A DNA stretch of 64,000 nucleotides. It comes from Taibaiella soli. GTDB taxonomy: Bacteria > Bacteroidota > Bacteroidia > Chitinophagales > Chitinophagaceae. Numbering within the stretch: position 1 is the first letter of the stretch; every line of letters begins with the position of its first letter. Shown in pieces: positions 1 to 64,000 of the stretch. Below the pieces are notes generated by a model. The model saw only the letters and a list, made by a program, of their open reading frames with translations, was not told the origin of the DNA and did not search any database. Made by a program: the position numbers and the translations under genes. The stretch lies in the NCBI RefSeq assembly GCF_003236175.1, contig NZ_QKTW01000017.1:295749-359748 (forward strand), in the 5' to 3' direction.

Positions 1-2196
1 TGTGGCGTGGCTTTTGTGGATATCAGTACCGGCGAATTTTATGCAGCGCAGGGCAATATGGAATATATCGACAAGCTGCTGCAAAGCTTCCAACCTTCTG
101 AGGTGGTTTTGTCGAAGACGCAAACGAAGCGCTTCCGCGAATATTTCGATACTAAGGTTTATACTTTTCAACTGGAAGATTGGATCTTCCAGAAGCAATA
201 TGCTTACGATCTCCTGCTCCAGCATTTTCAGACGCAATCGCTGAAAGGCTTTGGGTTAGAGGATCTGACAGGTGCAATTATTGCAGCGGGTGCAGCTTTG
301 CATTATCTGAAAGATACAGAGCATCCAAACCTGCAACACATCAACGCACTACAACGCATTGTAGCGAATGATTTCTTGTGGATGGACCGCTTTACGATCC
401 GCAACCTGGAATTATTGAGCAGCAGCGATGAAAAAGGAACGAACCTCCTGTCTGCCATCGACCGCACACACACGCCTATGGGTGCGCGTTTGCTAAAACG
501 CTGGATGATTTTTCCTTTGTTCGATAAAAACAGAATTGAACATCGTCTCGACCTTACGAGTTTCTTCATCAAGAATCAGGAATTGAATCACAGCTTATCG
601 CAAAGCATTCGGCAGATCGGTGATGTGGAACGTCTGGTGGGTAAGATTCCGCTAAAGAAAGTGAATCCACGTGAGGTGCTGCAACTGGCAAAAAGCATGG
701 AATTTATCGGTCGTATCCGTGAAGAAGGATTAAAAGCTGATTTTCTGCCATTATCTCAAATGCTGGAAGCCATCAAGCCGCTTGTGGAAGTGCAGCAACG
801 CATTCGTGATGTGATTGTAGAAGAAGCGCCGGCTGTCGCTGCGAAAGGAAATATGATACGCGATGGCATTCATGAAGAGCTCGATCAATTACGCGCTATT
901 TCCCGCGATGGTAAAGGTTATCTGTTGCAGATTCAGCAAACGGAATCACAACGTACAGGCATCAGTTCGCTGAAAATAGCCTACAACAATGTATTTGGCT
1001 ATTATCTGGAAGTAACGCACGCACATAAAGACAAGGTTCCGGCCGATTGGATTCGCAAACAAACTTTGACGAGTGCGGAGCGCTATGTAACGCCGGAGTT
1101 GAAAGAATACGAAGAAAAAATTCTGGGTGCAGAAGAAAAAATTCTGGCGCTGGAGCTGGATATTTATCAGCAGCTGATTTCGGTAATCGATCCTTATATC
1201 GCTACGATTCAACAGAACGCCCATATCATCGCGCAGCTGGATTGTCTGTTAAGTTTTGCCTATATCGCGAAGCAATACAATTATCATCGTCCGGTATTGG
1301 CAGATGAACCGGTGCTTACTATCAAAAATGGCCGCCATCCGGTAATCGAACAACAATTACCTCCCGGTGAATCTTATGTTGCCAATGATATTCTCCTCGA
1401 TAAAGAAGCCCAGCAAATCATTATCCTCACCGGTCCGAACATGAGTGGTAAATCTGCCCTGCTCCGTCAGACAGCGATCATCACGCTGATGGCACATATG
1501 GGTAGTTTTGTTCCGGCCGACGGCGCACAAGTAGGTCTTACGGATAAAATATTTACCCGCGTAGGTGCATCCGATAATCTGAGCGGTGGCGAAAGTACCT
1601 TCATGGTGGAGATGAATGAGACGGCGAGTATCATCAATAATATCACCGAACGCAGTTTAGTATTACTCGATGAAATTGGCCGAGGAACCAGCACTTATGA
1701 CGGTATCTCTATCGCCTGGTCGATCGTGGAATACATGCACAATCATACTTCGCAGGCGAAAACGCTTTTTGCGACACACTACCATGAGCTCAATGATCTG
1801 GAAGGTCAATTGCCGCGCGTGAAAAACTATCACATCACGCACAAAGAAACCGGCAATAAAGTGATCTTCCTGCGCAAACTGGCACCGGGCGGCAGCAGAC
1901 ACAGTTTTGGTATTCAGGTAGCGCGTATGGCAGGTATGCCGCCGGCTTTGCTGGAGCGTGCTGATGAAATTCTGGCAACGCTGGAAGAAAAACACGGCGA
2001 TGCTGGTGCTACTGCACAAAAAGTGAAACAAATTCCGAAGGCTAATAATTTCCAACTCAATATCTTTGATGGTATCAGTGAAGATCTGCGCCGCGTGCAA
2101 CAAGTGCTGCAGCTAACCGACATCAACAGGCTGACGCCGGTGGAAGCTTTGCTGAAACTTAATGAACTGAAAAATATTGTAGAGAACTATCAATAG
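1..2196 (+). CDS. mutS: DNA mismatch repair protein MutS (5' end outside window)
   Basis: MutS recognises mismatches and small loops in DNA and recruits MutL using ATP. The reading frame is open from base 1, and the first visible residues (CGVAFVDISTGEF) match the end of mismatch-binding domain I, so roughly 130 N-terminal residues lie outside the window. The family signatures are present: Walker A GPNMSGKSALL (about 1432-1465), the ABC-type signature around LSGGESTFMVEM, Walker B LVLLDEIGRGTSTYDG (about 1660) and the His loop FATHYHEL. The clamp and lever coiled coils occupy the middle. About 731 residues are visible out of a usual 850-880. Nothing looks damaged. The identification is very secure; only the true start is unknown. 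Confidence 0.97.
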   Translation, partial: CGVAFVDISTGEFYAAQGNMEYIDKLLQSFQPSEVVLSKTQTKRFREYFDTKVYTFQLEDWIFQKQYAYDLLLQHFQTQSLKGFGLEDLTGAIIAAGAALHYLKDTEHPNLQHINALQRIVANDFLWMDRFTIRNLELLSSSDEKGTNLLSAIDRTHTPMGARLLKRWMIFPLFDKNRIEHRLDLTSFFIKNQELNHSLSQSIRQIGDVERLVGKIPLKKVNPREVLQLAKSMEFIGRIREEGLKADFLPLSQMLEAIKPLVEVQQRIRDVIVEEAPAVAAKGNMIRDGIHEELDQLRAISRDGKGYLLQIQQTESQRTGISSLKIAYNNVFGYYLEVTHAHKDKVPADWIRKQTLTSAERYVTPELKEYEEKILGAEEKILALELDIYQQLISVIDPYIATIQQNAHIIAQLDCLLSFAYIAKQYNYHRPVLADEPVLTIKNGRHPVIEQQLPPGESYVANDILLDKEAQQIIILTGPNMSGKSALLRQTAIITLMAHMGSFVPADGAQVGLTDKIFTRVGASDNLSGGESTFMVEMNETASIINNITERSLVLLDEIGRGTSTYDGISIAWSIVEYMHNHTSQAKTLFATHYHELNDLEGQLPRVKNYHITHKETGNKVIFLRKLAPGGSRHSFGIQVARMAGMPPALLERADEILATLEEKHGDAGATAQKVKQIPKANNFQLNIFDGISEDLRRVQQVLQLTDINRLTPVEALLKLNELKNIVENYQ

Positions 2197-2288
2197 TTGG
2201 AGGTTATGGCATATAACACTCATAATCAAAAAAGGAGTAACCTTGATTAAAGGATATTAGTTCCATCAGGCTTAGAATCGTTCTTCTC

Positions 2289-2314
2289 CTACTTTTTTTC
2301 TGCAAAAAAAGTAG
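2289..2314. repeat. Hairpin with T-run/A-run arms in the mutS-DUF218 gap
   Basis: An inverted repeat with arms CTACTTTTTTT and AAAAAAAGTAG around a 4-nt loop lies about 90 bp after mutS. It is followed by another A-rich stretch (GCAAAAAAGGC). It could act as a weak terminator, but it resembles a dispersed intergenic element more than a classical GC-rich terminator. The rest of the 253-bp gap shows no gene. Confidence 0.4.
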
Positions 2315-2449
2315 GGCAAAAAAGGCAGTCTTCACCCGATCACCTCGGGGTTCAGACGGTCACTCGATTAAACTTCGGTGCTACTGTGCTGCCGGGCAAA
2401 AAGCCTTGAGGGAACTCAGATTTTAAATAATCGTTGTAAAATCTAACAA

Positions 2450-3175
2450 TTGTGTAATCGAAAAAAGGAATATCATCTAAAAGCACCTTTCATTTTGAAA
2501 AAACCCGCCACTGCCATTGTGATCACGTTTACTTCGCTGCTACCGCTGCTGAGTTGTTTCTCTTCGAAGAAAAGTCAGCGCGAAGCTTATCAGAAAGCGC
2601 AGCAGATTGGTCCTTTTGATGCAGTGATTGTTCCCGGCGTTCCGTTTAAAGACGGACGCTGGGATACGGTGATGAAAGCCCGCGTGCTGTGGTCCTGGGT
2701 TTTGTACAAGAACGGTGTCGTTAAAAACATAATTTATTCCGGCGGCGCAGTCTACTCTCCTTACATCGAAGCTAAAATCATGGGGCTTTACGCGCAACAG
2801 CTTGGCATTCCGCGGGAAAACATCTACTACGATTCGCTGGCGCAGCACAGTACCGAAAACGTCTATTATTCCTACTTATTAGCCAAACAACTTGGTTTTA
2901 AAACCATTGCACTCGCCACAGATCCTTTCCAGTCACTGATGCTTCGTGGCTATACCAAACGCCGCTTTGCCACTGACATTTTTCACCTTCCGTTCTCAAC
3001 TGATTCTATATCAAAGTTTAATTATCTGAATCCCGTCATAGACCCGCAAAGCGCATTTGTAAGTCCATGGGAATCAATTACCAAAAAGAAGGGTTTCTGG
3101 GCCCGTTTCCGGGGTACTTTGGGCCGCGATATTGACTGGGCACCGTATAAAAATGGCCGGGTTGATCCTTTATAA
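2450..3175 (+). CDS. DUF218/YdcF-SanA-like lipoprotein
   Basis: This is a protein of the YdcF/SanA (DUF218) family, envelope-associated proteins of poorly known biochemical role. The N-terminus holds a hydrophobic stretch ending in the lipobox LLSC, so a lipid-anchored exported protein is predicted. The family core follows: FDAVIVPGVP, the YSGG loop, an EAKIMGLYAQQLGIP helix, the T.EN.YYS motif and LATDPF. The frame opens at a TTG codon (2450). A second TTG at 2495, directly before KKPATAIVITF, would give a more typical signal peptide length and may be the real start. The gene stands alone between mutS and an AAA+ ATPase. The family call is confident; the substrate is unknown. Confidence 0.82.
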   Translation: MCNRKKEYHLKAPFILKKPATAIVITFTSLLPLLSCFSSKKSQREAYQKAQQIGPFDAVIVPGVPFKDGRWDTVMKARVLWSWVLYKNGVVKNIIYSGGAVYSPYIEAKIMGLYAQQLGIPRENIYYDSLAQHSTENVYYSYLLAKQLGFKTIALATDPFQSLMLRGYTKRRFATDIFHLPFSTDSISKFNYLNPVIDPQSAFVSPWESITKKKGFWARFRGTLGRDIDWAPYKNGRVDPL

Positions 3176-3405
3176 TTAATTATATATTAAACTTAAATAG
3201 TTGTTCCTTTTTAGGGAAAAGCCGTTACCTTCGCTTCACTTACTTCACATCCACAACAATTCACAAGCCCAATGCCGGAGCATATTCCGGAGTTTTACGA
3301 AGGCTTGTATCTATTCGAAAACATAGAATAATTACTCGCTGTAAATAACATTATTTACATGGACGACTTTGTGCGTCCCGGACCATAAAAACAAAAACTA
3401 ACGAA

Positions 3406-4485
3406 GTGATGAATGAACAGATGATGCATAAAGAGGTGTTTGTGAAAACCGACGTTTTCTCCGGTCATTTTATTGACAGTAAAAGTTATTTTCTCCAGAA
3501 GTATAACAAGCTGCCGAGTGTTACCATCATCCGGCAACTCAACTATAGTAAAGCATATTCTTTTTTGAAAGCAGCATACGGCGACATGATCGTTTCTGAA
3601 TTTCACTACGCAGCCATCAATCATAAAAAGACGAAAGAAGAAAAAGAAGAATCAATCATCGAACTGAAGAATGATATTGTACTGGAAATGGGCGATGGTT
3701 ATTGTGAATTTTATTTCCATGATCGTGAAAATGCTTTTCTCAAAACGCTCATCCAGAAGTTTACAGCCATGCGCGGACGCAAACGCATGCAGCCACAGGA
3801 AATTCACCTGATCACCAAAGGAGAGTACGGTCTGGAATTGACTAAGATGGATGTAAAACGCACACGCCTTGACCTGAGATTGTTTTACGAAGACAGTTTC
3901 CAGGAAGTACACCAGACTATTCTAAAAAGATTAAATAAAGCCGACGACAAGGGTATTGTGTTGCTGCACGGACTTCCAGGTACCGGCAAAACCACTTATC
4001 TGCGTTACCTGGTAGGCAAACTGAAAAAACGGGTGCTGTTTGTGCCACCTGATCTTGCAGCTCAGATTGTGAATCCCGATTTGGTAAAACTGCTGATTGA
4101 AAATCCGAATAGTGTACTTGTGATTGAAGATGCGGAAAACATCGTGATGCAACGCCAGCAAGGCAGTGATTCTGCTGTAAGTAATCTGCTGAATATCTCC
4201 GACGGTCTGCTTTCCGATTTCCTGAATGTGCAGGTGATCTGTACATTCAACAGCAACCTCAGCACAATCGACAAAGCACTGATGCGCAAAGGTCGTCTGA
4301 TTGCCAATTATGATTTCGGTAAACTGTCTGTGGAAAAAGCACAGCAACTGAGCAAACACCTCGGTCACAATCACAAGATCACTGATCCGATGACCATTGC
4401 TGAAATAGCTAACCAAAAAGAACGCACCTATACGCTACCGGAAACACCGAAGATCGGATTTCGGATTGGCAGCACGGGAAGCTAG
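3406..4485 (+). CDS. BCS1-like AAA+ ATPase
   Basis: This is a 359-residue AAA+ ATPase. An N-terminal region without recognisable motifs (1-170) precedes one AAA module with Walker A GLPGTGKTTY (about residue 187), Walker B VLVIEDAEN (about 235), a sensor-1 region ICTFNSN and a DKALMRKGRL segment typical of the BCS1/FtsH-like AAA clade. There is no membrane segment or protease domain. Bacteroidota commonly carry such stand-alone ATPases of unknown substrate, presumably protein remodelling. The last 15 residues (about IGFRIGSTGS) look unstructured. A large structured repeat array begins 40 bp after the stop codon. Family confidence is high, function is open. Confidence 0.85.
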   Translation: MMNEQMMHKEVFVKTDVFSGHFIDSKSYFLQKYNKLPSVTIIRQLNYSKAYSFLKAAYGDMIVSEFHYAAINHKKTKEEKEESIIELKNDIVLEMGDGYCEFYFHDRENAFLKTLIQKFTAMRGRKRMQPQEIHLITKGEYGLELTKMDVKRTRLDLRLFYEDSFQEVHQTILKRLNKADDKGIVLLHGLPGTGKTTYLRYLVGKLKKRVLFVPPDLAAQIVNPDLVKLLIENPNSVLVIEDAENIVMQRQQGSDSAVSNLLNISDGLLSDFLNVQVICTFNSNLSTIDKALMRKGRLIANYDFGKLSVEKAQQLSKHLGHNHKITDPMTIAEIANQKERTYTLPETPKIGFRIGSTGS

Positions 4486-4525
4486 TTGGTGAATGCCCGT
4501 CAAACGTGAAAAGTGAAAGGTCAAT

Positions 4526-5155
4526 CCACAGTTGAGCGAAGTCTCACGACTTCGTTCCTGTGGATGCGGTCTCTGACCGCAGTGTTTTATTCCGGTCAGA
4601 GACCGGTTACCGCCACGACAAAGTCTGGAGACTTTGCCGAACAAACAATTAATAGCGTACAGACGTGAGAAACACAGCAAGGACAAAGGCGGACGAGCTC
4701 ATTCATCACATTTCTCACATTAAACACATTCCACGCATTATCCCACAGTTGAGCGAAGTCTCACGACTTCGTTCCAGTGGATGCGGTCTCCTGACCGCCC
4801 TATTTTCTCCGATCAGAGATCGGTTACCGCCACGACAAAGTCCGGAGACTTTGCCGAACAAACAATTAATAGCGTACAGACGTGAGAAACACAGCAAGGA
4901 CAAAGGCATGCATACACATTAATCACATTCCACACATTATCCCACAGTTGAGCGAAGTCTCACGACTTCGTTCCAGTGGATGCGGTCTCCTGACCGCCCT
5001 ATTTTCTCCGATCAGAGATCGGTTACCGCCACAACAAAGTCCGGAGACTTTGCCGAACAAACAATTAATAGCGTGCAGACGTGAGAAACACAGCAAGGAC
5101 AAAGGCGGACGAGCCCATTCATCACATTTCTCACATTAAACACATTCCACGCATT
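4526..5155. repeat. Three tandem ~200-217-bp units, each with four hairpins
   Basis: Units begin at 4526, 4743 and 4942 with the same words (CCACAGTTGAGCGAAGTC), giving periods of 217 and 199 bp. Every unit carries four short stem-loops in the same order. In unit 1 these are GAAGTC/GACTTC (4538-4553), GCGGTC/GACCGC (4566-4580), CCGGTC/GACCGG (4592-4606) and AAAGTC/GACTTT (4620-4635). In units 2 and 3 the third stem reads CCGATC/GATCGG (for example 4809-4823), so both arms changed together. The units end in a CACATT-rich tail. Open frames inside the array repeat with it and are not credible genes. Confidence 0.9.
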
Positions 5156-5345
5156 ATCGCATTAACATGCTTCTGCGGGATCTCTCCTTCCGTCGAGATG
5201 ACAAACGCGTGCAAGCACATTAATCACATTCCACGCATTCAAACACATTTCTCACATTAAACACATTCTACACATTCCCCTATTACCACATTCCTCACAT
5301 TAAACACATTCCACACATTATCACATCATCACATTGTCGAATTGC
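5100..5345. repeat. CACATT-rich low-complexity tract
   Basis: After the third hairpin unit the sequence is dominated by variations on TCACATTAAACACATTCC, with roughly twenty CACATT-type words up to 5340. The segment at 5170-5212 (GCGGGATCTCTCC...GACAAACGCG) resembles the units at 45.4-45.6 kb. No gene is visible in 4486-5416 apart from this repeat material and the efp promoter. Confidence 0.75.
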
Positions 5346-5364
5346 CGAATTAACCAATTGCCGC

Positions 5365-5395
5365 TTGCGGTGTTACCCTTTAATCATTACTTTTG
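5365..5395 (+). promoter_or_regulatory. Bacteroidota-type promoter for efp
   Basis: TTGC at 5365-5368 is followed after 19 bp by TACTTTTG (5388-5395), matching the Bacteroidota -33 TTG / -7 TAnnTTTG consensus. The efp ATG is only 21 bp further on, so the leader would be very short. Confidence 0.6.
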
Positions 5396-5416
5396 CAATC
5401 CGTACAAAAAATAAAT

Positions 5417-5983
5417 ATGGCTACAACAGCAGATATCCGGAATGGCATGATCATCAAATTGGATGACGGTCTGTACTCCGTAATTGAATTTGGTCAGAAC
5501 AAAACAGCCCGCGCGGCAGCTAAAGTTTGGGCAAAACTGAAAGGCGTAGACAACACACGTTCTATCGAAAAAACCTGGAACTCAGGCGATAACATCTTCC
5601 CTGTACGCGTTGAGCGTCGTCCTTACCAGTTCCTGTATAAAGATGAAAGTGGTTTCAACTTTATGGATACCACGACCTTCGAACAGATCTCTATAAACGA
5701 AGACATGGTACAGCGTCCGGAATTATACAAAGACGGTCAGGAAGTACTGGTTGTTGTTAATACAGAAACTGAAGGTGTTATGGGCGTAGAATTACCAGCG
5801 AGCGTAAACCTGGCTGTAACATACTCCGAACCAGGTCTGAAGGGCGATACCGCAACACGTACGCTGAAACCGGCTACCGTAGAAACAGGTGCAACAGTGA
5901 TGGTTCCTTTGTTTGTAAACGAAGGTGATCTCATCAAAATTGACACTAAGAATGGTGCTTACGTAGAGCGCGTAAAACAATAA
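5417..5983 (+). CDS. efp: Elongation factor P, Arg32 type
   Basis: EF-P binds the ribosome between P and E sites and relieves stalling at consecutive prolines. The 188-residue protein has the usual three beta-barrel domains: an N-terminal KOW-like domain, an OB domain around YKDESGFNFMD, and a C-terminal domain ending GDLIKIDTKNGAYVERVK. The ATG at 5417 (MATTADIRNGM) is preferred over the upstream TTG. The tip loop reads NKTARAAAKVW, which puts Arg at position 32 where many EF-Ps carry a lysine (PGKG loop). The alignment with the rhamnosylated Pseudomonas type (NKSGRNAAVV) is direct. No EarP-like modification gene lies in the window. accB follows after 41 bp. Confidence 0.97.
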   Translation: MATTADIRNGMIIKLDDGLYSVIEFGQNKTARAAAKVWAKLKGVDNTRSIEKTWNSGDNIFPVRVERRPYQFLYKDESGFNFMDTTTFEQISINEDMVQRPELYKDGQEVLVVVNTETEGVMGVELPASVNLAVTYSEPGLKGDTATRTLKPATVETGATVMVPLFVNEGDLIKIDTKNGAYVERVKQ

Positions 5984-6024
5984 TTTTTCGCTTACCAATC
6001 CACAACGACTAAAAACATTCCAAC

Positions 6025-6513
6025 ATGGAATACAAACAAATACAGGAACTGATCAAGGCTATCAACAAGTCTAACATCAGCGAACTGAGCATTGAAGAAG
6101 GCGATTTTAAAATCACCATCAAACAGGCTCAGACCATCAACGAAACTCAGGTAGTTGCTTACCAGCCAATGCCACAGATGATGCCTGCAGCACCAGCTCC
6201 TGTTGCGATTCCTGCAGCAGCACCTGCGGCAGCGCCAGCTACTCCGGCAGCAGCACCGGCGGCAGACGCTAACCTGATTACCATTAAATCTCCGATGATC
6301 GGTACGTTCTACCGCAGCTCATCTCCGGACAAACCGGCTTTCGTGAATGTTGGTGATGAAATCAAGCCAGGTAAAGTGCTTTGCATTATCGAAGCAATGA
6401 AATTGTTTAACGAGATCGAAAGTGAAGTAAGCGGTAAAATCGTGAAAGTATTGATCGATGACGCTTCTCCGGTTGAATACGATCAACCACTGTTCCTCGT
6501 AGAACCTGCTTAA
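6025..6513 (+). CDS. accB: Biotin carboxyl carrier protein of acetyl-CoA carboxylase
   Basis: BCCP carries the carboxybiotin group between biotin carboxylase and carboxyltransferase in the first step of fatty acid synthesis. The 162-residue protein has an N-terminal dimerisation segment, a long Ala/Pro-rich swinging linker (residues about 50-85), and the C-terminal biotinyl domain with the canonical [10 protein letters not shown] motif, biotinylated at Lys126. It sits between efp and accC, a common arrangement for acc genes. The 107-bp gap to accC holds a long inverted repeat, so the two genes may not be expressed at equal levels. Confidence 0.97.
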
Positions 6514-6526
6514 TTTGGAAATAAAA

Positions 6527-6614
6527 GAATTTGAAAATTTGAAAATGGGTAACTGTTTTCAAATTTTCATTTATACGCCATTTTCAAATTGATTCATTTT
6601 CAAATTTTCAAATT
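6527..6614. repeat. Inverted repeat of TTGAAAAT words between accB and accC
   Basis: Arm 1 (6527-6547) and arm 2 (6595-6614) are complementary over 20 bp, built from repeated AATTTGAAAAT / ATTTTCAAATT words. A further partial arm lies at 6556-6570. The structure is AU-rich and has no T-tract after it, so it is a weak hairpin or processing site rather than a classical terminator. Confidence 0.7.
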
Positions 6615-6620
6615 GGACTA

Positions 6621-7958
6621 ATGTTCAAAAAAATACTCATTGCCAATCGTGGTGAAATTGCGTTACGTATCATCCGTACCTGCCGCGAAATGGGCATTAA
6701 AACAGTAGCTGTTTACTCTGTTGCCGACAAAGACAGCCTGCACGTTCGTTTTGCGGACGAAGCAGTTTGCATCGGTAAAGCACAGAGCGCCGACTCTTAC
6801 CTCAACATTCCACATATCATGGCTGCAGCGGAAATTACCAACGCTGACGCTATCCACCCTGGCTATGGCTTCCTGGCTGAAAATGCCAATTTCTCTGAAA
6901 TCTGTGCTCAATACGGTATCAAATTCATCGGCCCAACGCCGGAAATGATCCGTAAAATGGGTGACAAAATCACTGCGAAAGAAACCATGATCGCTGCCGG
7001 CGTACCTTGTATTCCGGGGTCTGAAGGTTTGCTGGAAAGCCTGCAACAAGCAGAACAACTGGCACACGAAATGGGCTATCCGGTGATTCTGAAAGCAACT
7101 GCCGGTGGTGGTGGTAAAGGTATGCGTGTGGTTTGGGAAGACAGCGAACTGGAACGCGCTTACACTACTGCGAAAGCAGAAGCCGGTGCGTCTTTCAAAA
7201 ACGATGGTATCTACATGGAGAAATTCGTGGAAGAACCGCGTCACATTGAAATCCAGGTTGCAGGCGACCAATTCGGTACGGTTTGTCATCTGAGTGAGCG
7301 CGACTGTTCTATTCAGCGCCGCCACCAGAAACTGGTAGAAGAATCTCCTTCTCCGTTTATGACTCCGGAACTGCGCCAGAAAATGGGTGAAGCTGCCATC
7401 AAAGCAGCAGCAGCCATCAACTACGAAAGCGTTGGTACCGTTGAGTTTCTTGTAGACAAACACCGCAATTTCTACTTTATGGAAATGAACACTCGTATCC
7501 AGGTAGAACACGGCGTTACGGAAGAAGTTATCAACTTCGACCTGATCAAAGAACAAATCAAAATTGCTGCTGGTGTACCTATCAGCGGCCGTAACTACGA
7601 ACCGGTAATGCACGCGATCGAATGCCGTATCAACGCTGAAGATCCATACAATGATTTCCGTCCGAGTCCGGGCAAAATCACAGTGCTGCACACACCAGGC
7701 GGTCACGGTGTACGTGTAGACTCTCATATCTACGCTGGCTACGTGATTCCTCCGTACTACGATTCTATGATTGCAAAAATCATCGCGGTAGCACAAACCC
7801 GTGAAGAAGCGATCAACACGATGGAGCGCGCATTGAGCGAATACGTAATTGAAGGCATCAAAACCACAATTCCATTCCACATGCAGCTGATGCGTGATGA
7901 AAACTTCCGCAAGGGTAATTTCACCACGAAGTTTATCGAAACATTCCACCTGGTTTAA
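6621..7958 (+). CDS. accC: Acetyl-CoA carboxylase, biotin carboxylase subunit
   Basis: This enzyme carboxylates the biotin on BCCP using ATP and bicarbonate. The 445-residue length is normal for the family. Visible domains are the N-terminal preATP-grasp fold ([21 protein letters not shown]), the ATP-grasp domain with the glycine-rich loop [11 protein letters not shown] (about 160-170), the metal-binding and catalytic segment [16 protein letters not shown], and the C-terminal biotin carboxylase domain from about 330 (ECRINAEDP). The ATG at 6621 is the only sensible start. A long open frame on the opposite strand is a coding shadow. The gene is followed by a dispersed repeat and a strong terminator. 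Confidence 0.97.
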
Positions 7959-7978
7959 GCGTAAAGCTTACGCTTGTC

Positions 7979-8036
7979 ACCCTGAGCGGAGTCGAAGGGT
8001 GCTGCTCTATGGTTCGACTGCGCTCACCATGGCAGC
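7979..8036. repeat. Dispersed CCCTGAGCGGAGTCGAAGGG element
   Basis: The words CCTGAGCGGAGTCGAAGGG and GGTTCGACTGCGCTCACCA sit head to tail after accC. A reverse-strand relative (CCCTTCAACTCCGCTCAGG) occurs near 43951. Such elements are scattered in intergenic regions of many Bacteroidota genomes. Confidence 0.6.
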
Positions 8037-8061
8037 AAGGTGTTTCAACACATTATACAGA

Positions 8062-8090
8062 TCCCGGGATTTTTTCCCGGGATTTTTTTT
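8062..8090 (+). terminator. Rho-independent terminator after accC
   Basis: The stem TCCCGGG / CCCGGGA encloses an A/T loop and is followed by eight T residues. It lies about 100 bp after the accC stop and probably ends the efp-accB-accC transcription. Confidence 0.85.
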
Positions 8091-8232
8091 GCGCGATGGC
8101 GGTTCTCACAAAGAAGCATAAGGAGCAAAGACGCAATGAACTTACGCAAACATGCAACTAACCAACACTGGAAAAGCTTTACGCATTATGCTTTAAGCTT
8201 TTTACCTATCTTCCATCCTCAAGTAAAACGCA

Positions 8233-8799
8233 ATGAAGACCTGCATTTCCATGCTTCGCGGCATTAACGTCAGCGGTAAGAACAAAATATTGATGAAAGA
8301 GCTGCAGACGATGTATGAAGCAATGGGCTACGAAAATGTGCGCACTTATATTCAAAGCGGGAATGTGGTGTTTGAAACGAAGAAGAAAACAGACATTGCG
8401 CTAGCGAAAGAGATTAAACAGCAAATTGAAGAGACTTTCGGCTTTGACGTGCCTGTAATCATCAGAGGTCTGGATGAAATGAATCACGCGTTGGAACACA
8501 ATCCTTTTCTTAAACAAAAAGATATCGATCTGTCGCGGTTGCACGTAACGTTTTTATCCGAAGTGCCTTCCAAAGAACATTTAGCGAAGCTGAAAGACCA
8601 GAATTATGCACCGGATGAATTTATTATTGAAGGGAAAGAGATTTATCTGCATATTCCGGTGAGTTACGGCAACACAAAGCTCAATAATAACTTCTGGGAA
8701 TCTAAACTGAAAGTGACTGCAACAACGCGCAATTGGAAAACAGTGAATGAACTGGTAAAAATCGCAACTGAACCAACTGATAAAATAAAGAAGAAATGA
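8233..8799 (+). CDS. DUF1697 family protein
   Basis: The 188-residue protein begins MKTCISMLRGINVSGKNKI, which is the hallmark of the DUF1697 family (RGINVGG.N...M..L, then YIQSGNVVF). The family is widespread and its biochemical role is not established. The protein is soluble, with no signal peptide or membrane segment. The stop codon overlaps the start of the next gene by 4 bp (ATGA), so the two are translationally coupled. Family assignment is confident; no function is proposed. Confidence 0.88.
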   Translation: MKTCISMLRGINVSGKNKILMKELQTMYEAMGYENVRTYIQSGNVVFETKKKTDIALAKEIKQQIEETFGFDVPVIIRGLDEMNHALEHNPFLKQKDIDLSRLHVTFLSEVPSKEHLAKLKDQNYAPDEFIIEGKEIYLHIPVSYGNTKLNNNFWESKLKVTATTRNWKTVNELVKIATEPTDKIKKK

Positions 8800-9428
8800 G
8801 TGTAATAGCCAAACTGGCGTCCAGCCTGAATCGTAAGGATGAAGTGCCCAATATTGAACTGGCAGTACAAATAGCCTCAAAAAAAGATCAGGCAGCAGTA
8901 AAAGAACTAGTAACACATCTCAGCGACAAAAATAAAGATATCCAGAGCGACTGTATCAAAGTGCTCTATGAAATCGGCGATCTCAAACCGGCTTTGATTG
9001 CGGGTTATATCACTGAATTTGTCTTACTGCTTACGAGCAAAAACAACCGTTTGCAATGGGGTGCGATGACGGCACTGAGTGCTATTGCCAGCGAATACCC
9101 AAAAGAGATCTATAAGGAGCTGGGTAAAATACTGGACGCGGCGGATAAAGGTTCTGTGATTACGAAGGACAATGCGGTGGCGATTCTCATCAAGCTATAC
9201 AAACTGAGTGAATACACCAATAAAGTGTTTCCGCTGCTTACAGAGCAATTAAAATCCAGCCCGACAAATCAGTTACCGATGTATGCAGAAAACGCGGCGC
9301 CGGCAATCAGTAATAAGCATAAGGCTGAATTTATCGATGTTTTACATTCAAGACTGGATGAAATCGAGAAAGACTCCAAGAGAAAACGTGTAGAGAAAGT
9401 CATTAAAAAGTTGACAGTGAACAGTTGA
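8796..9428 (+). CDS. HEAT-repeat-like protein
   Basis: This is a 210-residue all-helical soluble protein. The helical pairs (for example IQSDCIKVLYEIGDLKPALI and LQWGAMTALSAIASEYPKEIYKELGKIL) have the hydrophobic spacing of HEAT/Armadillo repeats. Its start overlaps the DUF1697 stop by 4 bp, implying co-translation, and similar pairs occur in other Bacteroidota. The last codons (LTVNS) are formed by one arm of an intergenic inverted repeat, so the native C-terminus may have been altered by repeat insertion. A scaffolding or protein-interaction role is inferred from the fold only. Confidence 0.72.
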   Translation: MSVIAKLASSLNRKDEVPNIELAVQIASKKDQAAVKELVTHLSDKNKDIQSDCIKVLYEIGDLKPALIAGYITEFVLLLTSKNNRLQWGAMTALSAIASEYPKEIYKELGKILDAADKGSVITKDNAVAILIKLYKLSEYTNKVFPLLTEQLKSSPTNQLPMYAENAAPAISNKHKAEFIDVLHSRLDEIEKDSKRKRVEKVIKKLTVNS

Positions 9429-9586
9429 CAGTTAATTTGCTGAAACGTAAAACGAGCGTCTTAAATGCTGCGAAAACAACTTTACACACCAATAAACACA
9501 AGTTTTCAGCTTTGGATTTTCAATTTTCACATTTCACATTTCACGTTTGAAGGGCATTGTTAACTGTCAATTGTCAACTGTTCACT
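9416..9586. repeat. Inverted repeat of GTTGACAGT words, 120-bp loop
   Basis: AGTGAACAGTTGACAGTTAA (9416-9435) is matched in reverse by the segment 9560-9586 (TTAACTGTCAATTG then TCAACTGTTCACT). The left arm overlaps the end of the HEAT-like gene. The loop contains TTTCACATTTCACG words that also occur in reverse at 4492-4520. Confidence 0.7.
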
Positions 9587-9672
9587 ATTTGAATCAAGGT
9601 TTGGCTTAAAAATTGCTGATAATTTTATCTGGAATACCATTTCTATATCAATCAAATAATTATTTTCGCGGA

Positions 9673-10722
9673 ATGAACAAGACTTTGATCATCACCGGTG
9701 GCGCCGGGTTTATTGGTTCTCATGTAGTACGCCTGTTTGTAACTAAATATCCGGACTATAAGATCATCAACCTGGATGCGCTGACTTACGCCGGAAACCT
9801 TGAAAACCTGAAAGATATCGAGCATTCGCCTAACTATACTTTTGTAAAAGCTGATATCACAGATGCAGAAACCATCCGCCAGATTTTCCAGCAATATCAG
9901 CCTGACGGTGTAATCCACCTGGCGGCAGAAAGTCACGTGGACCGTTCTATCGTTGATCCAAATGCGTTTATTCAAACTAACGTAATGGGCACCGCGAATC
10001 TTTTGAACGCTGCAAAAGAACTGTGGAAAGGCAATTACGAAGGCAAACGTTTCTACCACGTTTCTACAGACGAAGTTTATGGCTCACTGGGTGAAACTGG
10101 CTTCTTCCTGGAAACTACTCCATACGATCCACAATCTCCATATTCTGCTTCTAAAGCTGCTTCTGACCATCTGGTGCGTGCTTATGGCAATACTTACGAA
10201 CTTCCGTTTGTACTGACCAACTGCTCTAATAACTATGGTCCGAACCACTTCCCGGAAAAACTGATTCCGCTCTTCATCAATAATATCCGTAACAATAAAG
10301 CATTGCCGGTTTATGGCGACGGTAAATATACCCGCGACTGGCTGTTTGTAATTGACCATGCCCGTGCGATTGATACAGTATTTCACAACGGCCGCAACGC
10401 AGAAACATACAATATCGGTGGTTTCAACGAATGGCAAAATATCGAACTCGTGAAATTGCTCTGCAAAACGATGGACGAAAAACTGGGCCGTGAAGCCGGT
10501 ACTTCTGAAAAACTGATCTCTTATGTAAAAGATCGTCCGGGTCACGACAAACGCTATGCAATTGACGCAACCAAGATCAATAAAGAACTGGGCTGGGCGC
10601 CATCTGTAACGTTTGAAGAAGGTCTGGCGAAAACAATCGACTGGTACCTCGCTAATGAAGAATGGCTGGAGAACGTAACAAGCGGCGATTATCAAACTTA
10701 TTACGAGAAGCAATACGCATAA
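9673..10722 (+). CDS. rmlB: dTDP-glucose 4,6-dehydratase
   Basis: RmlB converts dTDP-glucose to dTDP-4-keto-6-deoxyglucose using bound NAD+. The 349-residue protein is a short-chain dehydrogenase/reductase of the extended type: NAD-binding GGAGFIGSH at residues 9-17, HLAAESHVDRSI, the STDEVYG motif with catalytic acidic residues, and the YSASK catalytic pair (Tyr157, Lys161). The ATG at 9673 is chosen because the fold starts right after it; the upstream TTG frame adds an unlikely extension. rmlA follows 51 bp later, so they form a pair supplying nucleotide sugars for surface polysaccharide. Confidence 0.96.
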   Translation: MNKTLIITGGAGFIGSHVVRLFVTKYPDYKIINLDALTYAGNLENLKDIEHSPNYTFVKADITDAETIRQIFQQYQPDGVIHLAAESHVDRSIVDPNAFIQTNVMGTANLLNAAKELWKGNYEGKRFYHVSTDEVYGSLGETGFFLETTPYDPQSPYSASKAASDHLVRAYGNTYELPFVLTNCSNNYGPNHFPEKLIPLFINNIRNNKALPVYGDGKYTRDWLFVIDHARAIDTVFHNGRNAETYNIGGFNEWQNIELVKLLCKTMDEKLGREAGTSEKLISYVKDRPGHDKRYAIDATKINKELGWAPSVTFEEGLAKTIDWYLANEEWLENVTSGDYQTYYEKQYA

Positions 10723-10773
10723 ACAGCGCTTCTTGCATCTTAGCAAAAATCAACTCAACGACTTCGCATCAAT

Positions 10774-11640
10774 ATGAAAGGAATTATCCTTGCCGGCGGT
10801 TCAGGAACCCGCCTCTATCCACTTACGATTGCCGTCAGCAAACAGCTGATGCCGGTTTATGATAAGCCAATGATCTATTATCCGCTCAGTACACTGATGC
10901 TGGCGGGTATCCGTGAAATACTGATCATTACTACCCCAGCCGATCAGGAAGGTTTCAAAAAATTACTCGGCGACGGCAGCAATATCGGTTGTCGCTTTGA
11001 ATATGTAGTGCAGCCAAGTCCGGACGGTCTGGCGCAGGCATTTATCCTTGGCGACAGCTTTATCGGCAATGATCCGGCGGCGCTCGTTTTGGGTGATAAT
11101 ATCTTCTACGGCTCCGGAATGGGCACCATGCTGCGCAAAAAAGCTAATCCTGATGGTGCTGTGGTTTTTGCCTACCAGGTTCACGACCCGGAACGTTATG
11201 GTGTTGTTGAGTTCGATAAAAACTTCAAGGCATTAAGCATCGAAGAAAAACCGACACAACCTAAATCAAACTATGCTGTTCCCGGCCTTTATTTCTACGA
11301 CAACGATGTTGTAAATATTGCCAAATCCATTAAGCCATCTCCTCGTGGCGAACTCGAAATCACAGACATCAATCGTGTGTATCTCGAAGCAGGTAAACTG
11401 GAAGTTGGCGTACTGGATCGCGGCACTGCGTGGTTGGATACAGGTACGTTTGATTCACTGATCCAGGCTGGTCAGTTTATCGAAGTAATTGAAAAACGTC
11501 AGGGACTGAAAATCGGTTGTATCGAAGAAATTGCTTACCGCAACGGCTGGATTAATGACGAGCAAATGAACAAACTCGGCGATCTGTATCTGAAAAGCGG
11601 CTACGGCAGTTATCTCAAGCAAATGATCGGCACGCTGTAA
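10774..11640 (+). CDS. rmlA: Glucose-1-phosphate thymidylyltransferase
   Basis: RmlA makes dTDP-glucose from glucose-1-phosphate and dTTP, the step before RmlB. The 288-residue length is typical. The nucleotide-binding signature [11 protein letters not shown] lies at residues 7-17, followed by [17 protein letters not shown], the sugar-binding region [15 protein letters not shown] and the C-terminal [10 protein letters not shown] segment. The protein is cytoplasmic. No rmlC or rmlD is next to it, so the end product is probably completed by genes elsewhere. A bidirectional terminator separates it from the convergent glycosyltransferase gene. Confidence 0.97.
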
Positions 11641-11672
11641 TACTAAATCAAAAATCAAAACCTGTTTTTTAT

Positions 11673-11707
11673 AAAAAACTGCATCTTTTAGGTGCAGTTT
11701 TTTTGTG
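11673..11707. terminator. Bidirectional terminator between rmlA and glycosyltransferase gene
   Basis: ACTGCATC and GGTGCAGT form a stem with one G-U pair and a 5-nt loop, flanked by an A-run on the left and a T-run on the right. It can therefore terminate both convergent genes. Confidence 0.8.
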
Positions 11708-11716
11708 TAAGACCGA

Positions 11717-12739
11717 TTAAAGATTTGGCGTGCTGCCCAATACTCTTTTTAGCCTTACAATCATTTTATCGCAAAACGATTTACCGAAAAACAGCAAGCT
11801 GTAATAATAGATATAATAATAAAAAGATTGGTTGATATCGATCCGCTCTTCCAATTGTTTACAATAGTTCCGGAATGTTTTACTCCCTTTATTTCGCTGT
11901 ATGGATATTACCGGATAGGCATATTTCGAAAAACTCCGTTTCATAAAACCGGATGATCGCAATCCATATTTTGCATCGATATAAGCGGTTATTTTAAAGA
12001 AACCATCCATAAAATTCAAAGAATTCGCAACAGTTATCTCACCTGGTTTATAGAGGCTTTTCTCCGTGTCCGAGCTTCCGAACAGAGGAACAGCCCTCAG
12101 GCTTTCGTCCTGACAGGTTAATGGAATGGAGCAAAAAGCGGAAGGATGATGGAGCGTAACCTCCGCCAGCAAATAAAGCTGATATAGCAACGTACCATCA
12201 AACTGATCCGTCTGCAACAGCGCTGCATAAGCACGTTTTACACAAAAGCCAGAGATCAGCACACTCTTCCGGAAAAGTGTCTGGTACGCATCTACACCTT
12301 TTTCAAAAAATTTATCCTCGGGAAAATATTTAAAGAGTTCCTTCGTGCCATCTCTGTGAATGAGCGTATGCGTTTTAAGAACGTAACCTAATTCAGGATG
12401 GTTTTTCAGAAATTGAATAAATGAAGGCAGGTTTTCAGTTTCAAACAAATCATCGTCACCCATAAAGATGATAAACTCACCACTCGCCTTTTCAACCAGC
12501 CGCCTGAGATTTGCATCATAGCCAAGATTCTTTTCGTTCAAAAACAATTTCACGTCAAGCACTGATGCCTGCATGAAGCTTTCCACCTGCGCAACAATCT
12601 GCTCACGTTGCAGACTATCATTTTCGCAGATCACTATCTCGATATCTTTCGCGCAAGCGGTGTTTATCGTCTTCAACAAACGCACCAGCTCAAGCGGGCG
12701 ATTATAGCTAGGGATACATATGGAGACGAATGGCGGCAT
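11717..12739 (-). CDS. Family 2 glycosyltransferase
   Basis: The 340-residue protein starts MPPFVSICIPSYNRPLELV, the classic GT2 (GT-A fold) opening, and has the DxD-like metal/nucleotide site FMGDDDLFETENLP at about residue 95. It probably transfers a sugar during synthesis of a surface polysaccharide, which fits its position next to rmlAB, but donor and acceptor cannot be read from the sequence. There is no transmembrane segment. The frame runs open another 23 codons upstream, but that part is formed by a dispersed GGAGGAGG repeat, so the ATG at 12739 is preferred. Confidence 0.88.
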   Translation of the reverse strand: MPPFVSICIPSYNRPLELVRLLKTINTACAKDIEIVICENDSLQREQIVAQVESFMQASVLDVKLFLNEKNLGYDANLRRLVEKASGEFIIFMGDDDLFETENLPSFIQFLKNHPELGYVLKTHTLIHRDGTKELFKYFPEDKFFEKGVDAYQTLFRKSVLISGFCVKRAYAALLQTDQFDGTLLYQLYLLAEVTLHHPSAFCSIPLTCQDESLRAVPLFGSSDTEKSLYKPGEITVANSLNFMDGFFKITAYIDAKYGLRSSGFMKRSFSKYAYPVISIQRNKGSKTFRNYCKQLEERIDINQSFYYYIYYYSLLFFGKSFCDKMIVRLKRVLGSTPNL

Positions 12740-12756
12740 AAATGATTTACAGCGCA

Positions 12757-12800
12757 AGTGGCCTCCTCTAACTCCTCCAAAGGAGGAGGACACCCAACCA
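12757..12800. repeat. CTCCTCC/GGAGGAG palindromic element
   Basis: CTCCTCC-AAA-GGAGGAG forms a compact hairpin about 30 bp upstream of the glycosyltransferase start. The rest of 12740-12971 contains fragments of other dispersed repeats (ACCCCTAACCCCTGAAGGG at 12855, CACATT-type words after 12930) and no gene. Confidence 0.55.
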
Positions 12801-12971
12801 CTCGCCACTCACATTTTTTAACTTTTGATTTAGACGCTCAAATTTAATTAAAACCCCTAACCCCTGAAGGGAAATCTCTGCGCGAGGCGTTTCCCGTCAA
12901 GATGCATAAAAGATAAAAATTACCATCTACACAAACACATTCCCCACATTCATTACATTCCAACACATTTA

Positions 12972-13868
12972 TTACCGCATTGTCACATTTCCTTGAACCC
13001 CGCCTGTATGAATACAAAGGATTTTCGCATCGCGATCAAATTCGCCGCGGGCAATCATTTCCTGCAAACCGAACATCATTTTTCCTGTATAAACACGATC
13101 GAGCTGAATGTCTGTTTCTGAAAAAAATGAATCCATGAAAGATTGCAATGCCGGTGTAATTTTCCCGAAGCCACCGAAATGCCATTCATCCGTAATGTGG
13201 AAAGTATCGTGCTTTTCTTCTGATAAAAACGGTTTGATTTCCTCTTCAAGATAATGACCGCCTTTCATCGGCGCAAAGCCAATTACATGCTGATGCACTG
13301 GTAATATACTCCGGATTCCGGCAAGCGTGGTGCCTGTTCCAGCAGACAAACAAATATTAGTGTATTCATCACTGATCATTTCAGCAATTAATGCACTACC
13401 CTTCCTTCCAGCTTCGTTGGCGCCGCCTTCGGGAATAATAAAAGGTTGATTGAATTGCTTAGACACTGCCGATAAATAGTCGCTATCATTTTTCAGCTTG
13501 TATTCTTCTCTGGTCACGCCGTGTAATTGCATGCCATAAGCGATACAGTCTTTTAAAGTCACCGTCGACTGCGGCTCCATGCCGCGAACAATACCGATAG
13601 CACGGAATCCATATTTTTTTGCGGCAGCAGCGGCAGCAACGAGGTGATTAGAAAACGGTCCGCCGAAGGTTAGAATCGTAGTAAAGCCTTGCTCTTTTGC
13701 GGCTTGCAAATTATAAATCAGTTTATACCATTTATTACCGGAAATAACGGGATCAAAAAGATCAAGCCGTAGCATATCGACTCGTATGACACTGGCTCCA
13801 GTCCAGCTTTTCAGCGATTGAACCGGCAAGTTTTTTGCGGCTAACGTGGCTTCACTAATTATATCCAT
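12972..13868 (-). CDS. PLP-dependent ACC deaminase / D-cysteine desulfhydrase family enzyme
   Basis: The protein (298 residues from ATG 13868) belongs to the beta-family PLP enzymes that include 1-aminocyclopropane-1-carboxylate deaminase and D-cysteine desulfhydrase. NKWYKLIYNL contains the Schiff-base lysine, FGGPFSNHLVAAAAAAKKYG is the substrate and cofactor loop, and SAGTGTTLAGI is the phosphate-binding turn. The true substrate cannot be decided; D-cysteine or a related amino acid is as likely as ACC. The start overlaps the end of era by 14 bp, or 35 bp if the upstream ATG at 13889 is used, so the two are cotranscribed. Confidence 0.87.
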   Translation of the reverse strand: MDIISEATLAAKNLPVQSLKSWTGASVIRVDMLRLDLFDPVISGNKWYKLIYNLQAAKEQGFTTILTFGGPFSNHLVAAAAAAKKYGFRAIGIVRGMEPQSTVTLKDCIAYGMQLHGVTREEYKLKNDSDYLSAVSKQFNQPFIIPEGGANEAGRKGSALIAEMISDEYTNICLSAGTGTTLAGIRSILPVHQHVIGFAPMKGGHYLEEEIKPFLSEEKHDTFHITDEWHFGGFGKITPALQSFMDSFFSETDIQLDRVYTGKMMFGLQEMIARGEFDRDAKILCIHTGGVQGNVTMR

Positions 13869-14739
13869 ATTCACGGAGATAATTCTCATTGTCGCGCCAT
13901 TTCGGACGCACCTTAATGAAGAGCTCGAGATGTACTTTGGCTTCGAGGAATTCTTCTATTTTTTTGCGCGCATTAATGCCCAGCTGTTTAATCATACTTC
14001 CACCCTTCCCGATCATGATCACTTTCTGTGTTTCGCGACTGACGATGATCTCGGCTTTGATCACATTCAGCGTTGGCTTTTCTTCAAACGACTGAATGAT
14101 TACGGCACTATGATAAGGAATTTCCTCGTGGTATAAATTATAGATCTGCTCGCGGATCAGCTCACTGACAAAGAAACGAACCGATCTGTCGGAGATACTA
14201 TCTTCCGGATAATATGGTGGCGCTTCCGGCATATGCTTCAATACCGCCGGAATGATTTTTTCAATATTCTTTTTCTTCGACGCAGAAACCGGCATCACTT
14301 CCCATTTCGGAAATTTCTCCTGAAACAGTTTTATCCGTGCTTCGATCTCTTTCTTATCCTTAACCGTATCAATTTTATTGAGCAACAGTATGGTCGGGAC
14401 TTTCAGGCGCAACATCTCTGCAATGGCTTCCATCTCTTCGATCGGCTGCGCAATATCGTGCACCAGAAGGGCTACGTCCGCATCTTCCAATGCACTTTTC
14501 ACATGCAGCATCATTTTGTTGTGCAGTTTGTATTTCGGCTCCACAATACCCGGCGTATCCGAGAAAATCAGCTGATATTCCGGTTCCGTAAGGATACCCA
14601 GAATACGGTGACGTGTGGTTTGCACCTTGGGCGAAGTGATCACTAATTGTTCGCCCAGTAAGGCATTGAGCAATGTAGATTTACCCGCATTAGGTGCACC
14701 GAATATATTAACGAAGCCAGATTTATGAACTGCTGCCAT
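13855..14739 (-). CDS. era: GTPase Era
   Basis: Era is a ribosome-assembly GTPase that binds the 3' end of 16S rRNA. The 294-residue protein carries G1 GAPNAGKST (residues 14-22), G3 DTPGI, G4 NKID, and a C-terminal KH domain with VIMIGKGGSMIKQLG. The ATG at 14739 (MAAVHKSGFVNIFG) is used; the frame upstream runs into the promoter and body of the tRNA gene on the other strand and cannot be coding. It is followed by the PLP enzyme with overlapping ends. Identification is secure. Confidence 0.96.
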   Translation of the reverse strand: MAAVHKSGFVNIFGAPNAGKSTLLNALLGEQLVITSPKVQTTRHRILGILTEPEYQLIFSDTPGIVEPKYKLHNKMMLHVKSALEDADVALLVHDIAQPIEEMEAIAEMLRLKVPTILLLNKIDTVKDKKEIEARIKLFQEKFPKWEVMPVSASKKKNIEKIIPAVLKHMPEAPPYYPEDSISDRSVRFFVSELIREQIYNLYHEEIPYHSAVIIQSFEEKPTLNVIKAEIIVSRETQKVIMIGKGGSMIKQLGINARKKIEEFLEAKVHLELFIKVRPKWRDNENYLREYGYN

Positions 14740-14803
14740 GTGCGCAAAAGTACTATCTGTAATGGGATTTAAAGAATTACCCGAAATAATATGTGATAAA
14801 GGC

Positions 14804-14833
14804 TTGGATTTTAAAAAGTTTGCTCTACTTTTG
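14804..14833 (+). promoter_or_regulatory. Promoter of tRNA-fMet
   Basis: TTGG (14804-14807), an 18-bp spacer and TACTTTTG (14826-14833) match the Bacteroidota consensus very well, and the tRNA begins 10 bp later, as expected for a TSS just upstream. Confidence 0.78.
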
Positions 14834-14842
14834 CATCCACAT

Positions 14843-14914
<72 letters not shown>

Positions 14915-14920
14915 CAGATT

Positions 14921-14950
14921 AAAGGCCGGATTCCATCCGGCCTTTTTCTT
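14921..14950 (+). terminator. Terminator after tRNA-fMet
   Basis: The stem GGCCGGA/TCCGGCC has a 5-nt loop and is followed by TTTTTCTTTT, directly after the tRNA. Confidence 0.88.
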
Positions 14951-14987
14951 TTATCCAGCCAAAAGCAACTTCCGATTTTTAAAGAAC

Positions 14988-15605
14988 CTACATATTCAGG
15001 AAAGCGCCATCATGCTTTAAGGCATTCACCATAATACCTGCAGTTTCTTTTCTCGCCCAATCACGCTGCAACTCACAGGCCAATTGGGCAATGCTGATCA
15101 TTTTAGCGCCCGCCTGCTCTATGCGCCGTAAAGCCATTTCATGTGCCACTACAGAAGTACCGCCAACCGCATCTGCAAGCACGTAAACATCGTATCCTTC
15201 CCGCAGTGCATCGATTGACGGAAACGTAAGGCATGCTTCTGTCCACAATGCTGCAATAATCAGTTTCTTTCTGCCGGTGGCCTTTATGGCATCGTTATAT
15301 TCTTTGTCTTCCCAGGCATTGATGCTCGTTCTGTCATAAACAGGCAGATCTTTTAAAACATTGGCCAACCTTGGAATCGTAGGCTGATTAATGCCAGTCG
15401 CCACGTTGACAGTAGAAAGCACGATCGGAATCTTAAAGCCGGAAACGAGTTCCGCTGCCACGACAATCTTATCAATTAACTCCGCACGATTCATCGAGTT
15501 GATGGAATTTACCTGTACCGGCTGATAATCAATTATGGTCATTGCCGCATTGGCCGGCGTCAGCAAATGATCTGTCTTTGGATCGCGAATTGGAGCACTG
15601 CTCAT
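14988..15605 (-). CDS. YcaC-like isochorismatase-family hydrolase
   Basis: The 205-residue protein (from ATG 15605) belongs to the cysteine hydrolase superfamily, closest in pattern to YcaC (INAWEDKEY, IKATGRKKLIIAALWTEACLTFPSIDALREGYDVYV). The catalytic Asp26 is in MTIIDYQP and the nucleophile Cys125 in TEACLTFP. YcaC-type hydrolases have no firmly established substrate. The upstream frame from 15653 adds an unlikely segment. The protein is soluble and the gene is monocistronic. A 21-bp repeat array begins about 160 bp upstream of its start. Confidence 0.88.
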   Translation of the reverse strand: MSSAPIRDPKTDHLLTPANAAMTIIDYQPVQVNSINSMNRAELIDKIVVAAELVSGFKIPIVLSTVNVATGINQPTIPRLANVLKDLPVYDRTSINAWEDKEYNDAIKATGRKKLIIAALWTEACLTFPSIDALREGYDVYVLADAVGGTSVVAHEMALRRIEQAGAKMISIAQLACELQRDWARKETAGIMVNALKHDGAFLNM

Positions 15606-15766
15606 AACGGTTATGTTTGAAGTGGATGTGTAAGCAAACTGCTTTTTCTGCAATGAAAAAACATCTTACTGTTCTACAAGTAAGTTAAGGCAAACTGGCG
15701 ATAAAGGAATCCGAAACCAATTATTAATGTCTTACTCCGGATACTCGGGCTCAGGTTACCCCGTAA

Positions 15767-16053
15767 GTTGAAAACGTCTTGCATTTGAGGTGCAACATCC
15801 TACCTCTAAGGTGCAACATCGTGCCTTTTAGCTAGGATTTCCTGCCTCTTAGGTTCAACGTCCTGGCTTTGAGGCAGGATATCCTACCTCTAAGGTGCAA
15901 CATCCTGCCTTTTAGCTAGGATTTCCTGGCTCAGAGGTTCAACGTCCTGGCTTTGAGGTAGGATATCCTGCCTCTAAAGTGCAACATCCTGCCTTTTAGC
16001 TAGGATTTCCTGGCTCAGAGGTTCAACGCCCTGGCTTTGAGGTAGGATTTTCG
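15767..16053. repeat. 21-bp palindromic tandem array, copy I (13-14 units)
   Basis: From 15788 the sequence is an uninterrupted chain of 21-bp units, starting at 15788, 15809, 15830 and so on to 16040, with a degenerate unit at 15767. Each unit is an 18-bp imperfect palindrome plus a 3-bp spacer; the ideal core is AGGTAGGATATCCTACCT. Four unit types recur in fixed order: A AGGTGCAACATCCTGCCT, B AGCTAGGATTTCCTGGCT, C AGGTTCAACGTCCTGGCT, D AGGTAGGATATCCTGCCT. The order is A-ABCD-ABCD-ABCD, an 84-bp higher-order repeat. A second array with the same unit lies at 47.4 kb. The rest of 15606-16112 holds no gene. Confidence 0.92.
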
Positions 16054-16060
16054 CACGCAC

Positions 16061-16093
16061 AAAAAAAGCCCCTTCAAATGAAGAAGCTTTTAC
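16061..16093 (-). terminator. Terminator of the 16113 lipoprotein gene
   Basis: AAAAGC..CTTC/GAAG..GCTTTT forms a hairpin. Read on the minus strand it is followed by a T-run (AAAAAAA at 16061 on the plus strand). Confidence 0.7.
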
Positions 16094-16112
16094 TGTTATC
16101 ATCAGTCAAAAA

Positions 16113-16541
16113 TTAAAACTCTGGTGTCTCCGTCAAAAATTCACTTACATAGTTATTAAAATCGGCACTGTCCTTTACCGGATAATGAAATAGCATGATA
16201 CTGTTTTTAGGTTTGTCTTTTTCATAAATGACCATGTATTGATCACCGATATTCACACCTGATTCCGGCACATTGTAAGTTCCGTCGTTATAGCTCCTTG
16301 TGTAGGTTGATGAACCCAGGTAAAATTTATAGCTGACTCCAGAAGGGTAACTCCCTCTGCTGGAACTTCCCGGATTATTCGCCTTGTTGTATTTTGTTAC
16401 GATACCGATTGCGTATGCCGGGTCATTCAGAATCTCTTTTCTCTTTTCCTTTTTGCAGGCAGAAAAACTAAACAGCAGTGCTGAAATGATGAGATACGCG
16501 CCATATCTCGCAACAGGGTATAATTTTCGACTTTGGAACAT
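16113..16541 (-). CDS. Hypothetical lipoprotein
   Basis: The 142-residue protein has a basic N-terminus, a hydrophobic segment LIISALLFSFSAC and a lipobox cysteine, then KKEKRKE, so it is a predicted lipoprotein. The mature part is Tyr/Ser-rich (SSTYTRSYNDGTYNVP) and contains VNIGDQYMVIYEKDKPKNSIMLFHYPV, a motif arrangement seen in small Bacteroidota lipoproteins of unknown role. I do not recognise a family with certainty. It lies between the 21-bp array and the VgrG effector cluster, but is separated from the latter by about 170 bp, so a link to the T6SS is not shown. Confidence 0.72.
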   Translation of the reverse strand: MFQSRKLYPVARYGAYLIISALLFSFSACKKEKRKEILNDPAYAIGIVTKYNKANNPGSSSRGSYPSGVSYKFYLGSSTYTRSYNDGTYNVPESGVNIGDQYMVIYEKDKPKNSIMLFHYPVKDSADFNNYVSEFLTETPEF

Positions 16542-16707
16542 TTATCAGTCGTTTTAGCTGACGAATAAATGTAATGCTCACTATCTGAATCAACTGTTAA
16601 AGTCGGCCGAAATGCTTATCTCTTTCCATTGTGCATTTTATGTCCTGATCGATAAAAATACTTTCAGGCAACCGTCTAATATAAAGTTCATATTCTCTGA
16701 TAATTGA

Positions 16708-17007
16708 TCATCCTTTCTGAAACGACGACTTGAAATGGATATGCACATAATCAAACTCATCCCGCTTGAGCACGATGAGTTTAGGGTAGCGCTTGACTTC
16801 TTTATGCGAACTAAACAATCCATCCGACACCGTTTCGATATATTCTGCGCTGCTGTCAATGCTGTCATTGCCCAACCCAGTTCTGCAAGCCCAACAATAG
16901 ATTAATGCATCTTTTGTAAAAGCTTCGGGGTTTATACGACTCAGCTGGCTTGTGGCAGTTCCTTCGTCACAGAGAAGTACGGCCTGTTCGGTTATTTTTT
17001 GTGGCAT
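16708..17007 (-). CDS. Small unknown protein, third gene of the VgrG-effector cluster
   Basis: The 99-residue protein begins MPQKITEQAVLLCDEGTATS and contains the segment YCWACRTGLGNDS. There is no signal peptide or membrane segment. The ATG lies 5 bp after the stop of the lipoprotein gene, so it is probably translated together with vgrG and that gene. The family is not recognised. The sequence could be a remnant of a larger PAAR-like or toxin-associated protein, or an accessory of the effector. The evidence is the open frame, tight spacing and plausible composition only. Confidence 0.55.
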   Translation of the reverse strand: MPQKITEQAVLLCDEGTATSQLSRINPEAFTKDALIYCWACRTGLGNDSIDSSAEYIETVSDGLFSSHKEVKRYPKLIVLKRDEFDYVHIHFKSSFQKG

Positions 17008-17012
17008 AGAAT

Positions 17013-17636
17013 CTATTTTTCGAATTCCTCCAAATCCTCTTTTATTACCGTTCCGTTATAACCGTCAATTGTAATTGTACGTAATGCAAACTCGTCGTTT
17101 CGTTTAATCTTATAACTGATCCACCATACGGCCCTCATACCAGCCTCCCATGTGCGGCTAATTGAAGTATGCTGATCCTCTACATCTATGTTATTTTCCT
17201 TCAAAAAGGCCCGAATCTCTTCCCAACCAAATTTGAACCATAAGTCGTAGTTAATTTCTTTTGTAGTGCGTCCTGCAGCATCATTAAATTTCCAAATTCC
17301 TTTATAAAAATTTCCGCGGAGAAAACTTAGACCTGTTTTCTTTAAACTTCCGCCAGGATAAAATTCTTTGTAAAGGAAAAATAAACTGTCTGGATAAGTA
17401 ATCTGCTCAACATAACCAGTTTCATAATTTCCAAATTGGAGAACATGGTTCCGCCCTTCATAAAATTCGTAGACTTCGTTTTTTTTGTGTTTATCGAATG
17501 TCTCGATGTCGAATACCTCAAACATGACCGACTGTTGATTTAGTAATTTATTTTTTTTCCCACCTTTTATCTGCTGTCCTGTACATGAGATTAACTCAGC
17601 AAAACAAAGAATGCCGACGATAATAATTTTTTTCAT
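17013..17636 (-). CDS. Lipoprotein, candidate immunity protein for the VgrG protease
   Basis: The 207-residue protein has a short signal peptide ending in the lipobox LISC (MKKIIIVGILCFAELISCTG), so it should be anchored in the envelope facing the periplasm. The mature part (FYEGRNHVLQFGNYETGYVEQITYPD, WKFNDAAGRTTKEINYD) has no recognised domain. Its start codon lies 3 bp after the vgrG stop, the position where T6SS immunity genes are found. A periplasmic lipoprotein fits protection against a protease delivered to the periplasm. Function is inferred from position and location only. Confidence 0.72.
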   Translation of the reverse strand: MKKIIIVGILCFAELISCTGQQIKGGKKNKLLNQQSVMFEVFDIETFDKHKKNEVYEFYEGRNHVLQFGNYETGYVEQITYPDSLFFLYKEFYPGGSLKKTGLSFLRGNFYKGIWKFNDAAGRTTKEINYDLWFKFGWEEIRAFLKENNIDVEDQHTSISRTWEAGMRAVWWISYKIKRNDEFALRTITIDGYNGTVIKEDLEEFEK

Positions 17637-17639
17637 TTT

Positions 17640-20600
17640 CTATTCCTTATCGAGTGTACCATGTAAAATCTCCCACTGATATTTGTGACTTGCAACAACA
17701 GGTATCCCTACCATGTCTGAATAGTCCATAATATTGTTTGTATGATTTTGTTCGAAGGTGAATCGGCTATCATTATCGAAAGTATGTAGTAGGCCCATCG
17801 CGTGCAACAATTCGTGAGCCGTTGTGGAATCATTAAACCCTTTAGCATAGACGACAACTTCCCGGACTTTGTTATTTAAACTTCCGATATCGCGCGAATG
17901 ACCATATAATCCCCCAGACTGCTCGTTTATGAAAAATACCTTGTAATAATCCTCATAATTTGTGTGCGAGTTCACCGGGTACTTCTTAATAAAAGCATTT
18001 AAAAGATAATTGTGAATTGAAATTGTCGGAGAAATTTGTTTTGTCCCAAGGGGTCTCATTACGCCAAGTGCCGTATACTGTTGCTTAAATGTGGCATCAT
18101 TAGAAATATCCAATGAAAGAGTCACAATATTGGGCGTTACATAAGCTTGATTGAGATATTTTTCCAACTCGGTTTCACGCCCCGATGGCTGTCCAATCCT
18201 CATTATATTACCTAATTGCGTTTTTACCTGAACAAAAACAATATTTGCTTTGTATCTGTGAGGTTTGTCGTTCGCTAATATTGTTAACTTTCCGGCTAAT
18301 CGCGTAGAACCGTCCTCCGTTATTGCTATTACCTCAACATTCTTACTTTTTGAAAATTCCTTTTTGCATTCAATTGTGAGCCCGTCAGGAATAAAACGTT
18401 TACCCTTTGTTTTTTTAGTAATTGTGGACACACTAAAATGTAAATCTCTTTCGTCATCCAGTTTTTTTCCATCACATATAAATTTCAATTCCGACGGCTC
18501 TTCGATGATATTTAACTTGAGAGAAAGCACGGCTTTGCCCCCCTTTAATAATGTCATTACGGGTACATCATATCCATAATATTGGTTATTTGCCTGCTTT
18601 AGAAATAAGATGTCCAACATTTCGAAACCTCTACAAAGCATCTGATACGCCCTGCTATCAGAAACCAACTTTATCGGAGGATTTAAATCTCTTTTAGTTC
18701 CGATATCATACACCTGCTGCAACACCTGTAGCTTGTTTTTATATCTACCTACAATTGGTTCATATTTTATATCACCAAGTTGCATAGTGTCTCCAATTCT
18801 TACCCAATCAAAACCATACTCTCCTTGGTAAGAACTTCCTACTCTAAATTTAACCGTACATTTAGCATCAAGAATTTTTCTCGTTGTTTCGTATTTATCA
18901 GCTTCGTTGCTATGCTTATTACCATTAGCACCACGTATTTCAACTGTCCCTTTACTGTTCGCAGTTAAAGCTTCGTCACTATGCAGCAGCATTTTATTTT
19001 GACCAGCTGCAGTTACCTCTTTTGCTTCAATTTTAATTTCTCCGTCCAATGAATTGATCAACGCCTTACCGGCCTGCGTATGGAAATACTCCGCAATCAG
19101 CTGTTGCATCACTGGTGTTTCAATCAGCATCTGCTGCATGATATTTAGTAATGCCTTATTGCCCACATTAAAGGTCATATTGTTACCCACATTCACATCC
19201 AGATTCGCTCCGGCAGTCATTGTAATGTTCTTCGGCGCAGTCAAATTGATATTTCCCTTCCCATCCAGATAGAAACTGTTACCACTTGGGTCCTTGACGG
19301 TAATGCTGCCCTGTCCGTCGGCATCATCAAACTGTACGGTGCAGCCGCTGCGGGTAATAATGCTTTTGATATGGTTCCCCATCATACCACCTATCCCATT
19401 TTGTCCATGAAACATGCCACCTAATACAAACGGTTTATCCGGATTGCCATTTTCAAAGCCTACCATCACCTGGTCGCCCACTTCAGGCACAAATACATGT
19501 CCCCTGTTTTTATTGACGGCATCACTGCTGCCTGCATCTGGAGTCATTACGCGGATGAAATCCGTCGGTTCATCCTGCCATGGGAACTGCACTTTTACAC
19601 GACCGTTTGCTTTCCCATATTTATCATCGGTATTAGCAACCACTGTAGCTAGTTGCGGCTCCGCAACCGGCACGGTGAACTGATGAAATGGAAGATTCTC
19701 TGTCTTCTGGGGAATGCCCACAAACTCGCAGTCATAACTGCCGTCGTAACTCAATGTCTGCCTTAGTTCAGTAATGATCAGCGTGGCATAGTGTGTCTTT
19801 TTATTGGTACTTACGTCGCGGATTTCTAATATCACATTGCAACCAGGAAATAAATATGGATTGGTGCTGCGCCCTTTTATGTTGAACAGTTCTGTCGCCT
19901 TAGCGGTTGCATAACTTTTCTGCGAAGCGGTAACATCCATATCACCCACAGCACGGATCGGCGCTACTTGCCGTGTCGGCGTTTTAAACATTTGTTCACT
20001 GGCGGTGAGCGCCTTCTCGCCAAAGTAATCGACACCGGTTATATCAAACGTGTGATGGCGCAGTGCTTCGTTAAACGAACTATTATAACCATAGTGTTCT
20101 GTCTTGGTATGACGGGCGTTCATACTGGCTTCCATGTCGTATACATCGCGGCCTAATACCAGTTTTACATCTGGTTTAAAGAATGGTTTACCAAAGTAAA
20201 GATCTTCGCCATCGTACCAAAACCAGTCGCCATAACCCGCGGCCAGCCTTGCCAGATAATTGTAGTGTGTTTCATTGTACTGACAAGAATAGGGCAAATG
20301 GTTTCTAAACCGTGACTTTACATTTTTTGTATCCAAGCCGGCCTGATTTAAAATTTCGGTAGCTATGGATTGCACGGTCTTGTTGGTAAAACTTTGTGTA
20401 TGCGGGGCCGCATCCAAAAGTAATGTAGGGCTGCCGCCGGAGATGACGATTTCACCAAAGCCATAGGTACAGCGGCGATAACTGACATTGGTTACGATAC
20501 CTTCAAACCATCGTTTCTGATCAGGCCAGACATGATAATAAAAACCGATGCTGATTTTTTCGCCCATCAGTTTGCTGGCGTTCGCCAGCCATTGATCATC

Positions 20601-20978
20601 TACTACCGGACTGCCATCTTTTGAAAGCAACGCATCATGTGCTATGACAAGCTCAAAGGTATGATGCGCAGCTATGCTTTGTAAAAGTTGGAAAGACTCA
20701 AAAGACTTAATAGTGAAGCTTCCCACAAAGATATCGGCGCAGGTATACGCTGCTATACTATCGTGGTCATCCCAATTGATCTTTGTCTTTTTAGGACCGG
20801 AGTGAGCTGCTTCCTCGGGAGCAGAATCTGCCGAAGGCTTATTAATCTCAAATCCCGGTATTACAGGCTGTGTATCTCTGGTGATATAGCGATCTACATC
20901 TTCAATTTCCTGATTCCGCTGTTCAGCCGCATCATGCATCGTTATCGCAGACCGGCTTTTATCTGAAGGATTTGCCAT
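17640..20978 (-). CDS. vgrG: TssI/VgrG spike protein with C-terminal metzincin-type protease domain
   Basis: VgrG forms the trimeric tip of the T6SS tube. The 1112-residue protein is much longer than a plain T6SSiii VgrG (about 600). An N-terminal phage-hub-like region (about 65-430) includes the GIVTNVSYRR and FWYDGEDLYFG segments. A gp5-type OB fold (about 440-530) carries FVPEVGDQVMVGFENGNPDKPFVLGGMFHG, and a beta-helix needle (about 535-720) is rich in short repeats such as NITMTAGANLDVNVGNN. The C-terminal extension holds HELLHAMGLLH at 1055-1065, a perfect HExxHxxGxxH zinc site, and a downstream Met-turn NIMDY with Met1084. This is the signature of metzincin metallopeptidases, so this is an evolved VgrG carrying its own effector. 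Confidence 0.95.
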   Translation of the reverse strand: MANPSDKSRSAITMHDAAEQRNQEIEDVDRYITRDTQPVIPGFEINKPSADSAPEEAAHSGPKKTKINWDDHDSIAAYTCADIFVGSFTIKSFESFQLLQSIAAHHTFELVIAHDALLSKDGSPVVDDQWLANASKLMGEKISIGFYYHVWPDQKRWFEGIVTNVSYRRCTYGFGEIVISGGSPTLLLDAAPHTQSFTNKTVQSIATEILNQAGLDTKNVKSRFRNHLPYSCQYNETHYNYLARLAAGYGDWFWYDGEDLYFGKPFFKPDVKLVLGRDVYDMEASMNARHTKTEHYGYNSSFNEALRHHTFDITGVDYFGEKALTASEQMFKTPTRQVAPIRAVGDMDVTASQKSYATAKATELFNIKGRSTNPYLFPGCNVILEIRDVSTNKKTHYATLIITELRQTLSYDGSYDCEFVGIPQKTENLPFHQFTVPVAEPQLATVVANTDDKYGKANGRVKVQFPWQDEPTDFIRVMTPDAGSSDAVNKNRGHVFVPEVGDQVMVGFENGNPDKPFVLGGMFHGQNGIGGMMGNHIKSIITRSGCTVQFDDADGQGSITVKDPSGNSFYLDGKGNINLTAPKNITMTAGANLDVNVGNNMTFNVGNKALLNIMQQMLIETPVMQQLIAEYFHTQAGKALINSLDGEIKIEAKEVTAAGQNKMLLHSDEALTANSKGTVEIRGANGNKHSNEADKYETTRKILDAKCTVKFRVGSSYQGEYGFDWVRIGDTMQLGDIKYEPIVGRYKNKLQVLQQVYDIGTKRDLNPPIKLVSDSRAYQMLCRGFEMLDILFLKQANNQYYGYDVPVMTLLKGGKAVLSLKLNIIEEPSELKFICDGKKLDDERDLHFSVSTITKKTKGKRFIPDGLTIECKKEFSKSKNVEVIAITEDGSTRLAGKLTILANDKPHRYKANIVFVQVKTQLGNIMRIGQPSGRETELEKYLNQAYVTPNIVTLSLDISNDATFKQQYTALGVMRPLGTKQISPTISIHNYLLNAFIKKYPVNSHTNYEDYYKVFFINEQSGGLYGHSRDIGSLNNKVREVVVYAKGFNDSTTAHELLHAMGLLHTFDNDSRFTFEQNHTNNIMDYSDMVGIPVVASHKYQWEILHGTLDKE

Positions 20979-21019
20979 AACTTCTGATCTTTAGTGTGAT
21001 AAATAGAAGAACAACATTA

Positions 21020-21409
21020 TTACTGATTAAAATCAACGCCATCAAAACTGAGCAACTGAGCGTTTAATGTGAAACAGCTTGTCAAAGAACCCGAATTATG
21101 GTTCTCACCTGTGTAGCTATTTCCAAATTGAATGCAGTAAGCATCTCCAAACTCCAGTACCTGATGGCTTCCGGCCATCACATTTACTTCATAAAATCTA
21201 ATTGACCCTTCTTTTTTATCCGTCGGATTCATGATCCATTGAATCATTTCCTTCGGCGCAGGATTCTGAAGAGTTATGTTTATAGTTCCGCCGCGAACCT
21301 TCGTTTTAGGGACGCCGTCAATACGGGTATTTTGCAGATAGTTAAAAGAACAATGTCTAATTGGATAAACTGTTCCGTCAATAACCAATTCAGATTTAAA
21401 TGAACTCAT
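21020..21409 (-). CDS. tssD2: T6SSiii tube protein TssD (Hcp), second copy
   Basis: The 129-residue protein has the Bacteroidota Hcp/TssD pattern: N-terminal SELVIDGTVYPIRHCSF, central GGTINITLQNP and LEFGDAYCIQFGNSY, with a predicted all-beta fold. Hcp hexamers stack into the inner tube. It differs strongly from the neighbouring TssD at 21564, so the two may form different rings or carry different cargo. It lies 41 bp upstream of vgrG on the same strand and may be the cognate adaptor for loading the protease-bearing spike. A hairpin between the two tssD genes suggests unequal expression. Confidence 0.85.
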   Translation of the reverse strand: MSSFKSELVIDGTVYPIRHCSFNYLQNTRIDGVPKTKVRGGTINITLQNPAPKEMIQWIMNPTDKKEGSIRFYEVNVMAGSHQVLEFGDAYCIQFGNSYTGENHNSGSLTSCFTLNAQLLSFDGVDFNQ

Positions 21410-21497
21410 AAATAGTGATATTGTATTTTCGAGATAATTTGTAATTAAAAAAGGCCGACATTATCATGCGTCAGCAGATCTTCCTATAAACTTTAAA

Positions 21498-21535
21498 ACT
21501 CCCTCCTGCACGCCATTTTACATACAGGAAGGAGT
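21498..21535 (-). terminator. Hairpin between the two tssD genes (partial terminator?)
   Basis: ACTCCCTCCTG and CAGGAAGGAGT form an 11-bp stem with one G-U pair. It is read after the first tssD on the minus strand and followed by a weak T-rich stretch. It may lower read-through so that the main tube protein is made in excess over TssD2 and VgrG. Confidence 0.5.
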
Positions 21536-21563
21536 AACTAAACATTATAAAAGACCAAACTAC

Positions 21564-21962
21564 TTAAGCCGTAGGCCACTTGCCATCATACTCAGAGTTA
21601 CCATACTTAATGGTTTCTGCGTTGACGATAAAGCTTACGCGCATGCTGTATTCATTAACAGCATCAAAATTTACTTCATGCCTGGTAACATATCCTTCTT
21701 CCCAGCTCAATTCAATAAGTTTGCCTTCCTCGTTGCTCTTATTGAAAATAATGCTGCCTTTGCAAGGTTTGAATTTCGCGTTCAGCATGCTTTCAAGGAT
21801 GTCACTGCTTTCTGTAGCTTCAATCGTTACTTTAACAGTAGCATCCGACGGATCTGATGCTACGCGGCCAGACGGATCTGCTTTGCGCGCTACATTATAA
21901 TTTACCTCCAGCACTTTGTGGTCTTTGCCACCGTTGAATTTTAAAAGAGCGTTGTACGCCAT
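21564..21962 (-). CDS. tssD: T6SSiii tube protein TssD (Hcp), main copy
   Basis: The 132-residue protein (MAYNALLKFNGGKDHKVLEVNYNVARKAD) is a typical Bacteroidota TssD: an N-terminal beta strand, GRVASDPSDATVKVTIEAT, a helix around SSDILESMLNAKFKPCKGSIIFN, and SWEEGYVTRHEVNFDA before the C-terminal strand. Hcp rings form the secreted tube and can chaperone effectors in their lumen. It is the first structural gene of the minus-strand arm and is preceded by a 195-bp non-coding stretch. Confidence in the family is high. Confidence 0.92.
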   Translation of the reverse strand: MAYNALLKFNGGKDHKVLEVNYNVARKADPSGRVASDPSDATVKVTIEATESSDILESMLNAKFKPCKGSIIFNKSNEEGKLIELSWEEGYVTRHEVNFDAVNEYSMRVSFIVNAETIKYGNSEYDGKWPTA

Positions 21963-22157
21963 AATTTTGAATTTTTTTAAGATTAAATAATCCTACAAAA
22001 TTGGCCTGATGAGGTCCCAAAAAACTGCGCGAAATACTATATGGCTTCTAATTTATTTTCCCGCCTAAAGATTAGGCGCATCCGGCTTTTTCTAGTCATA
22101 GCCAACCAAGGTCATTTCCGCAGAAACATCTGATGTTTATCTGTTTTTTTTAAAACG

Positions 22158-22910
22158 CTAATCAATATTACCCCAATCCATATCGTCTATCACCGGATTA
22201 AATATGCTATCGCGACAACACCTTTTGTTTTTTCCTGCTTCGCAATAAAGCTTACAAACGCCATGCTCATATGCGTAAGATGCAAGACCGGTACGGCCGT
22301 TCAATCCGAGTCCCCTTATCATCCTGTCTATGTAAGTATCAATAGTGCGTTTGGATTTGCCCAACAGTTCTGCTATTTCGCAATTCGTATGCCCACTCGA
22401 AACAAGAGCGATCACGCGCAGATCAGTATTAGTAAATGGATATTCTTTTTTTGATTTGAATTCGGCAGGCAAACTGTAGGCATTAGACTTTGTCTTCCAT
22501 TGCTCTACATACCGGTCATACGTAATTGGTTCACGTCTTTCTCCGTGCATCAGAAAATCGCAAATAACCTCTGCGCGACGCTCACAGTACAAAACGTTTC
22601 CAAGCTTGGAAAGCATTAGCGCAATATCCTCCTGGTAGGTAAAAGAACAGGCGATGATAAATACGCTTTCATTCTGTTTCCGTATCATTTGTATTGCTTC
22701 AATACCGCTTAAAAACGGAAGAAACAAATGCACGACAACATAGTCTGTTGGTCGCCTTCCGAACAGCGAAATTAGCTTCTCGCCGTCATTTGCGCAGAAC
22801 GATACCTCATACCCGCTCTGCTCTGCCATAAAACGGCCAAGACGCTCTGCCGAAGCTACATGCTCATCAGCAATACCAATTGATATGGGTCTATTTTTCA
22901 CATTCATCAT
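22158..22910 (-). CDS. LuxR/NarL-type regulator with degenerate receiver domain
   Basis: The 250-residue protein has a response-regulator layout: an N-terminal receiver-like domain (1-125, starting NRPISIGIADEHVASAERLG), a linker, and a C-terminal LuxR-type helix-turn-helix (FTNTDLRVIALVSSGHTNCEIAELLGKSKRTIDTYI split over residues about 155-190). At the place of the phosphorylated aspartate the sequence is VVVHLFLPFLSG, with His instead of Asp. Phosphorylation is therefore unlikely, and the protein may respond to another signal or act constitutively. It sits between the two T6SS arms and may control both. The Cys-rich tail (CKLYCEAGKNKRCC) is unusual. Confidence 0.85.
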   Translation of the reverse strand: MMNVKNRPISIGIADEHVASAERLGRFMAEQSGYEVSFCANDGEKLISLFGRRPTDYVVVHLFLPFLSGIEAIQMIRKQNESVFIIACSFTYQEDIALMLSKLGNVLYCERRAEVICDFLMHGERREPITYDRYVEQWKTKSNAYSLPAEFKSKKEYPFTNTDLRVIALVSSGHTNCEIAELLGKSKRTIDTYIDRMIRGLGLNGRTGLASYAYEHGVCKLYCEAGKNKRCCRDSIFNPVIDDMDWGNID

Positions 22911-22961
22911 CTTTCAGTTTGAATATTTAGAGGGAACGGCGTTTCGGTCCGACGCACCTTC

Positions 22962-22994
22962 CTCAAAAATATTTTTTCGAAAAAATATTTTGAG
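22962..22994. promoter_or_regulatory. AT-rich near-perfect palindrome between the T6SS arms
   Basis: CTCAAAAATATTTTTTC and GAAAAAATATTTTGAG are complementary apart from one extra A. The palindrome sits in the 188-bp gap between the regulator and the first tss gene, so it may be an operator for the regulator or a hairpin at the regulator's 5' end. Confidence 0.5.
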
Positions 22995-23041
22995 CACATC
23001 GTATTTCGCGCAGTTTTTAGCCTCGTCGAATAAATAGGTTT

Positions 23042-23067
23042 GCATTTTAATAACGTATGCAAAATGC
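23042..23067. promoter_or_regulatory. GCATTTT...AAAATGC inverted repeat upstream of the tss operon
   Basis: GCATTTT (23042-23048) and AAAATGC (23061-23067) flank a 12-bp spacer, 32 bp before the first start codon of the plus-strand operon. Position and symmetry fit a dimeric LuxR-type operator. This is an inference. Confidence 0.45.
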
Positions 23068-23098
23068 GTGCCGATTTTTTGTTAAAGAATGGTGAAGA

Positions 23099-23608
23099 AT
23101 GAAACCTAAGAATTACAAAATCATAAAAAGACAAGCCTTTATTTTCTGGGCATGGTTCGGAATCCTCCTATTGTGCGCCTTCGCACCTGTTTATCTTTTT
23201 GTAAAAAGTCACCAGATACAGCAAGAATATATAGCTCGTGACGTTGACGATTATAAACAAATCCTTAACAAACAGATATTGTTACACGAGAAAGTGGATT
23301 CATTATATAAGTTGACAGACTTATTGAATAAAGATGCTGTTACGAATGAACAACTGCTGGAAATTTTAATCTCCAGCAAAAGAAATGAAACAATCAGCAT
23401 AATAGGCGCCGACAGTGGGTCTTTCCCTCAATATTCATTTCTCTTAAGTCATATCGATAGTATCATAACGCTTAAAGACACGATTCGCGAGATGACCTAC
23501 CGGAAAAGTGTAGCATTTAAAGATTTTAACGATTGTAAATCCAATACAAAAAAAGTGCAGCTCGACATTTCCGATGACCCCTCCCGGCACTTCTCCGCAA
23601 GTCATTAA
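23099..23608 (+). CDS. tssO: TssO-like T6SSiii membrane protein
   Basis: The 169-residue protein has one N-terminal membrane helix (FIFWAWFGILLLCAFAPVYLFV, residues about 14-36) followed by a long helical, probably coiled-coil, periplasmic part (KILNKQ.LLHEKVDSLYKLTDLLN). This size and topology match TssO of the subtype iii trans-envelope complex (TssN/Q/O/P/R), which replaces TssJLM of other T6SSs. It is the first gene of the plus-strand operon. The assignment rests on topology and position; the next gene is similar in build. Confidence 0.72.
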   Translation: MKPKNYKIIKRQAFIFWAWFGILLLCAFAPVYLFVKSHQIQQEYIARDVDDYKQILNKQILLHEKVDSLYKLTDLLNKDAVTNEQLLEILISSKRNETISIIGADSGSFPQYSFLLSHIDSIITLKDTIREMTYRKSVAFKDFNDCKSNTKKVQLDISDDPSRHFSASH

Positions 23609-23647
23609 AAATACATTTTCTATTTAACCGAAATAAAATCCAACACG

Positions 23648-24169
23648 ATGCCCAGTACTTCGGTCGTTGAAAAAGAACATCAATATTACTTCTATTACCT
23701 ACTACTGTTAGTAACGGCAGGCCTACTATTGCTTGCGTTTATTTTCCTGCGGGGAATGGAGTCACCCTTCAGTAATAATCTGGCTTTCGAAATGCGACTT
23801 CTGGAGGACCGGCAGCAAATGGATATCCTTCAGAAAGAAACCACCCAATATATTCCAAATCTATTTGAAAAAATCAATACCCTGCCAATCGGTCAGTTGA
23901 AAGGATCTACTAAATCAGATCTTAAAATTGACATCGCTAGCATTTCAAGCATTGCAGGAAAGCACGATTTAAATGACAGTCGCAAAGACAGCTACCGACA
24001 AGTCGCAGACTTCTTTGAGATGTATCTATTGGATAAAGAAATCGCTTTTGCAAGACTTCAGGACATAAATCTCTTCACAAACCTATGTAACGATTGCAAT
24101 ATTGGTTTTAAAGAAAAACAGCGGCAGCTGGCCCAGAAAAAAATCGCTATCAGCGCCAGAAGTAATTAA
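23648..24169 (+). CDS. Second TssO-like single-pass T6SSiii protein
   Basis: The 173-residue protein has one membrane helix near the N-terminus (YYFYYLLLLVTAGLLLLAFIFL) and a helical periplasmic part with regularly spaced charged and hydrophobic residues (FEMRLLEDRQQMDILQKETTQY). The architecture mirrors the preceding protein, so it may be a TssO paralogue or take another place in the trans-envelope complex. It has no lipobox, so it is not an obvious TssQ. It lies 39 bp after the first gene and 13 bp before the PKD-domain protein in the same operon. Confidence 0.65.
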   Translation: MPSTSVVEKEHQYYFYYLLLLVTAGLLLLAFIFLRGMESPFSNNLAFEMRLLEDRQQMDILQKETTQYIPNLFEKINTLPIGQLKGSTKSDLKIDIASISSIAGKHDLNDSRKDSYRQVADFFEMYLLDKEIAFARLQDINLFTNLCNDCNIGFKEKQRQLAQKKIAISARSN

Positions 24170-24182
24170 TTCCCTCTAGCAC

Positions 24183-25088
24183 ATGGATCTCATACAAAGA
24201 ACTAAAAAACAGATAATCGGGCTTACCATTCTGCTAATCTTATTTGCGGGTCTTCTATTTGTATGGCTGGAGAAACGTGTCATACACTCTAACGCGGATT
24301 TACAGGTGGTTGTATACCCACAGGATCTGACAATCGGTGACACCTTACATTTTGCAGATCATACCAGCTTCGCGAAACAGCACAGATGGGAATTTGGAGA
24401 CGGGGGTCTCTCCTTTCTGGAGAGTGACAACTACTGCTATACAAAACCTGGCTATTATCAGTTGCGACTCATAGTAAACAATGACTATTTCCGAACCATC
24501 AACATACATGTAAAAGACCGCCCCAAAATAAATGCCCTTGCAGATTCCATAGCAACTATTTCGGCACAGACAGTCGCGATGCAGGATGAAACTATTGAAT
24601 TTCGTTGCAATGCGCTGGATGCAACTTCGTTTCGATGGAAATTTGGCGAAACAGGTCAGGTTGACTCTAAGGAAAAAGTAGCTTTCTATAGCTATAAAAC
24701 GCCAGGGGATTATACCGTGTCACTTCAGGTAAATACAAATCAAGGTCCTGTTGAGCATCACATCAGAATCTTGCCCTCCTTTAAAATTGGCAGCGATTCT
24801 ATATCATTTGATGACCCTTACCAAAAAAAAGATAACGATTTCAAACAGCATTTGCAGCAGATAGCCAATGGCAACAGTTTTAATCTGCATTACAATTACC
24901 TGCTGGAAACATATCTGTGTAAAAATGAAAAAGCATCTGTAAAAATAAACGGAAGCATCGTGAGTGAATTTTATAGCTATTGCGCAAGACTACGGTTTGA
25001 TAAGAATACTACAATACAATCGGTAAAATGTGGTTTCGACGACAGCCTCCGATGTGTTACAAGAGTAGACGTACAGCAAGGCAAATAG
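24183..25088 (+). CDS. tssP: TssP-like PKD-domain T6SSiii protein
   Basis: The 301-residue protein has one N-terminal membrane helix (IIGLTILLILFAGLLFVWL) and then two PKD-like domains in the periplasm: residues about 40-115 with HRWEFGDGG and YTKPGYYQLRL, and about 125-195 with FRWKFGETG and YKTPGDYTVSLQV. The WxFGD/G and PGxYxVxL pairs are the PKD signature. A C-terminal region of about 100 residues contains four cysteines. Topology and place in the operon fit TssP of the trans-envelope complex. A PKD fold suggests contacts with other periplasmic components. Confidence 0.75.
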   Translation: MDLIQRTKKQIIGLTILLILFAGLLFVWLEKRVIHSNADLQVVVYPQDLTIGDTLHFADHTSFAKQHRWEFGDGGLSFLESDNYCYTKPGYYQLRLIVNNDYFRTINIHVKDRPKINALADSIATISAQTVAMQDETIEFRCNALDATSFRWKFGETGQVDSKEKVAFYSYKTPGDYTVSLQVNTNQGPVEHHIRILPSFKIGSDSISFDDPYQKKDNDFKQHLQQIANGNSFNLHYNYLLETYLCKNEKASVKINGSIVSEFYSYCARLRFDKNTTIQSVKCGFDDSLRCVTRVDVQQGK

Positions 25089-25110
25089 CCTGAAAAATTG
25101 ATTGAACGAC

Positions 25111-27507
25111 ATGAAAAAAACTTTGTTTCACATACTAGCCGGATGGTTGATAGTATTAATGCTATCAGGCTGTGCACTATTGCAGCGAAAAATTATCGTG
25201 GTACTGAAAACGCCGCATAGCGAGAATTACGTGGTAGATGGAGATACACTCATCGAAGGGTATGCACTCAACCGAAACTACTGGATTGCCTATTCAGACA
25301 GAAACCCCAATGCTACCCGCACCAGCCGCGAAAATGAGATGCCTTTAAAAAAATTATCTTTTATGGAACCTGTTTGTGTTGTGCAGGAAAAAGGCGACTA
25401 CGTAAAGATTCTCAAATACAATGCAGATGTGGACCTTGCCGAAACAAAAGGCAACGTCTCCCGGAAAACAGCCAGGAACTATGGCTGGATAAAAAAAGAA
25501 CACCTGCTACTTTGGCCGGCTTCCCTGCAAAATAGCGCCACCCGTTACACCGTAAAAGCAGTAACTCATTTTGGGGGAAACGCTATTTTAAATCAACCTC
25601 AGCGTTTTATTACCAACGATTCATTACTGTTATTCACTACGCCTTCTTTGCAAACGCCGTCAGACAAAAAAATAAGCGCGGGCAAAATTGTATACCTATA
25701 TAAGCAATCACAGGATGGGAAAAGTGTGCTTATTGGTTCTGAGTCACTCGTAACGCCCGAAAACGCAAACCAAATAATGTTGGGATGGATCAGCAAAGAT
25801 GCTGTCGCAATCTGGGGCGCGCGGACCGCATTTAACTTATACGCCAATGCCCCCGATTCTATTGGCCTGTACCGAACGGAACAGGAACTGAATGTAACGG
25901 ATGTTTTCAAGCCGTTGCTGAACAGCAATGGCCTTAGAGCACGTAGCACTTTTGAAAACATTTTTCCGGTACGCAATAAAAATTGCTATAACAGCAAAAC
26001 GTTGCAGACCGGATATCTCGAAAATATTATGGACTATACCCACAACAGTGTGTACAATGTTTTGGGGCAAAGCATCGACTACCAGAAATATCAGAAAATT
26101 GTCAGCGACGGAGATCAAATCAACATCGTTTTCGTGTTCGACATATCGGACAACAACAAGAAATACTTCCCACTCATTAAATCTGTAATCCAAGATCTGC
26201 AGGTGTATTTTGACACAACCAATCAACTGAGAAATTGCAGATTCGGTGCGGTAACCTACCGGCACAATACACATGACGGAGACACGGTCGCTAGTGTCCT
26301 GCCGCTTTCCCGAAATTTGCAACAAGTAGAAAAATACATCGATAAGAAATTCGCCAAAAATCTCTATGCCGACGAATCTATCTATCAGCCTTTGTTTGCG
26401 GGTTTAAATGAGGCCTGCAACATGTTACAACCGGTAAAAGATCAGACCAATATTATCGCCGTAATAGGAACCACGGGCAACGACGATGCCGCTACGACAT
26501 ACAGCATGGAACAGGTAATCAAAAAGATCATCTATGTACAAGCGCGGATGCTGTTCTTTCAAACCATCAACAAAACCGCAGACGCTTACAATGACTTTAT
26601 GCTGGATGCAGAAAAAATCATTTTTAACTCTGCAACAAGTATTGCGGAATTAAAAAAGCAAAAACTCGTCGACATCAACGATGTTATTACGACACCTTCC
26701 TACAATATAAGTAATGGCGATTCTGGCATTTACAGTCTGGATTATCCACGCCAAAGCATGACGCAAGGCTTTGCCGTCTTCCCCAAAAAGGGAACTGTGA
26801 TGCAAGCCGGCGTTTTCCGGAAATGTTTTGACAGCCTGGCTAAACAAGTAACGAGTGACAACCGGAATGTCAGTCAAAAACTAACAGAATATTTCCGAAC
26901 GATTGGTATTAAAAGCACGTCATTCCGACCTGAATTTGCTGGATACACAGAGAAAGTAAACCTGAATCCAGACATGGCAAAATCATTTACTACCAGCGGC
27001 AACAGCTTTTTTATACCTGCCTATGTCAAAGCCGAACCAGGAAGTTTAGACATGCAAAATGTTTCATTTGGACTGTTTCTTAATGAAGCAGAATACGATA
27101 AACAGATGGAGCTGTTCTACCACATTTATGCGAAAACAGCTTCCGGAGAAAAATTCAGGAAGAAAAAAGCCTGTCGCAGGTATACGCGATTTATAAAACA
27201 TTATCTGGCCACTAATAAAATTCATACTGATGAGAAAGTAAAATGGATGACACTGGGTAATGTACTGTATTCCTATACCGGTTTTATTTCACCAAATCTG
27301 CTTTACAATAAAGTAACACTTTATAACCTCAAAAGTCTGAGCAAAGAAAAAACACTAAACATCTTCAACAGTTACAAATACGCTGCAGACGCAATGCAAG
27401 AAAAAAAGAACACGGCCCGCGTCAGAATAAATAATAACGGACATAGCTACTACTGGATTTCAGAAGATATGATGCCCGGAACAGTGCAGATGACAAAAGC
27501 TGAATAA
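25111..27507 (+). CDS. tssR: TssR, T6SSiii outer envelope protein with lipobox
   Basis: The 798-residue protein starts at ATG 25111 with a signal peptide ending in lipobox LSGC (LIVLMLSGCALLQ), so it should be lipid anchored. An SH3-like region (about 45-190; WIKKEHLLLWP, LGWISKDAVAIWG) precedes a von Willebrand A-like domain from about residue 338 (INIVFVFDISDNNKKYF, FGAVTYRHN), whose MIDAS site is only partly kept. Size, order and position after TssP match TssR, a defining protein of the Bacteroidota T6SS that contributes to the periplasmic and outer-membrane core. TssR is usually partnered by the lipoprotein TssQ, for which no gene is seen here. Confidence 0.87.
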   Translation: MKKTLFHILAGWLIVLMLSGCALLQRKIIVVLKTPHSENYVVDGDTLIEGYALNRNYWIAYSDRNPNATRTSRENEMPLKKLSFMEPVCVVQEKGDYVKILKYNADVDLAETKGNVSRKTARNYGWIKKEHLLLWPASLQNSATRYTVKAVTHFGGNAILNQPQRFITNDSLLLFTTPSLQTPSDKKISAGKIVYLYKQSQDGKSVLIGSESLVTPENANQIMLGWISKDAVAIWGARTAFNLYANAPDSIGLYRTEQELNVTDVFKPLLNSNGLRARSTFENIFPVRNKNCYNSKTLQTGYLENIMDYTHNSVYNVLGQSIDYQKYQKIVSDGDQINIVFVFDISDNNKKYFPLIKSVIQDLQVYFDTTNQLRNCRFGAVTYRHNTHDGDTVASVLPLSRNLQQVEKYIDKKFAKNLYADESIYQPLFAGLNEACNMLQPVKDQTNIIAVIGTTGNDDAATTYSMEQVIKKIIYVQARMLFFQTINKTADAYNDFMLDAEKIIFNSATSIAELKKQKLVDINDVITTPSYNISNGDSGIYSLDYPRQSMTQGFAVFPKKGTVMQAGVFRKCFDSLAKQVTSDNRNVSQKLTEYFRTIGIKSTSFRPEFAGYTEKVNLNPDMAKSFTTSGNSFFIPAYVKAEPGSLDMQNVSFGLFLNEAEYDKQMELFYHIYAKTASGEKFRKKKACRRYTRFIKHYLATNKIHTDEKVKWMTLGNVLYSYTGFISPNLLYNKVTLYNLKSLSKEKTLNIFNSYKYAADAMQEKKNTARVRINNNGHSYYWISEDMMPGTVQMTKAE

Positions 27508-27540
27508 CGATTCCAAATAACTATCCTGAAAAACTGATAC

Positions 27541-30036
27541 ATGAGCGTACCATTTGCAAACGACGCAGTCAAAAACATACTACACATAGCGGCAGCCATC
27601 GCGCGGGAAAACTATAACCCGGATTATGGCGCACCACATTTGCTTCGTGCATTAATGCATCCCGACACAGGCATGCAGGATTTTTTGCGCACGCTGGATA
27701 AAGACCCTGCCTATTTCATGGATTGGGCCGAAGTGCGTATCGAAGAATACCGGAAAACAAACACACTTCCGGAGGTCGCTGAACAAAATGAGGAAATAGA
27801 ACGGTTGCTGGACGAAGCGGATGAGGTACGCCTAAAACTAGGGCTGGGTGAAATATCCGCTTTATGCCTGCTTACTGCACTGGTAAAACCGCATGTGGTA
27901 TTTACCTCCCTACAATTAAAATCTTTGCCGCTCCGCGAAAGCGAAATCCTGTCATTATTCGAAAGCAAAGAACAGAATAAAATTCAGAATGTATCTGAAT
28001 TGATGACCGGGGCAAATCAACAGCACCGGCCAGACGGTGCGTTGCGTAAATATTGCATTGACAAAACAATCCTGGCCGCAAAAGGGAATATTGATCCGAT
28101 TATCGGTCGCGAGCGGGAAACACGAATGCTCATAGAAATACTGGGTCGCAGGAATAAACCAAATGTGATTATTACCGGCGAGCCCGGAGTCGGCAAAACA
28201 GCATTAGCAGATGGCCTTGCCTTTGAGATCAATGCAAACAATGTACCGTTGCATTTGCAAAAAGCGATACTGCTTGAGCTGGACCTGGGTGCACTGATGG
28301 CAGGTGCATCTTATAAAGGAGAAATAGAAGATCGGCTCAAGAAAGTAATTACGGAATTAAAAACGCTGGATAAGGCAATTTTGTTTATTGACGAAATACA
28401 CCAGCTACTGGACAGTAAAGGATCTCTTGGTACCGGCACCGCTAATCTGCTGAAGCCAGAATTAGCCAGAGGTGCTATTACCGTTATCGGCGCTACGACA
28501 CAAGAAGAATACCGAAAAATAATAGAACCGGATCAGGCATTCAGCCGCCGTTTTGAAGTCTTACCGATTCTTGAGCCAACTGAAGAAATCTGTTGCAAAA
28601 TGGTAGCGTTCCTGGCGCCTAAATATGAAGCGCATCACAAGATAGCAGTAGCGCCGGACGCCGTTGCAGAATGCGTGCGTCTCTCTAAAAGATATCTCAA
28701 GGAAAAACGATTGCCAGATGCCGCACTTGATCTGCTGGACAGAACTATGGCAGCCATCCGTATGCTGGAGGAAACCTCGCTGAGCGAACTGCAACTCTGG
28801 AAAGAGAAATTTGACGCGCTAAAGACTGACCATCACACGGACAGTACAACTGCAATAAAAGAATACCGCTGGTGCTACCAACTACTGCAAAATATGGTAA
28901 GCCCGATTTTATGGGGCAGTCTTGAAGAACAACCAGACATCAGCCGCATCGAAAATATTGCAGCGCTGCAGGCGATATTAGAACAAACCTATACAGTGCT
29001 TACCAGATTCAGCAAAATTAAAAGCGATACTGTTGGCAAACTGGAATTAGCGGCGGTAATGGCTGCAAAAACAGGCATCCCACTGGGAAAAATACAGGCG
29101 CAGGAGAAGGAAAAACTGCTAAATATGGAAAGCCTGCTGATGAAACGCGTAATAGGTCAGGATCATGCGCTAAAGGTACTTAGTGACGCAATCATCGAGA
29201 GCCGCAGTGGCATCAATAAACCGGGACAACCAATAGGTTCATTCTTTTTGCTTGGCCCCACAGGTACCGGTAAAACCGAACTGGCGAAATCGATAGCTGA
29301 ATTGCTCTTCAACGACGAAAAAGCAATGATCCGTTTTGATATGTCCGAATTTAAAGAAGAACATTCAGCAGCGTTGCTATACGGCGCGCCTCCGGGATAT
29401 GTCGGTTATGAAGAAGGTGGAATGCTGGTCAATAAAATCCGGCAGCAGCCCTACTCTGTTGTGCTCTTCGACGAAATAGAAAAAGCGCATCCTTCAGTAT
29501 TCGATGTTTTTCTTCAAATAATGGACGAAGGGAAAATAATGGATAAGCTGGGTAAAGAAGGCGATTTCAGCAATGCACTCATTCTGTTTACTTCCAATGT
29601 GGGCAGTCAACATGTGATTGAAAAGTTTGAACAACAAAAAATTCCAACCTCGCGGGAATTAATGAGCATTATGGCACAGAACTTCAGACCGGAATTCCTG
29701 GCACGTATTACCGAGATCTTACCATTTGCGCCAATTAGCGATGAAATGGCTGTTCGCATTTTTGACAAGCAGTTAAAAACGCTGATTCGTCCACTACAGC
29801 AAATGGGAATCAATTTTACCATAAGTATTGACGCAAAAAAACAGCTGGCGCTCAGCGGCTTCTCCACGCAATATGGCGCCCGGCAGATAGACGGCGTGAT
29901 CCGCAGCCAGCTTAGTCGTCCCGTATCCAAAATGATCGTACGGGAGCAAGTAAAAAATGGTGACACCATACAAGTATCACTTAATGCAGACGGCCTTCTG
30001 GATTGGTTAGTGACATCAAATGTTGAAACTAAATAA
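27541..30036 (+). CDS. tssH: TssH/ClpV sheath-disassembly ATPase
   Basis: ClpV hexamers pull contracted TssB/C sheath apart for recycling. The 831-residue protein has the Clp N-domain (1-150, ENYNPDYGAPHLLRALM), AAA module 1 with Walker A GEPGVGKT at 213-220 and Walker B ILFIDEIHQL, a short middle domain, and AAA module 2 with Walker A GPTGTGKT at 572-579, Walker B VVLFDEIEKAH and a C-terminal D2-small domain (YGARQIDGVIRSQL). The N-terminus lacks the duplicated repeat typical of housekeeping ClpB. Its place inside the tss operon makes it the dedicated TssH. The stop overlaps the next start by 17 bp. Confidence 0.95.
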   Translation: MSVPFANDAVKNILHIAAAIARENYNPDYGAPHLLRALMHPDTGMQDFLRTLDKDPAYFMDWAEVRIEEYRKTNTLPEVAEQNEEIERLLDEADEVRLKLGLGEISALCLLTALVKPHVVFTSLQLKSLPLRESEILSLFESKEQNKIQNVSELMTGANQQHRPDGALRKYCIDKTILAAKGNIDPIIGRERETRMLIEILGRRNKPNVIITGEPGVGKTALADGLAFEINANNVPLHLQKAILLELDLGALMAGASYKGEIEDRLKKVITELKTLDKAILFIDEIHQLLDSKGSLGTGTANLLKPELARGAITVIGATTQEEYRKIIEPDQAFSRRFEVLPILEPTEEICCKMVAFLAPKYEAHHKIAVAPDAVAECVRLSKRYLKEKRLPDAALDLLDRTMAAIRMLEETSLSELQLWKEKFDALKTDHHTDSTTAIKEYRWCYQLLQNMVSPILWGSLEEQPDISRIENIAALQAILEQTYTVLTRFSKIKSDTVGKLELAAVMAAKTGIPLGKIQAQEKEKLLNMESLLMKRVIGQDHALKVLSDAIIESRSGINKPGQPIGSFFLLGPTGTGKTELAKSIAELLFNDEKAMIRFDMSEFKEEHSAALLYGAPPGYVGYEEGGMLVNKIRQQPYSVVLFDEIEKAHPSVFDVFLQIMDEGKIMDKLGKEGDFSNALILFTSNVGSQHVIEKFEQQKIPTSRELMSIMAQNFRPEFLARITEILPFAPISDEMAVRIFDKQLKTLIRPLQQMGINFTISIDAKKQLALSGFSTQYGARQIDGVIRSQLSRPVSKMIVREQVKNGDTIQVSLNADGLLDWLVTSNVETK

Positions 30037-30886
30037 CGCTCAGATGCTTCCTTTGCGGTCTCTTTTCGTCACACTATTCATTGTATTCACCACTTATGCA
30101 AGCTGGTGTATGAATGGCATTGACACCACCGACAACAAAATAGCTTATTACCGGACTTCTGTAAACCGGAACAAAAATGTAGTCCAGTTTATTGACAAAG
30201 CCCTACAGGCATATGGACTTCCAAAAGCGTTGCACAATCTGGCATTGATAGAATCTGATTTTAACCGCAGCATCATATCAACCGCAAATGCAGTCGGCAC
30301 CTGGCAAATAACGCCAGTAGTCGCATCTGATTATGGACTACGTATTGACAGTACACACGATGAACGCTACGATTTATATAAAAGCACTCAGGTTGCCTGC
30401 CGCAATCTTGCAGACCTCTACGGCATGTATAAAAACTGGATACTTGTTGTAGCAGCCTACAACTGTGGTGCCGGCAGGGTGAACAAAGCAATTGCCAAAG
30501 CCGGCAGTAGTAATTACGCCGACTTCTTCCGCTTTTTGCCAAACGAGACAATCATGCATGTCTACAAATTCCAGTTGGCTTGTTATGCAAACAACGACCG
30601 CTACGAGATCAGAGTAAGCAAACCAGAATCAACGCCAGGAGCGGACGAATTACCACAGACACGGCCAGGCATCAGTCAGATAAACATCAGCGCGGGATAT
30701 AAACTTCTGATAATCGCTGACAAACTTCAGTTACCGCTGGAAGAACTACAACGATTGAATCCAGATTTCGAAAAAAAGATCAATGAAACGGGCAGCACTT
30801 TATTGTATTTGCCCACAGACAAAATGCCAGACTTTGTACTCATGCAAACCGAAGTGCTGAGCGAAAGTCTGGAAACCGAACAGTGA
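30020..30886 (+). CDS. T6SS-associated lytic transglycosylase with LysM-like tail
   Basis: The 288-residue protein has a signal peptide (LFVTLFIVFTTYASW) and a family-1 SLT lytic transglycosylase domain: ALIESDFNRSIISTANAVGTWQI split over residues 75-97 with catalytic Glu78, then AAYNCGAGRVNKAI. A C-terminal segment (INISAGYKLLIIADKLQLPLEELQRLNP) looks like a LysM peptidoglycan-binding motif. The family (MltD-like) cleaves glycan strands. The gene lies inside the tss operon, overlapping tssH, so it probably opens the peptidoglycan to let the trans-envelope complex assemble. ATG 30020 or 30044 may be used. Confidence 0.88.
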   Translation: MLKLNNAQMLPLRSLFVTLFIVFTTYASWCMNGIDTTDNKIAYYRTSVNRNKNVVQFIDKALQAYGLPKALHNLALIESDFNRSIISTANAVGTWQITPVVASDYGLRIDSTHDERYDLYKSTQVACRNLADLYGMYKNWILVVAAYNCGAGRVNKAIAKAGSSNYADFFRFLPNETIMHVYKFQLACYANNDRYEIRVSKPESTPGADELPQTRPGISQINISAGYKLLIIADKLQLPLEELQRLNPDFEKKINETGSTLLYLPTDKMPDFVLMQTEVLSESLETEQ

Positions 30887-30898
30887 AAAAACACTAAC

Positions 30899-31336
30899 AT
30901 GAATTCGAATTATAAGTTACCCTTCAATCCCACAAGTCTGTTTTGCGAGGATGGAAAAATTGCGACTTGTCGCATGGAAGAAAGTATCGCGCAAAATATC
31001 ATGTTGCTGATTACCACCCGTCCCGGAGAAAACCGGTTTGATCCGGATTATGGGAATGCCGTTTGGGACACTGAATTTGAAAATGCTACTTCAGAAAAAG
31101 ACTGGGAGCGGATATTCTGCGCAAGCATGGCAACAGCAATTGAACGATACGAAACACGAATATGTAAGCCGGAAATTACTGTGCGCGTGAACCATGTGGA
31201 ACAAACATATGACAACAAAAAATTCGTAGAAATAAAAAAGAAAGCCGTTATCCGGATAAAAGCCTTACTGAAGGAAAACTTTGAGACATTCCATTTTGCA
31301 ACGGAAATATTTCTGAGTCCGCTTTCCGTAGACTAA
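30899..31336 (+). CDS. tssE: TssE, gp25-like baseplate protein
   Basis: TssE is a wedge component of the T6SS baseplate, homologous to phage T4 gp25. The 145-residue protein has the gp25 signature: SIAQNIMLLITTRPGENRFDPDYG at residues about 27-50 (the RPGE..F.P.YG pattern), followed by an amphipathic helix and a beta-strand core. It is soluble. It lies 12 bp after the transglycosylase and 14 bp before tssF, the common E-F-G order. Confidence 0.92.
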   Translation: MNSNYKLPFNPTSLFCEDGKIATCRMEESIAQNIMLLITTRPGENRFDPDYGNAVWDTEFENATSEKDWERIFCASMATAIERYETRICKPEITVRVNHVEQTYDNKKFVEIKKKAVIRIKALLKENFETFHFATEIFLSPLSVD

Positions 31337-31350
31337 AAAATTGAACAGAG

Positions 31351-33234
31351 ATGATGAGACAGGTATTAAACGTGGATTCAAAAGAGGCAATCAAAGCACG
31401 GATGTTGCAGAACGCAGCCACACTCTGGGGTATTAAAAATCCGCAGGCACTGGACCCATTCGTAAAACTTTTGATTGAAGCCTTCGCTGCAGAAATATTC
31501 CGGCTCAGTAACGAAACGGAACGGATTGAGGCACGTTTGGTCGAAAAAATAGCCAGATTGCTTACACCATCGATCTATACAATTCCTCAGCCTGCTCATG
31601 CAATCGCCCGTGCATTACCGCTTGACCCGATTTGCATATTAAACAGCGAACAGGAATTCAGACATTCGATAATACTCCCCGCACAGTACAAAGGAGATTC
31701 GGAAACAACCTTTGGAATTAACTTTACAGCGGTCGACGGCGTAGAGCTGTCCCACACCGATATCGCCTGCATTGCGACGGGATATGGCTGCAAGTGGTTT
31801 GACGCCAAAATGAACCGCAGTGCAATCGCCTATACAAATGCAATGCCCATTAACTACGGAGAAATGTGGCTTGCGCTCGACATCAGTAAAATGGGATCTG
31901 ATTTTCCGGAATCGCTATCCTTCTATTTTGCCAATCCGGCATTTGAACAGCTGCAATGGATCTATCAGTTACTTCCATATGCAACGGCTAGTATAGCCGG
32001 TCATCCACTGATTATAACACCGGGCCTTTCCTATATTTCCAAACCGCTAGCCGACGGTTATGAGGAAATTTTTAATGACTTTGATATTCAAAGACGTATT
32101 ACCGACGATATAAAAAAACAATACGATCCACAGTTTATTACGCTAACCGGATTTCCGGATCAAATAAAAAAACAAGTCACCAATCTACCTGCATCACTCT
32201 GCCAGAATTTTACCGCACAGGACGTTGAAAGCAATTTTACGAAACCATACCTATGGCTTAAACTGAAATTTCCACCGCAGTATACATTTGACATACTCGA
32301 CCAATTTTTCGTCAGCCTGAATGCGTTTCCCCTGATCAACAGGAAATGGGAACACAAGGATTATAAAGTAGAAATCACAAGTGACAATATTCCGATAGAA
32401 TCGACGGCAGGAACACATTTCCTTTCTGTTCAAAAAGTACAGGATGACCACGGCAGGCATTATACCGAAATCCCTTACGGTGGCATTAATAACATGGCGA
32501 CCGGACATTATTCTGTAAGGCGGAGCGGCATGGAGCGTTATGACAAACGCAGCGCGCTCGATATCGCAAACTATATGCTGGAGCTCGGGCGCGATGAAGT
32601 AGCAGCCTTCGGGTCATTAACCAACAGCGACGGAAAAGAACCCGCAAAAGAAATTGTCATACATCTGAACCGGCTGGAACGCGCGGCAAAAGAAATACGG
32701 CGCACAGCACTCGACGCTCCGGTTTATATTGTCATTGAACCACAGGAAAAAGTAGAACAAATCAATCTCGGATATTGGGTTACCAATGGTACACTCGCCA
32801 ATAATTTCAGAGCCGGACAAATATTAAAAGCAGACACAGGCGCTTTGCTGGCCGACAATACGCTTACACTGTTAAGCGCAACCAGAGGCGGAGATGGGCC
32901 GCAGACCGGCACCGACAGTATTAATGCATATCGTTATGCGCTCACCTCAAGAGACCGTATTGTCACATTTCTCGATATCAAAAATTTCTGTCAATACGAA
33001 TTAAAAGGCGTTATTAAATCTGTACTGGTAAAGAAGGGAACGGCACTGAGTTCAAAGCCGAAGGAAGGATTTGTGCGTACCACCGATATATTCATTACCG
33101 TAATCAATTACAGCTCTTATCCCCAATACTATTGGCAGGCAAAAGAGCAGGAATTGATTCAGAAAATAGATGCCCGCGCAGTAGACGGTGTAACGAGGCG
33201 TGTTTTTATAGCTGCAGAAAATAAAAACGCATAA
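31351..33234 (+). CDS. tssF: TssF baseplate protein
   Basis: TssF is the main wedge protein of the T6SS baseplate, working with TssG, TssE and TssK. The 627-residue length matches the family. The N-terminus (SKEAIKARMLQNAATLWGI...DPFVKLLIEAFAAEIFRLSNE) and the segment VEKIARLLTPSIYTIPQPAHAIA are the conserved TssF opening; the middle and C-terminus (TGTDSINAYRYALTSRDRIVTFLDI) fit the jelly-roll and C-terminal parts. It is encoded directly before tssG with a 4-bp gap, so the two are coupled and probably made in fixed ratio. Confidence 0.92.
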   Translation: MMRQVLNVDSKEAIKARMLQNAATLWGIKNPQALDPFVKLLIEAFAAEIFRLSNETERIEARLVEKIARLLTPSIYTIPQPAHAIARALPLDPICILNSEQEFRHSIILPAQYKGDSETTFGINFTAVDGVELSHTDIACIATGYGCKWFDAKMNRSAIAYTNAMPINYGEMWLALDISKMGSDFPESLSFYFANPAFEQLQWIYQLLPYATASIAGHPLIITPGLSYISKPLADGYEEIFNDFDIQRRITDDIKKQYDPQFITLTGFPDQIKKQVTNLPASLCQNFTAQDVESNFTKPYLWLKLKFPPQYTFDILDQFFVSLNAFPLINRKWEHKDYKVEITSDNIPIESTAGTHFLSVQKVQDDHGRHYTEIPYGGINNMATGHYSVRRSGMERYDKRSALDIANYMLELGRDEVAAFGSLTNSDGKEPAKEIVIHLNRLERAAKEIRRTALDAPVYIVIEPQEKVEQINLGYWVTNGTLANNFRAGQILKADTGALLADNTLTLLSATRGGDGPQTGTDSINAYRYALTSRDRIVTFLDIKNFCQYELKGVIKSVLVKKGTALSSKPKEGFVRTTDIFITVINYSSYPQYYWQAKEQELIQKIDARAVDGVTRRVFIAAENKNA

Positions 33235-33238
33235 TCGT

Positions 33239-34174
33239 ATGAAACGAAAATCCATTTTACCGCGGCATCCTAACGGGCTCAAAACTGATTTCAAAGCTGA
33301 AGTTGTCGCAGCTGCGCTGCTTCAGTTTTATGACTCGGCACAAAGCGTTTATATCAAACGGCTCGGTAATCGCGGCAGAGCGAAGAAAAAGGATATCGCC
33401 CGGATATGGGAAGACCATATGTCGCTCACACCATGTGATATTGTCATTGAAGTGAACCGGGAAGGCATATACGATTACATGCCAGAAGGTGTTTTTCATA
33501 AACCCACTTTGGGAAAAATAAAGCATGGAACGGAGGCCGTTATTGCAGCCATAAGAGAACAACGACGTCAGGAAAATGACAACAGACTTTTCTTCAGTCC
33601 GTTTGAACAGGAAACTTTTTTGCAGGAAATATTTGCGCTAAGCATTGAACAACGTATCGACAACAAAGGACTACATGATAATTTGCTGCAGCTTATCTAC
33701 CCGCTCTGGCCGTTGTTGGAGCAACTAGATACCGCGACCGCCAAAATTTTCATTTACCTGCTGCCATTTTTCTATATGGCCAGCGGCAATAAAAAGTGGT
33801 TTACAAAAATATTGCAGTCATTACTTGGCTATCCGATAACGATAACAGAAGTACCGCATCTCATGAAGATTGACCGGCATCATCCAGAAATCGATTTCCG
33901 GATCAAGAGATTAGGTATCAGCACGGTACTCACCGGAGATCATTTCGACGGCAATACAAACTGGCAATTAACCATTGGACCGGTTGATGCAAAAGATGCT
34001 ACGGCTTTTTTACCCAACAGCAAAATGAATCAGCTGCTACTGGCCATTTATGAAAATTTCGCACCCGAAGAAACTGAAATTAAGCAGAAACTAAGCATCC
34101 GTCACAAACCTTTCCGCCTTTCCAACCGCAAAAATGAATGGAGCGGACACCTTGGCTATACAACCTTTATTTAA
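33239..34174 (+). CDS. tssG: TssG baseplate protein
   Basis: The 311-residue protein follows tssF by 4 bp in the usual order and has the length of T6SSiii TssG, which binds TssF in the baseplate wedge. The middle (LLQLIYPLWPLLEQLDTATAKIFIYLLPFF) and C-terminal parts show the helix-rich to beta-rich change typical of the family, with LTIGPVDAKDATAFLPNSKMNQLL near the end. Sequence conservation is low in this family, so the assignment leans on gene order. No membrane segment is expected; the hydrophobic middle is a buried helix. Confidence 0.85.
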   Translation: MKRKSILPRHPNGLKTDFKAEVVAAALLQFYDSAQSVYIKRLGNRGRAKKKDIARIWEDHMSLTPCDIVIEVNREGIYDYMPEGVFHKPTLGKIKHGTEAVIAAIREQRRQENDNRLFFSPFEQETFLQEIFALSIEQRIDNKGLHDNLLQLIYPLWPLLEQLDTATAKIFIYLLPFFYMASGNKKWFTKILQSLLGYPITITEVPHLMKIDRHHPEIDFRIKRLGISTVLTGDHFDGNTNWQLTIGPVDAKDATAFLPNSKMNQLLLAIYENFAPEETEIKQKLSIRHKPFRLSNRKNEWSGHLGYTTFI

Positions 34175-34183
34175 ATACGAAAC

Positions 34184-35116
34184 ATGATACTGACAGGCAT
34201 ATTCATACAATATCTGCTCTTCCCGCTGATTGCATTTGCAATGATCGGCGTGATGATCCTGCTAAAAAAGAAAAACGATTTTATACAGAACAAACGACTC
34301 GTGGTTTATCCATTGGTGGCTGTACTAATTTTGGCTATTCCCGGAATCGGAGGAATGTTGGGTAATAAATTCAGCCCGTGGGGATATCTCGCAGCGCAGC
34401 TGTTCTATCTCGTTTTAGGCAGATGGCATGTTGGTTTACTACATCATTATTTCACGGGCGATCGTACCACCGTTGTACCAACCGATGAACAAAGGGAAGC
34501 GAGGAGCTACGCTATCTTTTTCGAAATAGCAATTACTATTTTGATAATGGCCATTGGCGGATACATCTTTAGCTTTCTATTCAACTGGCTGAGCCCTTAT
34601 AAAGGCTACAACATAGTTGCCGTAACATGTATACTCAGCTTCATCGTTCCACTGCTGTTTCACTATACTTACCGAAGTTTTGTTGCGATTCCCTTTGCGA
34701 TATATAGCGTTTGGGAAGTACCTAAAGAAAAAAACGACGACAATATAATTTCCGGCGATATCGGCAATCTGACGGTCGTCAACCTGGAGCTTACCAAGAC
34801 AACCCACGACGGCAGGCGCATCACGCTTCAGGTGAAGGCCCCGGAAAATATCCCATTCGGAGATTGGATGCACCGCGTACTTATGGACCACAAGGAGAAA
34901 AATCAGTCGGACCGCATCGACACTGCTACCGAGGATGGAAATCCTTATGGCTGGGTGTTCTACATAAAACCTTCTTTTTTCCGGCCGCGCCAATATCTCG
35001 ACTTTGAAAAAACAATCGCGCAAAACCATATCAAAAGAAAACACATGGTAGTATGCAGAAGAGTTATCAATGGCGAAGAAGAAAAGATAATCGCACTGGG
35101 AACACCTAATAAATAA
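34184..35116 (+). CDS. tssN: TssN inner-membrane protein of T6SSiii
   Basis: The 310-residue protein has four to five membrane helices in its N-terminal two thirds (YLLFPLIAFAMIGVMILL, LVVYPLVAVLILAIPGIG, a segment near LAAQLFYLVLG, ITILIMAIGGYIFSFLF, IVAVTCILSFIVPLLF) and a cytoplasmic domain from about residue 170 to the end (ISGDIGNLTVVNLELTKTT). This topology is characteristic of TssN, the inner-membrane hub of the Bacteroidota trans-envelope complex that takes the place of TssL/M. It lies between tssG and tssK, where it can contact the baseplate. Confidence 0.88.
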   Translation: MILTGIFIQYLLFPLIAFAMIGVMILLKKKNDFIQNKRLVVYPLVAVLILAIPGIGGMLGNKFSPWGYLAAQLFYLVLGRWHVGLLHHYFTGDRTTVVPTDEQREARSYAIFFEIAITILIMAIGGYIFSFLFNWLSPYKGYNIVAVTCILSFIVPLLFHYTYRSFVAIPFAIYSVWEVPKEKNDDNIISGDIGNLTVVNLELTKTTHDGRRITLQVKAPENIPFGDWMHRVLMDHKEKNQSDRIDTATEDGNPYGWVFYIKPSFFRPRQYLDFEKTIAQNHIKRKHMVVCRRVINGEEEKIIALGTPNK

Positions 35117-35135
35117 TTCAAAAAAACAGAATCGA

Positions 35136-36269
35136 ATGATACATTCTCTGAAACACCTTTCAGTAAACTGGATTGACGGCATGCAGATTTCCGAGCAGCA
35201 TTATACTGGGCAGGAATGCTTTATTGCAGACTCGCTGCGCGATGTAGCATCCTTTCAAATTAACCGGTTTAACTACGGATTGCTACCGGTTGAAGGGCTC
35301 ACCGACGAGAAAGACATTTTTAATATCTACACAACTGCAACAAACGATGTGCAGCTGCATATTAAAAAATGCCACGCCGTAACTGCTGCGGGTTACCGCA
35401 TCGATATGACAGAAGTTCCGGTAAATATCAATTCTCTTTCGGACACCTCTAAAGAAAAAGAGCAGACGTTTTATGTTTTGATCAGCGTGAATCCATTTGA
35501 TCGGGTCCCCACCGGAGATTTCGACCCGGAAGAAATACCACCGCGGCATCTGCATGTCCGCCCGCGCTACCAGGTACAACTTGTATCGGCAAATGATATC
35601 GGCAACAATCATATTTCCGGCAACTATCTGATGGCCGGTAAAGTAATATTTCATGAAGGAGCAATTGATATCGATGCATCCTTTATTCCACCCTGTACTA
35701 CGGTTAGCAGTCATCCCCGCCTGCTCGCCTATCAGCAACAGTTTACCAATGCAACAGCACAATTGCAGCAGCACGCCATGACCATTCTTCGCAAGGCTAA
35801 TCATAAAAACCAGCATACAATAATTACCTCGTGCGTTACCGGCATGTGCCGGTCTCTGCTGCATCAGTTCAGCAATCAGTATTTCCATCTGCGGAACATG
35901 TCGGCAGAATTGTCGCCCGTATATCTCGTCAACAGCTTTGCCAGTCTCGCTCATGCGCTGTATGTCTGCATCAATACCATGCAAGACGCCGATAAAGAAA
36001 CGACGCTCAATTACTGTGCTGAATGGAGCGCTGTGCCACCGCACGCACTGCTCACCGCGTTGTCTTCGGTGGTAGAAATTAACTACAACCATTACAAAGC
36101 CGGTGAATACATGGAAACAATTGCGACAATGCTTACCAAACTGAAAATGATCTGGGAAAAACTGGCAGCCCTGGAATATCTGGGTCAACAACGTGAAAAT
36201 ATTATCGTCAGTGAACAGGTCATCACGCAAACGATAAAACAAAACAAAGGCTGGAGTCCGTTTGATTAA
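35136..36269 (+). CDS. tssK: TssK, baseplate-membrane connector
   Basis: TssK trimers connect the baseplate wedges to the membrane complex. The 377-residue protein opens with VNWIDGMQISEQHYTGQECF, the conserved TssK beginning (W..GM.I...HF..Q), then has a beta-sandwich shoulder (RHLHVRPRYQVQLVSA), a long helical stalk (LLAYQQQFTNATAQLQQHAMTI) and a C-terminal head. The lack of a membrane segment fits a cytoplasmic protein. It is followed after 36 bp by the first possible tssB start. Confidence 0.9.
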   Translation: MIHSLKHLSVNWIDGMQISEQHYTGQECFIADSLRDVASFQINRFNYGLLPVEGLTDEKDIFNIYTTATNDVQLHIKKCHAVTAAGYRIDMTEVPVNINSLSDTSKEKEQTFYVLISVNPFDRVPTGDFDPEEIPPRHLHVRPRYQVQLVSANDIGNNHISGNYLMAGKVIFHEGAIDIDASFIPPCTTVSSHPRLLAYQQQFTNATAQLQQHAMTILRKANHKNQHTIITSCVTGMCRSLLHQFSNQYFHLRNMSAELSPVYLVNSFASLAHALYVCINTMQDADKETTLNYCAEWSAVPPHALLTALSSVVEINYNHYKAGEYMETIATMLTKLKMIWEKLAALEYLGQQRENIIVSEQVITQTIKQNKGWSPFD

Positions 36270-36349
36270 ATAAGAAATCATGTCAGCAAACAAATTTCAA
36301 AACTGATGGGCTTTCCGTTTCACAGTGCATTCAAAAAAATCAGAAGTAT

Positions 36350-36366
36350 GCTGGGATTGAGTCCCA
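36350..36366 (+). promoter_or_regulatory. Hairpin upstream of the tssB core start
   Basis: CTGGGA and TCCCAG form a stem in the segment between tssK and the TssB core ATG at 36459. If tssB begins at 36459, this is part of a 190-bp leader, much longer than other gaps in the operon, and could stabilise or process the mRNA for the abundant sheath proteins. Confidence 0.4.
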
Positions 36367-36458
36367 GAGCACCAGACCGTGCGCAGGAAATTCCAGACAA
36401 AAATGAGTCCAATAACAATGGTCTAAATATTATTCTTAATCAATCAAAAAATAACACT

Positions 36459-36911
36459 ATGTCAATGTTCAGTTACGGTGTAGGCGGCAACGAAGTAAAA
36501 ATAGATGCCAACGAAGCCATTCAGGAGATTCAGGAAAACAAAACGCTTATGGTGGCACAGCTCACCAGCGACGTTCCAACCAAGCCTGAAGTCATTACCA
36601 ATTTGCGGACTGTAGAAGATGTCTTCCGTCATTTTCAACCAACCATTAAAGTGGAACACGAAACTGCCGACGGCCAAACAAGAAAAGAAGATTTCAACTT
36701 TAAAACCGTTGCCGATTTCACACCGGATGGCATTACACAGCAAAGCGCATTTCTGAAAGAGCTCAATCTGCAGCAGGAGCAGTACAACACTATCATCCGC
36801 CAAATGAAGACCAACAAAGTGCTGCGCGCGATGCTGGAAAATCCGGAAAACAAACAGGCCTTCATACAGGCTTTAAAAGCGGTAGCTACTGAATTACAAA
36901 ACGCACAATAA
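36459..36911 (+). CDS. tssB: TssB, small sheath subunit (VipA)
   Basis: TssB pairs with TssC to build the contractile sheath. From ATG 36459 the protein has 150 residues and starts MSMFSYGVGGNEVKIDANEA, the standard T6SSiii TssB opening, followed by MVAQLTSDVPTKPEV and the helical C-terminal part with TPDGITQQSAFLKEL. The same frame is open from another ATG at 36306, which would add 51 residues without known homology, and that start lies 36 bp after tssK, closer to the spacing of the other operon genes. The shorter form matches the family; the longer form cannot be excluded. Confidence 0.9.
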   Translation: MSMFSYGVGGNEVKIDANEAIQEIQENKTLMVAQLTSDVPTKPEVITNLRTVEDVFRHFQPTIKVEHETADGQTRKEDFNFKTVADFTPDGITQQSAFLKELNLQQEQYNTIIRQMKTNKVLRAMLENPENKQAFIQALKAVATELQNAQ

Positions 36912-36936
36912 TTAATCATCCACGAAAGACAAAATA

Positions 36937-38289
36937 ATGGCAAAATCACAAAATGCAACAGCTGTTGCCGAACATCAGGGACTTGTTGCCGAAGTAATGG
37001 AAAGTCTGCAGCCGCTCGCTAAAGTAGGCGGTTTCGATTTCCTGGAATCAGTAGTAGAAGGCCTTGCCAATCTCAATCCCGAACGCAAAGCACGCAAGCA
37101 GATCTTCTTAACTGATAAAGAAAAGAAAACGGATCGTGATGCACTAACACAAAAGGTAAACCTCTGGATCAACCTGCTGGAAACTGCGGACTCTACTGAA
37201 CAAATGATTGACCACTGCAAAAAACAGGCGGATCAGGCGAAAACGGTATTGCAGAAAAATCTCAAAAATACACTGGAAGCCACACGTGAGCTCGAAACCA
37301 GCTACCGTACCGTTGCACAGTTCTATAAAAACACAGAACTCGAAAAAGTGCCGAATGTGCATATCGTAAATGCCTCTATGGAGCAAATGACAGACCTGGA
37401 TAATCCAGTTTTCGTCAATGCCATCGCAGGCGAATTCAAACAACATTATGACCGCCTCGATCTTCGTGAGAACTACTCTATCCTCGCAATACCTGGTTAT
37501 CTGGGCTCCAATAAAGTGCTGGAGAAATGGGCTAAAATCTGTAACGAAAACAAAGTGATGCTTGTTACAGATTTCGCTAATCTCGACAAACCGGATGACG
37601 TAGTAGATATGTTTGATGCTGCAAACCTCACTGGTGGCGAATTGCACCGGAGCAATGTCATCATGACCTGCAACTGGCTTGTGGGCCGGGGAAAGGCTGC
37701 CGAGATTGGGGAAGAGGACGATATTTATATGCCGCCTTCTACTTCACTGGCCGGCAAAATCTATAAGACACTCATGTCGCAGGTGTCTGCTGGTAAAAAA
37801 TTCGGCAACATGAATGAGGTCGATGCGGTACGTTTCGAGCTGAAGAAAAGTGAAATTTCCCATCTGGAAAGAATTGGATTGGTGCCAATGGTAAGTGAAT
37901 ATGGCAAGATCATGGCATTCTCCGCAAAAACTTTGTTCACCGGCGACAATATCGGTCTTCAGACTTATTCCGTAGTGCGCGTGTTTGACTATGTCACAAA
38001 AGTATTGCTCGACTTCTTAAACCGCCGTGCGTTTGAAAACTGGAACAGCAAAAATGAAGACAATCTACGTATGCAGATTGTACAATTCCTGGATAGCATT
38101 AAGGGTCCCGACAAACTGATCGAGAAATTCAAGATCACCCGCCTGGAGCAGGATCCGATCAAGAAAGACCAGGTGTGGCTCGATATCCGCCTGACACCTT
38201 ATTTTCCAGCCAAAAGTTTTGTGATAAAGCTGGACGGTCACAAAGGAGACGATGGCAACGAATGGAACGCTGACTACGAGCAGGAATAA
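36937..38289 (+). CDS. tssC: TssC, large sheath subunit (VipB)
   Basis: TssC forms most of the T6SS sheath and interlocks with TssB. The 450-residue protein has the family pattern: an N-terminal helical part, the core beta-sheet region (YSILAIPGYLGSNKVLEKWAKIC, VMLVTDFANLDKP), SNVIMTCNWLVGRG and the C-terminal YFPAKSFVIKLDGHKGD strands. It is the last gene of the plus-strand tss operon, 25 bp after tssB, and is followed 10 bp downstream by a strong terminator. Confidence 0.95.
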   Translation: MAKSQNATAVAEHQGLVAEVMESLQPLAKVGGFDFLESVVEGLANLNPERKARKQIFLTDKEKKTDRDALTQKVNLWINLLETADSTEQMIDHCKKQADQAKTVLQKNLKNTLEATRELETSYRTVAQFYKNTELEKVPNVHIVNASMEQMTDLDNPVFVNAIAGEFKQHYDRLDLRENYSILAIPGYLGSNKVLEKWAKICNENKVMLVTDFANLDKPDDVVDMFDAANLTGGELHRSNVIMTCNWLVGRGKAAEIGEEDDIYMPPSTSLAGKIYKTLMSQVSAGKKFGNMNEVDAVRFELKKSEISHLERIGLVPMVSEYGKIMAFSAKTLFTGDNIGLQTYSVVRVFDYVTKVLLDFLNRRAFENWNSKNEDNLRMQIVQFLDSIKGPDKLIEKFKITRLEQDPIKKDQVWLDIRLTPYFPAKSFVIKLDGHKGDDGNEWNADYEQE

Positions 38290-38298
38290 GCACAACAG

Positions 38299-38330
38299 AA
38301 ACGCCCGGTCTCCCGGGCGTTTTGCTTTTT
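38299..38330 (+). terminator. Terminator of the tss operon
   Basis: AAACGCCCGG and CCGGGCGTTT form a 10-bp stem with a 4-nt loop followed by a T-rich tract, 10 bp after the tssC stop. Confidence 0.88.
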
Positions 38331-38408
38331 AAAAATGTCCGCGCCCATACCAAACATAAATTTTCGTCAGGAAGGATTTATCTTTAAGAGAATTTTTGAG
38401 ATGTTGTT

Positions 38409-39761
38409 ATGCCATATGCCGAAAAATTAACCCAAATCGAAAGTCTGCGAAATATCATTGACCAGTACGGCCCGATTTCTAATGATTTACTAAAGAAAAT
38501 CAATTATAAATTCAGACTGGAATGGAACTACACGTCCAATAGCATGGAAGGTAACAGCCTGACCAAACAGGAAACCCGTAGCGTAATGGTTGGTAATATT
38601 ACTGTTGGTGGCAAACCAATGAAGGATATTCTGGAAATGAAAGGGCATGATGACCTGATCAGTGACATCCTGAAAATGTCAAAAGGTGAGCTTAATATTT
38701 CGGAAAAGAGAATTAAGGAAATACACAAAGCCATTGTACATGAGGACGACCCGGCCAAACAAAAAATGATAGGAAAATGGAAGCTCGATCCAAATTATCT
38801 GTACAACTATAAGCAGGAACGTTTTGATTTCGTTGCACCTGGCGACGTTGAGGACGCGATGCACCAACTGATAAACTGGCTAAATGGCGAAAAAGATAAA
38901 ATCAGCAGGCAGGCGAACGATGCCATGCATCCTGTAACATTGGCGTTCGAGTTTCATCTCAAATACATTACCGTTCATCCGTTTCACGACGGAAATGGCC
39001 GTACCGCAAGAATTCTGACCAATATCATTTTGATTGCGTATGGATTGCCCCCTATCTACATTACAGAAACTGAGAAAAAACTCTATTATCAATACCTTGC
39101 CGACATTCAAGGTTATGGCGGCGAACCTGATCTTTTCTATGATTTCATGGCTGATAGACTGATCCGTTCCATGGAACTCGTCATTGATGCGATAGAAGGC
39201 CGGACAATTGAAGAACCGGATGATCTGAAAAAGAAACTTTCATTACTCAAGAAACAGTTGGGGCAAGACCCTAATTCCAGAGTTGAAATCAGATATAGCA
39301 ATGATGCTGTTGCAAATGCAATTAAAAAAAGCATCATTCCATTAACTGAAATCTGGGAAAATAAATTGCGGAATTTTGACGCTCTCTTTAAGTCGAGAGA
39401 AATTCGGGTTTCGGCTTCAAATCTGACTCGTAAAGGGATTGAAGCGAATAAAACACTTAACGATTTTTGCCAAGGGATGTTGACTTCAATTATGAAATCT
39501 GCTGTCAAAGTAACCGACGTCCGCATCAGATGCAACTTTAAAAACTTAAGAACAATCGATAAAGAGTTGAACATTAACGGAGGCGAAATAAATGTTCAAT
39601 TCCATGACCATCTTTATGAAATAATCTATTCTGGTGCCAATCAATCAATCACCAAACTGTACGACCAATTTTTAACGGAAGCCGAAATAGAATCAATTAC
39701 CGATTCCATCGGTAATTGGGCTTTTAACGAGATCGAAGAAATTGTAGCACGCGAAAAATAG
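38409..39761 (+). CDS. Fic-domain protein with N-terminal inhibitory helix (class II)
   Basis: Fic enzymes transfer AMP or other nucleotide moieties from ATP-like cofactors to target proteins. The 450-residue protein has the complete active motif HPFHDGNGR at 190-198 (catalytic His190, anion-binding loop GNGR) and an N-terminal inhibitory motif SNSMEG (Ser43 to Glu47-Gly48), where the Glu blocks productive ATP binding. That makes it a self-inhibited class II Fic protein. A flap-like segment (MIGKWKLDPNYLYNYKQERFDFV) and a long C-terminal domain (about 275-450) follow. It begins 120 bp after the tss terminator, so it is not part of that transcript; whether it is a T6SS cargo or a housekeeping AMPylator is unknown. 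Confidence 0.92.
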   Translation: MPYAEKLTQIESLRNIIDQYGPISNDLLKKINYKFRLEWNYTSNSMEGNSLTKQETRSVMVGNITVGGKPMKDILEMKGHDDLISDILKMSKGELNISEKRIKEIHKAIVHEDDPAKQKMIGKWKLDPNYLYNYKQERFDFVAPGDVEDAMHQLINWLNGEKDKISRQANDAMHPVTLAFEFHLKYITVHPFHDGNGRTARILTNIILIAYGLPPIYITETEKKLYYQYLADIQGYGGEPDLFYDFMADRLIRSMELVIDAIEGRTIEEPDDLKKKLSLLKKQLGQDPNSRVEIRYSNDAVANAIKKSIIPLTEIWENKLRNFDALFKSREIRVSASNLTRKGIEANKTLNDFCQGMLTSIMKSAVKVTDVRIRCNFKNLRTIDKELNINGGEINVQFHDHLYEIIYSGANQSITKLYDQFLTEAEIESITDSIGNWAFNEIEEIVAREK

Positions 39762-39807
39762 ATAACAACACAAACATCTGATGTTTAGCACAACATCAAA
39801 CAAACAG

Positions 39808-39842
39808 AAAAAGCGGTTGTCACATGACAACCGCTTTTTTAT
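39808..39842 (+). terminator. Terminator after the Fic gene
   Basis: AAAAGCGGTTGTCA and TGACAACCGCTTTT form a long perfect stem around a short central loop, followed by T residues. The A-run on the left lets it also serve transcription from the other side. Confidence 0.88.
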
Positions 39843-39941
39843 TTAGTTTCCCCGACAGACGGAAAAAATTGGGTGAACAGTAAGTCCACCCAAGTCGGTT
39901 CATTAGACAATGATCCGATCCACCCACGAAAGATTACTTAA

Positions 39942-40844
39942 TTATTGTTTTACGATTTTGAAAGATTCGTTGCCTTGTTTAGACAGAATGTTCAGGATGT
40001 ACATACCTGCAGGCAGTTGTTGAATATCCATCTGGCTAGTGCTGCCGTTGCTTACCGGAACAACAGAAACTTTAGAACCCATCAGATCAGTCAGCAGAAT
40101 CGTTGCGTCAGTTGCAGCACCGCTGATGTTGATTTTACCATTAGTAACAGTCGGATAAACTTTAGTACCAGTTGTAGCATTACCGGCAGTGAGTTTAAGC
40201 GTTCTAACATCGCTGAAAGACATTTCACCGCTGTAGTCAACAGTTACGAGACGGTAGTATACCTGGCCGCTGATTTCAGAAGCGTTATCAGTATAAGAAT
40301 AGTGTTGCGTCAGATCAGAAGAAACTGCAGCTGGTTTGTCTTTACCGATTTCTTTCCAGTTAGTACCATCAGTGCTTCTTTGGATAGAGAAGAAGTTTAC
40401 ATTTTTCTCAGTTTCAGTAGTCCAGTTGATTTGAACCGAAGAACCGCTTGCGCTAGCCGTAAAAGAAGACAATGTAATTGGCAGTGGCGTTGGAGCAACT
40501 AAACAAGTGTTAGAACCGCTGCCAGTCACAAACTGAATGCTTTGACCAGCGAGAGAGGTTAACGAAGTTTGGTTTGAATTGCAAGAACCGCCGCCGCCGC
40601 CGGATTTAAATGATGCCGGAGATGCACTTGTACCTGCACCGCTAACGAATGTATAAGTGCTACCGTTGTAAACAACACTTACACCACTAAATGAACTTGG
40701 TCCATTGCCGTTCCACGTCAGGAAAATACAGAAGCTATTGGCAGAGATTGTTGCGCCGCTAACGCAATTGATTTGAGCGCTAGTCTGAGACGTAGACGCA
40801 AAGAGGCTTAATGCCAGCATTGGCATGAGTAAAAGTGATTTCAT
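39942..40844 (-). CDS. T9SS-secreted surface protein with type A sorting domain
   Basis: The 300-residue protein has a signal peptide (MKSLLLMPMLALSLFASTSQTSAQ), a Ser/Gly-rich region with three cysteines, a fibronectin-like domain (LPITLSSFTASASGSSVQINWTTETEKN split over about 119-146, SIQRSTDGTNW), and a C-terminal T9SS type A sorting domain starting about TKVYPTVTNGKINI and ending QLPAGMYILNILSKQGNESFKIVKQ. The sorting domain directs export across the outer membrane and anchoring at the surface. Its function beyond that is not recognisable. A 556-bp gene-free stretch lies upstream. Confidence 0.88.
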   Translation of the reverse strand: MKSLLLMPMLALSLFASTSQTSAQINCVSGATISANSFCIFLTWNGNGPSSFSGVSVVYNGSTYTFVSGAGTSASPASFKSGGGGGSCNSNQTSLTSLAGQSIQFVTGSGSNTCLVAPTPLPITLSSFTASASGSSVQINWTTETEKNVNFFSIQRSTDGTNWKEIGKDKPAAVSSDLTQHYSYTDNASEISGQVYYRLVTVDYSGEMSFSDVRTLKLTAGNATTGTKVYPTVTNGKINISGAATDATILLTDLMGSKVSVVPVSNGSTSQMDIQQLPAGMYILNILSKQGNESFKIVKQ

Positions 40845-41400
40845 TTTGCTTTCGTTTTATTTTGATTAAATAGAAGGTAAATCCAGTAACGAGTAGGGGG
40901 TCACGATACAGTCAAAGGGTTGACCGATTAAATCTGGCGAACATAGTAAGCCCGTAACTACAGGTGCGTATGTTTAGATATTAGCCGTAAAATTGTCTGA
41001 TTATTTTCGGAGCAATACACTGCTCTATGTCAAATATGACATTAGGTTGGTCTTTCGTTTCATCTTGGGTGTGTTTTAAATAAATGCTTTCGTTCCGCAA
41101 ACATACAATTTAAATATTACGATAAAAGGAAAATTTCATCATTAACAAAAAAATCACCAAAATTGGGGAGCTCTCAAAAGCGCTACAGATGGGCGTATCA
41201 GAACATGAACGCATTTATCCGACTTTGCTTCTTTAAAAATTACTAATATAAAAACTGAATTATTTAATCATCATTTCAATCCAAATGCTGCGATTGCAAA
41301 AGCAATTATTCCCAATTTAAAACAGCTTTGATTTCATCCGTTGCTTACCGATGCAACAGCGTTTCAAAATCGAAATATGGCACTTCATACTTTCAAAATG
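40845..41400. other. Gene-free stretch with two small palindromes
   Basis: No credible gene or RNA is visible. Two adjacent palindromes stand out: GAGCA-N6-TGCTC at 41010-41025 and ATGTCA-AATA-TGACAT at 41027-41042. They lie about 170 bp upstream of the T9SS protein start (40844) and could be regulatory. The remainder is AT-rich and without repeats I can see. Confidence 0.5.
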
Positions 41401-43224
41401 TTAGTAGTTCACGTCTTTGTTTCTTACATCGTTGAGTTGCTCATCGAGATTACAGGCCGCACTGATCAAACCCAGATGGGTAAAGGCTTGCGGGAAGTTA
41501 CCGAGGTGCTCGCCTTCAAAGCCAAGCTGCTCTGAATAAAGACCGAGATGATTGGCATAACCAAGCATTTTCTCAAAATAAAATCTTGCTTTTTCCAACT
41601 GACCTGAGCGCGACAAACATTCTACATACCAAAACGTACACATAGAAAACGTCCCTTCATGACTGATGAAACCGTCCGGTGCCGCAAGGTCTGGCTTGTA
41701 ACGATAGACCAGCGAATCCGACACCAGGTCTCTTTCAATTGCTTTCAAAGTAGAAAGCCATCGCGGATCTTTCGGACTGATAAACTCTACGATCGGCATC
41801 AGTAAGGTAGATGCATCAACACTGCTGGCGCCGGGATATTGCACAAATGCCTGCAGTTTTTCGTCCCAGAAATCGTTGTATATCGATTCGAATATTTTAT
41901 CGCGCGCTACCTTCCATTTAGCATTTAACGGAAACGAACGGTTTCTCGCCAGCTTGATCGCTCTGTCTAAAGCCACCCAACACTGCAATCGCGAGTAAAG
42001 AAATTTTCTTCTGCCACCACGCACCTCCCATATGCCTTCATCCGGCTGATCCCAATTTTTACTCAACCAATCGATCTGTTGTTCGAGGTCTTTCCAAAAA
42101 TCGTATGAAATAGGCTCCCCGTGTTTGTCGTAGAGATGTACGGCATTCATCAGCTCACCGTAGATATCGAGCTGGAGCTGCCCATAAGCGTCATTACCAA
42201 TACGGATGGGCTGCGAGTCACGATAGCCGGAAAACCCTTTCAATACATTTTCTTTCAGCTGCGGATGCCCATCAATCGAATACATAATACCCAGACGGCT
42301 CTGACCTTTGATGTCCTCACACTGCTTCTCCACCCATTGCATAAATGCACCGGCTTCTTTTTTATAACCCAGCTTCATCAACGCATTTACTGTAAAAGAA
42401 GCATCCCTGATCCAGGTGTAACGATAATCCCAGTTGCGCTGACCGCCAATCGTTTCCGGCAAACCGAAAGTTGCGGCTGCAATTATAGATCCATATTGAA
42501 ATGAGGTAAGCTGTTTTAAAACAAGCGCCGAACGATTGACTGTTTCCATCCACCGGCCGCGATAGGTAGAGTGCCCTACCCAATCCTTCCAATAATTAAC
42601 CGTGCGAAATAAACTATCAGTGATAAAAGTTTCAAAGTCTTCTTTCCCTACCTGCCCTTTATCAACCTGCTCCAATAAAAAATCCGCCGTCTGACCCGCG
42701 CCCAGCGTAAATTCCGCGATTGCATCATTGCCTTTTACGTGCAGGGGCACCGAGCTTTTCAGCCGCAAAACAATTTTATCTCTTCCTTTGCTGGTGAATA
42801 TTAGCTCGTATCGCGATTTCCGCTTAATCTGATGTTTGCTTCGTCCATAATTAAACCGCGGTACACACTTCATTTTATAATTTACATTTCCCCGCACCGT
42901 TGTCACTCGCCGGATCAATTCTTTACCATCATACTCTTCGGCCACAGGCATAAAATCGGTGATTTCACCCACACCATCGGTTGATAAAAAACGGGTGAGC
43001 AACACGTTTGTATCAGGCAGATAAATCTGCTTGGTTTTCATCTCTGCGAATTCCGGCTGAATGTAAAAGTAACCGCCTTTTTGATCGTCGAGTAAGGCTG
43101 CGAATATGGTGGGTGAATCAAAATTGGGGAAACACATAAAATCAATCGAGCCGTTTAGCCCTACCAAGGCAACAGTATTAAGGTCTCCGATTACTCCATA
43201 GTTTTCTATTGGCTGATATCCCAT
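41401..43224 (-). CDS. GH15 glucoamylase-like / trehalase-like glycoside hydrolase
   Basis: The 607-residue protein starts MGYQPIENYGVIGDLNTVALVGLNGSIDFMCFPNFDSPTIFA (split over residues 1-42), the characteristic opening of the bacterial GH15 glucoamylase-like family that includes trehalases. An N-terminal beta-sandwich (to about 220) is followed by the (alpha/alpha)6 barrel with RNWDYRYTWIRDASF, GIWEVRGGRRKFLYSRLQCWVALDRAI and a C-terminal EGTFSMCTFWYVECL segment. There is no signal peptide, so the enzyme acts in the cytoplasm on glucosides such as trehalose or maltodextrins. The substrate cannot be decided. Confidence 0.9.
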   Translation of the reverse strand: MGYQPIENYGVIGDLNTVALVGLNGSIDFMCFPNFDSPTIFAALLDDQKGGYFYIQPEFAEMKTKQIYLPDTNVLLTRFLSTDGVGEITDFMPVAEEYDGKELIRRVTTVRGNVNYKMKCVPRFNYGRSKHQIKRKSRYELIFTSKGRDKIVLRLKSSVPLHVKGNDAIAEFTLGAGQTADFLLEQVDKGQVGKEDFETFITDSLFRTVNYWKDWVGHSTYRGRWMETVNRSALVLKQLTSFQYGSIIAAATFGLPETIGGQRNWDYRYTWIRDASFTVNALMKLGYKKEAGAFMQWVEKQCEDIKGQSRLGIMYSIDGHPQLKENVLKGFSGYRDSQPIRIGNDAYGQLQLDIYGELMNAVHLYDKHGEPISYDFWKDLEQQIDWLSKNWDQPDEGIWEVRGGRRKFLYSRLQCWVALDRAIKLARNRSFPLNAKWKVARDKIFESIYNDFWDEKLQAFVQYPGASSVDASTLLMPIVEFISPKDPRWLSTLKAIERDLVSDSLVYRYKPDLAAPDGFISHEGTFSMCTFWYVECLSRSGQLEKARFYFEKMLGYANHLGLYSEQLGFEGEHLGNFPQAFTHLGLISAACNLDEQLNDVRNKDVNY

Positions 43225-43307
43225 ACGTCTGATGTTTTCGGGTTCAACTACCCCAAAGTTCCTGTTTATCCAGCAAATAAACCATGCCGCGGATCATCAA
43301 GGTATAA

Positions 43308-43372
43308 ATTTTAAGTTCTAAGTTTTATGTTTTAAGTTCTACGTTATGGGTTGTACGTTCTCAGCCGTAGAC
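43308..43372. repeat. AAGTTCTA/TTTTAAGTT word repeat
   Basis: Degenerate 11-13-bp words (AAGTTCTAAGTTTTATG, TTTTAAGTTCTACGTT, GGGTTGTACGTT) are chained here. The same family recurs at 43872-43928 and in reverse orientation at 60300-60335, always between genes. Confidence 0.65.
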
Positions 43373-43384
43373 CTTTGACCATTA

Positions 43385-43792
43385 CTACCATCCCTGTTCT
43401 ATAATTCTGATGGTGATATCGCCCTTATTATCTACCAGCCAGTAATAATGAATTTTAACGCCGTACTTGATTATATAAGCGAGACAATCACGGAAACGTG
43501 TAGGATCAACGCCCCGACCACCGTTTTGCATAGCTACGACAAAACCTTGATAGGTTTTCGGTTTGATGGGTGTTTTAAAATAGCGACAATCCCAGTTGAC
43601 GGAGTCAATATTGGTGAAAACCATTACACTTTTGTGTGGTGAAATACCGTGACCGGAACAACCCGTCCCTTCCTGAGTAGCGCCCATTCCGTAATAGAGA
43701 TCAAACTCTGTTTCATTATCAATCGTAAACTTTTGACCGCAACAATTGAGCGCGGAAATCAATAATGCTGAAAGGATGACTATTCGCAGCAT
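43385..43792 (-). CDS. Hypothetical exported protein
   Basis: From ATG 43792 the protein has 135 residues with a signal peptide (MLRIVILSALLISALNCCGQ). The Cys residues near its end could be a lipobox (LNCC) or a normal cleavage site. The mature part contains FTIDNETEFDLYYGMGATQEGTGCSGHGI and ends with HYYWLVDNKGDITIRIIEQGW (described by its ends only), suggesting a small beta-rich periplasmic or surface protein. No family is recognised. The frame upstream to 43849 is less likely. The gene stands alone, with word repeats on both sides. Confidence 0.68.
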   Translation of the reverse strand: MLRIVILSALLISALNCCGQKFTIDNETEFDLYYGMGATQEGTGCSGHGISPHKSVMVFTNIDSVNWDCRYFKTPIKPKTYQGFVVAMQNGGRGVDPTRFRDCLAYIIKYGVKIHYYWLVDNKGDITIRIIEQGW

Positions 43793-43871
43793 AAGAAGCG
43801 GTTTTACGGTAAAGCTTTGACTGCAGATCATCGTCAAAGTTGAAAACAAAATTACAGGATTGTGCGTTGCG

Positions 43872-43928
43872 AGATTTAAGTCTTTAAGTTGTACGTTTTA
43901 AGCTGTAAGTCCTAAGTTGTAAGTTGAA
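43872..43928. repeat. TTTAAGTTGTACG word repeat
   Basis: Chained variants of TTTAAGTTGTACGTTTTAAG and CTAAGTTGTAAGTTGA; see also 43308 and 60300. A reverse copy of the CCTGAGCGGAGT element follows at about 43951-43970. Confidence 0.65.
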
Positions 43929-44041
43929 AAAATTAACTGTTTTGACTTTTGCCCTTCAACTCCGCTCAGGATAACGACGCCCCGCTAAATGTGGGCACAC
44001 AATGCGCGGGATCCCTCTTGCATCGGGATGATTGCTATGAC

Positions 44042-45111
44042 TTAGCCAAACAATTTTTATGCTGCTTTTTGATAGTTATCTACATATTTTCTTTGATTCT
44101 TAATGACGGCCACGACCCTTAGAACCATTTTATTCCTGATTGCATTAATTATAGCCAGATCATGTTTCCCTTCCGCTTTTTTGCGTTCGTAATAATTACG
44201 GAACTCAGAATTATGAGTTGCAACCGATCTCGCTCCCATATGCAATAATTTCTTTAGCTCCTTGTTAGCCATTTTGTGCACCTTATTCCGACCTCTTATA
44301 CTACTACCGCTGCTATGCCCAAACGGAACTACTCCTGCATACGACGCAAGTTGCTTGCCGCTTACATTACCAGCAAAATTGTTAGTGCAACAGATCAGGT
44401 AAATGGTAGTTACGTGACCTATACCCGGAACGCTCAGCAGCAGATCATAACTCCTCTTGATCGCTTCGCTGGCCGTTATTATTCTCAATATCTGCGCCTC
44501 CACTTCTTCGAGTGATTTTTTGAGTCCCTCTGTAGCTGGCTTGTGTGCCGATTCCATCAGCTGCTGTACATCTGGCGTATTAGCCCGTTTCAATCCATGC
44601 AGATATACATTTATACTGTTACATTGGCTGATAAGCCGACTACGCGCAGTAAACAAATCTTTGAGTTTGAGCAAAACAGGATCCAATGCCGGTGTGGCTT
44701 TTAGATCGTCGGCATGCCTTAAGCAATATATACATAAACGCTGGCTGTCTACCAGATCATTTTTACCTCGTGTTATACCTTGGCTCCATTTAATCTGCGC
44801 CGCATTACCAATATGGATAGGTAGATTTTTATTGCTGCAATATGCCCACAATAACCTATGATACACACCTGTATTCTCGACGACCAGAAGGCTATTTCCA
44901 TTGAAGGGAACTTCATTCTCCTTTAGCCATTTATTGAGCTGTTTGATGCCTTGCTCATCATTATTAAAACGAACCGATATCATCGCTTGTTTTTCATTAT
45001 CGATAACGCTGATCATCGAAAGATCAAACCACGACTTTGACACATCAATACCCAGATAACATTGTTTTTCCTTTTTCATAATTTTGTTCACTCTTATTAA
45101 AGTTTGGCTAA
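44042..45111 (-). mobile_element. IS110-family element, core between inverted repeats
   Basis: The transposase gene is bracketed by a perfect 10-bp inverted repeat: TTAGCCAAAC at 44042-44051, 6 bp after the stop codon, and GTTTGGCTAA at 45102-45111, 23 bp before the start codon. IS110 members usually lack terminal repeats, while the IS1111 subgroup has subterminal ones, so these may be subterminal. The true ends are not determined; the non-coding left end probably reaches further, to about 45.28 kb. No clear target duplication is visible. Confidence 0.65.
44057..45079 (-). CDS. IS110-family transposase
   Basis: The 340-residue protein has the IS110 layout: an N-terminal DEDD RuvC-like domain starting KQCYLGIDVSKSWFDLSMI, the second acidic site near SLLVVENTGVYHRLL, then RGKNDLVDSQRLC. 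The C-terminal Transposase_20 (Tnp20) domain carries LLLSVPGIGHVTTIYLICCTN and LASYAGVVPFGHSSGSSIRGR with its serine. These recombinases move DNA guided by a structured bridge RNA from the element's own non-coding end. The frame is intact and complete, so the element may be active. The ATG at 45079 is chosen from the conserved opening. Confidence 0.92.
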   Translation of the reverse strand: MKKEKQCYLGIDVSKSWFDLSMISVIDNEKQAMISVRFNNDEQGIKQLNKWLKENEVPFNGNSLLVVENTGVYHRLLWAYCSNKNLPIHIGNAAQIKWSQGITRGKNDLVDSQRLCIYCLRHADDLKATPALDPVLLKLKDLFTARSRLISQCNSINVYLHGLKRANTPDVQQLMESAHKPATEGLKKSLEEVEAQILRIITASEAIKRSYDLLLSVPGIGHVTTIYLICCTNNFAGNVSGKQLASYAGVVPFGHSSGSSIRGRNKVHKMANKELKKLLHMGARSVATHNSEFRNYYERKKAEGKHDLAIINAIRNKMVLRVVAVIKNQRKYVDNYQKAA

Positions 45112-45285
45112 CCATTTTTGCCCCATCGTCCAAGTCCTTAATAGTGGGTCTCAAGCCCTAATTGCTATATGGACACAAAGGGAAAAATCAGCAGGGGATT
45201 TTATCATCCCATAGGTATTAAAACCTTGACAAAGTTGTTAATGCGTCCCTGCTGAGGTTAGTCTTTATCCACATAAAATTGTGGA
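45112..45285 (-). ncRNA. Candidate bridge RNA region upstream of the IS110 transposase
   Basis: The 200 bp upstream of the transposase hold no gene but carry structure. TCAGCAGGGG (45188-45197) pairs with TCCCTGCTGA (45246-45255) around a 48-nt loop that itself contains the small hairpin GGGAT/ATCCC. In IS110 elements the bridge RNA that binds donor and target DNA is encoded in this kind of left end. The RNA, its ends and its strand are inferred. Confidence 0.4.
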
Positions 45286-45363
45286 TTCTAAAGAAAAAAG
45301 AAGCAAAAAAGAAATAGTAATAATAATAGTAATGTCTTTAAGAAATTGCCAAGGCAAATCTAA

Positions 45364-45582
45364 AGGACAAACGCGAGTGAAATTGTATAACAACACAGTC
45401 ATGTCGACGAAGGAGACATCCCGCGAAATAAGAGCACAACATCACACGAGACCCTTCCTTCATCAGGACAAACGCGAGTGAAATTGTATAACAACATGGT
45501 CATGTCGACGAAGGAGACATCCCGCGAAATAAGAGCACAACATCACACGAGACCCTTCCTTCATCAGGATGACAAACGCGAG
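45364..45582. repeat. 101-bp tandem repeat, 2.2 copies
   Basis: Copies start at 45364 and 45465 (AGGACAAACGCGAGTGAAAT), with a partial third at 45566. The two full copies are almost identical, differing mainly at ACACAGTC versus ACATGGTC. Words such as GTCGACGAAGGAGACATCCC and CCCTTCCTTCATCAGGA are shared with 5170-5212. The stretch 45286-45636 contains no gene. Confidence 0.88.
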
Positions 45583-45636
45583 TAGAACATTCTATCGCAA
45601 ACATCAGATGACAATAGAATTTTTTGACTGTTGACG

Positions 45637-46815
45637 CTATCCGCGCTTTTTCGCCGGACTGATTTTCATGCCCGCATAAAAGCCATGATATCGGTCATTT
45701 CCATCGTTAAATTCATTGCGGAGTGCCATGATCATTTGATACAGCGCCTCAGCTTTTGCCGTGCTACGTTTCGAAATTATCAGCATGCAGTTCATTGAAT
45801 CTCCACGCGGCTCAATTGCCGTCATCGAATCTATCCCATATCCATTCTTCATTGCATAGTCTGAAAAATGCTGCAGATTTGTAATTGCCCTCGAATAAAA
45901 CTTAAAATAAACGGGTCTGCGCATATTCAGATCATCTTTGAGATGCGACAACAATGCTGCTTTCAATTCTGCCTCTTCCCATGCCTGCCGCATTTGACTC
46001 AGTTTATTTTCTTCGAAGAAAGAATTCCAACCGCTACTCTGCTCCATAAATGTAGCCATGCGGATATTATATTTGTGCGCTGCATAAACCTTTTCGATTA
46101 TCGCACGCAAACCTGTGGTGTCTTTCACAGAATAGTAATTCCGAAGCTCATGACGAAACATTAAAGTACCCGTACCAGTTACCCCGGCGCGATTGTGGAG
46201 ACTGCTGTCTATTTCATTCAACACAGCCACCATCTTCATCGAATCTTCCCCCGCGGCTGCATTGTAATTGTGATAAACAGAACCGGCCGAAACCACGAAT
46301 GCACCGTCACCGGCAAACTTTTGAAACTGTTCCAGAAATTCCGACCATTGAAAATCTTTAAAACCCGGCAGATCGCTTACAAATTCATCGTACACCAAAA
46401 AATTGGTTTCCTTTTGCAAAAATTTTCCAGCCACCACCTTCAGCAATACACTGTCGGACCTATAGACCTTACCTGTGCTGCTTTTCATGATCGCCGGACC
46501 CAGCAAAATGTCTCCTTCATGACGGGCTCTTAACTTGAAACGATATTCTTGAGATGCTTTGGTCACTGAATCACCGATTCTTGTCACGGAGCTGCTCTCC
46601 GACATAAACGGGCCAGCAATGACATCAAACTGACTCAAACTGGGTGGAATAATTCTAATATCTCTGTTGGGTCCTTCAAAATAAATCCTGCAATCGAAAG
46701 TATCTTTTGTTCCCACCTGTGAGTGTTTAACTTCGAGCCTGAAAATTGGCTGTGCGGACACATGAAATGCGGTTAGCAGCAAAAAACTGAAAAAGGTATA
46801 CAGGCGGAGCGGCAT
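45637..46815 (-). CDS. BatD-like exported protein with extra C-terminal domain
   Basis: The 392-residue protein has a signal peptide (FFSFLLLTAFHVSAQ). Residues about 20-130 resemble the first beta domain of BatD/aerotolerance proteins (FRLEVKHSQVGTKDTFDCRIYFEG...EYRFKLRARHEGDILLGPA). The remainder (about 140-392) is different from BatD; its last 90 residues (FYSRAITNLQHFSDYAMKNGYGID, ISKRSTAKAEALYQMIMALRN) recall the RraB/DUF695 fold used in small regulatory proteins. No C-terminal anchor is visible. The arrangement suggests a periplasmic or surface protein of unknown function. Confidence in the gene is high, in the domain calls moderate. Confidence 0.7.
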   Translation of the reverse strand: MPLRLYTFFSFLLLTAFHVSAQPIFRLEVKHSQVGTKDTFDCRIYFEGPNRDIRIIPPSLSQFDVIAGPFMSESSSVTRIGDSVTKASQEYRFKLRARHEGDILLGPAIMKSSTGKVYRSDSVLLKVVAGKFLQKETNFLVYDEFVSDLPGFKDFQWSEFLEQFQKFAGDGAFVVSAGSVYHNYNAAAGEDSMKMVAVLNEIDSSLHNRAGVTGTGTLMFRHELRNYYSVKDTTGLRAIIEKVYAAHKYNIRMATFMEQSSGWNSFFEENKLSQMRQAWEEAELKAALLSHLKDDLNMRRPVYFKFYSRAITNLQHFSDYAMKNGYGIDSMTAIEPRGDSMNCMLIISKRSTAKAEALYQMIMALRNEFNDGNDRYHGFYAGMKISPAKKRG

Positions 46816-46894
46816 AGGAGTAAAATTTCAGTAAAATATAAAATACCCGGGGAGAAAGAAAGAGGGCTGCCGAACTATTGACTATTTTTAGACA

Positions 46895-47401
46895 ATGATA
46901 CAACGCCGGTTTTCAAAGGATGCTGAAGATGTAATCCGGGTTTCAAGAGAACTGGCGCTGCAACTTGGCTACGATTATATTTCCATCCTGCATTTTTTTC
47001 TGGCCGATTGCCATTTAAATAAATCTTCCTCCATCCGGAAATTCTGTTTTAAGGAAGATGCCGAATTCAATTCTTTTCTGGAGGCAAACAAAAGAGGACC
47101 TGCAATCATTATCATGGAAAATGTACCGCTGACGAAAGATGCTGAAATCATTTTAAAACAGGCCGCTGTCGAATCTTATTTATTTGCCGCAAAACGGATT
47201 CAGCCCTCTCATATTTTTATTGCTGCGGCAAAAGTTTCCGAAAGCTTTAAAAGTATATTTCCCGACACACCGAATTTGTACGAACGGCTAATTCAGTACT
47301 ATACATCCATAGGTGAACTCCAAAACCCGCCAACGAAATTCAGAAAATGGCTGGCCAATAAGACGTTCAGGAAGTTGGGCGTGATTACTATTAAGTTTTG
47401 A
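46895..47401 (+). CDS. Stand-alone Clp N-domain protein
   Basis: The 168-residue protein consists of a Clp N (ClpA/B/C repeat) domain without an ATPase module. The opening RRFSKDAEDVIRVSRELALQLGYDYISILHFFLADC and the second half PLTKDAEIILKQAAVESYLFAAKRIQPSHIFIAAAK (each given here only as landmarks; residues about 4-40 and 74-110) mirror the two halves of the Clp N-repeat. Such proteins may act as adaptors or decoys for Clp machines, but the role is unproven. The last residues fall next to the second 21-bp array, which starts at its stop codon. Confidence 0.78.
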   Translation: MIQRRFSKDAEDVIRVSRELALQLGYDYISILHFFLADCHLNKSSSIRKFCFKEDAEFNSFLEANKRGPAIIIMENVPLTKDAEIILKQAAVESYLFAAKRIQPSHIFIAAAKVSESFKSIFPDTPNLYERLIQYYTSIGELQNPPTKFRKWLANKTFRKLGVITIKF

Positions 47402-47710
47402 CTAGAATTTGCTGCCCGGAGCTAGCTTTTTCTAGCCCGAAGGTGCAATGTTCTACCCCAGAGCCAGGATTTTGTAGCTCAGAGGTAGAACATCCTGGCT
47501 TTGAGGTAGGATTTCCTGGCTCAGAGGTAGGAATTCCTACCTTTTACGTAGAAAGTTCTGGCTTCGACCTAGGATTTCCTTGCTTTGACCCAGGACGTTC
47601 CAGCTTTGAGGTAGGAATTTGAACCTTTGAGGTAGAGACTTTTGCCTATTCAGTAGTTTTTCTAAGCTTTGAGGTATTGGGAATTAATTTGGAGGTGCCG
47701 GCAATAAAGA
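47399..47710. repeat. 21-bp palindromic tandem array, copy II (about 14 units)
   Basis: Units in perfect 21-bp phase start at 47420, 47441, 47462, 47483, 47504, 47525 and on to about 47693, beginning at the stop codon of the Clp-N gene. The best units approach AGGTAGGAATTCCTACCT, again an 18-bp palindrome plus a 3-bp spacer such as TTT, TTG or CAG. The units are more divergent than in the array at 15.8 kb and show no clear four-unit order. An open frame through the array translates into a 7-residue periodic pattern, which is a simple consequence of the 21-bp period. Confidence 0.9.
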
Positions 47711-47874
47711 GAAAATATTAAGGAATAATCCAGACGACAGAACGCTAAAGATCGTCATGGAGCATCAACCCACAAGCAACATTACAATCATTACCTCGGG
47801 AATTGTTTCCTTAGCTACTTTTTTGTCGCCAATTTTAAAAATGATACTCCAAAAATAATCTCATAAATATAATG

Positions 47875-48400
47875 CAGATTGCTTCGTACCTCGCAATGAC
47901 GCGAGGAATCCTGTATGGAGCAACAGTCTACGCGAAATCAGATCACCACGTCGTGCCTCGTGACAACACGTGGGGTTGTCACAAATGCGAGTAGTAAACC
48001 TCAGCGTTGTGTCGTCGTGATCGTCGTGAGATGTTTCGGTTTCACACTGTGTGACTTTGCCTCTTTGCTTCTTTGTGGGAAACTCATAAAATGCGAGCAG
48101 TCACCTGATTCAGATTGCTTCGTACCTCGCAATGACGCGAGGAACCCAGCATAAAGTAACAGACTACGCGAAATCAGATCACCACGTCGTGCCTCGTGAC
48201 AACACGTGAGTTTGTCACAAATGCAAGTAGTAAACCTCAGCTTTGTGTCGTCGTGATCGTCGTGAGATGTTTCGGTTTCACGTTGCGTGACTTTGCTTCT
48301 TTGCTCCTTTGCACCTTCGCGTGAAACAAAGGAACGCGTGTGATAACCATCGTTGATCCGCTTCGCGTCTCCGTGATCGTTGCGAGACATAAAAATTGTG
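47875..48400. repeat. 236-bp direct repeat in the gene-free stretch before the first giant gene
   Basis: A block beginning CAGATTGCTTCGTACCTCGC occurs at 47875 and again at 48111 with high identity over about 200 bp, including CACGTCGTGCCTCGTGACAA and GTCGTGATCGTCGTGAGATG. The right end (CGTGACTTTGC, GCACCTT.GCGTGAAAC) belongs to the same family as the 113-bp repeats at 53.0-53.4 kb and the fragment at 58.02-58.10 kb. No gene is visible in 47402-48470. Confidence 0.85.
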
Positions 48401-48402
48401 AG

Positions 48403-48437
48403 ACATAAAAAAAAGTGCCCGGCACGCCGGGCACTTC
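48403..48437 (-). terminator. Terminator of the first giant T9SS gene
   Basis: AAGTGCCCGGC/GCCGGGCACTT forms an 11-bp stem. On the minus strand it is followed by a T-run (A-run at 48405-48412). The same sequence ends the paralogous gene at 53423. Confidence 0.88.
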
Positions 48438-48470
48438 CAAACCAACCTGTTTGACCACCAGGATTTATTT

Positions 48471-51400
48471 TTACAGCTGATAGATCACCTTGAAGGTGTG
48501 CACATCACTGCCATTGCTTATTTTCAGAATGTACTGACCTTGTGCCAGTCCATTGAATTGAAGGTTTTGTTTTCCTTCGTTGTTGTTCTCGATTGTTTGT
48601 ACGAGCTGACCAGTACCATTGTAAACTTCGATCTTCGCACCGGCGTAACCTGATGGCAGCTCAACAGTCACTGCATTTTTAGTAACCGTAGGATACACTG
48701 CAATCGCCTGCGCCGAACAATCAGATTTCACAGATACCACTTTGCTGTAGTTATAACTTCCGTCAACATCCATCAGACGGAGACGATAATAAGAAGCACC
48801 AATGTTTATCGATTTATCAGTGTACGCATAATCACCTGTGCCTTTTACATAAGCCAGTTTTACAATCGATGCGAAGTTGCGGCCATCATTGCTGCGCTCT
48901 ACGACGAACTCTTTAAAATCAACCGCATTGGCCACTTTCCAGTTCAGATTTGCCTGACAGTTTTGAACCGCAGCTTCAAAATTCAGCAGTGTAATAGACA
49001 ATGGATTTAGCAATAAAAGGTGAATGGTATCGCTTACGGTACAACCATCTACGAAATTCACGGTTACAGAATAGCGTCCAGTATCTGCTGCAACCAGAGA
49101 ATCAGCGGTGCTATTATTGCTCCACAGGTATTGTGAAGAAGGAACACCGAAGAAGCCATCAGTATGCAGTGTATAAGGGAACGCGCTTGCAGCAATTGCA
49201 GTATCATTACCCAAACCTCTGATAGCAGCACCAGCATTGTAAGCTGCAATCGCCCAGTTGGTATTATTACCCTGATCAATGGTATGTTGCTGACCCACAA
49301 AACTAGCAGCACCGGCACCTGTGATGCGGTTCAGTCGCACATAATCGAATGTGGTATTACCGCTTGGTCTCGTTACTGTAGCATTTGCAGACGGACTGCT
49401 GCTGGCGATCTGCGTCAGGTGACAAGGTGTGCCGCTACCGTACCAGGCGTTATTGATGGTTGTATTAGTACCGGCCGTAAACGTATAAGTATCGCCCGGG
49501 AAGAAAATCAGTGTATCGATAACATTGTTGTTGCCGGCAATAATACCGCCACCTTTGAATTCAACTCTGTGAAGGATATTCGCATCGCCTACGATACCAC
49601 CACCAGCGGTAGCGCTTGTGTTAGTAAACGTAAGATTGTTTACCGTAGAAGCAGCCATGTTGACATCTGTATTAATAACAGCATATACATTGACTGTATC
49701 GTAAGATAGACCGGCTGCTTTGAAATTGTTCGTTGTAATAGACGAATGCGTAGCGTTCAGGCTATGATTAGCAACGACACCCTGGTAACGCCAGCCAAGC
49801 GGTGCAGTAACCGTAGAGTTACTGATATTCATCGCAGACACATTGTTTGTGCCAGCGGAATTATCTACCTGGTATATGTTCAGATTAATGCCAGATGCAT
49901 TCCACGTACCATTAAGCACTCCGATCGTAGTTTGACCATTGCTGAAATCGTTCAACATCGTCAGACTGCTACCCGGCTTGTCAACATTCAAATCAAAATT
50001 ACCCAGTACATTGCCTTTCAGGAATGCAGGACGTAAGCCGCCTTTGGCAGTTACCCATGCATTAAATGTTGCCACAGGATTAAGGATAATGCTATCACCC
50101 CAAATCTCCATAGCCCATGAAACTGATACATTCCAGATAGGTGCATTCGTTGCATTGGCCCAATTAAGATTACGGCTGTAAGCATTACCATTACTTACTG
50201 TAACCGTTTTACTCAAAGAAGTAAATCCGCTGTTAGCATCAAAATAAACATCGTCAGAAACCGTAGGGATACAAGCGCCGCCAGTACCACCACTCGTTGC
50301 ACTCCAGTGTGTATTATCATTCCAGTCGCCGGCACCACCGATCCAGTAGTGAGCGCTACCTGCAGTTGAAGTAATATTCCAACCAGAGTTGCCACCTGCA
50401 TCAGCACCATTCACTGCTACCGGAGGCACACCCGTCGCCACCATATTCTGCAGATAAACATTGTTCATATTGATCACAGCTGCAGGATTAAAAGCGAAAG
50501 TACCCGTAGTATTCCCTCTTAATTCCAACAAACCGCTACAAGTAGTAGATACCGCCTGGAAATATTTATTGATGGTATTAACGTTATTGAATTTATAGAC
50601 ACGGGAACCTGCTAATACCAAGCTATCAATTGTGTTAATACCGGTTATATAACCAGCACCTTTAAACTCCAATCTGCGGATAGTATTACCGTTGCCGATT
50701 TGTGACTGACTCGTTGCAGAAGTACCGGAAAAAATAAGACTATCGATGGTGCTTTGTGCAATGGCATCAACTGCAACACCACCAGTGTAAGCACCTTCCA
50801 TATAAGGATAATACTGACCGGAAATATTGATGTAGTAATCAGATATTACATGAGAGCCGATAGTCGCCAATGTCATATTCGTGCCGTTATAAGTCCAGCC
50901 GTGACTAACACGTATATTGGTACCGGTCATATCCTGATACCGTACGGTGCTACCACCGCTGGCCATCTCGTATATATTAATCGTTTTACCCTGCATATTC
51001 ACGCGGCCCGACGCCAATGACATCGATCCACCACTATTTGTCCAGCTATCAGCAAAGGTGAGCGCGCCACTGCCGGTTTTCCTGATTGTAAGGCCTAGCG
51101 TACCTAATGAACTTCCGTTAAATGTAATGGTAGAATTAACTGCAGTGCCAAGAAATGCAAGTGCGGCATTCATCGTTACCAAAGAGTTGAGTGATACAGA
51201 TCCGTAGACGCTCAGGTTATAACTAACCGACTGACTAAAGGTGCAAGTACCCACGCCAGGAAGCCAGCTCATATTATAGCAATAAGCGTTACCCGTAGTT
51301 GATACAATCTTGCCACCGGATAAACCACTACCTGAGTTGAAAATTACAGTATCGGCAATGGAAGGAATACACGCACCGCCCGTGCCACCGCTGGTGGTAC

Positions 51401-52745
51401 TCCAGTGTGTGTTATCGTTCCAGTCGCCAGTACCACCTACCCAATACAAATTAGTACCCGCAATTGAAGTCGGTGCGGTAATATTGAAACCAGTATTGCC
51501 ACCACCATCCAAACCAGAAACGTTGATAGGAGTAATGTTTCCTGAAGCCATGATATTGGTCAGGTAAACGTAATCAATCAATGCAGCCGCCGAAGGTCCG
51601 AAAACCAGCTTAGCAGAATCCGCGGCAGTAATTTCAGTAAAGGCCTGACAAGTGGCGCCCTGCGCCTTCAAGTATTTATTAATGGTAGTAGTACCCGCCA
51701 GCACAGTGGTTCTATTGGCAGCCAGCAATAAGGTATCTATACTATTCCCGCCAGCCATTGACAATTTATCCGTGGCGGTCATTTTGGCGATAGTATTATT
51801 GCTATTAACATTGGTTTGCCCGCCCAGAGAAACTATGCCTAAAGTATTAGTTGGCCCTACAGTACCAGCTCCGGCATAAGTAAGCGTGTCAATAGTATTC
51901 CCGTTTGTAATAACGGAGTACGCCAGACTGGACGCCGTAAAAGTCAGCGACTTGAATGTGGTGCCACTGATGATGTTCGAATAATTGGCCACCGAACTTG
52001 TAGAAATTACCTTGTTATAAGTACCTCCGTCAGTGATTACCCCTCCGGCTGTTATCAACGAACCCGTTGCATTCAGCGTTTTGCCGGTGCCCTGATAGCG
52101 ATAGCCTGTATAGGTATTGAGCGTAGTGTTGGACATGTTCCAAGTCCGTGTATTGCTATTATTACTGGCACACACATAAACCGATACAGTTTTACCGGAC
52201 ATATCAAATGTCCCACTTGTAAAAGAGATGCCATTTGTAGTAGTTGCGTTCGTAATTGCCGGTGCTACGAGATTATCTGCCAGCGTCAAGCTACCAGTTG
52301 TTTTACTTACATCCAGACCAAATTCGCCAAGTACGTTACCATTAGTGGTAAGCGTAGATGCTGCTGAACCTACAAACGACAATACCAGATTATACGTAGT
52401 AGTAGTAGACAGCGAAGCGTTGCCGCTTATTTGTACATTATAAGCAACATTCGATCTGCCGAAGATTGGACTATTCGGCACTGCGCCCCAACTCATGTTG
52501 TTACAAAAACCCGCGGCATCGAGTGTCACAGTCTTCGTTGCGGTAGTAGTGCCAAAACCACTGTTGGCATCAAAAAATACGTTGTCGGATGCTGATGGCA
52601 CAATGCTTGGGATAGATCCGGTACTGCTGCCCAGTCGCCAGTGATTCAGATCGCTCCAGTTCCCTCCCCCGTTTACCCAATAGTAGTCCGCTGCACCCGC
52701 TTTCAGAAAGCCCAGTGCAAGCACCATTAGTAGCGCTTTTTTCAT
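48471..52745 (-). CDS. Giant T9SS-sorted surface protein, paralogue 1 (1424 aa)
   Basis: The protein has a signal peptide (MKKALLMVLALGFLKAGA) followed by three long modules, each opening with a WxGGxGDW-type motif: NGGGNWSDLNHWR near the N-terminus, VGGTGDWNDNTHWS near residue 433 and IGGAGDWNDNTHWS near residue 800. The modules are rich in Thr, Ser, Asn and Gly and probably form beta-helix or beta-sandwich stalks (NSGSGL, NGNTIDTLT words). A region with ATFVERSNDGRNF-like fibronectin pattern and a C-terminal type A sorting domain (VYPTVTKNAVTVELPSG, YILKISNGSDVHTF) direct surface export by the T9SS. An adhesin or surface-layer role is likely. A near-identical end is found in paralogue 2. 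Confidence 0.92.
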   Translation of the reverse strand: MKKALLMVLALGFLKAGAADYYWVNGGGNWSDLNHWRLGSSTGSIPSIVPSASDNVFFDANSGFGTTTATKTVTLDAAGFCNNMSWGAVPNSPIFGRSNVAYNVQISGNASLSTTTTYNLVLSFVGSAASTLTTNGNVLGEFGLDVSKTTGSLTLADNLVAPAITNATTTNGISFTSGTFDMSGKTVSVYVCASNNSNTRTWNMSNTTLNTYTGYRYQGTGKTLNATGSLITAGGVITDGGTYNKVISTSSVANYSNIISGTTFKSLTFTASSLAYSVITNGNTIDTLTYAGAGTVGPTNTLGIVSLGGQTNVNSNNTIAKMTATDKLSMAGGNSIDTLLLAANRTTVLAGTTTINKYLKAQGATCQAFTEITAADSAKLVFGPSAAALIDYVYLTNIMASGNITPINVSGLDGGGNTGFNITAPTSIAGTNLYWVGGTGDWNDNTHWSTTSGGTGGACIPSIADTVIFNSGSGLSGGKIVSTTGNAYCYNMSWLPGVGTCTFSQSVSYNLSVYGSVSLNSLVTMNAALAFLGTAVNSTITFNGSSLGTLGLTIRKTGSGALTFADSWTNSGGSMSLASGRVNMQGKTINIYEMASGGSTVRYQDMTGTNIRVSHGWTYNGTNMTLATIGSHVISDYYINISGQYYPYMEGAYTGGVAVDAIAQSTIDSLIFSGTSATSQSQIGNGNTIRRLEFKGAGYITGINTIDSLVLAGSRVYKFNNVNTINKYFQAVSTTCSGLLELRGNTTGTFAFNPAAVINMNNVYLQNMVATGVPPVAVNGADAGGNSGWNITSTAGSAHYWIGGAGDWNDNTHWSATSGGTGGACIPTVSDDVYFDANSGFTSLSKTVTVSNGNAYSRNLNWANATNAPIWNVSVSWAMEIWGDSIILNPVATFNAWVTAKGGLRPAFLKGNVLGNFDLNVDKPGSSLTMLNDFSNGQTTIGVLNGTWNASGINLNIYQVDNSAGTNNVSAMNISNSTVTAPLGWRYQGVVANHSLNATHSSITTNNFKAAGLSYDTVNVYAVINTDVNMAASTVNNLTFTNTSATAGGGIVGDANILHRVEFKGGGIIAGNNNVIDTLIFFPGDTYTFTAGTNTTINNAWYGSGTPCHLTQIASSSPSANATVTRPSGNTTFDYVRLNRITGAGAASFVGQQHTIDQGNNTNWAIAAYNAGAAIRGLGNDTAIAASAFPYTLHTDGFFGVPSSQYLWSNNSTADSLVAADTGRYSVTVNFVDGCTVSDTIHLLLLNPLSITLLNFEAAVQNCQANLNWKVANAVDFKEFVVERSNDGRNFASIVKLAYVKGTGDYAYTDKSINIGASYYRLRLMDVDGSYNYSKVVSVKSDCSAQAIAVYPTVTKNAVTVELPSGYAGAKIEVYNGTGQLVQTIENNNEGKQNLQFNGLAQGQYILKISNGSDVHTFKVIYQL

Positions 52746-52784
52746 AATAGATGGTTTTGTAATGATTGTTCTCTGTTCTCAATG

Positions 52785-52792
52785 CAAACATA
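52785..52792 (-). promoter_or_regulatory. Predicted -7 element of giant gene 1
   Basis: TATGTTTG on the minus strand fits TAnnTTTG and lies about 40 bp upstream of the start codon. It is conserved at the same place in paralogue 2 (57864-57871). A matching -33 element is not clear. Confidence 0.45.
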
Positions 52793-52832
52793 TCTATTCA
52801 AAAAGTGCTTATTTGTAGAACTATAGCCACAA

Positions 52833-52849
52833 GCGTTGCTGCGCAACGC
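52833..52849. repeat. GCGTTGC hairpin upstream of giant gene 1
   Basis: GCGTTGC-TGC-GCAACGC, within a 60-bp block conserved between the two paralogues. The paralogue upstream of 57826 has the reverse-complement loop (GCA). Confidence 0.7.
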
Positions 52850-52999
52850 AGTTAATTCGTTAATTGGTTAATTCGTCGTTACGTGGTTTGGACGACGAGT
52901 AAAATGTAATGTCGATGCGAGGAAACATTCGCGTAATGCAGATCATAGAACAACAAACTTTGCAAAATCAGTTGCGACGGACGCCGCAATGACGCGTTT

Positions 53000-53370
53000 T
53001 ATATGATGTAACAAATGCGAGTGATGACCTTCGTTGATCCGCTTTGCGACTCCGTGATCATTGCGAGCTGTTTTTAGTTGCACGTTGCGTGACTTTGCCG
53101 CTTTGCACCTTTGCGTGAAACCAGGGAACCCGAGTAATGACCGCAGTTGATAAGCTTTGCGTCTCCGTGATCGTTGCGAGAGGTTTTTAGTTGCACGTTG
53201 CGTGACTTTGCCGCTTTGCACCTTTGCGTGAAACCAGGGAACCCGAGTAATGACTGCAGTTGATAAGCTTTGCGTCTCCGTGATCGTTGCGAGAGGTTTT
53301 TAGTTGCACGTTGCGTGACTTTGCCGCTTTGCACCTTTGCGTGAAACCAGGGAACCCGAGTAACAAAACT
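53000..53370. repeat. 113-bp tandem repeats between the giant genes
   Basis: The words TTTTTAGTTGCACGTTGCGT recur at 53071, 53184 and 53297, giving a 113-bp period, with near-identical units containing GTGACTTTGCCGC, CACCTTTGCGTGAAACCAGG and GATAAGCTTTGCGTCTCCG. Gap 52746-53485 contains no gene; the open frames here follow the repeat. Confidence 0.88.
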
Positions 53371-53422
53371 CCGGGGCTTTGTTTCGTAGTAATCGTTACG
53401 AGACATAAAAATTGTGAGACAT

Positions 53423-53451
53423 AAAAAAAGTGCCCGGCACGCCGGGCACTT
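53423..53451 (-). terminator. Terminator of the second giant T9SS gene
   Basis: The stem AAGTGCCCGGC/GCCGGGCACTT is identical to that at 48413, with the flanking ATAAAAA sequence also shared. Confidence 0.88.
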
Positions 53452-53485
53452 CCAAACCAACCTGTTTGACCACCAGGATTTATTT

Positions 53486-56400
53486 TTACAGCTGATAGAT
53501 CACCTTGAAGGTGTGCACATCACTGCCATTGCTTATTTTCAGAATGTACTGACCTTGTGCCAGTCCACTGAATTGAAGGTTTTGTTTGCCTTCATTGTTG
53601 TTATCGATTGTTTGTACCAGCTGACCAGTGCTGTTATACACTTCAATCTTCGCACCGGCGTAACCTGACGGCAGTTCAACAGTCACTGCATTTTTAGTAA
53701 CCGTAGGATACACTGCAATCGCCTGCGCCGAACAATCAGATTTCACAGATACCACTTTGCTGTAGTTATAACTTCCGTCTACATCCATCAAACGTAAGCG
53801 ATAGTATGAAGTACCAATGTTTATTGATTTATCGGTGTACGCATAATCGCCTGTGCCTTTTACATAAACCAGTTTTGCAATCGATGCGAAGTTGCGGCCA
53901 TCATTGCTGCGCTCTACGACGAACTCTTTAAAGTCAACCGCATTGGCCACTTTCCAGTTCAGATTCGCCTGACAATTTTGAACCGCAGCTTCGAAATTCA
54001 GCAATGTAATAGACAATGGATTTAGCAGTAAAAGGTGAATGGTATCACTTACCGTACAGCCATCTACGAAATTCACGGTTACGGCATAACGACCCGTATC
54101 TGCTGCTACCAGAGAATCAACGATGCTGTTGTCACTCCACAGGTATTGAGAAGAAGGTACACCAAAGAAACCATCCGTATGCAACGTGTAAGGGAAAGCA
54201 TTTGCCGCTAAAGCTGTATCATTACCCAGACCTCGGATAGCAGCGCCTGCATTGTAAGCTGCAATATTCCAGTTAGTGTTGTTACCTAAATCAATCGTAT
54301 GCTGCTGCGCAGTAAAAGCTGTTCCGCCAGTACCTGTTACTCGACGTAAACGTACGTAATCGAAAGTAGTAGTACCACTTGGACGATTCACTGTTGCATT
54401 TGCCGTAGCGCTGCTACTGTAGATCTCCGTCAAGTGACAAGGCGTACCACTACCAAACCATGCTTTATTAACCGTTGTATTGGTACCTGCGGTAAATGTA
54501 TAGGTAGCACCCGGAAAGAAGATCAACGTATCAATAGTATTGCCAGTAGTATAAATACCGCCGCCACCTTTGTATTCTGCGGTGCCGATGGTGTTATTGC
54601 CGCCGTTAATTCCCGCAAGTGACGCCAATGACGGATTTGTAAAAGTCAGTCTGTTGACCGTCGTATTGCTTAATACGGCACTGGTATTTACCAGGTCATT
54701 TACATTGACCTCATTATACGACATACCCAGCGCATTAAACGTTTTGGTATTGATCGTTGAACCGGTTGCATTCAGCGTATGTGCTGTTGCTGTTCCGTTA
54801 TATCGCCACAAGGAGTCTAAGGAAATGTTTGCATTGCTGATGTCTATGCTTTCGGCATTAGCCAATCCTTCATTACTGATGCTCGATGCTGCAACTGTAC
54901 GACCTGAAAGATTCAAAGCACCATCGTTGATGAGGAAATCAGTTTGTGTATTCGTGTAATTGCCCGCCAGCGTAAGACTACCGCCCACTTTAGAGATTCT
55001 AACATCAAAATTACCGAGTGCAGTACCTGACATTATAGTAGCCGTATTTCCTTTGAGTGTCAGCGGAGCAACTGTAAATGTAGCTGCAGGATTGAGTACC
55101 ACTGCAGGGCCCCATGCTTCAATTGTCCATGCTGCCGCTTTGTTCCAGATTGGGCTGTTGGTTGCTGCAGACCAATCGATGTTGCGTGCATATGCGTTGC
55201 CGTTGTTTACCGTAACCGTTTTGCTGGATGAAGTAAATCCGCTATTGGCATCAAAATAGACGTCATCATAAACCGTAGGAATACAGGCACCGCCCGTACC
55301 GCCGCTTGTTGCACTCCAGTGTGTGTTGTCGTTCCAGTCACCAGCACCACCGATCCAATAACGTGGGGTGCCTGCCGATGAAATAATATTCCATCCTGAA
55401 TTACCACCTGCATCAGCGCCGCTGACAGATACCGTTGGAACACCGCTAGCACTCATATTCTGCAGATAAACGTTTGCCATGTCTATAACTGCTGCAGGAT
55501 TGAACTGAAAACCGCCTGTTGTATTGCCTCTTATTTCCAGTAAACCAGTACAAGTAGCCGCTTGTGCTTTGATATATTTATTGATAGTACTAGTTCCTGT
55601 AACCTGATAAACACGGGAACCAGCAAGAATCAGCGTATCAATCACGTTGCCCGGGCCGGCAATAGCACCAGCACCTTTAAATTCCAGACGTCCGATTGTA
55701 TTGTTGCTGTCGATATTGACGCCAGAGGTTGCATTTGTACCTGTAAAAGTCAAAGTACCGAAAGTAGTACCGGAAACAGCGAAAGCCTGAGGATTGCCGG
55801 AGCCTGTATAAGTCGCATCCATTTTCGGGTAAGACAAACCATCTGTATTAATCGCATACTGCGTATTAATATAAGAGCCTGTCGCATTCATTGTTTTGTT
55901 GCTGCTGATATATGTCCAACCGTTAGATAAAGTAATGCTGGCATTAGAAATATCGAGCGAACGAACACCATTTGTGTTACCTGTAAAACGATTAATGGAA
56001 AGTGTGCGGTTGGCTAAAATCAGACCCCCGCCAGTAAACGTAATGACACCATTGCTTAAATTGGTCCAGTTATCCAAAAGCGTTACGGCGCCTGTACCTT
56101 TCTTACGCACATTAAACGTTAAAGAACCCAACGTACTGCCATTCGTTGTTATAGTAGAAGATGGTACCGTACCCGAAAAATCAAGTGCAGCATTCATGGT
56201 TACAGATGAGTTAAGTGACACGGAGCCGTAAACACTTAATGAATACGTACCCGACTCATTGAACGTACAGGTACCAACCCCCGCTACCCAATTCATGTTG
56301 TAACAATATGTGTTTCCGGTAGTCGTCACGATCTTTCCACCGGAAAGTCCGCTTCCTGAATCAAAAATAACAGTATCAGCCATAAATGGAATACAAGCGC

Positions 56401-57826
56401 CACCAGCACCACCACTTGTAGCACTCCAGTGCGTATTATCGTTCCAGTCACCAGTGCCGCCAACCCAGTATAAATTAGCACCTGCCAAAGATGTAGGCGC
56501 AGTAATATTGAAACCGGTGTTACCATCTCCATCCACACCGGATACAGCAATCGGCGTGATGTTGCCATATGCCTTGATGTTGGTCAGGTATACGTTGTCA
56601 ATAAGCGCTGTTGCAGCAGCACCAAACATTAAACGGACTGAATCTGTAGCTGTGATTTCCGTAAATGCCTGGCAGGTTCCGCCTTGTGCCTTCATGTATT
56701 TGCTGATATTGATCGTGCCGGCAAGCGTTGACGTTTTATTGGGCGCCAGCAATAAGCTGTCAATCGTATTTACACCTGTTATCTGCATCTTATTCAGAGA
56801 GGTAAGCGTTCCAATGGTATTACCACCACTTACGAAACCCTGCACCCCGCCAAACACAACATTTCCAACTGTGTTATTGGTGGCAATGTTGCCTTGTCCG
56901 TTAAATTGAATGCTTCCAACGATGTTCGCGTTATTAATGGAGCCTTGACCGTAAAAGATAAGTGAGTCAACAACATTGTTACTTTCAATGTCCGAATAAA
57001 TATTAGTTGTTGATGTAAAAGTCAGCAGGTGATAGGTCGAATTGTTGATAACGTTTGTATTTGGACCGCCTGCGAGCGTCGCCGTTGCTATGTTATAAAT
57101 GCCGCCATCGGTGGTAAGACTTCCAGTGTACAATGCCGAACCCGTTGCATTCAGCGTTTTGTTGAGACCCACATAGCGATACACCGAATTAACTGTTAGA
57201 TTAGCATTCGTCATTTGCAACACACGGGTGTTACTATTATCGCCTATAAAATTATAAAGCGTCACATTTTTACCTGTAATATCAAAGGTGCCGGAAGTGA
57301 AAGTAAGTCCACTTGTTCCATACACAGTAGTAGTGGCCGGCACAATGAGATTATCAGTCAGCGTAAGGCTGGAACCCGGTTTATCAACTTCCATTCCAAA
57401 TTCACCCAGTACGTTGCCGTTGGAAGTGAGTGTGGCTGCTGCTGCACCTTTAAATGCAAGCAGCACATTATACGTTGTTGTGGGTGCAAGCACTGTATTG
57501 CCACTCACTTGCACGGTAAACGATGTATTGGCCGTATTGAAAAACGGACTATTCGGCACTGCTGCATTCCAGGTCATGTTATTACAAAAACCGTTAGCAT
57601 CAAGCGTTACAGTCTTTGTGGCGGTAGTAGTGCCAAAACCGCTGTTGGCGTCAAAGAATACGTTGTCGGATGCCGAAGGCACAATGCTTGGGATAGACCC
57701 GGTACTGCTTCCGAGTCGCCAGTGATTCAGATCGCTCCAGTTCCCTCCCCCGTTTACCCAATAGTAATCTGCCGCACCCGCTTTCAGAAAGCCAAGTGCA
57801 AGCACCATTAGTAGCGCTTTTTTCAT
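53486..57826 (-). CDS. Giant T9SS-sorted surface protein, paralogue 2 (1446 aa)
   Basis: This is the tandem paralogue of the gene at 48471. From ATG 57826 it encodes about 1446 residues with the same signal peptide and first about 75 residues, the same three motif openings (NGGGNWSDLNHWR, VGGTGDWNDNTHWS, IGGAGDWNDNTHWS), and a nearly identical last about 250 residues including the type A sorting domain. The central parts differ much more, apart from the motif-bearing segments. The frame is open further upstream to 57988, but that part covers the conserved promoter region, so it is not coding. Function is likely adhesion or surface structure. Confidence 0.92.
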   Translation of the reverse strand: MKKALLMVLALGFLKAGAADYYWVNGGGNWSDLNHWRLGSSTGSIPSIVPSASDNVFFDANSGFGTTTATKTVTLDANGFCNNMTWNAAVPNSPFFNTANTSFTVQVSGNTVLAPTTTYNVLLAFKGAAAATLTSNGNVLGEFGMEVDKPGSSLTLTDNLIVPATTTVYGTSGLTFTSGTFDITGKNVTLYNFIGDNSNTRVLQMTNANLTVNSVYRYVGLNKTLNATGSALYTGSLTTDGGIYNIATATLAGGPNTNVINNSTYHLLTFTSTTNIYSDIESNNVVDSLIFYGQGSINNANIVGSIQFNGQGNIATNNTVGNVVFGGVQGFVSGGNTIGTLTSLNKMQITGVNTIDSLLLAPNKTSTLAGTINISKYMKAQGGTCQAFTEITATDSVRLMFGAAATALIDNVYLTNIKAYGNITPIAVSGVDGDGNTGFNITAPTSLAGANLYWVGGTGDWNDNTHWSATSGGAGGACIPFMADTVIFDSGSGLSGGKIVTTTGNTYCYNMNWVAGVGTCTFNESGTYSLSVYGSVSLNSSVTMNAALDFSGTVPSSTITTNGSTLGSLTFNVRKKGTGAVTLLDNWTNLSNGVITFTGGGLILANRTLSINRFTGNTNGVRSLDISNASITLSNGWTYISSNKTMNATGSYINTQYAINTDGLSYPKMDATYTGSGNPQAFAVSGTTFGTLTFTGTNATSGVNIDSNNTIGRLEFKGAGAIAGPGNVIDTLILAGSRVYQVTGTSTINKYIKAQAATCTGLLEIRGNTTGGFQFNPAAVIDMANVYLQNMSASGVPTVSVSGADAGGNSGWNIISSAGTPRYWIGGAGDWNDNTHWSATSGGTGGACIPTVYDDVYFDANSGFTSSSKTVTVNNGNAYARNIDWSAATNSPIWNKAAAWTIEAWGPAVVLNPAATFTVAPLTLKGNTATIMSGTALGNFDVRISKVGGSLTLAGNYTNTQTDFLINDGALNLSGRTVAASSISNEGLANAESIDISNANISLDSLWRYNGTATAHTLNATGSTINTKTFNALGMSYNEVNVNDLVNTSAVLSNTTVNRLTFTNPSLASLAGINGGNNTIGTAEYKGGGGIYTTGNTIDTLIFFPGATYTFTAGTNTTVNKAWFGSGTPCHLTEIYSSSATANATVNRPSGTTTFDYVRLRRVTGTGGTAFTAQQHTIDLGNNTNWNIAAYNAGAAIRGLGNDTALAANAFPYTLHTDGFFGVPSSQYLWSDNSIVDSLVAADTGRYAVTVNFVDGCTVSDTIHLLLLNPLSITLLNFEAAVQNCQANLNWKVANAVDFKEFVVERSNDGRNFASIAKLVYVKGTGDYAYTDKSINIGTSYYRLRLMDVDGSYNYSKVVSVKSDCSAQAIAVYPTVTKNAVTVELPSGYAGAKIEVYNSTGQLVQTIDNNNEGKQNLQFSGLAQGQYILKISNGSDVHTFKVIYQL

Positions 57827-58398
57827 GTAAGATGGTTTTATAATGATTGTTCTCTTCTCATTACAAACATATCTTTTTGAAAGGGGCTTATTTGTAGAAC
57901 TATAGCCACAAGCGTTGCGCAGCAACGCAGTTAATTGGCTAATTCGTTGAAAGGTTAATTCGTCGTTACCTGGTTTGCGGAGAAACAAAACAAATGCACC
58001 TGATAACTCACCGCTTTGTATCGCCGTGATCGTTGCAAGGATTTTCTGTGCCGTGTGACTTTGCCCGCTGCATGTCCTCCAGAGCGAAGCGTGAGGATGC
58101 GGGAAACTATAAAACGCGGGCAGTTATATACCAGATTACTTCATTTTCATCGAGCGCTTAACTCAATGCAAAAAGTAAAGGCAATGGCCGGCGGGGGCTA
58201 CGACTCCGACGAAGATGCCGGCCATTGGATCTCTACCAGCTGCTGTCGGCAATTACGGCAGTCTTATTAAGTTAATAGGGCTATAGATTTATACGCCTTG
58301 CGCATTTTACATCAAACTATCAATATGGGACGTCTCAGGTATTAACGTCTCAGCTTTTCAACATATCAACAAAAAACGCCCCTTCTAGTATTGGAATT
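57827..58398. other. Gene-free stretch upstream of giant gene 2
   Basis: The stretch holds the promoter block, the hairpin GCGTTGC-GCA-GCAACGC (57912-57928), and a fragment of the GTGATCGTTGC / GTGACTTTGCCCGC repeat family at 58025-58110. The rest, including the 84-codon open frame at 58016, has no protein-like features I can support. Confidence 0.6.
57864..57871 (-). promoter_or_regulatory. Predicted -7 element of giant gene 2
   Basis: TATGTTTG on the minus strand, at the same distance from the start codon as in giant gene 1. Conservation of the upstream block (GATGGTTTT.TAATGATTG) supports a shared promoter. Confidence 0.45.
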
Positions 58399-59010
58399 TC
58401 AGCGTTCAGGAGCTTTCACCCAAAACTTCAATAAACCATCCAGCTGCATGCCCACGATCTGATAACTTTCAGGCACCTCGTCCTCCATACTGTGATAAGT
58501 AACTAAGCGTGTACCATCAGGACGGTCCGCAAGCATTTTGCGCAGGTTGAAATTATAATAGCGGTAAAGGTTGTGCGAGTACTCCAGCGCATAATCGATT
58601 TTTTCAGCCCAGGCAAGATTTTCATAAAATGAATTGTAGAAGTAAAAATGATCGTACTGATCAAAATCTACCTTCGTAAAATTGCCGTGCAAAAAGAAGG
58701 CGTTATCAATACAAAGCAATTCCTTTGCGATTTCCGCCTGTCGAATCAGATCTTTTCGCTGCTCAATGCCAAAGAACGAGCACGTTGGCTGATACCATGC
58801 CGCCGCCAGACAGAATTTACCTGCACCACTACCGATGTCGAGTATTTTACTCCCTTTGTCAACCGCTAAAAACGCGGCCGCTTTTTGAGCAACAACTAAA
58901 GGCGTCCAATGGCGGCTTGCGAGTGCCCGTATGTACGCCGGATAAATTTCATTGAACTGTTTATCGTCCTTAAACCAGCGATCTGTATACATTTTCCTTA
59001 CTTCGGTCAT
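58399..59010 (-). CDS. SAM-dependent methyltransferase
   Basis: The 203-residue protein has the class I methyltransferase fold: motif I GSKILDIGSGAGKFCLAAA (the DIGSGAG SAM-binding loop at about residue 57), the acidic end of strand beta-2 FFGIEQRKD, and motif IV-like VDFDQYDHFYFYNSFYENLAW. It is soluble. The long N-terminal helix may contact the substrate, which is unknown. It is encoded 18 bp downstream of the GcvH-like gene on the same strand and probably cotranscribed with it from the Crp-flanked divergent promoter region. Confidence 0.87.
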   Translation of the reverse strand: MTEVRKMYTDRWFKDDKQFNEIYPAYIRALASRHWTPLVVAQKAAAFLAVDKGSKILDIGSGAGKFCLAAAWYQPTCSFFGIEQRKDLIRQAEIAKELLCIDNAFFLHGNFTKVDFDQYDHFYFYNSFYENLAWAEKIDYALEYSHNLYRYYNFNLRKMLADRPDGTRLVTYHSMEDEVPESYQIVGMQLDGLLKFWVKAPER

Positions 59011-59028
59011 AGGGATTATTATAGGGGC

Positions 59029-59430
59029 TTATGATTTGGCATGTTTATTTTTTCCGTTCATCCCATATTCTTTGGGCGGCACCAGGCCGTTTCGGTCATA
59101 AGGCTTTGCAGGAATTATCCGCACCAGCCAGCAGGCGCCGTCGGGCAATAAGCGGTTCATTTCTCCATTTACAAGCAGACCGTTGAGCTCAGCAATTTTG
59201 CCTGCAACCGGCATGTTCAAATCTATCTGATAGTCTTTGTAATAAACAGATGCAATCAATTGCCCCGCCTCTATATAGCCCGAAATATCTGCAAACACGA
59301 TCTTATCAATCGCTTTAAATCCTGTCAGTTTAAATTTGCCAACACCCACATCAGCAACGGCACCTTTAAAATCAATCCAATCGTGTTCTTGTGTAAAATA
59401 ACGCTGGGCTGTAATCGTATTTAAACTCAT
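59029..59430 (-). CDS. GcvH-like lipoyl-domain protein, lipoylation lysine apparently absent
   Basis: The 133-residue protein follows the H-protein pattern of the glycine cleavage system: TQEHDWIDFKGAVADVGVGKFKLTGFKAIDKIVFADI at residues about 13-49 and MPVAGKIAELNGLLV later. In H proteins the lipoylated lysine stands seven residues before MP (ESVKAVS..); here that position is Asp in YYKDYQIDLNMP, with a Lys one residue earlier. So it is probably a GcvH-like protein with a changed or shifted site, not the standard component. It is divergent from the crp gene and 18 bp upstream of the methyltransferase. Confidence 0.75.
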   Translation of the reverse strand: MSLNTITAQRYFTQEHDWIDFKGAVADVGVGKFKLTGFKAIDKIVFADISGYIEAGQLIASVYYKDYQIDLNMPVAGKIAELNGLLVNGEMNRLLPDGACWLVRIIPAKPYDRNGLVPPKEYGMNGKNKHAKS

Positions 59431-59434
59431 CCTG

Positions 59435-59442
59435 CAAAATTA
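59435..59442 (-). promoter_or_regulatory. Predicted -7 element of the gcvH-like gene
   Basis: TAATTTTG on the minus strand matches TAnnTTTG. The start codon follows after 4 bp, suggesting an almost leaderless transcript. Confidence 0.45.
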
Positions 59443-59486
59443 CCCGCACAGCTATTCAGCCGCGGTGAATGATTTTACACGAAAAA

Positions 59487-59500
59487 GTGATATTTATCAC
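59487..59500. promoter_or_regulatory. Crp-type operator in the gcvH-like / crp intergenic region
   Basis: GTGATATTTATCAC is a perfect GTGA-N6-TCAC palindrome. Its centre lies 20.5 bp upstream of the first base of TACCTTTG (59514-59521), the predicted -7 element of the regulator gene, so it overlaps the -33 position and could block it. From the gcvH side it lies about 65 bp upstream of the predicted TSS, a class I activator position. Confidence 0.65.
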
Positions 59501-59513
59501 CTTTTAAAGGTTT

Positions 59514-59521
59514 TACCTTTG
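59514..59521 (+). promoter_or_regulatory. Predicted -7 element of the Crp/Fnr regulator gene
   Basis: TACCTTTG matches TAnnTTTG. The ATG at 59528 lies directly at the expected TSS, so the mRNA may be leaderless. Confidence 0.5.
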
Positions 59522-59527
59522 CTGTTC

Positions 59528-60235
59528 ATGAGTATTCAGGGCCTTTTCCCAATCGACAAATGGGACTTCAAAAGTGAATCCGTTCTCCAGGACTTGCCAC
59601 CGGAGGATTTAAAATTACTGCTGGCCCATAAATCGGAAGATGCCTATAAGAAAGGCGAAGTGATTTTCAGGGAAGGTGCGTACCCCACCGGCATTTTTTA
59701 TATTACTGAAGGAAAAGTCAAAAAATATAAGGTAGACAAAGACGGTAAGGAGCAGATTCTGTATGTGGCCAACAAGGGTGAAATCATCGGCTATCATGCA
59801 ATCCTTTCCGAAGACCGCTACCCTGACGCAGCCGCAGCATTGGAAGCTTCTGTAATCACGTTTATTCCCCGCGAAGATTTTCTCGCTGCGATTCAAAATT
59901 CTCCGGTATTGAGCAAACGTTTGTTGAAAACACTCAGCCATGAGTTTACCGTATTGACCAATAGTCTTTCCGCCCTTGGACAAAAAACGGTACGCCAGCG
60001 ACTAGCACTGCATCTGATTGTACTGCGTGAAAAATACAAAGTTGATTTTCAGCCGGGCGATCCTGTGGTAATTAATATGCGACGCGAAGATCTGGCGGGC
60101 ATTGTAGGAACTGCCAGGGAAAATGTTATTCGCATACTGAAAGAATTTAAGGAAGAAGAAATCCTGCAAACAAAAGGCGCGCAGATTATCATTTATGATA
60201 TCGGCAAATTAATCGCGATTGCAGACTGGAAATAA
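59528..60235 (+). CDS. Crp/Fnr-family transcription regulator
   Basis: The 235-residue protein has an N-terminal cyclic-nucleotide-binding-like domain (EVIFREGAYPTGIFYITEGKVKKYKV, then NKGEIIGYHAIL) and a C-terminal winged helix with MRREDLAGIVGTARENVIRILKEF. The recognition helix keeps the Arg-Glu-x3-Arg pattern of E. coli CRP (RENVIR), which reads GTGA half-sites. There are no cysteines, so an iron-sulfur cluster like FNR is excluded. The effector is unknown. The ATG at 59528 is chosen; the earlier start at 59465 would put the operator inside the gene. The site in its own promoter suggests autoregulation. Confidence 0.92.
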   Translation: MSIQGLFPIDKWDFKSESVLQDLPPEDLKLLLAHKSEDAYKKGEVIFREGAYPTGIFYITEGKVKKYKVDKDGKEQILYVANKGEIIGYHAILSEDRYPDAAAALEASVITFIPREDFLAAIQNSPVLSKRLLKTLSHEFTVLTNSLSALGQKTVRQRLALHLIVLREKYKVDFQPGDPVVINMRREDLAGIVGTARENVIRILKEFKEEEILQTKGAQIIIYDIGKLIAIADWK

Positions 60236-60299
60236 TGTTGGGTTAATGCGTTAAAAAGTCAAAGAGTTAATTAAGTTAAAGATGTAACCATACGCTGGA

Positions 60300-60335
60300 G
60301 AACAACTTAAAACGTACAACCTACAACGTAAAACT
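60300..60335. repeat. Reverse copy of the TTTTAAGTTGTACG word family
   Basis: AACTTAAAACGTACAACCTA and following ACAACGTAAAAC are the reverse complement of the words at 43308 and 43872. Confidence 0.6.
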
Positions 60336-61592
60336 ATCGCCATCGTGTCGGGAGTCCTTTTCTGGAATAGGTATTAGCCTGAAAACCTGTTTTTCCAAAA
60401 CCTTTCGTTCTGCTTCCGATTTTGTGAGCAGTATCGCCTTCCGGTAATGTTCCAGCGCTTTATTGCTATCCAACCCGGTGTACAGATAACCCAACAACCC
60501 ATGAAAATAACCGGACTCTTTAAGATTTAATTTTTCCGCTTCGCGAATGCCATTATCGTTTCCATAAACTTTTGCATAAGCGAATACTCTGTTTAATGCT
60601 GTGACCGGCGAATATTCCACCACAATGAGTTCGTTGTACAAATTCAGGATATGTTGCCATTTCTTTGGATCAGCAGTCGTGGTATGCCAATAAGCAATGG
60701 CAGCTTCGAGATGGTATTTTGAAAGCTCGGTGCCTTTGCTGGCCTGTATCAGATAGTGATTGCCTTTTTGTATCAGCGCCTGATCCCACAAGCTTCTGTC
60801 CTGCTCGTCAAAAAGTACAGCCGCGCCGCTTTCATCTGTACGTGCTTCCAGTCTTGAACTTTGAAAACACATCAGCGCCAGGAGCGCGTTAGCTTCCGGC
60901 GTATCGGTAAGCTCGTTGCCGGTGAGTACCAGCGCCAGCCGGATCGCTTCGAGACAGAGATCTTTACGGATTAAAAGACTATTGCTCTTAGAAAAATAGC
61001 CTTCATTAAATAAGAGATACAACGCCCTAAGCACGACTTCGAATCGTGTTTTAATTTCATCTTCGCTTAATGATTTGATCTGAAAATTTTCATTACGCAG
61101 ATTTTCACGCGCTCTTTGCAAACGTTTTTTGATCGTTTCCTGTTTTGCAAGCAACGCATTCGAAATTTCCACCAGACTAAAACCACAAAGGATTTGCAAC
61201 GTCAGACAGAGTTGCGCTTCCGATGAATTGACCGGATTGCACGCCGCAAAAATCATCGCCAGCTGACTGTCCGAAATCGTCTGATGATTAAAATCAAAAT
61301 CAAGCTCCGTCCACGATTCATCATGCATCAATCCTTTCCTGATTTCAGTTTCAAAAATGGCTGTATGTTTCAGATAGTCTTTGGCTTTATTCCTCGCAAC
61401 GGTATACAACCAGGCGGCGGGATTTTCCGGAACACCTTTCTGGGCCCAGTATTCTGAGGCTTTCAGAAAAGTTTCACTCGCAATATCCGCTGCAATTTCA
61501 ATATGCCTGAAATGAAAAGTCCTGCAGAGCACCGCAACAATCTTGCTGTACTCCGTACGGAATAAATGCGGTGTGAGCTCCTGTGGTCCCAT
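60321..61592 (-). CDS. ECF42-type sigma factor with C-terminal TPR-like domain
   Basis: The 423-residue protein has sigma region 2 (TPHLFRTEYSKIVAVLCRTF, AADIASETFLKA, WLYTVARNKAKDYLK) and region 4 (CGFSLVEISNALLAKQETIKKRLQRARENLR, about 145-175), then a long helical C-terminal domain (from about 190) with TPR-like helix pairs ending ALEHYRKAILLTKSEAE. This composite length is the hallmark of ECF42 sigma factors, which are found next to DGPF-domain genes, exactly as here. These sigma factors have no anti-sigma factor; the C-terminal domain is thought to control activity. The ATG at 61592 is chosen. Confidence 0.9.
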   Translation of the reverse strand: MGPQELTPHLFRTEYSKIVAVLCRTFHFRHIEIAADIASETFLKASEYWAQKGVPENPAAWLYTVARNKAKDYLKHTAIFETEIRKGLMHDESWTELDFDFNHQTISDSQLAMIFAACNPVNSSEAQLCLTLQILCGFSLVEISNALLAKQETIKKRLQRARENLRNENFQIKSLSEDEIKTRFEVVLRALYLLFNEGYFSKSNSLLIRKDLCLEAIRLALVLTGNELTDTPEANALLALMCFQSSRLEARTDESGAAVLFDEQDRSLWDQALIQKGNHYLIQASKGTELSKYHLEAAIAYWHTTTADPKKWQHILNLYNELIVVEYSPVTALNRVFAYAKVYGNDNGIREAEKLNLKESGYFHGLLGYLYTGLDSNKALEHYRKAILLTKSEAERKVLEKQVFRLIPIPEKDSRHDGDSFTL

Positions 61593-61680
61593 AAAATGAT
61601 AAAAATGTGAGTAGTGGGTTGTCAATAGTGAGCAACAATATCCGGAACTCAAAATTCACTATTCACCACTCACATCAAAG

Positions 61681-62022
61681 CTACATCACATTAATTTCCC
61701 TTACTTCCACTTCGCCGCCGAAATTAAATATCGGGCAGCCTTTGGCAATTTCAGTTGCTTCATCGAGACTGTCCGACTTGATCAGTGTGTAGCCCATAAT
61801 CGATTCTTTGATCTCCGTGTACGGACCGTCAGAGATGATTCCGTCTCCTTTTTTTACGACCGTGCCGGCACGATCCAAACGGTTACCACGATCGGATAAT
61901 TTATTCTGTGCGGCGATTCCACCGATCCAGTTCATCCAGTTTTGCGTGTTTGCCTGCATTTCTTCCGGCGTTTTTGGCATCGCATTGTAATCTGCTTTGA
62001 ATACTAACAAGAACTCTTTCAT
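61681..62022 (-). CDS. YCII-related DGPF-domain protein
   Basis: The 113-residue protein starts MKEFLLVFKADYNAMP and has the DGPYTEIKESIMGY motif, the DGPF-family version of the YCII fold, and a C-terminal EVEVREINVM strand. Its enzymatic role is not established. It sits 88 bp upstream of the ECF42 sigma factor and on the same strand; such pairs are known to be co-regulated, with the DGPF gene a usual target of the sigma factor. The longer frame to 62148 is not protein-like. Confidence 0.9.
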   Translation of the reverse strand: MKEFLLVFKADYNAMPKTPEEMQANTQNWMNWIGGIAAQNKLSDRGNRLDRAGTVVKKGDGIISDGPYTEIKESIMGYTLIKSDSLDEATEIAKGCPIFNFGGEVEVREINVM

Positions 62023-62270
62023 GATTTTTAGTTTTTTGATTCTACAGTTATGACGATCGATATGCTGCAACAGGGACAAAGTTCGGCGGATTTTTTTCAA
62101 ATTCTTTTTCAGTGTTTGGCAGCCAGCGCTGTAACTCCGGTTAAACATCGTTGCGACGCATTACGTTCATCGCCGGTGCTACTATTGAGGATTGCCTTTG
62201 TATGTTATCATTTTATTTCGTCCGTCATAATCAATCATTTAGTCTATAAGTTTACAGCAAATAAATCCTG

Positions 62271-62843
62271 ATGAAAAGAATTCACCTGTTACTCCTTATC
62301 GCAGGTTTGCTGTTGGCCTCATTCCGGAACGATCATTTAACAATCAGACCCATAACGATCGGCGAGGTTCAAGATGACACCGTAGTACACGAAATTGAGC
62401 TCATCACCAAAGATCTGGCTGAGCCCGGAAAGAAACTTACCGGACTGATAAAGATTGGCCACATTAAACAACACAACAATCTTGTCATGTGCAACCAAAA
62501 AGGAGTAGCATTTTATGTACGCTATCAAACTACACCAAAAAGCTGCGTCATTAAAAATAGTAGTGCATCCTTTTCCCTTTCCGTAAAAGACAGCCTGATC
62601 AGAAGTCTCGACGCCCGTCATGTGACGTTTATGCTGGAAATGGATTCTACTGCATTTACCGAAATCAACAAAATACTTGAAGACAGATATGCAGGCACCA
62701 ACATAACTGTACAGAACAATTTTTACGCATCAAAAGACATCACCAGAAAATACTTTGTACTCAGTACCTCCAACCAAAAATCCAGCCTTCGTCTGATATT
62801 TGTAGTCGGCAGAGGATATTTGTATGCTTGTGTGATGATTTAG
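62271..62843 (+). CDS. Hypothetical exported protein
   Basis: The 190-residue protein has a basic N-terminus and a hydrophobic stretch (MKRIHLLLLIAGLLLASF), a signal peptide without a clear lipobox. The mature part contains VVHEIELITKDLAEPGKKLTGLIKIG and ends in IFVVGRGYLYACVMI, suggesting a small beta-rich periplasmic protein. I do not recognise a family. It is divergent from the DGPF gene; a 122-bp gap in between shows no obvious promoter consensus. Confidence 0.7.
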   Translation: MKRIHLLLLIAGLLLASFRNDHLTIRPITIGEVQDDTVVHEIELITKDLAEPGKKLTGLIKIGHIKQHNNLVMCNQKGVAFYVRYQTTPKSCVIKNSSASFSLSVKDSLIRSLDARHVTFMLEMDSTAFTEINKILEDRYAGTNITVQNNFYASKDITRKYFVLSTSNQKSSLRLIFVVGRGYLYACVMI

Positions 62844-62969
62844 GAAGCATTATCTCTTCGCCCACATCGATTTTGAAAACCTGAATGAATAGTAATTCTG
62901 GCGCCGCAATGTGCGACGCAACTCCGCTAAACAGGAAATGGCAGCTGGTGGCAAAAAAGCACCCAGGCA

Positions 62970-62981
62970 TGATATTTATCA
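62970..62981. promoter_or_regulatory. Crp-type operator upstream of the SpoIIAA-like gene
   Basis: TGATATTTATCA is identical to the central 12 bp of the operator at the crp gene. Its centre (62975.5) lies 29.5 bp upstream of a -7-like TAACTTTA (63005-63012). The outer bases (A and G) do not complete the GTGA/TCAC form. Confidence 0.5.
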
Positions 62982-63038
62982 GATTTCCGTTACCATCTCT
63001 TATTTAACTTTAGCTACGCTTAAAAAAAAACAATCATC

Positions 63039-63425
63039 ATGCTCAACCAAATCAAAACTTTCGAAGGAAACGTGCTCGCACTGGAATTGACCGAAACATT
63101 TACCGAAGCCGATGCGCAATCTATCAAACAACTTTTTGAAGAGAAATTAGCAAACGGTGCAGCTCATGTCAACCTCCTGATTAAAGTGAAAGATATGTCT
63201 GTGATGAAACACATGGACTGGCGCGCTTTTGTGGACGGTGAAGTGTGGGGTTTTAAACACTTTGGTAAAATAGGTCGCTGTGCAGTAGTAGCACATTCCG
63301 ACTTTATTAAAGCTGCCGTAAAAATTGAAAGCAAAGTTTTGCACCTTGCCAATTCCGCTTTTGAAGAAAGATATTTTGATACCGATCAACTGGATGAAGC
63401 TATGGCATTTATCAGTGCGGCATAG
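63039..63425 (+). CDS. SpoIIAA-like (STAS-type) protein
   Basis: The 128-residue protein follows the SpoIIAA-like/DUF3478 pattern found in many bacteria: NVLALELTETFTEADAQSIKQLFEEKL, then VNLLIKVKDMS, DWRAFVDGEVWGFKHFGKIGRCAVVAHSDFIKAA (residues about 60-93) and a C-terminal helix DQLDEAMAFISAA. The fold is STAS-like. The role is not established; stress-related functions are often suggested. A Crp-type site lies upstream at the same spacing as at the PhnA-like gene. Confidence 0.83.
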   Translation: MLNQIKTFEGNVLALELTETFTEADAQSIKQLFEEKLANGAAHVNLLIKVKDMSVMKHMDWRAFVDGEVWGFKHFGKIGRCAVVAHSDFIKAAVKIESKVLHLANSAFEERYFDTDQLDEAMAFISAA

Positions 63426-63505
63426 GTGAAGGAGGGGAAACGTCAAAAATGAAGGGGGAAACCTAACGCAAGTAAAATTTTAGGTTTTGACTTTTGACTT
63501 TAAAA

Positions 63506-63519
63506 GTGATTAATGTCAC
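63506..63519. promoter_or_regulatory. Crp-type operator upstream of the PhnA-like gene
   Basis: GTGATTAATGTCAC has both GTGA and TCAC half-sites. Its centre (63512.5) lies 29.5 bp upstream of the -7 element TACTTTTG (63542-63549), the same distance as at the SpoIIAA-like gene, a class II activator arrangement (about -43). Confidence 0.6.
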
Positions 63520-63541
63520 CGTTTAAGTCTGGTCGTTTTTT

Positions 63542-63549
63542 TACTTTTG
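63542..63549 (+). promoter_or_regulatory. Predicted -7 element of the PhnA-like gene
   Basis: TACTTTTG matches TAnnTTTG perfectly, 21 bp before the start codon. Confidence 0.55.
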
Positions 63550-63570
63550 CCGCCATTAAAATTTCGTAAA

Positions 63571-63909
63571 ATGAGTGAATTCGCCCCATGTCCGCAGTGT
63601 AAATCTACGTTCACCTATCAAATGGATAATCTGCTGGTATGCCCGGAATGTGGCCATGAATGGAATCCGGAAGAAGCCAGTATCAGTGAAGATACGTTTG
63701 TCGTAAAAGACTGCAATGGTAATATCCTGCAGAACGGCGATACGGTAGTAACAATCAAAAACCTTCCTGTAAAAGGCGCTACGCAAAGTATTAAAGCAGG
63801 TACGAAGGTGAGAAATATTAAACTGGTGGACAGCGATCACAACATCGATTGCAAGATCGATGGATTTGGTGCAATGGCACTCAAATCTGAATTCGTGAAG
63901 AAAGCGTAA
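63571..63909 (+). CDS. PhnA/YjdM-family zinc-ribbon protein
   Basis: The 112-residue protein has an N-terminal zinc ribbon with CPQC (residues about 6-9) and CPEC (about 24-27), followed by the PhnA/YjdM C-terminal domain (DTFVVKDCNGNILQNGDTVVTIKNLPVKG...IKAGTKVRNIKLVD, IDGFGAMALKSEFVKK). Despite the name there is no firm evidence that the family degrades phosphonates, and no phn genes are present. The ATG at 63571 directly precedes the family start; the frame upstream to 63547 overlaps the promoter. A Crp-type operator lies upstream, so it may belong to the Crp regulon. Confidence 0.92.
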   Translation: MSEFAPCPQCKSTFTYQMDNLLVCPECGHEWNPEEASISEDTFVVKDCNGNILQNGDTVVTIKNLPVKGATQSIKAGTKVRNIKLVDSDHNIDCKIDGFGAMALKSEFVKKA

Positions 63910-63958
63910 TAATTTTTTACTTGAATAGTCCTGAAAAAAGTTGACGGATTTTAAATAG

Positions 63959-63990
63959 TCCCGGTTGCCTCAAGTGGCCGGGATTTTTTA
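63959..63990 (+). terminator. Terminator after the PhnA-like gene
   Basis: TCCCGG and CCGGGA form a stem around an 18-nt loop with further G-U pairs, followed by TTTTTT. Confidence 0.75.
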
Positions 63991-64000
63991 TGCACCTGTT

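Follow-up and report, generated by a model that had tools for sequence, protein, structure and literature searches.

A T6SSiii VgrG carrying a predicted metzincin domain and an adjoining lipoprotein as its probable immunity partner in Taibaiella soli

The vgrG-lipoprotein locus and its T6SS surroundings

The window, that is, the whole 64-kb stretch of Taibaiella soli DNA that was analysed, carries a vgrG gene with a long C-terminal extension, directly followed by a lipoprotein gene. Two hcp genes lie upstream of vgrG, and a T6SSiii structural cluster is found further on. The features are as follows.

16708..17007, minus strand: ORF of 99 aa, PAAR-like (DUF4280-type) at its start, from the match to a second locus
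17013..17636, minus strand: lipoprotein of 207 aa, predicted immunity protein (ORF; family HMM match)
17016..17252, minus strand: PepSY-like C-terminal half of the lipoprotein
17241..17489, minus strand: beta-sheet half of the lipoprotein, MORN_2-like in relatives
17583..17585, minus strand: lipobox cysteine C18 (LISC), assigned by eye, in an alignment column (58 members) that is at least 90% Cys
17640..20978, minus strand: vgrG with predicted C-terminal effector (ORF, 1112 aa)
17643..18263, minus strand: metzincin catalytic domain, residues 906-1112, from the predicted fold
17727..17729, minus strand: Met-turn methionine M1084 (NIMDYS), from motif and conservation
17784..17816, minus strand: zinc-binding motif HELLHAMGLLH, residues 1055-1065, from motif and conservation
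18264..18881, minus strand: beta-rich accessory domain, about residues 700-905, conserved with the protease (FRxxxxYxGExGFDWxR)
18924..20978, minus strand: VgrG core (GPD hub, OB fold, DUF2345 needle), residues 1-685, from Pfam and DNA identity to the second locus
21020..21409, minus strand: Hcp (TssD), upstream of vgrG (PF17642, 89 bits)
21564..21962, minus strand: Hcp (TssD), second copy (PF17642, 109 bits)
23099..38289, plus strand: T6SSiii structural cluster, from domain matches

The N-terminal part of the protein, which the earlier note had described as a VgrG core, matched PF05954 (47 bits) and PF04717 (64 bits), both over the Pfam cut-off. DUF2345 scored 22.5 bits, below its cut-off, and TIGR03361 reached 109 bits, under its cut-off of 186. 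Beyond the needle lies the putative effector domain with a metzincin fold in the predicted model (residues 906-1112), as in an evolved VgrG. The lipoprotein ORF begins 3 bp past the vgrG stop and encodes the lipobox LISC, so that the gene order first noticed by reading the letters stands.

The structural cluster contains TssO, a PKD protein, a ClpV-like AAA+ protein, gp25-like and TssF-like proteins, TssG, TssN, TssK-like and TssB-like proteins and TssC. TssO, TssN (270 bits), TssG and TssC (757 bits) were over cut-off, and the TssK and TssF matches were weak or below it.

A metzincin-type domain at the VgrG C-terminus

An HExxHxxGxxH motif and a Met-turn together characterize the metzincin clan. 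Across all six reading frames, HELLHAMGLLH was the window's sole match to HExxHxx[GN]xx[HD]. We compared 80 sequences, from 78 loci of other genomes, the window and a second locus of the same genome (L088). All three zinc-site histidines and the glutamate were intact in 79 of them and the Met-turn position was occupied by Met in 74, Leu in five and Glu in one, counts that are partly circular since the loci were found in part by a pattern covering HELLHAMGLLH-type motifs. The position preceding the third zinc His was variable among relatives (G in 66/80). An AlphaFold2 model of the C-terminal part alone, as the earlier note had suggested making, was of high confidence (pLDDT 89.8 for residues 690-1112). 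In this model residues 906-1112 adopt a metzincin fold, with fragilysin and snake-venom and ADAM-type metzincins among the nearest solved folds. Because the ligands and the catalytic Glu are kept in 79/80 sequences and the model has this fold, the zinc motif is not a chance occurrence. Overall, the conservation and the model support the assignment of the VgrG C-terminal domain as a metzincin-type peptidase with predicted activity, and the complete signature reported in the earlier note is thereby borne out.

The one sequence with a zinc ligand lost, L069, might suggest a relic domain without activity, with the pair carried passively. Such a relic is extremely improbable, as the ligands and the Glu are intact in all the other sequences, even between copies that are 26-27% identical, and the pairing described below persists over many genera.

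Profile searches gave fainter signals. The window VgrG remained under all Pfam peptidase cut-offs, its best hint, Reprolysin_5 (18.8 bits against a cut-off of 27), being only suggestive. With 48 members searched at E up to 0.01, the Pfam matches were Reprolysin_4 (19), Astacin (9), Reprolysin_5 (8), Met-zincin PF16313 (2), Reprolysin_3 (1) and M10 (1). DUF4157 was absent among the families listed in that search, and the window VgrG itself gave no match to it at E values of 1 or less. A sequence search of the PDB with the module alone returned nothing useful, and the A1 profile matched only Hcp chains and, at E 0.14, MMP-20.

The catalytic domain is preceded by a beta-rich domain, modelled mostly with pLDDT >90, in which F, R, G, G, F, D, R and other residues are invariant across 48 sequences. 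A homology search with this domain alone recovered only itself. In the collected loci, 99 of the 102 reading frames with the beta-rich domain, overlapping loci being counted more than once, also had the catalytic domain. The three others were L044, from a split gene whose other part lies alongside, and the weak matches L047 and L071. Cys871 of the beta-rich domain is nearly invariant, an observation that prompted the idea of a cysteine switch.

Pairing of the protease with a lipoprotein family

When used alone as query, the lipoprotein recovered only itself. It was first regarded as an orphan, a view overturned by comparing gene neighbourhoods, which revealed a fast-evolving family. A family HMM was made from 75 downstream ORFs, leaving out the window protein, both lipoprotein paralogs of L088, L001, L003 and L041. 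The window lipoprotein matched it with 150.8 bits (E 4.8e-45), and the main frames of the sequences left out scored 89-203 bits. An N-terminus resembling a signal sequence was present in 71 of the 74 members with an assigned start. MORN_2 (PF07661) matched 20 of 58 members, the window lipoprotein not being among them. The C-terminal half of the family is PepSY-like, with PepSY as its fold match and best sequence-profile match. TIMP-like inhibitors were not seen among the matches listed for the lipoprotein model, a result that is not exclusive.

The earlier note had proposed searching for the same gene pair elsewhere. Loci were retrieved by the protease alone and the best 80 of 156 confirmed stretches, 78 of them distinct, were kept. 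In 78/78 of these loci a frame of the lipoprotein family adjoins the protease gene. It overlaps the protease gene or lies at most 63 bp from its stop codon in 77 loci, and is found 339 bp on in L017. The genera include Chryseobacterium, Flavobacterium, Chitinophaga, Pedobacter, Prevotella, Aquimarina and others.

The carrier of the protease varies: VgrG in 22 loci, Hcp in 10, a short MSRTRIVKG-type N-terminus in 30 and other or truncated forms in 16. Among 111 proteins, including that of the window, the module was fused to VgrG, to Hcp/TssD and, in one case, to a DUF4280 PAAR-like protein. Thus the beta-rich domain, the metzincin and the lipoprotein behave as one module, placed on VgrG, Hcp, short N-termini and one PAAR-like protein. 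The earlier note had counted the lipoprotein without this VgrG type against an immunity role. Such cases do exist, taken literally, but the immunity idea survives them: the lipoprotein tracks the protease and not VgrG, because the same protease precedes it on Hcp or on a short N-terminus.

A protease profile search of the phylum missed G265, G210, G057 and G343, in which inspection of the lipoprotein matches revealed the protease. Presence counts were therefore based on lipoprotein matches. In a sample of 395 genomes, 12 had a lipoprotein match of at least 80 bits, with no metzincin seen within about 1.5 kb in four of the 12. TssC was carried by 8/8 genomes with an adjacent pair, for a base rate of 25/395 (hypergeometric 7.9e-11; 1.2e-9 if the T. 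soli genome is left out). One genome, G118, had a weak protease-profile match (58.6 bits, in a 2021-aa frame) without a lipoprotein match.

The second locus of the T. soli genome encodes a VgrG-metzincin followed by two lipoprotein paralogs. The VgrG proteins of the two loci are 87% identical and their catalytic domains 26-27%. At the DNA level, identity was 83% over 20781-19225 (1557 bp of vgrG), disappeared near VgrG residue 585, stayed absent across protease and lipoprotein, and returned (83% over 71 bp) where the PAAR-like ORF begins. Residues 1-34 of this 99-aa ORF are 62% identical to the PAAR-like ORF of the second locus and the remainder diverges; the ORF is likely a remnant or a chimera. 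The pattern of DNA identity indicates that protease and lipoprotein were exchanged as a cassette while the spike core was kept. Protease and lipoprotein distances co-vary over 70 loci (r=0.74). For 18 VgrG fusions, r was 0.86 between protease and lipoprotein and 0.53 between protease and VgrG core, with a partial correlation of 0.80. L073, not a VgrG by HMM, was left out of these 18; including it left the values practically unchanged.

The exchange as a unit also bears on a reading in which the protease remains with the producer as a spike-borne processing enzyme, for instance one that matures co-delivered effectors, and the lipoprotein protects the envelope of the producer itself. A role in processing the toxins of contractile systems has been described for PVC-metallopeptidases (PMC3482391). 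Here the domain occupies the C-terminal, toxin position, the protease-lipoprotein stretch is swapped with the spike core kept, and where a short N-terminus is the carrier, the protease is the last domain of the protein, without a further C-terminal domain. We thus consider a processing enzyme very unlikely.

Another reading is that the metzincin is aimed mainly at eukaryotic cells, amoebae or hosts, with the lipoprotein as chaperone, activator or processing partner. The nearest folds, fragilysin and the snake-venom and ADAM-type metzincins, lend it some weight, fragilysin being described as acting on host cells (PMC8406203), and for the Listeria metzincin-lipoprotein pair an effect on the cell wall has been reported that comes about by cleavage of the lipoprotein (PMC8235301). 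The behaviour of the partner argues against a helper. It is kept in all 78 loci, co-diverges with the protease, has at least two copies in 23 of them, and follows broken-off pieces of the protease: a lipoprotein gene stands after each displaced catalytic-domain piece in L027 (two pieces), L099 and L062. Because of these properties, immunity fits better than a helper role. As for a chaperone, the signal-like N-termini place the lipoprotein outside the compartment of loading chaperones. This eukaryote-directed alternative is, in our estimate, improbable.

Overall, the adjacency, the second paired locus, the cassette exchange and the co-divergence uphold the original proposal of an evolved VgrG with a lipoprotein immunity protein. 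A T6SSiii effector-immunity family is the best reading of the protease-lipoprotein family. For the window, we consider it quite likely that the evolved VgrG carries a metzincin toxin, with the PepSY-like lipoprotein as immunity protein, and that the toxin acts in the prey periplasm.

Proposed action and comparison with known systems

Under the effector-immunity reading, the adjacent T6SSiii would fire the VgrG spike and deliver the C-terminal metzincin, a predicted protease toxin, into the periplasm of a rival, where its substrate would be located. Delivery had been left between periplasm and cytoplasm in the earlier note. The periplasm is favoured over the cytoplasm, because most immunity genes have a signal-like or lipobox N-terminus. 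In the producer, the lipoprotein would be lipid-anchored and face the periplasm, and its PepSY-like half may bind the protease directly and block it. This half thus offers a directly testable mechanism of inhibition, and the two pairs within one genome make the specificity of the lipoproteins cleanly testable. A broader proposal, to which we give even chances, is that Bacteroidota T6SSs arm VgrG tip, Hcp ring, PAAR-like cap and free cargo with one metzincin family, and that producers survive through a membrane-tethered PepSY lipoprotein, in which the brake of secreted metalloprotease zymogens has become an immunity gene of its own and been re-aimed at a different protease clan.

To our knowledge, both activity and partner are known for few T6SSiii effectors. 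A metzincin as T6SS effector was not found among the titles and abstract openings examined in the open-access literature. If correct, our reading would add this protease class to the T6SS effectors, together with a conserved antidote family. Fragilysin/B. fragilis metalloproteinase-II, mirolysin, ulilysin and the adamalysins are secreted proteins that have a signal peptide and, in most cases, a prodomain. The VgrG domain has its predicted catalytic fold, the HExxHxxGxxH motif and the Met-turn in common with them but rides on a T6SS spike.

The known functional parallel is VgrG2b-PA0261 of the Pseudomonas aeruginosa H2-T6SS, likewise described as an evolved VgrG with a C-terminal HEXXH zinc metallopeptidase and an adjoining immunity gene facing the periplasm (PMC6899460). 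Its immunity relatives are described as predicted lipoproteins or membrane-anchored proteins, and homologous domains also occur on PAAR proteins and as cargo (PMC6899460). The protease and immunity families differ, however. The VgrG2b domain is a DUF4157 of proteobacteria, whereas the domain found here in Bacteroidota T6SSiii, also on Hcp, is a metzincin accompanied by a conserved beta-rich domain, and the immunity family, with a MORN_2-like sheet and a PepSY-like half, looks different.

Zincin-type proteases at the C-terminus of polymorphic toxins are likewise described for Tox-MPTase1-5, HopH1-type and PVC-metallopeptidase domains (PMC3482391). Tox-MPTase1-5 are mostly associated with RHS repeats, and no immunity partner is given for them in the part of that source consulted, where reprolysin, PepSY and MORN go unmentioned. 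The Listeria Mtz-Tim pair resembles the present one in that a metzincin gene is paired with a gene for an inhibitor-like lipoprotein; it differs in being phage-derived, Gram-positive and not part of a T6SS, with a TIMP-like lipoprotein that is reportedly cleaved by the metzincin (PMC8235301). Finally, the C-terminal half of the immunity family resembles the PepSY domains of M4 peptidase propeptides, YpeB, YpmB and CD1622. PepSY has been described as likely having protease inhibitory activity, and M4 peptidases carry it within their precursor (PMC5078317), whereas here it would be a separate, predicted lipid-anchored protein set against a metzincin.

The VgrG-metzincin gene and its surroundings

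The protease and its neighbour are encoded as follows.
17640-20978, minus strand: vgrG with a C-terminal extension, 1112 residues; VgrG core with PF05954, PF04717 and a weak DUF2345 match
17013-17636, minus strand: lipoprotein of 207 residues with lipobox LISC, starting 3 bp past the vgrG stop

Residues 1055-1065 of the VgrG read HELLHAMGLLH and M1084 lies within NIMDYS; a six-frame search of the window turned up no second motif of the HELLHAMGLLH type. Two Hcp genes lie upstream of vgrG, and the T6SSiii cluster, TssO to TssC, is on the opposite strand. In the beta-rich domain (VgrG residues ~700-905), which is kept together with the protease, C871 (18366-18368, minus strand) is a nearly invariant cysteine, followed by KEF in many relatives. 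It is possibly a latency (cysteine-switch) residue.

Downstream of the pair, a 142-residue ORF (16113-16541, minus strand) looks lipoprotein-like by eye and has no Pfam or NCBIfam match; it may encode another immunity protein or be unconnected with the pair. Between this ORF and the next gene sits a tandem array (15788-16050) of 42/84-bp units, in about 6 and 3 copies with 76-95% matches. Directly after TssC, a Fic-domain protein (38409-39761, plus strand), whose NCBIfam XopAC/AvrAC-like match (E 8.4e-13) is far below the cut-off, is possibly another T6SS effector. Two very large proteins of 1424 and 1500 residues (48471-52745 and 53486-57988, minus strand) carry T9SS C-terminal sorting domains.

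A lipoprotein family tied to the metzincin protease

Direct searches returned no relatives of the window lipoprotein. We used 78 distinct public-genome loci found by protease alignment only, drawn from the top 80 among 156 confirmed stretches, weaker relatives lying outside the sample. The ORF after the protease gene has a signal-like N-terminus in most of them, and a crude scan placed a hydrophobic stretch near the N-terminus in 71 of the 74 downstream ORFs with an assigned start (exceptions L044, L057 and L070). A family HMM was built on 75 downstream ORFs, not including the window protein or those of L088 (the second VgrG-metzincin locus of the same genome), L001, L003 and L041. With this profile, a family member was found adjoining the protease gene in all 78 loci, themselves the best of the 156 stretches. 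The weakest adjoining match, a split gene in L078, scored 45 bits and the rest at least 100 bits. The lipoprotein frame overlaps the protease gene or begins at most 63 bp past its stop codon in 77 loci (339 bp in L017), and 23 of the 78 fetched stretches hold at least two members of at least 80 bits. The window lipoprotein itself scored 150.8 bits (E 4.8e-45, among 2075 frames). Of 58 aligned members, at least 90% retain the lipobox cysteine. A lipoprotein gene also follows each catalytic-domain piece lacking a carrier (two in L027, others in L099 and L062). The lipoprotein family is tied to the metzincin protease.

The two partners also diverge together. Across 70 non-redundant loci, the pairwise distances of the catalytic domain correlated with those of the lipoprotein (r=0.74), and none of 2000 permutations was as high. 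This set leaves out L001, L003 and L041 (start unassigned), L017, L078 and five near-identical loci, and represents L088 by its first lipoprotein paralog. Among 18 non-redundant VgrG fusions, including those of the window and L088, the protease correlated at 0.86 with the lipoprotein as compared to 0.53 with the VgrG core; the partial protease-lipoprotein correlation given the core was 0.80.

Beside metzincin genes, two other large ORFs (L115:1-1464 and L096:1-1449, both minus strand) have the short N-terminus (MSRTRIVKGTYTK...) that also carries the protease in some loci, with different sequence thereafter; the shared segment looks like a T6SS delivery tag.

Cassette exchange and distribution among genomes

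The window's genome encodes another VgrG-metzincin of 1133 residues (C21:28037-31069; L088 3672-7073), followed by two lipoprotein paralogs and a PAAR-like ORF. With the family HMM the paralogs scored 89.2 and 149.5 bits; comparing them directly gave E 0.15 and 3.9e-13. Between the two loci, the first ~200 bp of vgrG differ, the VgrG-core DNA is 83% identical over 1557 bp, identity falls to 36-54% (150-column windows) through protease and lipoprotein, and it returns to 83% for 71 bp at the PAAR-like ORF start. Protein identity is 87% over the first 560 VgrG residues and 26-27% in the catalytic domain. This high-low-high pattern shows that a cassette which includes the lipoprotein gene has been exchanged. 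The window ORF at the edge of this cassette is likely a remnant or chimera at the boundary.
16708-17007, minus strand: 99-residue PAAR-like ORF after the lipoprotein; first ~34 residues of a PAAR-like protein kept, then an unrelated tail of ~65 residues

A weak third family-like ORF of this genome (L089:2247-2609, minus strand, 120 residues, E 0.0013 with the family HMM) is truncated or unrelated. The genome also has a second TssC (C3:138106-139392), and a second T6SSiii cluster is therefore possible.

The lipoprotein profile matched 24 of 395 Bacteroidota genomes at E ≤1e-5, with at least 80 bits in 12. A metzincin is adjacent in eight of these (G000, the window's own genome, and G316, G265, G182, G210, G331, G057 and G343); none was seen within the fetched flank (~1.5 kb) in G285, G324, G335 and G202, among which only G285 has TssC. 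In the remaining 12 genomes, whose matches were weak (~30 bits), no metzincin was seen at the matched loci. TssC occurs in 25 of the 395 genomes and in all eight with the adjacent pair (hypergeometric, 7.9e-11; 1.2e-9 for 7/7 excluding the window's own genome). Protease-profile matches, from a profile clearly less sensitive in the genome search than that of the lipoprotein, were limited to 5 of 395 genomes, one of them weak (G118). Among 39 nearer relatives, seven had a lipoprotein match, with an adjacent pair in G395 and G401 besides G000; no adjacent metzincin was found in the other four, whose matches are weak.

Family members without a nearby metzincin (L097, L098, L101 and L102; 90-97 bits) come from four genomes, three without TssC, and are possible orphan immunity genes.

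Proposed mechanism and comparison with known systems

The adjacent T6SSiii would load and fire the VgrG-metzincin, whose protease domain would arrive in the periplasm of a neighbouring cell, a destination suggested because members of the putative immunity family carry a lipobox and signal-like sequences. There it may cleave an envelope protein. The periplasm-facing lipoprotein would shield the producer and its siblings, with its PepSY-like half as the predicted inhibitor that binds the protease.

No metzincin T6SS effector or PepSY-type immunity protein was described among the titles and abstract openings listed in the literature searches; one relative, P0005, is already called a reprolysin-like peptidase by automatic annotation. 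A Listeria metzincin with a TIMP-like lipoprotein (PMC8235301) is a parallel, but not a T6SS one. Among working systems, VgrG2b-PA0261 (PMC6899460) comes closest. VgrG2b is a DUF4157 protein, whereas no DUF4157 was found in the window VgrG or among the families listed for 48 metzincin relatives. It combines, as the present system is predicted to, an evolved VgrG with a zinc peptidase and a periplasmic or lipoprotein immunity protein, and homologous domains are carried on VgrG, PAAR or cargo proteins.
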